Source: Deltaproteobacteria bacterium
GTDB taxonomy: Bacteria; Myxococcota_C; UBA6777
Reading direction: 5' to 3'
NCBI GenBank assembly: GCA_002731275.1
Contig: PCBK01000126.1
Coordinates: 1 to 33,994, forward strand
DNA: 33,994 nt
Shown here: positions 1 through 33,994 of the stretch, one piece after another
Layout: each line of letters begins with the position of its first letter
How positions within the stretch are numbered: the first letter of the stretch is position 1
Position numbers and translations under genes: made by a program
The notes under the pieces: model-generated
Seen by the model: the letters and a program-made list of their open reading frames with translations, nothing else
Told to the model about the DNA's origin: nothing
Database searches by the model: none

Positions 1-1
1 C

Positions 2-89
2 CGTTTGTTTTATTCAACGAGGAGTATACTCCATGACAGAGTTTTTTTCACGCTCGTATCGAGCCTATATCAAAAGTGTCCGGTAATGA
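2..89 (+). pseudogene. Frameshifted 5' part of the Sel1-repeat protein
   Basis: The Sel1-like frame of the next gene is open back to position 90, reading DNKNGCFALAELL, and is then blocked by TAA (84-86) and TGA (87-89). The neighbouring frame (from position 2) reads SLYQKCPVM just before this point. That is what a Sel1 repeat should have ahead of DNKNGC (pattern lY.kaC...n..gC..La). The simplest reading is a one-base frameshift near 84-90 that separates the upstream part of the gene. The window starts at base 1, so the true start cannot be seen. A sequencing error would look the same. Confidence 0.4.
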
Positions 90-113
90 GACAACAAAAA
101 TGGTTGCTTTGCG

Positions 114-1298
114 TTGGCAGAGCTGCTGAGAAAAAGGGGGCATCAGGTAGATGGAGACAACATTGTCAAGCTCTACACAAAAGTATGTCATGATGAGGTG
201 AAAAACAACAACAACAATTACATACAGGCTTGCTATGTCTTGGCAAAGCTCTACAAAGAGGGATTTTTTGTCCCTAAAAACATACGAGCATCGACACAAA
301 CGTACAAGCAAGCCTGTGATCATGGAGACGAAGTCGCATGTCTGATGCAGTATTCTGGCTGGATCTTCATCCTCCCCCCGACACTACTCCACATCGTTAT
401 GTTTGTGTTGGTGTTCTTTTTCCTTTTGCGTTGTTTCGATGGTACGATCAGATGGATACGAAGAGATATTTTCGGGGTAAATCCAACACAAGCCAACTTC
501 AACATCCATGTGTGTCTCGCATTTCTATTGACTTGCATATGTATTTTGCTCCATATCTTTTCAACTCATGAAGTGGATTACTACTCAACACTCCGTCTCC
601 CGGAAGTCATTATTTTTGCAGTCATCATCATCGGGATATGGAAGAGGATCGGATTTTTCTTCCCCATCATTTATTCAGTCTTCTTCATCCTGCTCAGCAA
701 CCCCGCTCAGCGTGTCGCTTCGAGCATGTGGGCAGCAAAGGACTATATCATAGGGGGTCGAGTTGATCTTCTTCTCATGTCATTACAAACAGACATCCTT
801 CAAAGAGTACAAACGCCACTCTCCATTATCAGTGTACTCATCATTGTTTACTTCATGCCAAGGCTCGTTTATTGGATGCTCACAAACACAGAGATCCACA
901 AGCTATTCATCCCGAACCTCCAGGAAGAAGTAGAGCTCGAAGTCAACCAAAAAAGACTCAAGATATCCATTGGGAGCGTTTTGTGCGTAATCCCTTGGAC
1001 ACTCAACGTGAAGTATGGAGAGCAAGAATACCCCGCTCTATACTTCTTTAAAGGACCACTTGTGTTCACATGGACATATTCCCTGGGAACCTGCCTTTTG
1101 GACGAACACACTGAACTTGAAGTCATAACTCATGACAAACTTATCGTTCCACTGATAGGTAGATATATCTCTATCAAGATCAATGGGGAGCGATTTGAGA
1201 AGACATGGCTCACATACAAAAACGCCCGAAAATACATCACCCAATATTGTTTGCTCACGACCTTATTGCTGCTTTTCTTGCTCTACCTTTCCCCTTAA
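114..1298 (+). CDS. Sel1-like repeat, multi-pass membrane protein (probably 5'-truncated)
   Basis: The first 75 residues look like Sel1/TPR-like repeats: alternating helices with ACYVLAKLYKEG, then YKQACDHGDEVAC. The rest is strongly hydrophobic, with about five to six membrane segments (near residues 82-105, 131-150, 161-195, 235-255 and 376-392). A soluble loop of about 100 residues lies before the last one. Sel1 repeats are protein-binding scaffolds; the membrane part is not a family I recognise. The nominal TTG start at 114 has no convincing ribosome binding site, and the Sel1 frame runs further upstream to 90. The intact protein therefore probably began earlier and was broken by a frameshift (see the fragment at 2-89). 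The gene lies upstream of two other genes of unknown role. Confidence 0.55.
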   Translation: MAELLRKRGHQVDGDNIVKLYTKVCHDEVKNNNNNYIQACYVLAKLYKEGFFVPKNIRASTQTYKQACDHGDEVACLMQYSGWIFILPPTLLHIVMFVLVFFFLLRCFDGTIRWIRRDIFGVNPTQANFNIHVCLAFLLTCICILLHIFSTHEVDYYSTLRLPEVIIFAVIIIGIWKRIGFFFPIIYSVFFILLSNPAQRVASSMWAAKDYIIGGRVDLLLMSLQTDILQRVQTPLSIISVLIIVYFMPRLVYWMLTNTEIHKLFIPNLQEEVELEVNQKRLKISIGSVLCVIPWTLNVKYGEQEYPALYFFKGPLVFTWTYSLGTCLLDEHTELEVITHDKLIVPLIGRYISIKINGERFEKTWLTYKNARKYITQYCLLTTLLLLFLLYLSP

Positions 1299-1354
1299 GA
1301 AATGAGTCATGTAGATACATCAAAAGAAAAACCAACCCAAAGTGGCAAAAAAAC

Positions 1355-1966
1355 ATGAGCAAGTGTAAACAAGACATCGAGCAAAAACTTCAAATACATG
1401 TATGTTCAGAGTTGATACTGCACATGTTATCTCATGATCTTTTGTGCCGTTGTGTCCATGTTGCGAGAAGAAACAACGTCAATATACACCATCTCGTCAA
1501 AAACATTTTACACACCAAACGAATGTGGCTTGTCAGCCCAAACCAACCAATCAACACACAACAGGCCACAAGGACAGCTCTGCTCTTACAAAAACGCGCA
1601 CCTTCACCTCAACTTGAGAGCTTTTATGGAGCCCTCCATGCATCCTCTATCTGCCCAGTTCCAGCGTTGAGATCACCTTCATACAGAAAACAGCTTGCGA
1701 CAAACATCGCATCAAAAACGCTCAAAAACAGCACTACATTCATCCTCTCAGTAGAGCTTCAAAGATACAAACAAGCCGATCATTTCCAGGCGACGTACAA
1801 TAAAGCCTATACGATGCTTCAAAAGAGAGAAGAGCAATGGATCGAGAACCGCATCAAATGGCTCGCTCAAGTGGAGTCATGGGCCGGAGAACGAGCTGCG
1901 TTACTCGTTTACGAAAAAACACTCGCTCCTCCAAAGGGAACACAAACAAACGATTTTGGTACATGA
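1355..1966 (+). CDS. Hypothetical protein, helical C-terminal half
   Basis: No family is recognised. The reading frame is open from 1205, where it would overlap the end of the previous gene. I prefer the ATG at 1355, giving 203 residues, although neither start has a good ribosome binding site. The C-terminal half (SVELQRYKQADHF onward) is charged and helical in character, rich in K, E, Q and W, and looks like real protein. The N-terminal half is rich in His, Cys and Asn and less convincing. It ends 23 bases before the next gene on the same strand, which suggests co-transcription. It could be a degraded gene, given the frameshift just upstream. Confidence 0.4.
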   Translation: MSKCKQDIEQKLQIHVCSELILHMLSHDLLCRCVHVARRNNVNIHHLVKNILHTKRMWLVSPNQPINTQQATRTALLLQKRAPSPQLESFYGALHASSICPVPALRSPSYRKQLATNIASKTLKNSTTFILSVELQRYKQADHFQATYNKAYTMLQKREEQWIENRIKWLAQVESWAGERAALLVYEKTLAPPKGTQTNDFGT

Positions 1967-1989
1967 CATTTATATAACAGGACCCCCTC

Positions 1990-3114
1990 ATGAAAAGAGC
2001 ATTCCAACGACAACATGGACTGATGATCGATAGGATCACCCGCGCAGACGGTAGCACATATGATAAGACGCTGACGATGGAGTCTTTCGGAGAAACGTTC
2101 TCCAAAGAAGACCTTATCCAAAACATCCATCTTGGTACCTTTGCAGAAAGTCCATCGATTCTTGGTCTTGTCTACGAGCAATCCGATGATCACAGAGCTG
2201 CCCTCCTCGAAAGTCTCGAAGGTGGTCATATCATCGCTCCTCATGCCTTAATCGCTTACCTTGATGCGCCGGGCGTTCGTGCAAGAATCATCGAACGAAC
2301 ACGAACCATCTCACTTGAACACCTCACAAACTTTGCTCATGTTCTCGGCACAATAGGCGGTCAAGGTGCCACAGATGTTCTCCATGAAAGAAGACTAGAG
2401 CTCCTCAACCTGGGCTTTTTCGATAATGTTCAGAAAGAATATATCTCCCCTTTTGGGATGATTTTGCGCTCCTTGTTACGTCTCAACCCCGACGATATAG
2501 AGGCTGCGAGGGATCTTGTCAGGTTCTTTCACATCCCAAACAGACGCACACAACGCTCAGCACTCTCTGTCATGTCTGATGTCATCGAGACATTTTGCCG
2601 ATTGGATCGTATGCGTACAGTGAGCCTTGACCTCATCGTCGAGACCTTTGAACAAAGCCTCACACACGAAGATCCTGACATCTTCCTTGCTGGGCTATCT
2701 GGGTTGACTGTGCTTGGTACTTCGAAAGAAGAACTCCTTCAGAGATGTGAACAGATATACAACGAAGGGACCGAGCTGCAAAAAGAACTCATCCTCTCCT
2801 GGTCAACACAACAATCAGATGCCTTTCAACCAGAAAGTATCAACACCTGGCAGACCCGACTACAACAGGAAGAGCTCTCACAACACACATTAAACATCCT
2901 CCAACACTTCGGGCCAGTCACCCCCACAGATATTGCTCGTAACATCATCGCAGAAGGTATGGATGATGCCTCACCCACGCTTCGTTTTCACGCGCTCTCT
3001 TTGCTGCGTTTTCTCCCAACACAAATAGCCGCAGACATGGCTCAAACAGCTCTCTCTGATGAACCAGATGAAGCTCTTCAGCACCTCCTTCAACAACATC
3101 TCCCAAAGAAGTAA
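1990..3114 (+). CDS. HEAT-like helical repeat protein, cytoplasmic
   Basis: This 374-residue protein has no signal peptide or membrane segment. From about residue 75 to the end it is a series of amphipathic helix pairs (for example SLEHLTNFAHVLGTIGG, FLAGLSGLTVLG, RFHALSLLRFLPTQ). This is the rhythm of HEAT/ARM-type solenoids, which usually mediate protein-protein contacts. Similar repeat proteins are common and poorly characterised in Myxococcota. No catalytic motif is visible. It follows the unknown gene by 23 bases and precedes the dehydrogenase by 134 bases. The ribosome binding site before the ATG is weak. The structural class is moderately sure and the role unknown. Confidence 0.7.
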   Translation: MKRAFQRQHGLMIDRITRADGSTYDKTLTMESFGETFSKEDLIQNIHLGTFAESPSILGLVYEQSDDHRAALLESLEGGHIIAPHALIAYLDAPGVRARIIERTRTISLEHLTNFAHVLGTIGGQGATDVLHERRLELLNLGFFDNVQKEYISPFGMILRSLLRLNPDDIEAARDLVRFFHIPNRRTQRSALSVMSDVIETFCRLDRMRTVSLDLIVETFEQSLTHEDPDIFLAGLSGLTVLGTSKEELLQRCEQIYNEGTELQKELILSWSTQQSDAFQPESINTWQTRLQQEELSQHTLNILQHFGPVTPTDIARNIIAEGMDDASPTLRFHALSLLRFLPTQIAADMAQTALSDEPDEALQHLLQQHLPKK

Positions 3115-3248
3115 CCAAAGCAGTGATGAGGCTGCTCTTGCCAACCCTCCTTCGTGTGATTTTTCCATCCAACGACCTTACCAAAATTTGGAATAGAGTC
3201 TATCATGGCCAAGATCTATTTCTCCAAACACGGCCCAAGGAGCGAGAC

Positions 3249-4259
3249 ATGTCATTTTGGAATCCAGTGACTCCACAGACCCAATACTACACAGCTTACG
3301 CAAAGAGCATCCCCAGCCAAGAAGGCAAGTCGATCGCCATCACAGGTTGTACAAGTGGCACAGGCAAAGTCCTCGCCCGGACCTGTGGACAACTTGGCGC
3401 ACGTGTCATCATGCTCAATCGTCTCTCTTCACGAGCAGAAGCTGCGCTCCAAGAGCTACTCGACCAAGGCTTCAACGCGCTGTTGATCCCATGCGACCTG
3501 CAGGACTTCTCCAGTGTCAAACAAGCAGCCAAAGAGATCATCAAACAATGTCCCGAAGGTCTCGATGTCCTCTGCAACAACGCAGGCGTTATGGGGATCA
3601 ATGACATCGCCACGAGAGATGGTTTTGATGTACAAATGCAAACCAATCACCTCTCTCACTTTCTACTCACGAGTGCGATCTGGCCGCTCTTTGAAAAAGC
3701 CGCAGCAGAGAGAGGAGAGGCCCGCATCGTCAATCATTCGAGTGGTGCCCGAAGAGGAAGCCCACTCGACGCTGCCTATCTCGGACCCAATGGTGGTGCT
3801 CTTGGAGGAGATGGTTTTCCAGGGATCGGTCGGTGGAGACGCTATCAACAGAGCAAACTGGCCAACCTGCTCTTCACTTACGGACTCGCCGACGCCATCG
3901 CCGAACACAGACCCACATTCAAAGACAACATCAAAAGCCTCTGCGCTCACCCTGGCCCCACCGATTCAGGTCTACAATCCAAAACGACGAAGGCTGGCGG
4001 TACAAGGTTCCTCGACAAACTGATCCTATGGCGTACGCTGCGCAGCGCTCACTCAGTCGAAGACGGAACGATGGGGATCTTACGCGCTTCTTGTGATCCA
4101 TCGGTTCAATCAATGGACTTCTTTGGTCCAGAAGGTCGAGGCAAGGCCGGTCCAGCAGAACGACTCCCAGCAGAGCGCGATCAAGATGCCGAAACGCTCC
4201 TTTGGACAGAGAGCCTGAAGGCTATTCAACAGACGTCCTTCTTTCCGACAAACACATAA
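3249..4259 (+). CDS. Short-chain dehydrogenase/reductase (SDR), retinol-dehydrogenase-like
   Basis: This is a 336-residue NAD(P)-dependent oxidoreductase of the SDR superfamily. The Rossmann motif TGCTSGTG is at residues 32-39 and NNAG at 110-113. The catalytic Ser is in NHSSGAR (164/165), and the YxxxK pair is Y199/K203 in YQQSKLAN. The insert between the Ser and Tyr motifs resembles the retinol-dehydrogenase/WWOX-like branch, which acts on lipid-like or aromatic alcohols and ketones; the substrate is not predictable. The frame is open from 3123, but the ATG at 3249 is preceded by AAGGAGCGAGAC, a near-perfect ribosome binding site, and gives the normal family length. It lies 52 bases upstream of the beta-glucuronidase on the same strand. 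Confidence 0.9.
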   Translation: MSFWNPVTPQTQYYTAYAKSIPSQEGKSIAITGCTSGTGKVLARTCGQLGARVIMLNRLSSRAEAALQELLDQGFNALLIPCDLQDFSSVKQAAKEIIKQCPEGLDVLCNNAGVMGINDIATRDGFDVQMQTNHLSHFLLTSAIWPLFEKAAAERGEARIVNHSSGARRGSPLDAAYLGPNGGALGGDGFPGIGRWRRYQQSKLANLLFTYGLADAIAEHRPTFKDNIKSLCAHPGPTDSGLQSKTTKAGGTRFLDKLILWRTLRSAHSVEDGTMGILRASCDPSVQSMDFFGPEGRGKAGPAERLPAERDQDAETLLWTESLKAIQQTSFFPTNT

Positions 4260-4311
4260 TCCATTTGGCAAAAAGAGGAACCAACTGAGCAACACGAGGG
4301 AGCCCCACAAG

Positions 4312-6153
4312 ATGCTTTTTCCCATCCAGAATCGCTACAGATACACCCACTCACTCGACGGATTATGGGACTTTCAACTCGATCCCAAAGATATCGGCAT
4401 CTCACAATCATGGATGAATCAACCACCAACATGTCGACAAATCGCCGTCCCCGGTAGTTGGAATGAACAATTCACAGACACACGTGATTACCTCGACACA
4501 GCCTGGTACTTTTGTACGTTTTACCGCCCCAAAGGTTGGGAAGCATACGACACTATCCTGCGCTTTGGTTCGGTAAATTATACAGCAACATGCTGGCTCG
4601 ACGGCACACAGCTCGGCCATCACGAAGGTGGACATCTCCCCTTTCACTTCGACATCTCAGCACACCTACACGAAGGACAACACCTCCTCGCCGTCCGCGT
4701 CGAAAACCGACTGCACCCAGAGAGAGTTCCTCCAGGCAATGTCGGTGGTTGGCAGGCTGGCGCAGGAACAGCGATGTTCCCCGACGCAAACTTCGACTTC
4801 TTCCCGTATTGTGGCATACACCGAGAAGTCACACTCTGTGCGCTCCCAACAAGTCGAATCCTCGACATCTCAACCCAAACAACGCTCCTCCCCTCTGGTC
4901 ATGTCCATTACAAAGTCCAACTACAAACACACAAACACATCAATACGATACAAGCCACCCTCAACGGCGAAGAATCTCATTCACTCCATCACAGCGAAAC
5001 TCACACCGACAAACACACAACACATTGGACCTTTGAAGAGACCTTCGAGTCCATTCGTTTGTGGTCTCCTGATGATCCCTACCTCCATACACTCACCCTC
5101 CTCGCCCAAACAAATGAAGAGACATGTGATCAATACAGCCTCTCTGTCGGTCTCAGAAGTGTCGAAGTCAAAGACCAACAGCTCCTACTCAATGGCGACC
5201 CCATCGAGTTACGAGGATTCGGTAAACACGAAGACTTTACGGTCACAGGTCGTGGACTCCACCTCCCTCTGCTGATCAAAGACAACGCCCTGCTCAAGTG
5301 GGTTGGCGCCAATTCGTACAGAACAGCGCACTATCCTTACTCTGAACATGCCCTCTCAACGGCTGATCGAGAAGGCTTTTTGATCATCGATGAGATCCCG
5401 GCTGTTGGGTTGTTTTTTGACGATGGAGAAGATGCCATCCTCACTAGACATAGGCAGTGTGAACGACAATTAAAAGACCTGATCCAGCGCGACAAGAACC
5501 ATCCCTCTGTGATCATGTGGAGTGTCGCCAATGAACCTTGTCCTCCTACCCTGTTTAAGGACTTTGCGAGCCTCGAACAAGCACAAGAAGCAGCCCTCGA
5601 ACAAGGTACAACAACAAAAGAAGACATCCCTTCTTTGGCGACAGATTGTCTGCGCTCCCTCGTCGAGCAAAGTAAGGCGCTCGATCCGACCCGACCTGTC
5701 ACGATGGTCAGTTTGCTCGGTGGCCCCAAAGCATGGCTTGGATTGGGTGATGTCGTCTGCATCAATCGATATTGGGGATGGTACGTCAAACCAGGACAGC
5801 TCAAAGAGGGGATCGCGTTGTTAGAGAAGGAGCTCGATACTCTGTATACAGAGACCAACAAGCCCATCATGCTCACAGAGTTTGGGGCGGATACAATCGC
5901 CGGTTGTCATCGTCATCCGGCGGAGATGTTCAGCGAAGAGTACCAAGTCGAGATGCTCGAACAATATCTCGACCTCGCAGACAAAAAACCCTATGTCATT
6001 GGAATGCATATCTGGAATTTCGCGGACTTTAAGACAGGACAGGCGGTCTTGCGTATGGGTGGACTCAATCACAAGGGCGTCTTTACAAGGGATCGACAAC
6101 CCAAAATGGCGGCTCATATGCTACACAAACGATGGCATCGCGCCAATCACTGA
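4312..6153 (+). CDS. uidA: Beta-glucuronidase, glycoside hydrolase family 2
   Basis: The protein (613 residues, close to E. coli UidA) aligns along its whole length with E. coli UidA/GusA. The N-terminal jelly roll contains LDGLWDF, VPGSWNEQF and NYTATCWLDG. The immunoglobulin-like domain ends in VGLRSVEVK, and the TIM barrel starts at GFGKHED. The acid/base Glu is E408 in ANEP and the nucleophile is E523 in LTEFG. The N-x-K pair that binds the glucuronate carboxylate is kept (N586/K588 in LNHKGVFTRDR), which separates beta-glucuronidases from beta-galactosidases. No signal peptide is visible, so it is probably cytoplasmic, hydrolysing imported glucuronides. The ribosome binding site is GAGGGAG about 10 bases upstream. 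Its stop region overlaps the end of the convergent TRAP binding-protein gene. Confidence 0.92.
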   Translation: MLFPIQNRYRYTHSLDGLWDFQLDPKDIGISQSWMNQPPTCRQIAVPGSWNEQFTDTRDYLDTAWYFCTFYRPKGWEAYDTILRFGSVNYTATCWLDGTQLGHHEGGHLPFHFDISAHLHEGQHLLAVRVENRLHPERVPPGNVGGWQAGAGTAMFPDANFDFFPYCGIHREVTLCALPTSRILDISTQTTLLPSGHVHYKVQLQTHKHINTIQATLNGEESHSLHHSETHTDKHTTHWTFEETFESIRLWSPDDPYLHTLTLLAQTNEETCDQYSLSVGLRSVEVKDQQLLLNGDPIELRGFGKHEDFTVTGRGLHLPLLIKDNALLKWVGANSYRTAHYPYSEHALSTADREGFLIIDEIPAVGLFFDDGEDAILTRHRQCERQLKDLIQRDKNHPSVIMWSVANEPCPPTLFKDFASLEQAQEAALEQGTTTKEDIPSLATDCLRSLVEQSKALDPTRPVTMVSLLGGPKAWLGLGDVVCINRYWGWYVKPGQLKEGIALLEKELDTLYTETNKPIMLTEFGADTIAGCHRHPAEMFSEEYQVEMLEQYLDLADKKPYVIGMHIWNFADFKTGQAVLRMGGLNHKGVFTRDRQPKMAAHMLHKRWHRANH

Positions 6154-7163
6154 GCTTTGCGGATATCATCGATGAATGATTTGTAGAGAGGACCTCTCTT
6201 CGCGAGCTCTTCGTGCATCACGTGGACTTTTTTCATAAAGGGCGCTTTGTCTGGATGTTGGAAGGTGATCTTGAGCGTCGTGCGTGCCTGTTTGTTGGCT
6301 TTTTCAATGGCCTCTTTCCACTTACGACGCTGGATCTTCTTTGAGTATGCAGCCGCTTGCTTGACCCACTTCTTCATCTGCGGTGTCAGCGTACGCCAGA
6401 TCCTCTCGCTGATAATCAAGATATCGGGGAGCATCGTGTGTTCGTTTTTGGAGAAGTTCTTGATCACCTCACCATGCCGGCCAAGTGTCAGCGCGGTGAT
6501 GTTGCTCTCTGCACCATCGATCACACCTTGTTGCAGCCCTGTATAGATCTCGCCGTACGGCATGGGCGTAGGTGAACCTCCCAACAATTTGACCATGCGA
6601 ATCGCCGTTTGACTGCCCATCACACGGATCTTGAGACCCTTCAAATCTTTGGGATGAAGGATCGGTTTGCGGGTGTAAAAACTCCGCGCACCACTGTCGT
6701 AGTAGGTCAGTCCCCTAAGAAGCTTACTCGTTGGTGTTCGAAGCATTTTCTCACCAATCTCACTGTCGAGGACGTTGTAGTAGTGCTTTTTGCTGCGGAA
6801 CATGTAGGGAAGGTTCAAGACGGCGATCTCAGGCGCGAAGGCTTCGAGATTCATGCTGGAGACCTTGGTCATCGCAACAGCCCCAAGTTGGATGAGTTCG
6901 AGGACATCGCGCTCAGGACCTAACTGTCCATTGGGGTACAACAGCACCTCAAGTTTGCCATTGGAGAGTGATGAGAGCTTCTTTTTGAAGGCAACAAGAC
7001 CGAGGTGGACGGGGTGTTCTTCGTTGAGATTGTGACCGAGAATGAGCTTCTTGTTGACCTGTCCACTGCTCAACCATAACGCCGACATACCTGACACAAC
7101 GACCGCCATCCACACAATGAGAGACAGTGTTGAGTAACCACCTTGTGTATTCACTTTCAGCAT
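6147..7163 (-). CDS. TRAP transporter solute-binding protein, DctP family
   Basis: This 338-residue protein has an N-terminal membrane anchor or signal (about residues 12-33) followed by the DctP fold. Family hallmarks are ARSFYTRKPI, HPKDLKGLKIRVMG (the P-x-DLKG-K-R signature), the LGGSPTPMPYGEIYTGLQ block and GVIDGAESN. These proteins capture organic acids, including sialic and uronic acids, in the periplasm for DctQ/DctM permeases. No permease gene lies in the window, so its partner must be elsewhere. A uronic-acid ligand is suggested only by the adjacent glucuronidase. The ribosome binding site GAGGAGAAAGT directly precedes the ATG. Its 3' end overlaps the uidA stop by 7 bp (tail to tail), so no bidirectional terminator fits between them. 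Confidence 0.9.
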   Translation of the reverse strand: MLKVNTQGGYSTLSLIVWMAVVVSGMSALWLSSGQVNKKLILGHNLNEEHPVHLGLVAFKKKLSSLSNGKLEVLLYPNGQLGPERDVLELIQLGAVAMTKVSSMNLEAFAPEIAVLNLPYMFRSKKHYYNVLDSEIGEKMLRTPTSKLLRGLTYYDSGARSFYTRKPILHPKDLKGLKIRVMGSQTAIRMVKLLGGSPTPMPYGEIYTGLQQGVIDGAESNITALTLGRHGEVIKNFSKNEHTMLPDILIISERIWRTLTPQMKKWVKQAAAYSKKIQRRKWKEAIEKANKQARTTLKITFQHPDKAPFMKKVHVMHEELAKRGPLYKSFIDDIRKAQ

Positions 7164-7266
7164 ACTTTCTCCTCAATCATCGAATGAACCGTAAGCAACA
7201 CTCTACCACAAAAAAAATCTCACGACACAATTTCGTTCACTCTCTACTCCCACAAGCTCGACAAAC

Positions 7267-7287
7267 ATAATAGCGAATACTATTCGC
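7267..7287 (-). promoter_or_regulatory. Candidate dctP -10 box abutting a palindromic operator
   Basis: On the minus strand, TATTAT (7267-7272) is a good -10 box about 100 bases upstream of the TRAP binding-protein gene. Immediately next to it, where the -35/-10 spacer would lie, is a perfect palindrome GCGAATA-C-TATTCGC (7273-7287). No good -35 hexamer is seen at the right spacing, which would fit activator-dependent or repressed control. The rest of the 333-base divergent region (7164-7496) shows only a TATACT box at 7388-7393, a weak candidate promoter for the + strand operon. Confidence 0.4.
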
Positions 7288-7496
7288 ATTTTTTCACGCA
7301 ACCATTCGACACAAACAGCCGATACACGTAAGTTTTTCTGGAGAAAAAAGAGGAGGGCATTCATTCGTCCAGAGTAAGAACTCGGTGTATACTCTCTTGT
7401 GGAGGGATAAAAAGGTCCTTTTCGAGCCTTGTGAAATTCGATATGATTTTTTGCGAGGAATGACAATGGTCCAATTAGGCAAGGAGATTAAGGTCA

Positions 7497-8906
7497 ATGA
7501 GTAAGATATTCATGAACCGCCGACACTTTTTACAAAATGCAGGGATCGCATCACTGGCATTCAGCCCACTTATCACATCATCACGTGCGCTCGCAGACAC
7601 GGGCGTCAAACCACGACTCCTCTTCATCATGTTACAACATGGTGTGGGTGGCCCGGGTGGGGCCAAAGGGACAGAACACAACTTCACCTTTTCGCCGTGG
7701 CTCTCACCACTCACCCCGATCAGAGAGCACGTCACACTCGTCGATGGCCTCTTTGGTACATGGTGGGGTAACGCACACGATGAGTCATACGCACACCTCC
7801 TCACAGGCAGCGCCGACCCGGCGAAGCGAGGCGCACCTCGTACCCCCTCAGTTGAAACCTTCCTCGAACAAAAGCTCGGAAAGGGAGTCCTTCCGGCACA
7901 ACGACTGATATCATGGGCTGGTGGTTCAGCCAGAAGCAACGGCGCCTTGTCGCTTTGCTACGACACCCACTTGAAACCCATCTCACTACAAACAGGTACG
8001 CTCGCACAAGCCGCCATCCTCAACAACGTCGGTGGTGTGCAATCGAACGAAGCCAAACTTCGCGCACTCAGAGAGAAGCGCAAGAAGATCCTCGACGAGG
8101 TCGCAGGTGAGTTAAAAACCCTCCGCAGTCGCCTCACAGTCGAAGAAAAGATCAAGCTCGACCAATTCACCAACTCCATCAACGAGACCGCCTCAGCGCT
8201 CGGTCTCAATGGGACCATCAAAACAGGTGGAAATTGTCAGGCACCGACATCCATCCCCAAGGAGTGGTGGAAAATCCAGGGACACCAACGATACGAGCTG
8301 GGTATCAGCTCACAATTCTCCAACTTGAAGACGGCCTTTGCGTGCAACCTCACGCGATTTGGCGTGCTCAGGATCGGTGAAGTCCCCCACGATATCTATG
8401 ATTGGAAAGACTCATCAGGCAAGACCCGTAGAGGGAAGCCCTGTGGAAGTTCAGTCAACTTTCACCAATGTGTCGCCCACTACAAAGATCTCGAAGGGCG
8501 TTTGTGCTTTGAAGGCAGCGTCAAATGGTCCATTCAGAAGATCGCAGATTTCGCCAAAGAGCTGGACGCGATCAAAGAGCCCAATGGACACACGTTGTTG
8601 GAGAACACTATCATCGTGATCAGCGGTGAAGTCGGTGATGGAAACCACGACCGCAACCGCAAACCCTTCTTGGTGATCGGTGGACGTGGCGCGCCCGGAC
8701 TCAAAACAGGTCGCCACATCAAAATCCCTCAACAGCTCGGCTGGACCCTCAAGACACCAGATGGTGATATCAAACAACAACCATTTGCACGTGTCAGTCA
8801 ACGTACAGAACCTGACTTCTGGAGAGAGATCTGCGAAGCGATGGGTGTCAAACTCAAGACCTTCGGCTCTCCCTATCTCAATCGCGGACGCATCGGACTT
8901 CTCTAG
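7497..8906 (+). CDS. DUF1552 family secreted protein, copy 1
   Basis: This 469-residue protein belongs to the DUF1552 family, which has no known biochemical activity and is usually encoded next to DUF1592-type proteins. That is the case here. The N-terminus NRRHFLQNAG followed by a hydrophobic stretch and RALA fits a twin-arginine (Tat) export signal, so it is probably exported folded. Family features include the HGVGGPGG turn, TEHNFTFSPWL, LVDGLFGTWWGNAHDES and the C-terminal VISGEVGDGNHDRN block, and HDIYDW lies in the middle. The start at 7497 follows AAGGAG by 10 bases, and the paralogue at 12752 has the same MSKIFMNRRHFL start. It is first in an apparent five-gene operon. Its closest relative in view is the protein at 12752-14146. 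Confidence 0.85.
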   Translation: MSKIFMNRRHFLQNAGIASLAFSPLITSSRALADTGVKPRLLFIMLQHGVGGPGGAKGTEHNFTFSPWLSPLTPIREHVTLVDGLFGTWWGNAHDESYAHLLTGSADPAKRGAPRTPSVETFLEQKLGKGVLPAQRLISWAGGSARSNGALSLCYDTHLKPISLQTGTLAQAAILNNVGGVQSNEAKLRALREKRKKILDEVAGELKTLRSRLTVEEKIKLDQFTNSINETASALGLNGTIKTGGNCQAPTSIPKEWWKIQGHQRYELGISSQFSNLKTAFACNLTRFGVLRIGEVPHDIYDWKDSSGKTRRGKPCGSSVNFHQCVAHYKDLEGRLCFEGSVKWSIQKIADFAKELDAIKEPNGHTLLENTIIVISGEVGDGNHDRNRKPFLVIGGRGAPGLKTGRHIKIPQQLGWTLKTPDGDIKQQPFARVSQRTEPDFWREICEAMGVKLKTFGSPYLNRGRIGLL

Positions 8907-8948
8907 ACGAGAAGAGTACACTCACAGCCAAAAAGAGAGAAGTCTATC

Positions 8949-10472
8949 ATGAATATGTTTCGCCTCGGATTACTCACGTGTGTCCTGGCGTTTGTGTTTG
9001 TCCATTGTGGCGTCAGCCAAAACACATGCACCCCAGGAAACATTGGATATTGTCCATGTCCTGATGGTTCACAAGGTAAACGTACCTGTCAGGGGAACGG
9101 TATCTTTGGTGCATGTTACTGTCAGGTCACTCCGCCTAACACACGGACACCTGGAAAAGAAGCCAGTCACAACACAGAACCCACGACCACAACCGAACCC
9201 ACAACCACAACCGAACCCACAACCACAACAGAGAAAAGTACAAACACAGAACCTTCTGCAGAACCGACCCAGACGGAACCTGCAAAAGAAGTTGTCGTGA
9301 CACAAGAGCCTTCAGCAGAGCCGAATAACGGACAAGACGCCGGTGTACCAGAGCCTGTCAAAGAAGAAGAGAACAAACCGTGTAGCCCGACATGTGGTAA
9401 AGGTGCAACCTGCCAAAGCGGTTCATGTGTTTGCTCCGATGGCAAAGAGTACTGCCAAAATTACTGCTCAGATACACGCTATGACCCCCACCACTGTGGT
9501 TCATGTGGCAAAGCATGCAAGACAGATCAGGCGTGTGTGGACCAAGTCTGTCAATGCTTCTATTCAAAGCTGTTGCAAACAGATGAATTAGGTTGTCACT
9601 TCATCGGACATATTGCCTTCAGTCCTGACGCGAAGCTCGTAGCAGCAGTCCACTACAACTCGTGGGGATGCAACAAAACACCTGTCGGCGTCTGGAATGT
9701 CAAGACGAAAAAGCTCATAAAAACCATCGATAAATCCGTTAGAAGCCCTGCAAGTCTACACATCGCACACGACAACGACACGTTGCTCGTCGGTGGTCAT
9801 GTTGCGGTAGAGAGATTCAGCCTCACAGACAAAACGATCAAGAACAAACACATCTACCCAGGTGGTTTGGTGATAGGAGCAGCGCTCAACCCCATCGCTT
9901 CGGCAGACCAGATCGCGATTGGTGTCAAGAAACAATACGTGATGATCGCGGGGGCAGCAGCCAACGCAAAGACGACGAAGTTGCAAGGGTTTAAAGGGCA
10001 TCCTTTCTTGCTCGCGTATCGCCCAGATGGTAAGCGCCTCGCAGTTGCGTCGGACCAAAATGAGCTGTGGATTTACGACACGAGCACTTGGAAGGTCGTC
10101 AAAAAATATACGAAAAACACAGGTACACTGTCATCACTCTCTTACAACAAGAAGGGTGACACGCTCGCGATAGGACAAACGAACAGCAGCGTCGTGCTCT
10201 GGAAACCTGACACGGACACGATTGAGAGGACGATCAAGGTACCATCAACGTTTGACTACCGCGTGTATCACGCTGTCTTCAGTAAGGATGGTAAGTATCT
10301 GTTTTCAGCATGGGGTGATCGCACGGTAAAAATCCACGACCTCACCAATGGCCAACAAGTCCACGTCATTGGAAACCACAGAGATGAAGTACGCGCCTTC
10401 GCAGTATCTCCCGACGATAAAGTGCTGCTCTCTGGTGCTGGAAAATACCTCCGCTGGTGGGGGTGTCCATGA
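8949..10472 (+). CDS. Stig1-like/WD40-like beta-propeller lipoprotein, copy 1
   Basis: This 507-residue envelope protein has four parts. A signal peptide ends at C20 with lipobox-like FVHC; His before Cys is unusual. A Cys-rich motif follows (about 27-58, with CPCPDGSQGKRTC). A low-complexity T/E/P linker spans about 60-140. A Stig1-like module (about 145-203) contains EYCQNYC, DTRYDPHHCGSCG and ACVDQVCQC. The rest is a beta-propeller of WD40/YVTN type, with repeating units such as AFSPDAKLVAAV, YRPDGKRLAVAS, VFSKDGKYLFSAWGD and AVSPDDKVLLSG. Such propellers usually bind proteins. Both this gene and its paralogue (14246-15769) lie directly downstream of a DUF1552 gene, so the two products probably work together at the cell surface. 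The start is inferred from the paralogue; the ribosome binding site is weak. Confidence 0.8.
   Translation: MNMFRLGLLTCVLAFVFVHCGVSQNTCTPGNIGYCPCPDGSQGKRTCQGNGIFGACYCQVTPPNTRTPGKEASHNTEPTTTTEPTTTTEPTTTTEKSTNTEPSAEPTQTEPAKEVVVTQEPSAEPNNGQDAGVPEPVKEEENKPCSPTCGKGATCQSGSCVCSDGKEYCQNYCSDTRYDPHHCGSCGKACKTDQACVDQVCQCFYSKLLQTDELGCHFIGHIAFSPDAKLVAAVHYNSWGCNKTPVGVWNVKTKKLIKTIDKSVRSPASLHIAHDNDTLLVGGHVAVERFSLTDKTIKNKHIYPGGLVIGAALNPIASADQIAIGVKKQYVMIAGAAANAKTTKLQGFKGHPFLLAYRPDGKRLAVASDQNELWIYDTSTWKVVKKYTKNTGTLSSLSYNKKGDTLAIGQTNSSVVLWKPDTDTIERTIKVPSTFDYRVYHAVFSKDGKYLFSAWGDRTVKIHDLTNGQQVHVIGNHRDEVRAFAVSPDDKVLLSGAGKYLRWWGCP
9177..9230 (+). repeat. In-frame 18-bp tandem repeat (EPTTTT)x3
   Basis: Three consecutive 18-bp units encode EPTTTT in the linker of the propeller lipoprotein. 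The paralogue has a Pro/Glu/Ser-rich linker of similar length but different sequence at the same place. The segment is therefore under length or flexibility constraint rather than sequence constraint. Replication slippage is the likely origin. Confidence 0.8.
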
Positions 10473-10543
10473 ACAACAACGAAACAACCATCAACCCAAA
10501 AAAAATAGAGCCCATCCGGAACATAGCCCACACGGAGCAAGGT

Positions 10544-12724
10544 ATGACAGGCAACAAACGAATGCATAGTAAGAGTTGGCTTTTCTCAGGTTTCTCGTTG
10601 TGGTTGATCATCGGACTCAATCTCTCTTGGAGCGCATACGGCTGCTTGGGACAGATTGGAGAGACTGGATACGAGTACGTCTTCGTGGACGCCGGCCAGA
10701 CAACCCCTCCAGATCAGACGACGACCACGCCTGATAAAACAGTGACCACACCAGATCAGACGACAACCACGCCAGATCAAACAACGACCACGCCCGATCA
10801 GACGACGAAAACACCTGACAGCAGCGAACCACCTGTTTACTACGCAGATGTGTACAAAGGATTTTTGCAAGAGTTTTGCACAGGTTGTCATGGGAACGGA
10901 AGCTCTCAAACTCGGGTAGACAGCTACTCAAACGAAACCCATCTCGCCAAAGCAGGCAAGTCGAGCGCCTTCGATTATTGGACATATGCAAGAGATCGCA
11001 TCAAAAAAGGCGAGATGCCCTCCAAAAAACCCGTGGCAGAAGACGAACAACAACGTCTTAATGATGGTATCGCCCTCTTTGAGCGTTGGGCCAAAGCAGG
11101 TTTCCCAGAGAAAGCCGGCGGCTCCACAACTCCCAACGACTTCAAAGGCAAAGAAGATCCTTTTGTCGTCTTCCCAACAACTGCGACATGTAAAGGGAAG
11201 GATCCACTGCCAGCGCGTCTTTGGAGATTGACAGGGCGACAGATCCGATACAGCATCCTCGACGTGTTCGGGAGCCAACTCAACCTCCCAACGATCAACA
11301 TCAGCAGCAAGCGAAGTGGCGGTGTCACAAACAGCGCGAGCGAATCAGGGCTTGACAACGTCGATGTCACACAGCTGCTCAAGGCCTACGAGCAAGTCTC
11401 CACAGAGATCCTCAAAAACAACAAAGAGTGGAAAGATTGCCTGTCCAAGAGTGACGATACCTGTGTCAAACCCTTGATCACCAAGTACGGTCGCCTCTTG
11501 TGGCGAAGAGAGCTGACCCAAGAGGAGTCAGACAAACTCTTCCAAGGCTACAAATCCTTGGTGAAAGACTCACGAGATTATGCACTTGGCTTCATCATCG
11601 AGAGACTGATGCTCTCCTCTAAGTTTCTCTTCCGCTCGGAGATGGGAGATGTTGTCTCAGGCCAACCCAACACACGTCGCTTGAACCACCAAGAGGTCGC
11701 AACATTCCTGTCCTTTACGATCTGGCAAAGTGTACCAGACGATGAGCTGTTGACAGCCGCCAAAGAGAACCGCCTGGGAACACTCCCAGAAATCCGCGCA
11801 CAAATTCAACGTATGGCAAAAGATAAGCGAGCACTTCGCCCAATCGCCGAATTTATCACGGATTGGCTTCATATACGCGATATCCTCACGCTCCAAAAAG
11901 ACACCACAACCTTCAAAGAAATCACCCCCCAACTGCGACAAGATGCAGTGGATGCGGCGCTGAAGCTATTAGAACACGTCATTTGGGTCAAAAAAGGTTC
12001 CATCGCCGATGTCTTCCAAAGCAAGGATGTCTTCCTCAATAAAAACCTCGCGAAGCTGTACAGCAGCGTCAGCAGTACAAGTGACGGTCTGGAGATGAAG
12101 CAAGCAGACCCCACACAACGTATGGGGATTCTCACAACACCAGCCTTTGTGATGTCCCACTCCAAAGAAGCAACGACGGGCTTTGTCCACCGTGGCGTCT
12201 TTTTCCTCGAAGAACTCTCATGTAGACCGCTTGGTAACCCTCCAGATGACTTGAGCTCGGGTGAAGAACGAACCAAAAACGTCGACAAGAGCAAGCTCAC
12301 AACCCGACAACTTCTGGAGTCATTGCACTCGGCCGAGCCGAGCTGTAACAACTGCCACAAAAAGATCGATCCCATCGGTGCAGCCTTTGAGATTTTCGAC
12401 CCACTCGGACGTTACCGCATCATGGAAAATGGAAAACCCATTGACGCGTCAGGAAAGCTCGATGGCTTCAACGGTATGAAACCAGAGTTCAACAACGCGA
12501 TTGAGCTCATCAAAAACATGACCGACTCAACCCACTTCCGTCAGTGCTTCACACTCAAGTTGCACACGTACACTTGGGGAAGAACACCTGAAGGCATTCG
12601 CAACTGCTCTATCGCGACGATGTTTGAACACCTCAAAGGCAAAAACTTTGAGTTGCTTCAAGTGCATGAAGCGCTGCTTGCGAATCAACAATTCTTCCTG
12701 CGTACAGAGACAACAAAGAAGTGA
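10544..12724 (+). CDS. Planctomycete-type cytochrome/DUF1592 family lipoprotein with two CxxCH motifs
   Basis: This is a large exported protein of the PSCyt1-DUF1587-DUF1595-DUF1592-DUF1588-DUF1585 architecture. The haem-c motif CTGCH is at residues 112-116. RLTGRQIRYSILDVFG marks DUF1587, LLWRRELTQEESDKL marks DUF1595 and LNHQEVATFLSFTIW starts DUF1592. FVHRGVFFLEELSCRPLG and CNNCHKKIDPIG (second CxxCH, 601-605) are DUF1588, and the C-terminus is DUF1585. The frame is open from 10457, overlapping the previous gene. The ATG at 10544 has GGAG six bases upstream and puts a clean signal peptide and lipobox (SAYGC, C34) at the N-terminus, giving 726 residues. Some relatives are linked to extracellular redox or polymer degradation; the exact reaction is unknown. 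It sits between the two DUF1552 genes. Confidence 0.87.
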   Translation: MTGNKRMHSKSWLFSGFSLWLIIGLNLSWSAYGCLGQIGETGYEYVFVDAGQTTPPDQTTTTPDKTVTTPDQTTTTPDQTTTTPDQTTKTPDSSEPPVYYADVYKGFLQEFCTGCHGNGSSQTRVDSYSNETHLAKAGKSSAFDYWTYARDRIKKGEMPSKKPVAEDEQQRLNDGIALFERWAKAGFPEKAGGSTTPNDFKGKEDPFVVFPTTATCKGKDPLPARLWRLTGRQIRYSILDVFGSQLNLPTINISSKRSGGVTNSASESGLDNVDVTQLLKAYEQVSTEILKNNKEWKDCLSKSDDTCVKPLITKYGRLLWRRELTQEESDKLFQGYKSLVKDSRDYALGFIIERLMLSSKFLFRSEMGDVVSGQPNTRRLNHQEVATFLSFTIWQSVPDDELLTAAKENRLGTLPEIRAQIQRMAKDKRALRPIAEFITDWLHIRDILTLQKDTTTFKEITPQLRQDAVDAALKLLEHVIWVKKGSIADVFQSKDVFLNKNLAKLYSSVSSTSDGLEMKQADPTQRMGILTTPAFVMSHSKEATTGFVHRGVFFLEELSCRPLGNPPDDLSSGEERTKNVDKSKLTTRQLLESLHSAEPSCNNCHKKIDPIGAAFEIFDPLGRYRIMENGKPIDASGKLDGFNGMKPEFNNAIELIKNMTDSTHFRQCFTLKLHTYTWGRTPEGIRNCSIATMFEHLKGKNFELLQVHEALLANQQFFLRTETTKK
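10700..10819 (+). repeat. In-frame 21-bp tandem repeat (TTTTPDQ-like, about five to six copies)
   Basis: A degenerate 21-bp unit encoding TTTTPDQ (variants TTPPDQ, TTTTPDK, TVTTPDQ, TTKTPD) is repeated just after the lipobox of the DUF1592 protein. It would form an extended Thr/Pro/Asp tether between the lipid anchor and the first haem-motif domain. Confidence 0.85.
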
Positions 12725-12751
12725 ATCCAGGCAACAAGAAGGAGCAATGGC

Positions 12752-14146
12752 ATGAGTAAAATTTTTATGAACCGTCGACACTTTCTACGCAACGCAGGGA
12801 TCGCATCGCTGGCATTCAGTCCACTGATCACATCATCACGTGCGCTCGCAGATACAGGTGTCAAACCACGTCTTCTGTTTATCTTTTTGCCCCACGGTCC
12901 TGGCGGCCCTGGTGGTGGAAAAGGGACCGAGCACAACTTCACATTTTCACCGTGGCTCTCACCTCTGTCAGCGATTAAAGAGCACGTCACGCTGGTCGAT
13001 GGACTCTTTGGCACATGGTGGGGCAACGCACACAACGTCTCCTACGCCCACCTCCTCACAGGCAGCGCCAACCCCAACGGTGGCCCCCCACGCAACCCTT
13101 CTGTGGATGTCATGTTGGAGAAAAAACTCGGCAAAGGCGTTTTGCCTGTCCAGCGCCTTGTGGCCCGAGCGAGTGGTTATGCAGGTGGAAGACAGGTCTG
13201 CTATGGGGACAACCTCAAGGCGATCTCACTGCAAACAGCCTCACAAGCACAAGCCGCCATCCTCAACAACATTGGTGGTGTACAATCGAGCGAAGCCAAA
13301 CTTCGCGCGCTCAGAGAGAAACGCAAGAAGATCCTCGATGAGGTCGCAGGTGAGTTAAAAACCCTCCGCAGTCGCCTTACATCCGAAGAAAAAATCAAGT
13401 TTGACCAGTTCACAAACTCCATCAATGAGACCGCCTCTTCACTCGGCCTCAATGGGACCATCAAAACAGGTGGAAACTGTCAAAAGCCAGGCGCCATCCC
13501 CTCCACCAAAGGGCTCAGTCGCAACAAAGTCTACGAGCTCGGCATTGACACGCAGTTCGCCAACTTGAAGACGACCTTTGCGTGTAACCTCACACAATTT
13601 GGCGTCCTCTCGTTTAATGAAATCCCCCACGACATCTATGATTGGACAGACTCATCAGGAAAGACCCGCAGAGGAAAACCTTGCGGAAGTACGGAAAACT
13701 TTCACCAATGTGTCGCCCACTACAAAGACAAAGATGGACGTCTATGCTTTGAAGGCAGTGTCAAATGGTTCATGCAAAAGATCGCCAACTTTGCCAAGGA
13801 GTTGGACGCAATCAAAGAGCCCAACGGACACACGTTGTTGGAGAACACTATCATCGTGATCAGCGGTGAGGTCGGTGATGGAAACCACGACCGTAACCGC
13901 AAACCCTTTGTCGTGATCGGTGGACGTGGTGCGCCCAAACTCAAAACAGGACGTATCATCAAGGTCCCACAGCAATTTGGATGGGGCCTGACCACCACAG
14001 ACGGAAAGATCAGCATCGACAGTCGAGCCGCGATCAGCCAACGCACAGAGGCTGATTTGTGGAGAGAGATCTCACAGGCCATGGGCGTCAACTTGAAGAC
14101 CTTCGGCTCCCCCTATCTCAACCGTGGACGCATCGGACTCCTCTAG
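12752..14146 (+). CDS. DUF1552 family secreted protein, copy 2
   Basis: This is a 464-residue paralogue of the protein at 7497-8906, matching along its whole length. It has the same Tat-type N-terminus (NRRHFLRNAGIASLAFSPL), the same TEHNFTFSPWLSPL block, the HDIYDW motif and the C-terminal VISGEVGDGNHDRN and SPYLNRGRIGLL segments. The proteins differ mostly around residues 105-160 and 240-260, which may be specificity loops. The ribosome binding site AAGGAG is well placed before the ATG, 27 bases after the DUF1592 gene. The DUF1592-DUF1552 order seen here is the common arrangement of the pair in other genomes. The extra upstream DUF1552-lipoprotein pair is therefore the likely addition. Function is unknown beyond export and operon context. 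Confidence 0.85.
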   Translation: MSKIFMNRRHFLRNAGIASLAFSPLITSSRALADTGVKPRLLFIFLPHGPGGPGGGKGTEHNFTFSPWLSPLSAIKEHVTLVDGLFGTWWGNAHNVSYAHLLTGSANPNGGPPRNPSVDVMLEKKLGKGVLPVQRLVARASGYAGGRQVCYGDNLKAISLQTASQAQAAILNNIGGVQSSEAKLRALREKRKKILDEVAGELKTLRSRLTSEEKIKFDQFTNSINETASSLGLNGTIKTGGNCQKPGAIPSTKGLSRNKVYELGIDTQFANLKTTFACNLTQFGVLSFNEIPHDIYDWTDSSGKTRRGKPCGSTENFHQCVAHYKDKDGRLCFEGSVKWFMQKIANFAKELDAIKEPNGHTLLENTIIVISGEVGDGNHDRNRKPFVVIGGRGAPKLKTGRIIKVPQQFGWGLTTTDGKISIDSRAAISQRTEADLWREISQAMGVNLKTFGSPYLNRGRIGLL

Positions 14147-14159
14147 CACCTGGCTTTTC

Positions 14160-14215
14160 CAACCACACACTTTTAGTATTCAACTCCGCTCAACATCGAT
14201 GGGAGTGTGTGGTTG
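14160..14215 (+). repeat. 12-bp perfect inverted repeat between operon genes
   Basis: CAACCACACACT (14160-14171) and AGTGTGTGGTTG (14204-14215) form a perfect 12-bp stem around 32 bases. It fills most of the 99-base gap between the second DUF1552 gene and the second lipoprotein gene. There is no T-run, so it is not a typical Rho-independent terminator. It could stabilise or partly attenuate the transcript. Confidence 0.6.
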
Positions 14216-14245
14216 CCTGACCGAGACAATCGAAAGGTCTTTATG

Positions 14246-15769
14246 ATGAACATCTTCCGTTTGGGATTTTTGTGCTGCGTGTTTGCGTTTGTGTTTGTCC
14301 ATTGTGGCTCCAATCAAAACACCTGCTCTTCTGGGAATGTCGGATTTTGTACTTGCCCGGATGGTTCTCAGGGCGAGCGAAAATGCCTCAGCAGTGGTAC
14401 ATTTGGCGCATGCTATTGCAAAGTAAGCCCCCCACCCACCCGCAAAACAGAAGGCAGCAAAACAGAGCCTTCCCAAGAGCCGACGAAGACAGAGAGCGCC
14501 CCAGAGCCACGTCCAGAGCCTTCTGTAGAGTTGACTCCAGAACCTACGAAAGAACCCATTCAAACAGAACCCTCTCCAGAGCCTTCTGTGGAGCTGTCTC
14601 CAGAGCCGAGTGTGGAGCCACAAGAACAAGACGCAGGTCCTCCAGAGCAGCCCATCGACCAAGGAAACAAGCCGTGCAGTCCGGCTTGTGGTAAAGGGGC
14701 AACCTGTCAGGGTGGTTCGTGTGCTTGTGCGAATGGCGAAGAATACTGCCAAAATTACTGCGCAGATACGCGCTATGACCCCAATCACTGTGGGGCATGT
14801 GGGCGTATCTGTAAAGCTGAACAAACGTGTGTTGATAAACAATGTCAATGCTTCTATTCAAAGCTTATCCACACAGAGGATATGGGCTGCAATTATGTCG
14901 TGAACGTCGCCATGAGCCCTGATGGCAAATATACGGCGGGCATCAACATGAATGGGGGGAGTGGTTGTGGCGCGGATCTGACGGTCTGGGACACAAAGAC
15001 AAGAAAACTCGTCCTCCAACTCAAGAAACAGACATACAAGCCATCTTTCATCAAATACTTTCCAGACAACGATCTGCTCTTCATGTCAGGCGGTCGCAGG
15101 GTCAAGTGGTACAGCACAAGCCAAAAGAAATACATCAGCTACGCCGACTCACCGAGTAGAGCTACGGTCATTGAGCTCTCAGGGGACCCGACAAAAGGAA
15201 GACAATACGTCGCGATGGCAACAATTGCACCGTCCTTCTCTGTCGTCAATATGGCGAACCGCAAGACCGTGAAGTCATTTAAAACATTGCCCGGTCGCCC
15301 CAACGGTTTGATGTACCGTCCCGATGGAAAGCGTCTCGCGGTCGGCTTCTCCACAAAAGAGTTGTGGATCTATGATACGACGAGTTGGGCAACCACTCAA
15401 AAAATCACGCTCCCTGAAGGTGTGAAGACACTCGCGTACAGCAAAGATGGGAAACTTGTAGGTGTCGGCATGGGCGGTAACAAAATCGCGATTGTCGACG
15501 CTGCCGCAGGTACCATCCAGCGCACGATCACCTTCAACAACACCTTCACCTACGAGATCTACGATGTGGAGTTTAGCGCAGATGGCAAATATATCTTCTC
15601 CTCTTGGGGAGATAGAAGTATTAAGGTCCACGACGTCAGCACAGGCAGTCTCGTCCACACCATCGCAGGGATGCGCTTTGCAGTTTTGGGACTTGCGGTC
15701 TCTCCCGACGGAAAATACGTGATCTCAGGTTCCGGGAAAAAAGTCGAATGGTGGGGTTGCGGAAATTAA
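14246..15769 (+). CDS. Stig1-like/WD40-like beta-propeller lipoprotein, copy 2
   Basis: This is a 507-residue paralogue of the protein at 8949-10472, with identical length and domain order. The signal peptide ends in FVHC (C20), followed by the CTCPDGSQGERKC motif, a Pro/Glu/Ser-rich linker in place of the Thr-rich one, a Stig1-like module (EYCQNYC, DTRYDPNHCGACG, QCQCFYSKL) and a propeller (NVAMSPDGKYTAGI, YRPDGKRLAVGF, EFSADGKYIFSSWGD, AVSPDGKYVISGSG). The frame is open from 14207. The ATG at 14246 matches the paralogue's MNxFRLG start and has AAGG eight bases upstream; the ATG at 14243 is equally possible. It is the last gene of the apparent five-gene unit. It is probably membrane-anchored, with the propeller exposed for protein binding. 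Confidence 0.8.
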   Translation: MNIFRLGFLCCVFAFVFVHCGSNQNTCSSGNVGFCTCPDGSQGERKCLSSGTFGACYCKVSPPPTRKTEGSKTEPSQEPTKTESAPEPRPEPSVELTPEPTKEPIQTEPSPEPSVELSPEPSVEPQEQDAGPPEQPIDQGNKPCSPACGKGATCQGGSCACANGEEYCQNYCADTRYDPNHCGACGRICKAEQTCVDKQCQCFYSKLIHTEDMGCNYVVNVAMSPDGKYTAGINMNGGSGCGADLTVWDTKTRKLVLQLKKQTYKPSFIKYFPDNDLLFMSGGRRVKWYSTSQKKYISYADSPSRATVIELSGDPTKGRQYVAMATIAPSFSVVNMANRKTVKSFKTLPGRPNGLMYRPDGKRLAVGFSTKELWIYDTTSWATTQKITLPEGVKTLAYSKDGKLVGVGMGGNKIAIVDAAAGTIQRTITFNNTFTYEIYDVEFSADGKYIFSSWGDRSIKVHDVSTGSLVHTIAGMRFAVLGLAVSPDGKYVISGSGKKVEWWGCGN

Positions 15770-15893
15770 TCAGCCCCCAAAGACACAACTGCTTCCCCTC
15801 ACGCCTGCCCCTTGACCTCACGATCAGACCAACCTACCTATCCTATCCAAGAGATTGTCTCTGCATCTTTACCTACACAACAGGAGCCCAAGA

Positions 15894-16181
15894 ATGCTGT
15901 TGGATTTTTTGATCGGTTTGTTTGGCATTAACGCCTTGCCACACTATCTATTTGGCCGTCTCAATGTCAGAATATTGAGCCTCTTTGGTTACTCAGCAAA
16001 GGCCAATTACGCTTACTCGGCGCTATGCTTTGTCCTGTCCTTGGGCTTGTTTTCCTATAAGTATGGTTTCTCACAGTGGAAACAACACACGATGTACTTT
16101 GGTGTGTTGTTTGTCACGCTCAGTTTTTACGTGGGCTGGCCATTCATCGATCGCTTTTTGTACGATAAGCAAGGGAGTTAA
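15894..16181 (+). CDS. Small membrane protein (95 residues)
   Basis: No family is recognised. The 95-residue product has about three hydrophobic stretches (roughly residues 1-18, 38-55 and 64-84) and a short charged C-terminus (DRFLYDKQGS). An AGGAG ribosome binding site six bases before the ATG at 15894 decides the start; the frame is open from 15855 but has no such site there. It ends 7 bases before the next small membrane protein, so the two are surely co-transcribed and may form a complex. No promoter with good consensus was found in the 124-base gap after the propeller gene. Confidence 0.7.
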   Translation: MLLDFLIGLFGINALPHYLFGRLNVRILSLFGYSAKANYAYSALCFVLSLGLFSYKYGFSQWKQHTMYFGVLFVTLSFYVGWPFIDRFLYDKQGS

Positions 16182-16188
16182 CAGAGAT

Positions 16189-16551
16189 ATGGCGAAGATA
16201 ACTTGTGTGATCGGAGGATTGTTGGTGTTGTTGGGTCTTGGTGCATACCTCGGCACTGGGACCAAGAGCATCACGGCGATGATCCCCACCTTCTTTGGAA
16301 TACCAGTGCTCCTCGCGGGCTTGATCGCGCTCAAAGAGACGTGGAGAATGCACGCCATGCACGCGGCACTTTTCTTTACCTTCTTGGGGTTTGTTGGTGG
16401 ACTCCGAGGACTCTCTGGACTGTTCAAGATGCTCTCAGGCGCAACCGTAAACAAACCCAACGCTGTCTATGTCCAGCTCACTCTCTCCCTACTTTGTCTG
16501 ATCCACCTCGTCTTTGCCATTCGCTCCTTCCTGCAAGCTAGAAAAAAGTAG
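16189..16551 (+). CDS. Small four-helix membrane protein (120 residues)
   Basis: This 120-residue protein has four predicted membrane helices: residues about 4-24, 30-50, 57-80 and 92-115. The GTGTKSITAMIPTFFGIP segment between helices 1 and 2 gives it the look of a widespread uncharacterised inner-membrane family seen in Planctomycetes and other bacteria. That assignment is from memory and uncertain. The frame is open from 15985, inside the preceding gene. The ATG at 16189, with GGGAG upstream, gives a protein starting directly with a helix. It follows the 95-residue membrane protein by 7 bases. No enzymatic motif is visible. Confidence 0.7.
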   Translation: MAKITCVIGGLLVLLGLGAYLGTGTKSITAMIPTFFGIPVLLAGLIALKETWRMHAMHAALFFTFLGFVGGLRGLSGLFKMLSGATVNKPNAVYVQLTLSLLCLIHLVFAIRSFLQARKK

Positions 16552-16883
16552 AGACACAAGCGGACAACACAAGGTCGCTTAAGTGTTCCTCTTGCGAAAA
16601 AAACACATACGTTGACGAGCGGATATAAACTCCCGTTTCTACGGAATAAATTGCAAAACATCGCTCATCTCGCTCGTCCCTTCTTTCGCGAGAGGCTCGT
16701 TCAAGGCCGCCAAAAGAGAAATGAGCTGTACACCTTTTCTCCTCTAATGGCCTAAGAACAGACACAAACTCGATATAAGCGAACGTCATTCACTATGACA
16801 TGTTCTTGACTTTCGTCGCAAAATACGAGTAAATCTTTGTAGTCAAAAATATTTTGTGAATACAGCCCGAGAAGGAGTCCACC
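16552..16883 (+). other. Intergenic region with a hairpin and a weak promoter
   Basis: This 332-base gap has no convincing gene. Just after the upstream gene, ACACAAGCG and CGCTTAAGTGT (about 16555-16588) form a bulged stem without a T-run. A weak sigma70-like promoter for the next gene may be TTGACT (16806-16811) with a poor -10 (GTAAAT) 17 bases on. Nothing else is recognised. Confidence 0.35.
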
Positions 16884-18911
16884 GTGGTCCGTCTATCATT
16901 TTTCCGGCTCTCGTTTCCGATCCAACTGGCGTCTCTATCGACCGTTTTCATTTTGCTCGTGGGTGGTTGTGGAGAGGTCAATGTCAGCGTCGTTGATGGA
17001 TGTGAAAACTGTACAGCCGATCGTTGCCTCAAAGAGTCCGATGGCAACAAAGGACGCTGCGTCGAATGCATCAAAGACGCAGCCTGTCGCTCGGACACCA
17101 CCTCTACAAACAAATGCCTCTCCAACCAATGTGTGTGTGGTACGGATACGGATTGTGCGGACGCACAAGTCTGTAGTGGAGATGCGACGAAAGGCAAAGG
17201 TGGATGTGTCGATTGTGTCAAAGACGACGACTGCAAAGAGGACACCAAACCCTACTGTGTGTACAACACTTGTACGGCGTGTAAGTCCAAACAAATTCGC
17301 TCCTGTGAGCCTATCGATGAGAAGGCCTGCAAAAAAGGGAAGCAGACGTGTAAAAACAGCGGAGACTGGGGAGAGTGTGAAGGGTATGTGCTTTGTAACG
17401 CCGGCGAAAAGTGTGTTGATGAAGAGTGCGTCCCTGATTGTCCAACCCCTGCCCCCTGTGACACAGAAGAAAACACATGCACGACACAAGCAACTGAACT
17501 TCCGGGAAAATTCAAGGTCTGCAAAAAGAACAGTAAGGGTTGCTTTGAGTTGAGTGATGAAAAGAGTTGTAAACTCGGCGAATATTGCGCCAACGGACAA
17601 TGTGTCCCCTTTACCTGCCCCACACCTGAGTGCCAGCTCGACGAAACGCGCTGTGTGAACGAGAGCGAATTCAGGATCTGTGAAAAAGACGTCAACGGCT
17701 GCCTCGGTTGGAGTGACAAAAAGACCTGCGAGAGTGGCAAAAAATGTCGCCTCAGCACCAACCGATGTGTCCTCTGTGATCCAGGAAGCAAACAATCCTG
17801 TTACACAGCTCCCGACGAAACCAAAAACAAAGGGATCTGTCGCATTGGTGAACAAACCTGTACAGCAGACGGTTCAAAGTGGGGTGACTGTGTCGGACAG
17901 GTGCTCCCTGCGCCCGAGCAATGCAATGGCCAAGATGATGATTGTAACGGAAAGATCGACGACAACCTGACTCCAGAACCCTGCGGAAACCAAACTGGTT
18001 CATGCAAGGGGGCGGTCAAGCGATGTGGTGGCGCCAAAGGATGGATCACTTGCGAAGATGGGGATTATCGCAAGATCTTCAAGGAATACGAGGCCCAAGA
18101 AACGCTCTGTGATGGTCTTGACAATAACTGCGATGGACAGGCCGACAACAGCCTTGTCCCCAAACCATGTAAGAAGTCAGATGGTGTGTGTAAGGGGACA
18201 TTCGAGATCTGCGATGGCAAGAATGGATGGATCGCCTGTACAGACAAAACGTATACAACCAAGGACGCTCGCTACGAAGCGACAGAGTCCAAATGTGACG
18301 GCGCTGACAACGACTGTGATGGTCAAGTCGATGAAAACTTCCCGACACTCGGCAACGGTTGCACAGTCGGACTCGGTGAGTGCAAAAACACAGGAAAAGT
18401 CGTTTGCAAAGCCGACGGTTCAGGTGTGGAGTGTAATGTCAAGCCCAAAGCCAAAGTTGCAGAGCTGTGCAACGGAAAAGATGATGACTGTGATGGAGGC
18501 ATCGACGAGAGTCTCAAGCGACCATGCTTTACAGGCTCAACAGGTTGCACAAAAAATGCAAACGGAACTTACTCCTGTAAAGGGATTTGCAAATCAGGAA
18601 CCCAAACCTGTAACGCTGGAAAGTGGGGGGGTTGCCAAAATCAACAGACCCACAAAGGCGAGATCTCCTGTAATGGACAGGACGATGATTGTGATGGAAG
18701 AACTGATGAGGTAGGTTGTCAGAAAGGATACGGTTGCTCTGCAGGTATCTGTAAACTGTGCACACAACCTGGCCCGTGGCGATGTAAAAAATTCCTGGGC
18801 GTTTGTACAAAGTCCGCAAAATGTACACAAAGTTGCAAATGTGGTTACACATGTCGTTGTACAGATGGTGCCACGTTCACGAGTTGTGCAAAGGCTGAGT
18901 GTAAACCGTAA
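16884..18911 (+). CDS. Cys-rich lipoprotein with five MopE-like metal-binding motifs
   Basis: This 675-residue protein begins with GTG, placed six bases after AAGGAG. A signal peptide ends in lipobox VGGC (C29), so it is a lipoprotein. Residues 40-340 hold many short disulphide-type Cys motifs. The C-terminal half carries five copies of the MopE-type putative metal-binding motif (pattern CxGxDxDCDGxxDE): at 347-360, 409-422, 471-484, 529-542 and 596-609, for example CNGQDDDCNGKIDD. These Asp-rich loops resemble calcium-binding sites. In the family they occur in large surface proteins of Myxococcota and in the copper-binding MopE of Methylococcus. A further Cys-rich tail ends the protein. A structural or adhesive role at the surface is inferred. 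A terminator follows at 18966. Confidence 0.88.
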   Translation: MVRLSFFRLSFPIQLASLSTVFILLVGGCGEVNVSVVDGCENCTADRCLKESDGNKGRCVECIKDAACRSDTTSTNKCLSNQCVCGTDTDCADAQVCSGDATKGKGGCVDCVKDDDCKEDTKPYCVYNTCTACKSKQIRSCEPIDEKACKKGKQTCKNSGDWGECEGYVLCNAGEKCVDEECVPDCPTPAPCDTEENTCTTQATELPGKFKVCKKNSKGCFELSDEKSCKLGEYCANGQCVPFTCPTPECQLDETRCVNESEFRICEKDVNGCLGWSDKKTCESGKKCRLSTNRCVLCDPGSKQSCYTAPDETKNKGICRIGEQTCTADGSKWGDCVGQVLPAPEQCNGQDDDCNGKIDDNLTPEPCGNQTGSCKGAVKRCGGAKGWITCEDGDYRKIFKEYEAQETLCDGLDNNCDGQADNSLVPKPCKKSDGVCKGTFEICDGKNGWIACTDKTYTTKDARYEATESKCDGADNDCDGQVDENFPTLGNGCTVGLGECKNTGKVVCKADGSGVECNVKPKAKVAELCNGKDDDCDGGIDESLKRPCFTGSTGCTKNANGTYSCKGICKSGTQTCNAGKWGGCQNQQTHKGEISCNGQDDDCDGRTDEVGCQKGYGCSAGICKLCTQPGPWRCKKFLGVCTKSAKCTQSCKCGYTCRCTDGATFTSCAKAECKP

Positions 18912-18965
18912 GATAGCTATCTTCTTTCGTTCCCTTCCTGTACGCTCTCCAGCCTCCACATCAAG

Positions 18966-18994
18966 CCGCACCATCATTTGTGCGGATCCTTTTT
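18966..18994 (+). terminator. Rho-independent terminator after the MopE-motif gene
   Basis: CCGCAC (18966-18971) and GTGCGG (18980-18985) form a 6-bp GC-rich stem with an 8-base loop. ATCC and five T residues (18990-18994) follow. It lies 55 bases after the stop codon of the gene on the same strand. Confidence 0.7.
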
Positions 18995-19064
18995 GCACCC
19001 CCCACCATCAAAAGACAAAGGCGAGACATCACATCTCATGCCTTGCACGACATCTGAAAGTAGT

Positions 19065-19088
19065 AAGGCTTTTTCTTAAAAAAGCCTT
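19065..19088. repeat. Perfect 10-bp hairpin
   Basis: AAGGCTTTTT (19065-19074), the loop CTTA and AAAAAGCCTT (19079-19088) form a perfect stem-loop in the gene-poor region 18912-19541. The A/T half of the stem could serve as a weak terminator for either strand. No gene is adjacent. Confidence 0.6.
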
Positions 19089-19300
19089 TAAACATAAAAA
19101 CGTCCACCAACAAAACGATAATACCGACCATTCAGAAATCAAACGATGGGTTGGAAAAGAAAAAATGTGTAAGAAATCTAGCGCAAACAACAAATACACG
19201 ATGATGGAACTTGTGTGTGGAGACAAAATCGGATATGCTCGCGCGTAAGGCTATTGGACGATAACATACAGCCTAAAGATTGGTGAAGAAGTTGTTGACG

Positions 19301-19335
19301 AATAAAAATAAAAAAAATTCACTTTTATTTTTATT
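19301..19335. repeat. AT-only inverted repeat upstream of the candidate small RNA
   Basis: AATAAAAATAAAA (19301-19313) and TTTTATTTTTATT (19323-19335) are perfect 13-bp inverted repeats separated by 9 bases. The stretch lies 15-50 bases upstream of a weak TGTGATACAT extended -10-like element (19365-19374). It may act as an AT-rich promoter upstream element rather than as RNA structure. Confidence 0.55.
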
Positions 19336-19380
19336 TTTATTTTCAAAACGTTGTGTCCAAAATGTGTGATACATTGAAGG

Positions 19381-19543
19381 CACAAGGAGTTGCACTCTGT
19401 GCAGCGAATTCGCATCCTTTCGAGAGAGGAATCTCTCGATAAATGAGAGAAGAGTCTTTATAGGGCTCACTCCTATGACTGGGAAATGAACGAATCAAAG
19501 AAGAGCCTACAGCAAGGATGCTGCTGTGGGCTCTTGTTTTTTT
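19381..19543 (+). ncRNA. Candidate structured small RNA with terminator
   Basis: In a region without genes, four stem-loops follow one another. H1 is GTTGCAC/GTGCAGC (19389-19405) with loop TCT. H2 is TCGAGAGA/TCTCTCGA (19420-19439), a perfect 8-bp stem with loop GGAA. H3 is AGTC plus ATAGG pairing with CCTAT plus GACT (19453-19480), with a TTT bulge and a 7-base loop. H4 is the terminator hairpin (19501-19535) followed by T residues. H2 and H4 are too perfect to expect by chance, and the T-run shows + strand transcription. GGA triplets lie in the loops of H2 and H4 and before H1. No known RNA family (6S, tmRNA, SRP, RNase P) is recognised. The 5' end is uncertain. Confidence 0.5.
19501..19543 (+). 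terminator. Strong Rho-independent terminator (+ strand)
   Basis: AAGAGCCTACAGCA (19501-19514) pairs with TGCTGTGGGCTCTT (19522-19535): 14 bp with one wobble, a 7-base loop, then G and seven T residues (19537-19543). The T-run overlaps the last two bases of the convergent protease gene. On the minus strand the hairpin directly follows the protease stop but lacks a T-run, so minus-strand termination would be weaker. Confidence 0.85.
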
Positions 19544-22055
19544 AGCGACGCCTTTTCAGACAACCCCACCCAAAAAATAGCAACACACACAACATACCAA
19601 ATGGCAATTGTCCGTATTCAAAAGGACTCGCGGCACAACTACAGCCCTCCGGCTTTGTCTGATCGAGGATTGTACGTTCCGGTTTGATATCAGGACGATA
19701 TGTAGGTGGTAGTGTGTCTTTCTTCGGCTTACTTTCATCCTTCACGCCAGCGTCAACTACGAGCTCGCGAGGAGGTTCGCTCGCTTTTTCCCCGCTTTTT
19801 TCCGTGTCATCAGCGACACAAGAGCTGTTTTTGCACGTATATCCCGTTGGACATTCGTTATCAGAGAGGCAGCCTTTTGTCCCATCTTCGGCGAGACAAA
19901 CGCCATAGGTATTATGAAAGAAGAGTTGGCAGGCACGAGAAGAAGGACATTCTTTTTCGCCAGATTTACAAAAACACAACGCGAGGGGCTGTGTTGCGTT
20001 ACCAACATCAAGACACTTTCCACCAAATGTGCAGGTCTTGCTCGTCGTACACTCTTCGACACAGATGCTCCCGGCGTCGGATTTCATACAGCGCAATCCT
20101 GCTTTACAGTCGAGGACATGTTCGCAAGGCTCTCCAAGGCGTTTGTCTCCCTGTGAGCGGCAGTATTCACCTTTATCAGCGACGGCAAGACATCGCTGGC
20201 CTTGCTGGCAACGGTACCGGGCTGTCAGTGAGACACACGCACCAAACGCCTTCCCTTCTGGGATCGAGCACACACCGTCAGCGCCACAATCGCTGCTCCC
20301 TGTGCATTGGCATAGTTTGTCACGGCACACACCACCGTAAAAAGCTTCGCACTCGAAGGCCGATCCACACGACGCAAGACACACTTTATCGCCTGCTTCA
20401 CCGACCTTACAATGTGTCCCTTGCATACAATCGTTGTCTGTCGCACATGTCGTGCCGGGCTGCCCCTTGGGAATACCGCAATCAAACAAGCACTTACGTC
20501 CACTTGATGTCCCAACACACTTCATCGGCGACTTGCAGGTCGACGCGCTACACGATTCTCCTTCGAGGAAGCCTCCTTTGCGTACACAAAATCCGGCTTT
20601 GCACTCAAAATCTGTAGGGCAATCAGACGCGGCCTGACAGCTCAGCTCACACGCACCATTTACCGGTACACATTGTTGAGGAATCCCCGGATACAATTCT
20701 TTGCAAGTGTAACCCAGAGGACAGAATCCTCCCTTTGCGCAGGGCTGTGTGCAACGTCCGAACCCTTGTGCGCCAATACAAAAGGTCCCTCCCCCTCCAC
20801 AATCTGCGTGCGTTTGACAAGGGAAACACAGGCTTTTGCTTTTGGGGATATCGGGCGGTTTGCAGGTTTTGGCTGTAGCATCGCACACTTCGCCAAGACC
20901 ACAATCGTCATCTTTTTGGCATGAGACAGGTGGACAGACAGGCTTCTCAAGTAGACACACTTGTGGGCTGCTCACATCTCCAGCCCTGCCACATGCTGAA
21001 CCTGTCGGACAGCAACCGTTGGATGAGCATGGTTGCAAACAACGATACCCCTCTGCGAGTCGGGTACATACACCACCAGTCCCACAATCGCTGTCAACAC
21101 GACATGGAAGGCAGGCTTTCGGTGACGTCACTGCAGGTTTGTACACACACGTCGACTTTGTGTTACACACAGCGCAACTTCCACAATCCTGGTCCGTCTT
21201 GCAAGGTGGTGCGATATCACCGTACTTCGTCAACAAAGGTGTCAAGAATCTCGTGTACGGATCAGTTCGCAAAGAATAGCCTTTCCCCTTACATTCGAGA
21301 CGAGGAGGATATCCAGGCGCTCGATTCCCGACTCCGTAGGAGTTCACCGCGACCACACGTAACACACCATCAACCTCCATCAGCACAGGTCCCCCAGAGT
21401 CGCCGTGGCAGATGCCTTGTGTCGGTGCGTAAGATTCTAAATGCAAAGAGGAAAGAGATGTAATGGGGAGATCTGCTGCGTACTTTCTCCCAGCCTGGAT
21501 CACAGTTGGCACACTTTGGATATATCCGTACCCCAAAAAGAGCAGCTTCTGGCCCACAAGCGTCTGGTCAAGAGCCTTTACGTTGTAGGGTATTGTCGGC
21601 GTAATCGTCACTTCCTTCTCAAGGATCACGATCGCGATATCATTCCCAGAGACATAATCGCCGTTCCAATTGGGATGGTTAAACAACAGACTTGTGTTGA
21701 TCTTGAAGAGATGTTCCTTGTACCCGTCGGGCTGTGTGCTGTCCGGCATATCGATACGGAAGAAGACATCCCCCACCCGACTGTAGAAATTTTTGATCGG
21801 ATCCACACAGTGTGCAGCTGTCAACACAACACGCTTGGCGATCAGTGTCGCTGTACAAAAAGGACTCCCGTTAAATACAATCGCACCAGCAGCCGGATGC
21901 CTCGTGTCTTTTGTACCATTGATGATAAATCGCCGCTGTGTCGAGACAGTCTCCCCATCCGACCCACCACCCTCATCAACACAGCCCTGAACAACGCTCA
22001 AAGCGAACAAAGTAGACAGCATACAAGTTCTAAAAAGCACGAATACGTGTCGCAT
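19542..22055 (-). CDS. Trypsin-like serine protease with Cys-rich repeats and MYXO-CTERM-like tail
   Basis: The predicted protein has 837 residues and is exported. An N-terminal signal ends in a lipobox-like VQGC (C25). The chymotrypsin-fold domain (about 40-270) starts at RFIINGTKD and has the full triad: H82 in TAAHC, D139 in NDIAI and S220 in GDSGGP. About 500 residues of Cys-rich repeats follow (CxxDxDCGxxxxC types). A Pro/Lys-rich stretch comes next, and then the C-terminal GCSCAASP, a hydrophobic helix and KRRR. The tail resembles MYXO-CTERM, a sorting signal of Myxococcota surface proteins. I chose the ATG at 22055 (GGAG ten bases upstream) over the TTG at 22103. It is preceded by the hydrolase gene on the same strand. 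Confidence 0.9.
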   Translation of the reverse strand: MRHVFVLFRTCMLSTLFALSVVQGCVDEGGGSDGETVSTQRRFIINGTKDTRHPAAGAIVFNGSPFCTATLIAKRVVLTAAHCVDPIKNFYSRVGDVFFRIDMPDSTQPDGYKEHLFKINTSLLFNHPNWNGDYVSGNDIAIVILEKEVTITPTIPYNVKALDQTLVGQKLLFLGYGYIQSVPTVIQAGRKYAADLPITSLSSLHLESYAPTQGICHGDSGGPVLMEVDGVLRVVAVNSYGVGNRAPGYPPRLECKGKGYSLRTDPYTRFLTPLLTKYGDIAPPCKTDQDCGSCAVCNTKSTCVYKPAVTSPKACLPCRVDSDCGTGGVCTRLAEGYRCLQPCSSNGCCPTGSACGRAGDVSSPQVCLLEKPVCPPVSCQKDDDCGLGEVCDATAKTCKPPDIPKSKSLCFPCQTHADCGGGGTFCIGAQGFGRCTQPCAKGGFCPLGYTCKELYPGIPQQCVPVNGACELSCQAASDCPTDFECKAGFCVRKGGFLEGESCSASTCKSPMKCVGTSSGRKCLFDCGIPKGQPGTTCATDNDCMQGTHCKVGEAGDKVCLASCGSAFECEAFYGGVCRDKLCQCTGSSDCGADGVCSIPEGKAFGACVSLTARYRCQQGQRCLAVADKGEYCRSQGDKRLGEPCEHVLDCKAGLRCMKSDAGSICVEECTTSKTCTFGGKCLDVGNATQPLALCFCKSGEKECPSSRACQLFFHNTYGVCLAEDGTKGCLSDNECPTGYTCKNSSCVADDTEKSGEKASEPPRELVVDAGVKDESKPKKDTLPPTYRPDIKPERTILDQTKPEGCSCAASPFEYGQLPFGMLCVLLFFGWGCLKRRR

Positions 22056-22254
22056 CAAAGATGATCTCCAAATGATGAAGGATGTAAAGACGTTGGGTAA
22101 CAAAAGCTCAACGCCAAATCAGCGGCCTTGTCCTCTAGTTGTAACGAGAAACACTACAAATCGTAAAGAGACGCACGATCAAAAAGGTATGTATACAACG
22201 AACACTTCGAGAAAATGAACCTCCCTAACGCCCACTCTATTCCCCCTCCCAGAG

Positions 22255-22284
22255 AGTATACCAGGATCGACCTCACTTTCCCAA
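22255..22284 (-). promoter_or_regulatory. Candidate promoter of the protease gene
   Basis: On the minus strand, TTGGGA (22279-22284) and TATACT (22255-22260) are 18 bases apart, a reasonable sigma70-like pair. They overlap the end of the hydrolase gene and would give a leader of about 190 bases. The text GTATACTCTCT around this -10 also occurs at 7387-7397 on the + strand, upstream of the DUF1552 operon. Confidence 0.4.
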
Positions 22285-22878
22285 CAAAAGCTCGATCAAC
22301 GTTGATGTCTCTTTGGGTGCTTCCATCATCAAAAAATGTGACGTCTTTGGGAGAATCGTGATCTGTTTACGTGCCTGCTGTGGCCACATCAACGCTTCGA
22401 GGACTTCTTCCTCTGTCCCACCACGCCCACCATACACAAAATGTGCACCTGTCTCGATCGCCGCCTCAGGCCAGCCGCTCCTCGTCCACTCCCCAATCGA
22501 ACGACGCAAAGGAACAAACAAGGGTCGTTGCGCGTCCAACATCCTCACCACTGTACCCCGTAATTTGTCGTCTTCCCAAACGTAATTTTTGAACATATCC
22601 GCAGGATCATCCAAAAAAGCGTCGATGATCAACGTAGGACGTGACGGGATCTTCTCCGCGATCAACAGCTCAAGCAACAACAACCCACCGAGCGAGTGTC
22701 CAACATATACATCGGGCTCGCTTTCTACCACATCGTTCTCAAGGGCAGCTCGTGCAACAGAGACGGTCTCCAAAGAAGACTCCCAACGGACGTACAATGG
22801 CTCGATCCCACCGATAGACAAACCACTCCATATTTCCGATGTACACGCGAAACCAGGGGCAAAGAGCACTCTCTTCAT
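22273..22878 (-). CDS. Small alpha/beta hydrolase
   Basis: This 201-residue protein has the short alpha/beta-hydrolase layout. FAPGF near the N-terminus is the oxyanion loop. The nucleophile elbow is GHSLGG with S62, and the likely catalytic His is H181 in PKTSHFLMME. The acid residue is less clear (D86 or one near VYGGRGG). The arrangement resembles BioH- and RsbQ-like esterases, but the length is below their usual 250-270 residues; the cap domain is short. No signal peptide is seen, so it is cytoplasmic. The ATG at 22878 is preceded by AAGGAG with six bases spacing; the in-frame GTG at 22893 overlaps that site. The substrate is unknown. Confidence 0.8.
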   Translation of the reverse strand: MKRVLFAPGFACTSEIWSGLSIGGIEPLYVRWESSLETVSVARAALENDVVESEPDVYVGHSLGGLLLLELLIAEKIPSRPTLIIDAFLDDPADMFKNYVWEDDKLRGTVVRMLDAQRPLFVPLRRSIGEWTRSGWPEAAIETGAHFVYGGRGGTEEEVLEALMWPQQARKQITILPKTSHFLMMEAPKETSTLIELLLGK

Positions 22879-23015
22879 TTTCTTCTCCTTCACATTGTTA
22901 CCAAGTCCAGCAAGACGCAGCGCACAAAGGAAAGTTCACCTCCCCTCCACGCTTCTTTTTTTTAAGATTGAAAAAACAAGCACTTAACATACACATCGCC
23001 ATTTCAAATGCTCAA

Positions 23016-23052
23016 AATGAGTATTTTATACTTGACAACACATATACTCATT
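23016..23052. promoter_or_regulatory. Inverted AATGAGTAT half-sites around the -35 box
   Basis: AATGAGTAT (23016-23024) and its exact reverse complement ATACTCATT (23044-23052) are separated by 19 bases and enclose the TTGACA -35 hexamer. The same half-site in the form AATGAGAAT recurs near the kinase start (23177-23193). A dimeric regulator or DNA looping is a reasonable inference. Confidence 0.55.
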
Positions 23053-23060
23053 CATAGCAT
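23032..23060 (+). promoter_or_regulatory. Promoter of the kinase/vWA/PurA-like operon
   Basis: A perfect -35 hexamer TTGACA (23032-23037) is followed after exactly 17 bases by TAGCAT (23055-23060), a 4/6 match to the -10 box. Transcription would start near 23067, just ahead of a ribosome binding site and a short leader ORF. Confidence 0.6.
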
Positions 23061-23080
23061 AACGTATCACCAAGGAGAAC

Positions 23081-23107
23081 ATGATCGTTTCATACTTAAA
23101 TATGTAG
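23081..23107 (+). CDS. Possible 8-residue leader peptide
   Basis: An AAGGAG site (23072-23077) precedes ATG at 23081, which opens an 8-codon ORF, MIVSYLNM, ending in TAG. It lies directly downstream of the predicted transcription start and about 100 bases before the kinase gene. The spacing of three bases is short, so translation is uncertain. It is too short for a functional protein, but it could couple translation to expression of the downstream operon. Confidence 0.3.
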   Translation: MIVSYLNM

Positions 23108-23176
23108 ACATTTTCACACTCAAACCTTTGATTAAAAATGATAAAAGAACCTTTTCAACATACGTTCACATGTAAA

Positions 23177-23193
23177 ATTCTCACAATGAGAAT
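23177..23193. promoter_or_regulatory. Palindrome ahead of the kinase start codon
   Basis: ATTCTCA-CAA-TGAGAAT is a perfect palindrome with 7-bp arms, 15 bases upstream of the kinase ATG. Its right arm is part of AATGAGAAT, which differs by one base from the half-sites at 23016 and 23044. It could be a second operator, or an RNA hairpin that affects access to the weak GAGG ribosome binding site. Confidence 0.5.
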
Positions 23194-23208
23194 AACAACA
23201 GCGAGGAT

Positions 23209-24978
23209 ATGATGAAAATCCCCGAGAGAGTCATGGAACATTTCCTGACAGGTGGTGAGCAAGCGCCACCAACAGACGTGTTGGCACAAAAAGGTCAGCG
23301 GTGGGACAACAGATACATCATCGGAGAGCTTTTGGGACAAGGTGGAATGGGCGTTGTGTACAAGTGCTGGGACGAGTGGCGAGAGAAAGAGATCGCGCTC
23401 AAACGCTTGCACCCTTGGCTGGCAACAGAGAGTCAGGCGCTCATACGTAACGAGTTGGAAGCACTCAACACACTCCAGCACGAAGCGCTCGTGAGGACAT
23501 ATGATCTTGGGTATCAACAAGAGACTGGCGAGTGGTACTTCACGATGGAGTATGTCGAGGGAGAAGACCTGGAAGCGACCCTATGCCGCGCAAAAGAACA
23601 TGAGACACTCCCATTATTTCCATCGGTTCGCTGGCTAGGATGGCTCGAAGCGCTCTGTGATGCGCTCTCCTACACCCACCAAAAAGGATGGCTACACAGG
23701 GATCTCAAACCTTCGAACATCATGCTTCTTCGGGATGGGAGCATCAAACTGCTCGACTTTGGGATCGCCCTCCCCGGTCAACATACGACACCTTCGGGAC
23801 AACCCACAGGGACTGCGTACTATATGTCTCCTGAGCAGCTCGAAGGAAAGGGACAGTTAACACCAGCATCGGATATCTATGCCCTTGGTGTGATTGTCTA
23901 CAGGTTGCTCACAGGACGCCTCCCTATGGGCCGTCTTCAAGGTCCCTGGTCCGACCTGAAAAAAGCGGGATGGACACCGGATTTTCCAAAAGAAGTCGAC
24001 GAATGGGTGCTCAAAGCACTTGAGACTGCTCCTCGCGATCGATACCAGGATATCGAGACGTTTTGGGCTGCGTGTCAGGCGCTTCCTTTCTCAAAAGTGG
24101 AGACCCAAACAGAGGAGCTTAGACAGTCCCCACCTCACCCCCCAAAAAACACCTTGTTCCACATCGATACGGACAAGGGACGACTTTTCGCGCACACACT
24201 CTTTGCACAAGGAGAGCTGTCCACACTTTACAAAGGCACGTACGAAACGCAGGACGAAACAAAAGACATGGTGATCAAAATCGTCGATGAGATCGAAGAT
24301 AACGATCTAATGGCTGACGAGATCCGCGTCTATACGCTGCTTCAAATGGACGAAAAAGACCGCAGCCAACACATCCCACTGTTGTCGGGACACTTTCAGC
24401 TCCCGGATGGACGACAGGGACTCTACCAACCTTACATCGACGCTCACAACCTCGAATACGTTCGACAAATATACCCTCAAGGTGTCCCCCTTGAGCACGT
24501 GATCTGGATCTTTCGTAGGTGCCTGAGCGTTATTGGATATGCCCATCACAAGGGCATTATACACGGAAATATCGACCCCACTCATATCCTCGTCAGAGGG
24601 TATGACCACAACGTCTTCTTGCTCGATTGGAGCTACGCCATCGTCGAACCCGCCCGCACAGGGCAAGGGTTTAAATGCTGGAATGCCCTCTACAGCGCGC
24701 CAGAAGTCAAACAACGCAAACCGCCTGTCCCAGGCTCCGATCTCTACTCACTCGCCCGGTGCGTCATCTACCTCCTCGGAGGTGACGTAGAAGCAGAAGA
24801 ATGTCCCGCCCATGTAGACGAACGCTTCGAGAGGTTTCTCGGCTTCTTTTTGCGAAAGAGCCCTCTACAGCGGGCACGGGATGCGTGGGAGATGTATCAC
24901 CAGCTAGGCAAATTACGCAAAGAGATCTTTGGAAAACATAAGTTTATCCCTTTTCCCATTGACCAACATACACACTAA
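23209..24978 (+). CDS. Ser/Thr protein kinase fused to a C-terminal pseudokinase
   Basis: The 589-residue protein carries two kinase-like domains and no membrane segment. Domain 1 (about 33-295) has all catalytic elements: glycine loop GQGGMG (43-48), K65, E82, HRDLKPSN (D165, N170), DFG (183-185), SPE (207-209) and D222. Domain 2 (about 315-575) keeps VIKI (K357), E371, APE (497-499) and SDLYSLA, but its glycine loop is eroded (FAQGELS). HRD has become HGN (452-454), the metal-binding Asn is H459, and DFG is DWS (473-475). It is probably an inactive regulator or scaffold. The ATG at 23212 is better spaced from GAGG than the one at 23209. It is first of four clustered genes; vWA partners are typical of TerY-P-like phospho-signalling. 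Confidence 0.9.
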
Positions 24979-24990
24979 GGAGAGAACATC

Positions 24991-26469
24991 ATGGGTGGTG
25001 GAATTTACGATCAAGACGTCGCGATCAGAGCACGTTCAAGCAACAACAACGTATTCGCATACCAGGGATACGGCGTCAACGCTGTTGAAGCGACAGAGAC
25101 ACAACAACAAAAGGTTCATCAATCGCTCGATCCATTCGACAAGGTGAGAGAGTGTAATAACGAGACGCCCATCGTGATCGCGCTTGATGTCACCCGTTCA
25201 CGGGGTGAAGACACTCGAACAGTCTATGAAAAATTACCGATGTTCATCGGTCAACTCTTGATGAAACAATACGTCCCAGGACCAGCGATCAGCTTCGCCG
25301 CGATTGGAGATGCCCACGCAGGAGATAAAGCCCCCCTTCAGGTCGGTCAGTTTGAGGCTGATAACAGACTCGATGATGTCCTCAGTCACGTCTGGATCGA
25401 AGAGGGAGGCGGCGGCACAGGCCAGGAATCCTACGAGTTGGCTGCTTACTTTTACAGCCGCACAAAGCTCGTCCAATACGAGAAGACGGGCAAGAAAGGA
25501 TACTTCTTCTTTGTGGGCGATGAAGGATACTACCCAACATTGCCCAAGAAACAGGTCCGCAAGATCATCGGCGACAAGCTCAAAAAAGACCTCGACTCCA
25601 TCGAAGTCTTCAAGGCATTACAGGAGAAATTTCATGTCTTCTTTGTCTACCCAACGCAATCCTGGGAATCGCGTATCAACGACATCGACGCAGAGATCAA
25701 AAAGCGCGTACAGGAAGCTGGCGGACAATACGATGGTGTCGACATCAGAGTCTCACTACTGTGGAACAACCGCAACGACCTTGACCTTCACGTGATCACC
25801 CCCTCCGGTGAGCGTATCTACTACGGAAACAAACAATCCCGCTGCGAAGGCTGGCTCGACGTCGATATGAATGTTCGTGGTGAGACGAGTAAACCTGTCG
25901 AAAACATCCGCTGGAAGACAGGGACTGCCCCCAAAGGGACCTACCAGGTCGTCGTGAGAAACTTTGCCTTCCACGAGCCAAAGAAGACACGCACGGAGTT
26001 TCAGGTAGAGTGCGAGATTGATGGCGAGATGAAGCACTTTTCGGGGACGATCTCTGACAAAGGCGAGACAGGTGAGAAGAGCGACGTCGTCGTCTATACC
26101 TTCGATTATGACCCCTCAAAAAAACAACTCCCAGTCGACGAAAATGACGAAAAATACGCAGGCTACAAAGACGAAGTCATCATCGAACAGTGGAGACGCG
26201 CCCTCCCAGATGAGAATATCTTGATGCTCGACGACCCCAAAGCCATCCTCGACGTGATGATGGGCGCGATGGCGATGGTCGAAGGGACCAGTGATATGGA
26301 GCAATTTCTCGCCTCTATGCGCTCACTTGACCGGACAACCCTCCGCCAAGAACAGATCGCCAGAGCGCTCGAAAAGCTCGCCCTCACACAAAGTAAGAGC
26401 AAGGTCGAAGTCCACAACCTGACACAAGCCAAGCAAGTAAAGAAAAAGCGTCGCACAAGTCGCCTCTAG
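24991..26469 (+). CDS. von Willebrand A domain protein with DUF2135/YfaP-like domain
   Basis: This is a 492-residue cytoplasmic protein. The vWA domain (about 58-225) has a metal-ion-dependent adhesion site: D66-V-T-R-S70 (DxTxS), a Thr in GGGGTGQES (T143) and D177 in FVGDEGYY. Residues about 252-345 (RVSLLWNN, DLDLHVITPSGERIYYGN, GWLDVDMN, KGTYQVVVRNF) resemble the DUF2135/YfaP beta domain, which often accompanies vWA modules. A helical stretch and a Lys/Arg-rich tail (KKKRRTSR) end the protein. The N-terminal 50 residues are Gly/Asn/Gln-rich, probably flexible and a possible kinase target. The gene begins 12 bases after the kinase gene, with AAGGAG overlapping that stop, so co-expression is near certain. 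It may be the substrate or adaptor of the kinase. Confidence 0.85.
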   Translation: MGGGIYDQDVAIRARSSNNNVFAYQGYGVNAVEATETQQQKVHQSLDPFDKVRECNNETPIVIALDVTRSRGEDTRTVYEKLPMFIGQLLMKQYVPGPAISFAAIGDAHAGDKAPLQVGQFEADNRLDDVLSHVWIEEGGGGTGQESYELAAYFYSRTKLVQYEKTGKKGYFFFVGDEGYYPTLPKKQVRKIIGDKLKKDLDSIEVFKALQEKFHVFFVYPTQSWESRINDIDAEIKKRVQEAGGQYDGVDIRVSLLWNNRNDLDLHVITPSGERIYYGNKQSRCEGWLDVDMNVRGETSKPVENIRWKTGTAPKGTYQVVVRNFAFHEPKKTRTEFQVECEIDGEMKHFSGTISDKGETGEKSDVVVYTFDYDPSKKQLPVDENDEKYAGYKDEVIIEQWRRALPDENILMLDDPKAILDVMMGAMAMVEGTSDMEQFLASMRSLDRTTLRQEQIARALEKLALTQSKSKVEVHNLTQAKQVKKKRRTSRL

Positions 26470-26483
26470 AGCAGGAGCCTCTC

Positions 26484-28001
26484 ATGTCGAGCACACCAGA
26501 AGCATACATTGTCGTCGGTTTGGGTTATGGAGATGAAGGAAAAGGCTCTATCACGGACGCGCTCACGCGCGTCTACAAGGCCAAACATGTCATCCGCTAC
26601 AACGGTGGTCCACAAGCCGCCCACCACGTCGTCACTGATGAAGGTCAACTTCACTGCTTTGCCCAATTGACCTCTGGGACATTCACTGAGGAAGTGCGTA
26701 GCCTCCTTGGACCGGAGATGTTGATCAACCCCCTCAACATGCTCGAAGAAGCTCGCGTTCTCGAAGAGGAGGGAGTCAAAGACCCCCTCTCAAGAGTGTA
26801 CATCGATCCGGCCTGCCTTGTTGTGACGCCCTACCACAGGCAGATCAACAGGATGAAAGAGTCCCTGAGAGGGACATCGAGACATGGCAGCTGCGGGCAG
26901 GGTGTCGGGCAGGCGTGGATGGACGCACAAAAAGAAGGTTACCCTGTCTTGCGCTTTGAAGACCTGTTCGACAAAGAGCGATGTCGTCAGTTACTCAAGT
27001 GGATCTGGATGATGAAGATCGATCTCGCCGAACAGTGGCTCGATCTTCATCCCGAACGTGAAGACTTGAGAGAGAGCTTACACCAACTACAATACGCCCT
27101 CCCCTACGAGGTTTTGTGTAAACAATACCTCGACTTTGCCTATCATTCGGGGGTTCACAAAGCCGACGTCGCGAGCGACCTCTCTGTACACCACAACCAC
27201 CAGACCTTGATCTTTGAGGGTGCGCAAGGTGTTTTGCTCGATCGAGAGAGGGGTTTTTGGCCCCACGTGACGCCCTCTGATACGACCGCAGGAGAAGCAC
27301 ACAAGATACTGGAACGCGCGGAGCTTCCTCACACTCCACATGTCTTGGGGATCTTACGTGGGTATGCCTCCAGACATGGTGCAGGTCCTTTTGTTTCGGA
27401 GGTCTTTGGACTCGAGCAGGCATTACCAGAACAACACAACGGGACCAATCGATGGCAGGGAGATTTTCGAGTGGGGTGGTTTGATTTGGTGAAGGCGAGA
27501 TATGCTCTTAAGGTCGCCAAAGAGGTCAACTCTATCGCTCTTACACAGCTTGACAGGCTCGCAATGTTAGAGCACTTCGAGGTCTGTACAGCTTATGAAT
27601 ACACGGGCTTTGTGGATGAAGCGCTTCATCGCTTCTTTGATGTGGAAGAGACAGAAGGTCGTGTGCTCATTCACGACATCCTCGTCCCTCCCAAGGCAGA
27701 CAGAAGCCACCAAGAAGAATTGACGAGGCGGTTGAGAGATTGCTCACCTATCACAAAGACCTTCGAAAGTTGGCCGACACAAGAGCGGATAGAGAGCTTG
27801 TGTCCGTCTCTTGAGACATTTATCTCCTTTCTCGAATCACCGGAAGGGCTCCAGACCCCCATCTCGATCCTCTCGTTTGGACCGACCGCTGAAGACAAAT
27901 ACTTTCTCCAAGATCTGCGCCCAACGACAGAGGTCCTGCTCTCTTCTGTTTGGTCCTCACCGACAAAAGATGTTCGCATTGCGAACAACGCTTGCACCTG
28001 A
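26484..28001 (+). CDS. Divergent adenylosuccinate synthetase (PurA) homologue
   Basis: The predicted 505 residues are longer than the usual 430 of PurA. The fold signatures are present: GYGDEGKGSITD (D17 equals the catalytic Asp13 of E. coli PurA), GGPQAAHHVV (H47 equals His41), FEGAQGVLLD, SDTTAG, GAGPFVSEV, RVGWFDLVKARYA and TQLDRL (D357, guanine contact). GTP-dependent chemistry is therefore plausible. The parts that set the substrate differ. GTTGRGIGPAY is replaced by HGSCGQGVGQAW, the aspartate loop GATTGRRRR is replaced by NGTNRWQGDFR, and the Lys before the guanine Asp is Gln. It is likely a specialised ligase on a nucleotide rather than the housekeeping enzyme. Its ATG is 14 bases after the vWA gene, with AGGAG between. 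A truly divergent PurA is the alternative. Confidence 0.8.
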   Translation: MSSTPEAYIVVGLGYGDEGKGSITDALTRVYKAKHVIRYNGGPQAAHHVVTDEGQLHCFAQLTSGTFTEEVRSLLGPEMLINPLNMLEEARVLEEEGVKDPLSRVYIDPACLVVTPYHRQINRMKESLRGTSRHGSCGQGVGQAWMDAQKEGYPVLRFEDLFDKERCRQLLKWIWMMKIDLAEQWLDLHPEREDLRESLHQLQYALPYEVLCKQYLDFAYHSGVHKADVASDLSVHHNHQTLIFEGAQGVLLDRERGFWPHVTPSDTTAGEAHKILERAELPHTPHVLGILRGYASRHGAGPFVSEVFGLEQALPEQHNGTNRWQGDFRVGWFDLVKARYALKVAKEVNSIALTQLDRLAMLEHFEVCTAYEYTGFVDEALHRFFDVEETEGRVLIHDILVPPKADRSHQEELTRRLRDCSPITKTFESWPTQERIESLCPSLETFISFLESPEGLQTPISILSFGPTAEDKYFLQDLRPTTEVLLSSVWSSPTKDVRIANNACT

Positions 28002-28096
28002 TCGGACGATTTTCGACACGAAAGATAAAGAGACATTGCCTGCGAGAAGAGAGATCCATACACTGGAGACATCATCGTACGAGCAGGAGTAGATTC

Positions 28097-28918
28097 GTGT
28101 TGAGCAATACAAAGACGACAAAGAGCAAACAACTCACACCGTTCGAAGAGTCTTTCGAGAGTGATCCCAATATGGGCAACTTCCCGACACGGCTACAGGA
28201 GAAGAAATCGCCAAAGTGGGCAATATTTTTGCCGCTCGTCTCACTGTGGTATGGGCTCTGTTGGTACACCATCCCGCAGGATTCTCTCAGCAAGTGGCTG
28301 CAAGGGCTGGCTTTGATCTTTACACCTTCTTCGGCAGGTAAGTGGATGGAACATTTCCAACCTGTCGCTTGGATCGCCCTCGCATTATTTGGCAGCCTTT
28401 GTCTCGCAGGTGTCTTGATGCAGCTATCTCGCGATGAAGTTGTCGTTGAGTTCGCAGGATGGGTCGTCCGATCTGGCCTCTTCTTCGTGATCTTGATGGT
28501 GTTTCAGCTCTTCTTTTTGGGGCAAACGACAAAACAACACACATTTGCCGAAGTCATCTTCTTTTCAGGTGCAGGTGGGAGCGTCTTTGGTGGGTTGTAC
28601 ACGTTGCTCGTCGATTGGGAAGACACAGAGTCCTCTTCTGTCGTCGTCGCTATGACCTTTGCCGTCGTCGGCATGATGCTATTCGCCGGCTTCGTGGGCT
28701 GGTTGGTCATGGACGTCGGCTGGGAATGGATGGAGATCTTTATCGGAATCAGGGGCATGGTTGTCGGTGGTGTGATGGGGGCAGGTCTTGGTTTTGGACT
28801 CAGCTCACTCTTTGGGGAGCTCTTTGACGCCTTCTTCAAGCGCCTGCTTATTGCGGGTGTGACAGCCAGCGCACTACATATATCCCTACTCGCCGTGCAT
28901 CACCTGGGGTTCCTGTGA
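28097..28918 (+). CDS. Multi-pass membrane protein of the kinase operon
   Basis: No family is recognised. The 273-residue protein has a soluble N-terminus of about 45 residues and six to seven hydrophobic helices (about 46-64, 90-106, 118-138, 150-170, 180-205, 215-240 and 250-272). One of them is Gly-rich (MVVGGVMGAGLGFGL). The frame is open from 27950, inside the PurA-like gene. The GTG at 28097 is preceded by AGGAG with seven bases spacing and is the likely start. The 95-base gap after the PurA-like gene shows no terminator, so it probably belongs to the same operon. It could be a membrane receptor, effector or anchor for the cytoplasmic kinase/vWA/PurA-like proteins; this is inferred from position only. 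Confidence 0.7.
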   Translation: MLSNTKTTKSKQLTPFEESFESDPNMGNFPTRLQEKKSPKWAIFLPLVSLWYGLCWYTIPQDSLSKWLQGLALIFTPSSAGKWMEHFQPVAWIALALFGSLCLAGVLMQLSRDEVVVEFAGWVVRSGLFFVILMVFQLFFLGQTTKQHTFAEVIFFSGAGGSVFGGLYTLLVDWEDTESSSVVVAMTFAVVGMMLFAGFVGWLVMDVGWEWMEIFIGIRGMVVGGVMGAGLGFGLSSLFGELFDAFFKRLLIAGVTASALHISLLAVHHLGFL

Positions 28919-28931
28919 GTTGACTCGCCTC

Positions 28932-29774
28932 CTATGAGAACTCGATCGCGAGCTGCCTGGAGTGAGCGACCAAACGCCCTTGTGAATCCCATAACACCCC
29001 GTCAGTGTCTGCATATCCACCGACAGATGCGAGAGAGTGGGCATCAAATAACCACCAATCTTCACTGGAAAGAGCCTCTTTTTCGATGGGATAAAAGAAA
29101 TTGATCATCCACGTCGCGGATGAAGCGGGGATGAAAGAGTCAGCCTTCGAAAGGATCGGTGGAGGCCAAGCGTCGAGCAACGCGACGAGCTCGGGGTAGC
29201 CAACACTGTCCGTATCACGTAAACGACACCACCCTTGGACACGAGCCTCATCTGCCCCACTATAAGGAAAACTTTCGACAGTCCAACGATACGCGATATG
29301 CTTTGTAAAGGTAGGTACGACACCTTCTATGAAAGGCATCTCCCCGAGGCCATCGTAATGTGCAACCTCTGGTGCTTTTGCAGGTTCAATGTGCAATGAG
29401 CGCTCATGATCGGCACCAAAACTTCCGAGGATAACAGTGCAAACCTGATCATCTTGGGTGACGCGAGCTTCGATGTGAGAGAGTGACTTCCCACTACGAA
29501 GCACCTCTACACTGATCGAGGTCTCAATGTCTGTTTTGACAGGGCCAACAAACGATGTATACAATGATCGAAGAAACCGCTCTTTTGGGACAAAATCCCT
29601 CATCGCACGAAGCGCAGTGCCAACGACCAAACCACCAAACGCAGTCCGACCCTGCGCCCACTCTTGAGGAACACTCCACGTATAACGGTTCTCCGAAACC
29701 TTCTGAACCTCACTCACACTTGTAAATGCACTCTTCATGACCGTATTTGTGTGTCCTTCACCCAAGCATTGCAT
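28932..29774 (-). CDS. Acyl-CoA thioesterase-like protein (double hot-dog, TesB type)
   Basis: This 280-residue protein matches the TesB/thioesterase-like double hot-dog layout. The first hot-dog contains WAQGRTAFGGLVVGTALRAM and SLYTSFVGPVKTD. RSGKSLSHIEARVTQDDQ follows. The second hot-dog contains DAWPPPILSK and ATWMINFFYP, then LWDSQGRLVAHSRQLA. Such enzymes hydrolyse acyl-CoA thioesters in the cytoplasm; the Asp/Thr/Gln residues are not all certain by eye. The frame is open to 29834. The ATG at 29774 has GGAG eight bases upstream, whereas the Met at 29738 would match family N-termini better but lacks a ribosome binding site. It converges on the membrane-protein gene, 13 bases apart. Confidence 0.82.
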   Translation of the reverse strand: MQCLGEGHTNTVMKSAFTSVSEVQKVSENRYTWSVPQEWAQGRTAFGGLVVGTALRAMRDFVPKERFLRSLYTSFVGPVKTDIETSISVEVLRSGKSLSHIEARVTQDDQVCTVILGSFGADHERSLHIEPAKAPEVAHYDGLGEMPFIEGVVPTFTKHIAYRWTVESFPYSGADEARVQGWCRLRDTDSVGYPELVALLDAWPPPILSKADSFIPASSATWMINFFYPIEKEALSSEDWWLFDAHSLASVGGYADTDGVLWDSQGRLVAHSRQLAIEFS

Positions 29775-29924
29775 CAGGTGCTCTCCACAATTCCTTTCGT
29801 TGAAAAAAGTTAAGGCCGTCCAATGACCCTTCATCTCAGATAAGACGTGTCCAACTTATGCATGTTGTTCAGAAAGTCAAAGACCTTGAAGTCGGTGGAG
29901 AGAGAAAAGTGAGCGTTGAGGCGC

Positions 29925-30797
29925 TCAAGGTGCCTGTCCAGAGAGTGCCCGGTAGCGATGCGTGACAGGTTTTACAGTCGCACAAGGTCGGCAAAGTGCG
30001 GAGGCAAGACCAGAATTGCGTCTTGTTCGCCCAGAGATGGCTTTGAAAACAGGGCCGCTCTTGTCCTCATCACATTGGATACATGCGTTGAGAGAGCCAT
30101 CTTTTTCGTGGTGTGGAGCGTTGAGTCGGCTGACACACTCAGAGAGGCACTCCTTACGGGTGTGGGTTGTGTTGTAAAACCAGATCTGCGCACAAGGTTT
30201 TGTGAATCCGATGTCTTCGAGACACTTCAGCGCAGCCTCATCATCTCCTCCCAAACCCTTTAGTGCACATTGGCGGACAGGCCCTGTCAGATCCGGCTTC
30301 TCCATATAGACGGAGAGATCCATCAACGAAGAACACAAACCACAAGGACCAAAATGCGTCACACGCGCGCCCGCCTTCTCTGCGAGGTCTTTGCTGTCGT
30401 ATGTTTGCAGAGAGTAGTGATTCTCTTTCTCGGGATCAGGTAGAAATCCACACACAGAACCTTTTGAGATCGTTGGCGCAGGTTTCTCGTATGGATCAGA
30501 TGTAAGGAGAGTCGGCGGATTGGTCAGGTTCCAACGACGAACATCAGCGATCCACTCACTGTCATAGGTTGGCGGTGTCCAGACTTGCCCACTGCACGCA
30601 CATGTAGGCGCACATTGGCTCTTATCAAGTCCCGTTGAGTCCGTAGGTAAACCGAAGAGTGTCTGACAAGAATCCCCCAAGGAGACGTCGGCCACATTGG
30701 AGTCAGGTTGTGGCTCTCCAGTACAGGAGAACAACAGAAATGATATCAAACAACATATCGATAAGCTTTTCCATCCGAATAGACAACGATGCAACAA
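29925..30797 (-). CDS. Cys-rich lipoprotein of unknown function
   Basis: This 290-residue protein starts with TTG, eight bases after a perfect AAGGAG. The signal peptide ends in lipobox LFSC (C25). The mature part has 16 further Cys, many paired (CGLC, CLSEC, CIQC, CRPC), which suggests disulphides or a metal site. The C-terminal third is striking: KPCAQIWFYNTTHTRKEC, then LNACIQCDEDKSGPVF and SGRTRRNSGLASALCRPC. I have a faint impression that this block occurs in proteins of marine protists, but I cannot name a family. It lies 150 bases upstream of the thioesterase gene on the same strand and is divergent from the Arg/Cys-rich protein. The function is unknown. Confidence 0.75.
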   Translation of the reverse strand: MLHRCLFGWKSLSICCLISFLLFSCTGEPQPDSNVADVSLGDSCQTLFGLPTDSTGLDKSQCAPTCACSGQVWTPPTYDSEWIADVRRWNLTNPPTLLTSDPYEKPAPTISKGSVCGFLPDPEKENHYSLQTYDSKDLAEKAGARVTHFGPCGLCSSLMDLSVYMEKPDLTGPVRQCALKGLGGDDEAALKCLEDIGFTKPCAQIWFYNTTHTRKECLSECVSRLNAPHHEKDGSLNACIQCDEDKSGPVFKAISGRTRRNSGLASALCRPCATVKPVTHRYRALSGQAP

Positions 30798-31046
30798 GTT
30801 TTGCGCTCCTTAAGGCAAGAGAATATCTGTACCGTCCACATATCACATCTGGTTTGTCGTTGACCACCAACAAAAGAAGAGCCGGCAAAGGACCCAAAGC
30901 AAAAATACCCGAATATTGCGTCCAATGGAGCGATCAAGAAAGACAGCCCCTTGCCTCCAAAAAATTTTCGAATAAATTAAGAAGTAACCTCGTTGTACAC
31001 TAGAGAATCAAAAAAAGCTCGTACAATCTTCACAATGGAGAATCGC

Positions 31047-32804
31047 ATGATGAGATCGTGGCTCATACTCAGTTTGTTCGTGGCTTGCGCAATTTGGTGC
31101 CTCCCACAAGAGGCCCAAGCCCAACGCGCGAGATGCTACGCCAAATGCAAACGAATGTACCCATGTACATATACAAAAAGATACTTCACTCGCCGATACT
31201 GCCAACCACGTCGCTTCTGTCGTTGGCGCTACCAATGTCGAGAGAGTATCTTTGGCGAGCGGCTATGCCGACGGCGTTACGTCTGTAAAAGAAGACGCCG
31301 CTGTACCTACCGCCGATACTCAAGAAGTGTCCGAACATGTCGCGCCAAAATGCTTTGCTTCAGACGCTGTTTGCGCGCCCCGATCGGCACACGTGGACGA
31401 GGTGATGAGGGAGAAGGCGATGAACTTGATGACAGCCCAGATCGACAATTCCTGAGAAACAGACGAACATACAGAAGACGCTCAAACACTCGCCGGCGTT
31501 ACGAAAACCGCTACAAAGCGCCCCGTGGAAATGAACGCTACAAAGCGCCTCGTGGTAACGAACGTTACAAACAACCCCGTGGTAACGAACGTTACAAACA
31601 AAAAAGATACAGGGGATATCCCCCAACCAGACGTCCAATCAGGACAGTCCCAGTCTCTCACAACTCCAACGGCACAGTGCCTCCTCGTCGCAATGGCAAT
31701 AGAGACGAAGAGACCGGTGATAACATGGAGATGTTCTTCGATCAAAAGGGCCAAATGAAAAAAGTGAAGCTTCCCCCACCCCGGAAAGCACCTGTTTCAA
31801 AGGAAACGCTTGCGCAAAGAAAGCGCTTAAGAGCCCTCAAAGAACAACTGGCCAAACGCAAGGCGGAGCTTGAACGCCTTCGAAATATGACGCAAAAACA
31901 ACAAGATCGCCTAAAAAAATTGAAATCACTTTCTGCAAAAGAGCGCGCATTGATCGAAAAAGAGCGTGCGAACCGAAAAAAATTGCAGCAAGAACGATTC
32001 GCAGAGCTCGCGACGATCAAAAAGCAAAGAGAAGCCGAGCAACGACGACTTAAGCGTATTCAGCAACGTGCAAGCAAAATGCAACGTCTCGCGCAACGAG
32101 AGAAGCACCTAGCCATCCAACGAAGAAAGCTGGCAAAACTTCGTCTCATCGCCTTGAAAAAGAAGCACAGCAAACAGCTCAGAATGCTCAAAGAGCAAGA
32201 GTCCAAACTCGCCAAAAGAATGCACACGATTCGTAGACGAAAGAAGCGTATCAAACGTGAACGCTCGACTGAATCGCAGGCACAAGTAGCCTTTAACAAA
32301 GGCAAGCTCAAAACAGCTCTGGCGATCTTCTCCAAAAATGGCGACAAAAAAATGGCTCACATGGTCAAGGACTTCCGTGCTGCATACTATGCAGGCAGTC
32401 GAGAAAGTCGAAACAGAAATGCTTCGAGCGCTATCCCTCACCTCGAAAAAGCCCATATGCTCGACCTTGAGCTTGGTGGCGGAAAAAGTATCTACACCAA
32501 ACGTGTTCGAGCGATGCTCGGAAATATGCATATCTACCGTGGACTCCTCGCGATGAGCCGCCGCTCTTATGAGTCAGCTTACGTTTACTTCAACGTTGCG
32601 AAACGCTACGCACCACGACATCGTTCTATCCGTAGCAAACTCAAAGAGCTCCGTAATCAAGCCAAAAAATACTTTGCGCAGGGTAAAGCCAACACAAAAC
32701 AACCACGCATTGCCCGACGATATCTTCAAAAAGTGATCCGCCTCGTCCCCCCCCATGACAAACTCTACAGACGCGCACGTACCCTCCTCGCTAGCATTCA
32801 GTAA
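31047..32804 (+). CDS. Secreted Arg/Cys-rich repeat and coiled-coil protein
   Basis: This 585-residue, very basic protein is exported. A signal peptide probably ends at AQA (residue 25). Residues 28-110 hold twelve Cys among many Arg and Tyr (RYCQPRRFC, RRRYVCKRRRRC). An acidic patch (GDEGEGDELDD) and a linker with RYKxPRGNE repeats follow. A long Lys/Arg/Glu/Leu-rich coiled coil spans about 245-400. The C-terminal part (about 415-585) is helical and resembles TPR repeats (SSAIPHLEKAHML, SYESAYVYFNVAKRYAP, IARRYLQKVIRL). GGAG six bases before the ATG at 31047 decides the start; the frame is open from 30993. The basic part could bind polyanions such as DNA, polysaccharide or lipopolysaccharide. 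No family is known to me. Confidence 0.75.
   Translation: MMRSWLILSLFVACAIWCLPQEAQAQRARCYAKCKRMYPCTYTKRYFTRRYCQPRRFCRWRYQCRESIFGERLCRRRYVCKRRRRCTYRRYSRSVRTCRAKMLCFRRCLRAPIGTRGRGDEGEGDELDDSPDRQFLRNRRTYRRRSNTRRRYENRYKAPRGNERYKAPRGNERYKQPRGNERYKQKRYRGYPPTRRPIRTVPVSHNSNGTVPPRRNGNRDEETGDNMEMFFDQKGQMKKVKLPPPRKAPVSKETLAQRKRLRALKEQLAKRKAELERLRNMTQKQQDRLKKLKSLSAKERALIEKERANRKKLQQERFAELATIKKQREAEQRRLKRIQQRASKMQRLAQREKHLAIQRRKLAKLRLIALKKKHSKQLRMLKEQESKLAKRMHTIRRRKKRIKRERSTESQAQVAFNKGKLKTALAIFSKNGDKKMAHMVKDFRAAYYAGSRESRNRNASSAIPHLEKAHMLDLELGGGKSIYTKRVRAMLGNMHIYRGLLAMSRRSYESAYVYFNVAKRYAPRHRSIRSKLKELRNQAKKYFAQGKANTKQPRIARRYLQKVIRLVPPHDKLYRRARTLLASIQ
31509..31604 (+). repeat. 27-bp tandem repeat encoding RYKxPRGNE
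   Basis: Three full 27-bp units (31509-31535, 31536-31562 and 31563-31589) and a partial fourth encode RYKAPRGNE, RYKAPRGNE, RYKQPRGNE and RYKQK. The units are close to identical at the DNA level, which indicates recent slippage expansion. Confidence 0.85.
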
Positions 32805-33039
32805 TTCCATCCCCCTGAGCCTTCGTGACTTCCCCTATTTGATCCAGGGGCAGTTGCACTTGTGTCTTCGCAAAGTGCACCCGAACACACGGCATAATCC
32901 CTCTCTTGCAATACGTATGTCGCAAGCGACATCCTCTTAACGCTCGACTGCTCGGGCAATATATGCGGTTGTCATTTGCTTCATTCACTTTGCAACCACC
33001 CCTTCGACAAACCTCTCCATCCCCCTAGCCTCCGGCCTT

Positions 33040-33075
33040 CCCCCTTCCTCTCCATCCTCTGGAAGAGGAAGGGGG
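33040..33075. repeat. Perfect 12-bp hairpin
   Basis: CCCCCTTCCTCT (33040-33051) pairs with AGAGGAAGGGGG (33064-33075) around a 12-base loop. A similar purine/pyrimidine stem is found at 33887-33915, which suggests one element type. Confidence 0.7.
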
Positions 33076-33335
33076 GCCAATCAAACGATATATACGTGAC
33101 TTTAGGTTTTGTGCATGTGAGAAGAACCCCCTCAGTCCGAGCGAACGATCGTCCAACTCCCCCTGTAAGACCTGCCCTTTGCTTTGGTCGACAAGGGCAG
33201 CGATGAAAGACCCCCCATCAGACGGACTTTTCCCGCCATTTCCCCCTGCGCAACTTCGTTGGCAAGGGGAGCGATACATATCAAACGAGATATCGCGATA
33301 CAAACGAAAAATACGTGTATATCGGTAGAATGTCA

Positions 33336-33358
33336 GTAGGTCGGCCTTGTGTGCAACC
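33336..33358 (+). repeat. GTAG-foot REP-like element, degenerate copy
   Basis: CAGTAGGTCGGCCTTGTGT (33334-33352) followed by GCAACC repeats the text of the element at 33831-33857, with the stem decayed and the loop CCTTGTGT kept. The GTAG tetranucleotide at 33336-33339 sits at the foot of the hairpin. Confidence 0.5.
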
Positions 33359-33379
33359 AAACACAATGTGATGTGTTGA

Positions 33380-33400
33380 GGTGGGACTTTGAGTCCCACC
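33380..33400. repeat. Perfect 9-bp hairpin
   Basis: GGTGGGACT (33380-33388), the loop TTG and AGTCCCACC (33392-33400) form a perfect stem-loop inside the island. Confidence 0.7.
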
Positions 33401-33449
33401 GCATTCAGATCAATGCGAAGCCCTTGAGGCGAGCGTACCTTTTCTATAG

Positions 33450-33469
33450 CACCGGGTTTTAACCCGGTG
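33450..33469. repeat. Perfect 9-bp palindrome
   Basis: CACCGGGTT, TT and AACCCGGTG form a near-continuous palindrome. It shares its layout (GCACC, GGGTT/AACCC core) with the one at 33608-33625. Confidence 0.7.
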
Positions 33470-33607
33470 GTACCAACCAAACGAATCCCTCCACCCAATC
33501 ATTCAAGCCATGTTCCCGCTCTCCAGAAACGTTCGTTGGGAGAACACGCTCAAAGGATACGAATCAAATCATATATGTACGGACATTGGGATACGAATGG
33601 CTGTGCA

Positions 33608-33625
33608 CCCAGGTTAAAACCTGGG
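33608..33625. repeat. Perfect 8-bp palindrome
   Basis: CCCAGGTT, AA and AACCTGGG form a palindrome related in layout to the one at 33450-33469 but with a different stem sequence. The two look like diverged members of one family with compensatory changes. Confidence 0.7.
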
Positions 33626-33673
33626 CCTATGGATAACGTACGCGATGCCTTCGGCTTCGCATCGATTGGAATT

Positions 33674-33695
33674 GGGCAGGTCTAAAGACCCGCCC
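33674..33695. repeat. 10-bp hairpin with one mismatch
   Basis: GGGCAGGTCT (33674-33683), AA and AGACCCGCCC (33686-33695) pair except at one A/C position. Confidence 0.65.
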
Positions 33696-33746
33696 CCAAA
33701 ACCACACAACGTCCGACAAAGCAGATTTCAAGAATCTCCCGTGTAC

Positions 33747-33818
33747 ATGGTTTGCCCCATGTGTCGCCAAAACTCCGGATATATGGTTTGTCCCATGTAT
33801 CATCAAATCTTCGGATAT
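33747..33818 (+). repeat. 36-bp imperfect tandem repeat, two copies plus a partial third
   Basis: Units 33747-33782 and 33783-33818 are 36 bases each and match at 30 positions. Both begin ATGGTTTG and end CGGATAT. A partial third copy (ATCGTTTGATC) follows at 33819-33829. There are no spacers, so this is not a CRISPR array. Confidence 0.75.
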
Positions 33819-33832
33819 ATCGTTTGATCTCA

Positions 33833-33857
33833 GTAGGGTCGGGCCTTGTGTCCGACC
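33833..33857 (+). repeat. GTAG-foot REP-like hairpin
   Basis: GTAG (33833-33836) directly precedes the stem GGTCGG (33837-33842), the loop GCCTTGTGT and CCGACC (33852-33857). A GTAG or related tetranucleotide at the 5' foot of a hairpin is the signature of REP elements mobilised by RAYT (TnpA-REP) transposases. No such transposase gene is in the window. Confidence 0.6.
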
Positions 33858-33886
33858 GATAATGTCGTGTATCTCGGGAAAATGGT

Positions 33887-33915
33887 CCCTCCTCTCGAAA
33901 GGTTTGAGAGGAGGG
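33887..33915. repeat. Perfect 10-bp hairpin
   Basis: CCCTCCTCTC (33887-33896) and GAGAGGAGGG (33906-33915) form a perfect stem around a 9-base loop. Confidence 0.7.
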
Positions 33916-33994
33916 AAGAGCCGAAGGCTCAGGGTGGTGAGTTTGTCGAGGCATATGTTGCAAAGCGTACGAAGCAAATCAGCCACGAAGAGAA

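Follow-up and report, generated by a model that had tools for sequence, protein, structure and literature searches.

A PurA-like protein encoded with a vWA protein and a pseudokinase in bacteria and phages, and its possible relation to NAD/ADP-ribose nucleotides

The operon of the window

The window, by which we mean the whole stretch of 33,994 nucleotides analysed here, contains four open reading frames following each other in one direction (Table 1). Between them lie gaps of 12, 14 and 95 bases, as an earlier note on this DNA had claimed, and these genes have plausible ribosome-binding sites. The same note placed the run behind one good promoter: the site, TTGACA-17-TAGCAT, indeed agrees with the consensus at 10 of 12 positions and is the joint best of the stretch, but promoter-like sites number 7 in the stretch against 4.4 +/- 2.1 in shuffles and do not stand out clearly from the random expectation. 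An imperfect inverted repeat (23008-23024 / 23044-23060) overlaps this candidate promoter and is a possible operator. The operon is flanked by minus-strand genes for an alpha/beta hydrolase and an acyl-CoA thioesterase, with DUF1552, DUF1592 and WD40 genes farther left. The note had proposed to look for the system in defence islands; the flanking genes that we examined are ordinary and there is no such island around the operon.

Table 1. Features of the operon (positions in the window)
Feature	Positions	Strand	Basis
Sigma-70-like promoter before gene 1	23032..23060	+	consensus match only
Gene 1: active Ser/Thr kinase fused to a C-terminal pseudokinase	23209..24978	+	Pfam, motifs, AF2/Foldseek
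Conserved pseudokinase module, C-terminal half of gene 1	24139..24975	+	motifs, family alignment, pLDDT
Gene 2: vWA protein with MIDAS	24991..26469	+	MIDAS columns, fold match, PHROG
Domain inserted in the gene 2 vWA protein (DUF2135 / P-domain-like beta domain)	25729..26106	+	
Gene 3: PurA-like GTP-dependent ligase (predicted)	26484..28001	+	PF00709, active-site table, tree
Gene 4: polytopic membrane protein	28097..28918	+	GTG start, hydrophobic segments

Gene 1 matches the Pfam family Pkinase (2.8e-55) over two stretches. According to its motifs, the N-terminal half (amino acids ~28-300) is an intact Ser/Thr kinase and the C-terminal half (amino acids ~311-585) is a second kinase fold, in which HRD is replaced by HGN and DFG by LDWS while the beta3 Lys and the alphaC Glu are kept. 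The AlphaFold2 model was used for this second half only, where the pLDDT is above 90 for most residues and where Foldseek finds PknB and other kinases; the active-kinase half was modelled poorly, probably because the alignment had set J-domains against it. The C-terminal half aligns with stand-alone J-domain pseudokinases encoded at the related loci described below. Among 63 diverse members of this pseudokinase family, the Asp of HRD, which an active kinase should have, is present in two (it is Asn in the window), DFG has become D/G-W, the beta3 Lys is found in 51 and the alphaC Glu in 54, and most members have an N-terminal J-domain with its HPD motif (Pfam calls DnaJ in 31). The closest relatives of the window system, in two Blastocatellia MAGs (L057 and L067), have retained the J-domain, and their vWA proteins are 55-60% identical to that of the window and contain the same inserted domain. 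The presence of an active Ser/Thr kinase in the place of the J-domain thus makes the window system a variant with a phospho-signalling input.

Pfam does not call a vWA domain on gene 2. The protein nevertheless has the MIDAS pattern DVTRS / GGGGTGQESYELA / GDE (D66-T68-S70, GGGGTG, GDE), whose columns (DVT.S, GGGG..ES, GDE) are invariant or nearly so across the family, and Foldseek finds integrin I-type domains as matches to its model (3.6e-8). This is what is expected of a vWA domain with a MIDAS, namely DxSxS / T / D on a Rossmann-like fold. The protein also matches phrog_2971 at 8.5e-43. Its inserted domain, near residues 247-372, is beta-rich, resembles the Pfam family P_proprotein weakly (0.029) and matches phrog_1735 and phrog_23228; the same insert is present in related loci of Acidobacteriota and Patescibacteria (L057, L067, L046 and L055), and DUF2135 is matched by one of 54 members.

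Gene 3 matches the adenylosuccinate synthetase family (PF00709) at 2e-75 and phrog_1211 at 6.6e-83, and scores under every curated NCBIfam PurA/PurZ cut-off (for PurA, 225 against 402 bits and 196.7 against 395.6 bits). An ordinary purA (607 bits) lies on another contig of the same genome. This means that gene 3 is a PurA paralogue and that AMP synthesis is independent of it. A separate canonical purA is likewise found in all six genomes tested, which are the window genome and five other carriers.

Gene 4 starts with GTG behind AGGAG and codes for 273 amino acids with about five hydrophobic segments. The earlier note had counted it in the system, which we could not uphold: it has no homologue in any of the loci that we fetched, and we rejected it as a fourth core member. 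With PADLOC 2.0.0, the only models matched by gene 1 are those of kinases, owing to its kinase domain, and genes 2 to 4 match none.

A trio conserved in bacteria and phages

Starting from PurA similarity alone, we obtained seeds from Chloroflexota-type genomes, from Rhodococcus, Tsukamurella and Variovorax plasmids and from mycobacteriophages; in these, a vWA gene adjoins the PurA-like gene, and so does a kinase-fold gene where the flank reached it. An exact-peptide search of genome contigs with the PurA-like protein of the window gave no relative. A clade alignment was needed to gather relatives, and gave 80 genome and 80 viral loci spanning Chloroflexota, Actinomycetota, Myxococcota, Acidobacteriota, Cyanobacteria, Patescibacteria and viral contigs of up to ~500 kb.

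A vWA gene lies next to the PurA-like gene, always on the same strand, in 144 of the 145 testable loci: 69 of 70 in genomes, where the loci are the best 80 of 556 hits and thus the nearest to seeds already having the trio, and 75 of 75 in viruses, where the set reaches 34-40% identity with the linkage kept and so partly offsets the seed bias of the genome set. The pseudokinase is present in 62 of 70 genome loci and in 57 of 75 viral loci, that is in at least 119 of 145, a lower bound as divergent forms may escape the profile. Searching in the reverse direction, from the vWA protein, recovered a PurA-like gene in 68 of 72 viral loci, most of the others being on truncated contigs. In a control with matched flanks (1.4 kb), the linkage was found for the PurA-like gene in 70/72 and 68/75 cases, against 0/17 for canonical purA. 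Hence the suggestion of the earlier note that a kinase-fold protein, a vWA protein and a PurA-like protein might stay together across unrelated taxa holds, and its two objections, that PurA-like homologues might mostly lack such neighbours or that the genome might have no other purA, are answered by these counts and by the separate purA reported above. We concluded that the pseudokinase, the vWA protein and the PurA-like protein are almost certainly one functional unit, and that the window carries one member of this widespread conserved trio.

Within the phylum of the window, the trio was found in one of five genomes, that of the window itself, which suggests patchy or horizontal inheritance. 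It is present in 41 of 61 genomes of the genus of locus L066 and in 29 of 116 of the class of locus L059; several copies are on plasmids, and it is common in phages. A pyruvate-kinase-barrel gene stands between the vWA and PurA-like genes in the two Blastocatellia MAGs only. At two Chloroflexota loci, we also noticed a Peptidase C11 gene.

The active site of the PurA-like protein

In a FastTree phylogeny of 127 sequences, all the 108 PurA-like proteins form a single clade with a support of 0.943 and a long stem, inside which the viral or cellular label switches 9 times against ~35 times in shuffles. The active site was examined in a sequence alignment of 158 sequences of this clade, with the E. 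coli numbering. Apart from the contacts of R303 and of the alpha-phosphate Arg cited below, the roles of the residues are established from PurA structures. D13, K16, H41 and the GTP-site D333 are kept in all the sequences and Q224 in 99% of them, and all five are found in the window protein; S414 (91%) and G416 (96%) of the GTP site are also widely kept. The contacts to the phosphate of IMP are changed (N38Q in 100%, T129C in 95%, R143 lost), and so are those to aspartate (R303G in 77%, R305F in 74%, with T301W in 82% and G302Q in 97%), while V273H is found in 100%. N38, T129, R143, Arg303 and Arg305 are all replaced in gene 3, as they are in most of the clade. In PurA, R303 touches aspartate, and an Arg of the other subunit ion-pairs with the alpha-phosphate (PMC8342488).

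When compared to PurA (PF00709; 1ade, 1kjx), the trio protein therefore shares the fold, the GTP site D333/S414/G416/P417 and the catalytic D13/K16/H41/Q224, but it differs by the above replacements and by K331H/C, belongs to a separate clade and has fixed vWA and pseudokinase neighbours. On residues and scores, we rejected the identification of gene 3 as a canonical PurA. The alignment shows that the predicted GTP site and the residues predicted to place the gamma-phosphate of GTP on a ring carbonyl are kept, whereas the predicted contacts to the 5'-monophosphate and to free aspartate are lost. The simplest inference is that GTP-dependent carbonyl activation would be kept and that both coupling partners would have changed. 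Judging from these residues, the PurA-like protein is quite likely to be active as a GTP-dependent ligase whose two substrates are not the IMP and aspartate of PurA.

The PurZ and PurZ0 proteins of Z-genome phages (PMC8342488, PMC12884076) are also phage-borne PurA paralogues with a changed substrate pocket. PurZ, however, has a Ser (S23 in S-2L; PMC8342488) at the position of D13 and uses ATP and dGMP, while the trio protein keeps this Asp in 158 of 158 sequences; as gene 3 moreover scores 70.8 bits against a cut-off of 300 bits with NF038379, a PurZ is ruled out. No DatZ or MazZ genes were noted in the trio loci examined. In phages, the three components correspond to phrog_3043 (kinase), phrog_2971 (unknown) and phrog_1211; PHROGs name these proteins singly, and describe neither a system nor a function for the trio. 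The name '2-aminooxy adenylosuccinate synthetase' given to phrog_1211 is not supported by the residues.

NAD genes around the trio and a possible function

In all the 41 actinobacterial loci with enough flank, an NrtR-type NUDIX gene (winged-helix) stands directly before the pseudokinase gene on the same strand, and the Nudix box is intact in 18 of these 41 proteins. On Rhodococcus and Tsukamurella plasmids, a gene of the same NUDIX family lies downstream of the trio, and in an Anaerolineae locus one lies upstream, which shows that the association came about in more than one gene order. The NUDIX gene is present in seven viral loci too, and a NadV-family gene in ten, some of which are near-identical. 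In the phages L114, L116 and L121, genes for NUDIX, NadV, vWA, PurA-like, pseudokinase and CTP-transferase (NMNAT)-like proteins follow each other in this order, in most cases nearly end to end and, in L116, mostly with short gaps; the phage NadV matches NAMPT-family structures at 5e-152. By eye, the N-terminal half of the CTP-transferase-like protein resembles CinA/PncC, an identification which could not be confirmed.

In two further, near-identical phage loci (L139 and L140), a Namat-like gene and a PRPP-synthetase (Adps)-like gene lie between the vWA and PurA-like genes. The Namat-type protein scores 432 bits with 9w5w against ~198 with 7yqo, and we infer that the structures 9w5w and 9ke8 are Namat. 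NARP1 uses this same pair of enzymes, and a different gene, found as an insertion in a NARP1 operon, has been shown to supply NAD+ synthesis (PMC13232231). There are thus several phages in which the trio stands in or beside operons of the known NAD+ reconstitution routes (NARP1, with Adps and Namat, or NadV with NMNAT). However, its own enzymes are unrelated to those of these routes, and there is no NAD gene beside it in the window, in most Chloroflexota, Myxococcota and Patescibacteria loci or in most phage loci. Since many trio loci are without such a gene, the link with NAD is a strong lead and not a proof; we give about even chances to the PurA-like enzyme working on nucleotides of the NAD/ADP-ribose family.

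The best reading of these data, which we hold tentatively and at a little under even chances, is that the trio is a GTP-dependent ligase complex tied to NAD/ADP-ribose nucleotides. The PurA-like enzyme would activate the carbonyl of a nucleotide other than IMP, most likely of the NAD/ADP-ribose family, for coupling to a nucleophile that is not aspartate. Judging from their domain types, the vWA protein, through metal-dependent binding, and the pseudokinase may assemble, gate or feed the ligase. The J-domain of the pseudokinase would recruit Hsp70; in the window, an active kinase stands instead and the regulatory input would be rewired to phosphorylation. The NrtR-type NUDIX of the same operon, in Actinomycetota and some phages, would tie the trio to the levels of ADP-ribose or NAD. 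Phages may use it to support NAD+ regeneration, and bacteria for NAD or nucleotide repair or homeostasis. With the same reserve, we propose that a PurA paralogue, a vWA protein and a J-domain pseudokinase make up a GTP-dependent ligase complex of a new class, which would repair or make a modified NAD/ADP-ribose-type nucleotide, or put a nucleotide onto a protein, in bacteria of many phyla and in the NAD+ regeneration of phages during infection.

The replacement of the aspartate loop beside retained catalytic residues, together with partners of a chaperone-like binding type (HPD in most of the 63 pseudokinases, a nearly invariant MIDAS), would also suit a ligase that modifies proteins. The J-domain/pseudokinase and the vWA protein would then present a side chain, to which the PurA-like enzyme would couple a GTP-activated nucleotide, or this enzyme would couple a GTP-activated protein amide, in either case producing a new post-translational modification. 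We consider this unlikely: no conserved substrate protein is found next to the trio, and the NUDIX, NadV and NMNAT neighbours suit a small molecule better. We also have doubts about a role in conflict or signalling, as the earlier note suggested, where the pair of kinase and vWA protein would sense infection and the PurA-like enzyme would make a nucleotide signal or deplete a nucleotide, the phage copies being counter-measures. The patchy spread reported above, the plasmid copies and the abundance in phages would be explained by it, but no recurrent effector gene was seen beside the trio, the vWA and PurA-like proteins have no PADLOC match, and the window locus is not in a defence island; we regard it as an improbable explanation, the data being more in favour of a role in NAD/ADP-ribose nucleotide metabolism.

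A spare adenylosuccinate synthetase boosting the supply of AMP would account for the PF00709 match and for the retained catalytic core. It is very unlikely when one considers that a canonical purA was present in each genome tested, that most of the 158 members have other residues in place of the contacts to the IMP phosphate and to Asp, that the score is far under the curated cut-offs and that purine genes are absent from the recurrent neighbour families listed. Least credible of all is a signalling operon of the TerY-P type with an unrelated passenger gene, to which the earlier note had likened the pair of kinase and vWA protein. The TerY-P triad consists of a vWA protein, a PP2C phosphatase and a kinase, and the trio resembles it in that a vWA gene adjoins a gene for a protein of kinase fold, as is also the case in the window. 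However, no PP2C is found among the window genes scanned or the recurrent neighbour families, and the vWA protein of the window matches no TerY model in PADLOC or NCBIfam. The conserved kinase-fold protein is an inactive one that usually carries a J-domain, and the trio has a PurA-like enzyme instead of a phosphatase. The neighbourhood counts already contradict this likeness, the vWA gene being linked more tightly to the PurA-like gene (144/145) than the pseudokinase gene is (119/145).

In the open-licence literature, to which our search was confined, we found no description of the trio, and PurA goes unmentioned in three comparative studies, of conflict systems, jumbo phages and NAD systems. 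The trio was apparently undescribed before. Given its occurrence in distant bacteria and in many phages, and given that NAD-recycling genes are often its neighbours, it seems that a widespread part of nucleotide biochemistry has gone unnoticed. Should the link with NAD be true, it would add a further enzyme to the contest of phages and bacteria over NAD+; should proteins be modified instead, the type of modification would be new. The trio occurs in bacteria as different as Patescibacteria and actinomycetes as well as in jumbo phages, and can be tested directly in tractable strains and phages. Nearly 190 records of sequenced mycobacteriophages, from a group well studied in the laboratory, contain it; a survey of mycobacteriophages had noted a kinase-like protein in cluster C.

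Repeats and neighbors of the operon in the window

Two repeats lie upstream of gene 1, which encodes the kinase-pseudokinase, and both are possible operators (see the Table). Further upstream, the alternation of DUF1552 and DUF1592-type genes with WD40-repeat proteins is a layout which we take to be associated with Planctomycetes; the genome bearing the window measures 10.75 Mb.

Features of the window and of other loci carrying trio genes (pseudokinase, vWA protein, PurA-like ligase)
Locus	Position	Feature
Window	7497-15769	three genes, two DUF1552 and one DUF1592-type, alternating with WD40-repeat proteins
Window	23008-23060	imperfect inverted repeat, 17-nt, surrounding the promoter
Window	23177-23193	perfect 7-nt repeat ATTCTCA-3-TGAGAAT, directly 5' of gene 1
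L028, Bixzunavirus LifeSavor	1912-3726	vWA gene with intein
L034, Chloroflexota	3323-5878	large protein upstream of vWA gene
L037, Chloroflexota	324-2885	large protein upstream of vWA gene
L057, Blastocatellia MAG	6031-6978	pyruvate-kinase-barrel-like gene between vWA and PurA-like
L067, Blastocatellia MAG	6112-6999	pyruvate-kinase-barrel-like gene between vWA and PurA-like
L116	8416-9552	CTP-transferase-like (NMNAT-type) protein
L121	8510-9709	CTP-transferase-like (NMNAT-type) protein
L139/L140, viral contig	3607-6005	Namat-like and Adps-like (PRPP-synthetase-like) genes between vWA and PurA-like

Variation among the trio loci

The pyruvate-kinase-barrel-like gene is absent from all loci other than the two from Blastocatellia. 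The large Chloroflexota proteins are related to each other, that of L034 being a Peptidase C11 (Pfam), and no pseudokinase was detected at either locus. In many genomes of Myxococcota, paired vWA genes are frequently found near each other, and in two Myxococcus loci (L059 and L065) the PurA-like gene has a vWA gene on both sides. The intein of LifeSavor is inserted immediately 5' of the conserved GDE motif; judging from their single-piece matches, the other members of its group seem to lack it.

NAD-related genes and the name of phrog_1211

The Namat-like and Adps-like pair may be a NARP1 module, that is, a phage pathway of NAD+ reconstitution. Both CTP-transferase-like proteins have an N-terminal half of about 210 residues, and a sequence search of the PDB with the L116 version returned no match. 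The label "2-aminooxy adenylosuccinate synthetase" of phrog_1211, the PHROG family matching the PurA-like protein, is unsupported by the active-site residues and seems to be a propagated misnomer.

Follow-up and report, generated by a model that had tools for sequence, protein, structure and literature searches.

What might a protein do that has kept the fold and the catalytic residues of adenylosuccinate synthetase (PurA), if the residues by which PurA holds IMP and aspartate have been exchanged? The question is raised by gene C, located in the 33,994-nucleotide contig of a Deltaproteobacteria bacterium that was analysed as a whole and is called here the window. The answer we favour, with a probability of roughly 0.6, is that the product of gene C would be a GTP-dependent ligase with new substrates, operating within a stress or phage-conflict cassette linked to NAD/ADP-ribose. 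The preliminary description of this DNA had noticed the unusual protein itself; beyond it, the main finding of the present analysis is that C represents a large family and belongs to a conserved cassette of kinase-like, vWA and PurA-like proteins, which is also found in phages. Coordinates of all features are collected in Table 1.

Table 1. Genes of the cassette, the gene that follows them and the diagnostic residues of the gene C product (PurA numbering refers to the E. coli enzyme)
Feature	Position in the window	Strand	Remarks
Gene A	23209..24978	+	589 aa; N-terminal active-type Ser/Thr kinase domain and cassette kinase-like domain
Gene B	24991..26469	+	492 aa; vWA domain, MIDAS-like DVTRS, inserted beta-rich domain about 246-385
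Gene C	26484..28001	+	PurA fold with rebuilt substrate site; basis: Pfam, phylogeny, site census, model
D17, catalytic Asp13 of PurA	26532..26534	+	invariant in family C (100%); the two PurZ examined have Ser
Q44, replacing Asn38 (IMP ligand)	26613..26615	+	PurA: N 100%; family C: Q 99%
H47, catalytic His41	26622..26624	+	100% in C and PurA
HGSCGQGVGQ (residues 134-143) in place of IMP loop GTTGRGIGP	26883..26912	+	Thr129 replaced by C137; Arg143 not kept
H298 in place of Val273	27375..27377	+	TRHG-type motif vs TRVG; PurA: V 100%; family C: H 100%
HNGTNRWQGDFR (residues 318-329) in place of aspartate loop	27435..27470	+	Thr301/Gly302/Arg303 replaced by W/Q/G
D357, guanine-contacting Asp333	27552..27554	+	D in 98% of family C
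Following gene	28097..28918	+	predicted membrane protein, 273 aa; ribosome-site-like GAGCAGGAG before GTG

The 505-aa product of gene C matches the Pfam family Adenylsucc_synt with E = 2e-75 and, scoring 225 and 197 bits, stays far below the two NCBIfam purA cut-offs of 402 and 396; that of the NCBIfam PurZ model is missed as well (70.8 bits against 300). The PurA fold was confirmed by structural modelling: the AlphaFold model (pLDDT 92.8, pTM 0.91) finds its closest structural match in E. coli PurA, with Z of 43.9 over 419 superposed residues, vs Z of about 32 for PurZ, and in the closed form matches ligated PurA. The surplus of about 70 residues remarked on in the preliminary description amounts to 73 aa relative to the E. 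coli enzyme and is peripheral in the model, where residues 484-505 make up a disordered tail. The three functional residues pointed out there, D17, H47 and the guanine-contacting Asp, do align with their E. coli counterparts. Among 83 dereplicated members of family C the catalytic Asp13, Lys16 and His41 are present in 100%, Gln224 in 97% and Asp333 in 98%; Ser414 and Gly416 of the GTP site are retained as well, while the guanine-site partner Lys331 is Gln in the gene C product and His, Cys or Asn in its relatives. An ordinary PurA with canonical loops is also encoded in the source genome (10.75 Mb, 200 contigs), so that gene C is not the housekeeping enzyme of its genome.

The nearest relatives detected by tblastn in annotated records reside on plasmids of Rhodococcus, Tsukamurella and Variovorax and in cluster C mycobacteriophages (Bixzunavirus), with 189 Mycobacterium phage records among the matches; phages of this cluster can be grown on the laboratory strain M. 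smegmatis mc2 155. A search of viral contigs with the single gene C protein gave no match; a seven-sequence alignment used as a query returned 80 loci from genomes and 80 from viral sequences, picked by similarity to C and thus not a random sample. They cover Actinomycetota, Myxococcota, Chloroflexota, Cyanobacteriota, Planctomycetota, Acidobacteriota, candidate-phyla bins and a Woesearchaeota bin, together with phage contigs up to 512 kb in length. In 60 genomes of the source lineage, matches to C look like ordinary PurA (best E 1.5e-45), those placed in the trees grouped with ordinary PurA, and no good match to B was registered; the cassette is also absent from the four genomes of the source organism's own taxonomic family, which makes its distribution patchy.

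A position within the clade of ordinary PurA had been named beforehand as one refuting outcome; gene C does not group there. The first tree comprised 108 proteins, two of its rows labelled C (L032 and L185) being ordinary PurA, and it splits the 83 C-type sequences including gene C from 23 ordinary PurA and 2 PurZ with SH-aLRT of 100. A second tree of 49 proteins gave the same split with 100/100 (bootstrap and SH-aLRT, the former not fully settled at 0.988, and PurZ0 being outside the tree); closest to gene C there are Myxococcota sequences, among them L035 with 47% identity. The distinctness of family C from both PurA and PurZ is thereby strongly supported. On the Rhizobium leguminosarum plasmid NZ_CP121639.1 a remote PurZ/PurA-like gene is annotated next to purB; it belongs to a different PurA-like lineage.

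Gene C is the third member of a conserved cassette A, B, C, which in the window occupies positions 23209-28001 with the genes adjacent and in this order. Their spacings of 12 and 14 bases, together with ribosome-site-like sequences, indicate one operon. The counts were obtained with profiles built from about ten loci, B being sought within 4.5 kb at loci with at least 2.6 kb of upstream sequence. Under these settings B is the neighbour of C at 79/81 bacterial and 63/63 phage loci (142 of 144), A is present in 62/81 bacterial and 49/63 phage loci, and the order A-B-C on one strand is kept in 100 of the 113 loci having both A and B. Neither A nor B was detected at any of nine ordinary PurA loci checked. 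The dN/dS values, estimated from two close pairs, are 0.12-0.30 for A, B and C alike. Carriers of the cassette are diverse bacteria, archaeal metagenome bins, plasmids, jumbo phages and cluster C mycobacteriophages, and its reality as a conserved unit is strongly supported. A search confined to open-access papers turned up no description of it; Swarozyc (PMC13174449) was checked and proved to be unrelated. No PADLOC model matches B or C, and the kinase of A matches generic kinase models only.

Variations in this arrangement were observed as well. Two Myxococcota loci, L035 with the closest relative of the gene C product and L036, have a C gene without nearby A or B, and in two loci of Myxococcus (L046 and L050) C is flanked by two B genes. 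Rhizobium phage RHph_Y65 (L029) and Vibrio phage phiKT1024 (L030) possess B and C without A, and share a neighbouring protein of 240-260 aa with 38% identity (L029:3738-4526 and L030:4039-4752). In loci of candidate phyla, archaea and Myxococcota (L033, L034, L037, L053, L058, L060, L078 and L088) the cassette has a pyruvate-kinase-barrel-like gene in its vicinity, frequently situated between B and C, the product of which is a possible extra component. The gene behind C in the window is probably the next one of the same transcript; it had no match in any related locus and is not part of the conserved cassette. Elsewhere in the window, positions 7497-15769 contain a tandem array DUF1552 - WD40 - DUF1592/1588 protein - DUF1552 - WD40, resembling a duplicated secreted-protein module, and the gene-poor segment 32805-33994 has short inverted motifs that occur repeatedly, for example gggttttaacccggtgg and gggactttgagtccca.

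Proteins of family A have a kinase-like domain, in which the beta3 Lys (96%) and the alphaC Glu (98%) are preserved and HRD is mostly changed to HGA; 68 of 120 also contain an HPD-like motif of a J-domain-like region. The C-terminal half of the window protein is homologous to cassette protein A and to PHROG 3043, with HRD changed to HGN and DFG to DWS. The J-domain is absent from it, and an active kinase domain (Pfam Pkinase, 2.8e-55) is located in its place; this is the sole carrier of HRDLKPxN among the 120 A proteins, the fusion with an active kinase being unique there. The gene B product has no match in Pfam, is related to PHROG 2971 (8.5e-43), and its model (pLDDT 88.2) adopts a vWA fold, for which Foldseek gave the vWA domains of integrin betaI and of archaeal ArnB as matches. 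Its beta-rich insert is common to 11 other B proteins from candidate-phyla, Myxococcota and Leptospirales loci.

Such partners, a kinase-like protein without catalytic Asp and a vWA adaptor, taken together with the loss of substrate ligands in C, could suggest that C is a nucleotide sensor or a regulatory subunit of an A-B complex rather than a product-making enzyme. The invariance of Asp13, Lys16 and His41 in all 83 diverged members would be needless for a pure sensor, and we consider this explanation improbable, though it survives better than the other two alternatives weighed below.

As to the substrate site, the preliminary description had stated that the IMP and aspartate loops are replaced, and both replacements turned out to recur across the family. 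The motifs GSCGxGxG and HN....QG.xR were present in 4/4 sequences of the first alignment, and the gene C product has the cassette-type GSCGxG and HN..WQG loops. Since the same changes recur throughout a large family, they are not a matter of chance or sequencing error. The IMP and aspartate ligands Asn38, Thr129, Arg143, Val273, Thr301 and Arg303 are all replaced in the gene C product; in E. coli PurA the first three of them also serve the IMP 5'-phosphate. With positions counted as conserved at 85% or more, alignment of C with PurA revealed 45 identically conserved positions and 8 conserved but different ones: Asn38 to Gln, Pro56 to Gly, Ile126 to His, Thr129 to Cys, Lys267 to Arg, Val273 to His, Gly302 to Gln and Arg303 to Gly. 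For Arg143, which does not vary in PurA, family C shows no conserved equivalent. In a study of PurZ the base pocket is described as formed by the corresponding Asn, Thr, Gln and Val, and Arg303 as touching both the ribose of IMP and free aspartate (PMC8342488). The switched Asn38, Thr129, Val273 and Arg303 correspond to the contacts to base, ribose and aspartate given in that study.

Altered loops by themselves do not prove a different substrate, and C may be imagined as an ordinary, but diverged, adenylosuccinate synthetase using IMP and aspartate and supplying AMP in infection or stress. The common fold, the match of the closed form to ligated PurA and the full catalytic core are in line with this assumption, as is the fact that jumbo phages carry other genes of nucleotide metabolism. 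However, near-invariant PurA residues (Arg143, Arg303, Thr129, Asn38 and Val273) are lost or substituted by other strongly conserved ones, the source genome already has an ordinary PurA, and the linkage to A and B is left unexplained, which makes this explanation slightly less plausible than a sensor. The simplest reading of the alignment is that GTP-dependent chemistry has likely been retained, with nucleotide and amine substrates different from those of PurA, and we hold it quite probable that family C has new substrates. The least plausible of the three alternatives is a role in DNA base modification, with C supplying the precursor in the way PurZ does for 2-aminoadenine (PMC8342488): it is suggested by the PurZ precedent, by the many phages that have C and by the name '2-aminooxy adenylosuccinate synthetase' that RefSeq and PHROG give to relatives in mycobacteriophages, but Asp13 is found in 100% of C vs Ser in both PurZ, the two group apart, the recurring partners are A, B and NUDIX rather than DatZ, MazZ or a polymerase, the cassette is in this sample equally common on bacterial contigs and in phages, and the PHROG label covers E. 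coli PurA too.

The genetic neighbourhood offers a hint of another kind. Counting at cassette loci alone, we registered an NrtR-like NUDIX-winged-helix gene as an optional companion: 43 of 87 bacterial cassettes, and a few phage ones, have it in their vicinity. Micromonospora and Actinomadura carry it upstream, Rhodococcus and Nocardia downstream, and in Allorhizobium it is divergent. NrtR regulators are reported to sense ADP-ribose (PMC9503650); the Nudix box is intact in some of the NrtR-like proteins and degenerate in others, as is expected of sensors. NAMPT genes accompany 8 distinct jumbo-phage cassettes and NMNAT-like genes 3; ADP-ribosylglycohydrolase genes lie close to 4 bacterial cassettes, and a NADAR gene is close to the cassette of Vibrio phage phiKT1024. 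Phage neighbourhoods are otherwise mixtures of early genes with no single dominant partner, and NAMPT and NMNAT genes may merely share the same early-gene island with the cassette. The window contains no NUDIX/NrtR-like or other NAD/ADP-ribose neighbour, nor do many other loci, and the link to this metabolism is therefore indirect. We treat it as a tentative working hypothesis, somewhat less secure than a role in phage-host conflict, another working hypothesis for which the chances appear to be even.

Based on these data one can assume the following scheme for the favoured ligase. C would keep the chemistry of PurA, in which GTP phosphorylates a carbonyl oxygen that is then replaced by an amine, while both other substrates would be changed, and its product would probably be an amine- or amino-acid-substituted compound of nucleotide type. 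It would work with A, contributing a J-domain and a kinase-like domain (in the window, an active Ser/Thr kinase fusion), and with B as a vWA adaptor. The cassette as a whole would be an accessory, horizontally spread module of stress response or phage-host conflict tied to NAD+/ADP-ribose metabolism. A more elaborate version, which we regard as rather unlikely in its entirety, is a conflict or signalling system, where C would make a nucleotide-type messenger or modification donor (a base or nicotinamide-type ring with an attached amine, such as an amino acid). A protein target would be held out by B and A, transmission or transfer would fall to A's kinase-like domain, or to the active kinase in the case of the window, and phages would use the system to keep rivals out or to resist NAD-based immunity. 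The reaction centre is intact, the pocket is newly conserved, and the cassette is found in bacteria far apart from one another, in archaeal bins, in jumbo phages and in some 190 sequenced mycobacteriophages of cluster C; taken together, this points to a new nucleotide chemistry with a physiological role. The annotations 'adenylosuccinate synthetase' and '2-aminooxy adenylosuccinate synthetase' on genes of family C are in this connection unsafe.

Compared with known systems, C resembles bacterial PurA (EC 6.3.4.4; E. coli structures 1cg3/1ade) in its fold, in Asp13/Lys16/His41 and Gln224 and in the guanine-site Asp333, and differs from it in the replacement of Asn38, Thr129, Arg143, Val273, Thr301, Arg303 and Lys331, in forming a separate clade and in its genetic context. 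With PurZ/DgsS, the 2-amino-adenylosuccinate synthetase of phages phiVC8 and S-2L, and with PurZ0 it has in common that a PurA relative is carried by phages, the substrate of PurZ being changed. The parallel with PurZ drawn in the preliminary description stands as a thematic likeness, and the retention of the catalytic Asp noted there holds throughout the family; the structure, however, is nearer to bacterial PurA, and the phage label gives the parallel no weight. Unlike PurZ, family C also has other partner genes, and its assignment to a PurZ-like base-modification family was rejected on the grounds of Asp13 and the separate clade. PaMx11_71 was dropped as a representative of PurZ0, since it is not a PurA relative. 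PHROG 1211, 2971 and 3043 are the groups of C, B and A of the window, respectively. The first lumps together PurA (that of E. coli included), PurZ and C under the '2-aminooxy' name, which is consequently not evidence of function; the second is without function and the third is named only 'kinase', no cassette being described by these groups. Two papers on Ter-type and NAD+/ADP-ribose conflict networks (PMC7824862, PMC9503650) have vWA proteins, Nudix-HTH regulators, phage carriage and NAD/ADP-ribose enzymes among their themes, and these are encountered at cassette loci as well. Neither paper mentions PurA or adenylosuccinate, and no Ter protein was identified in the cassette of the window.
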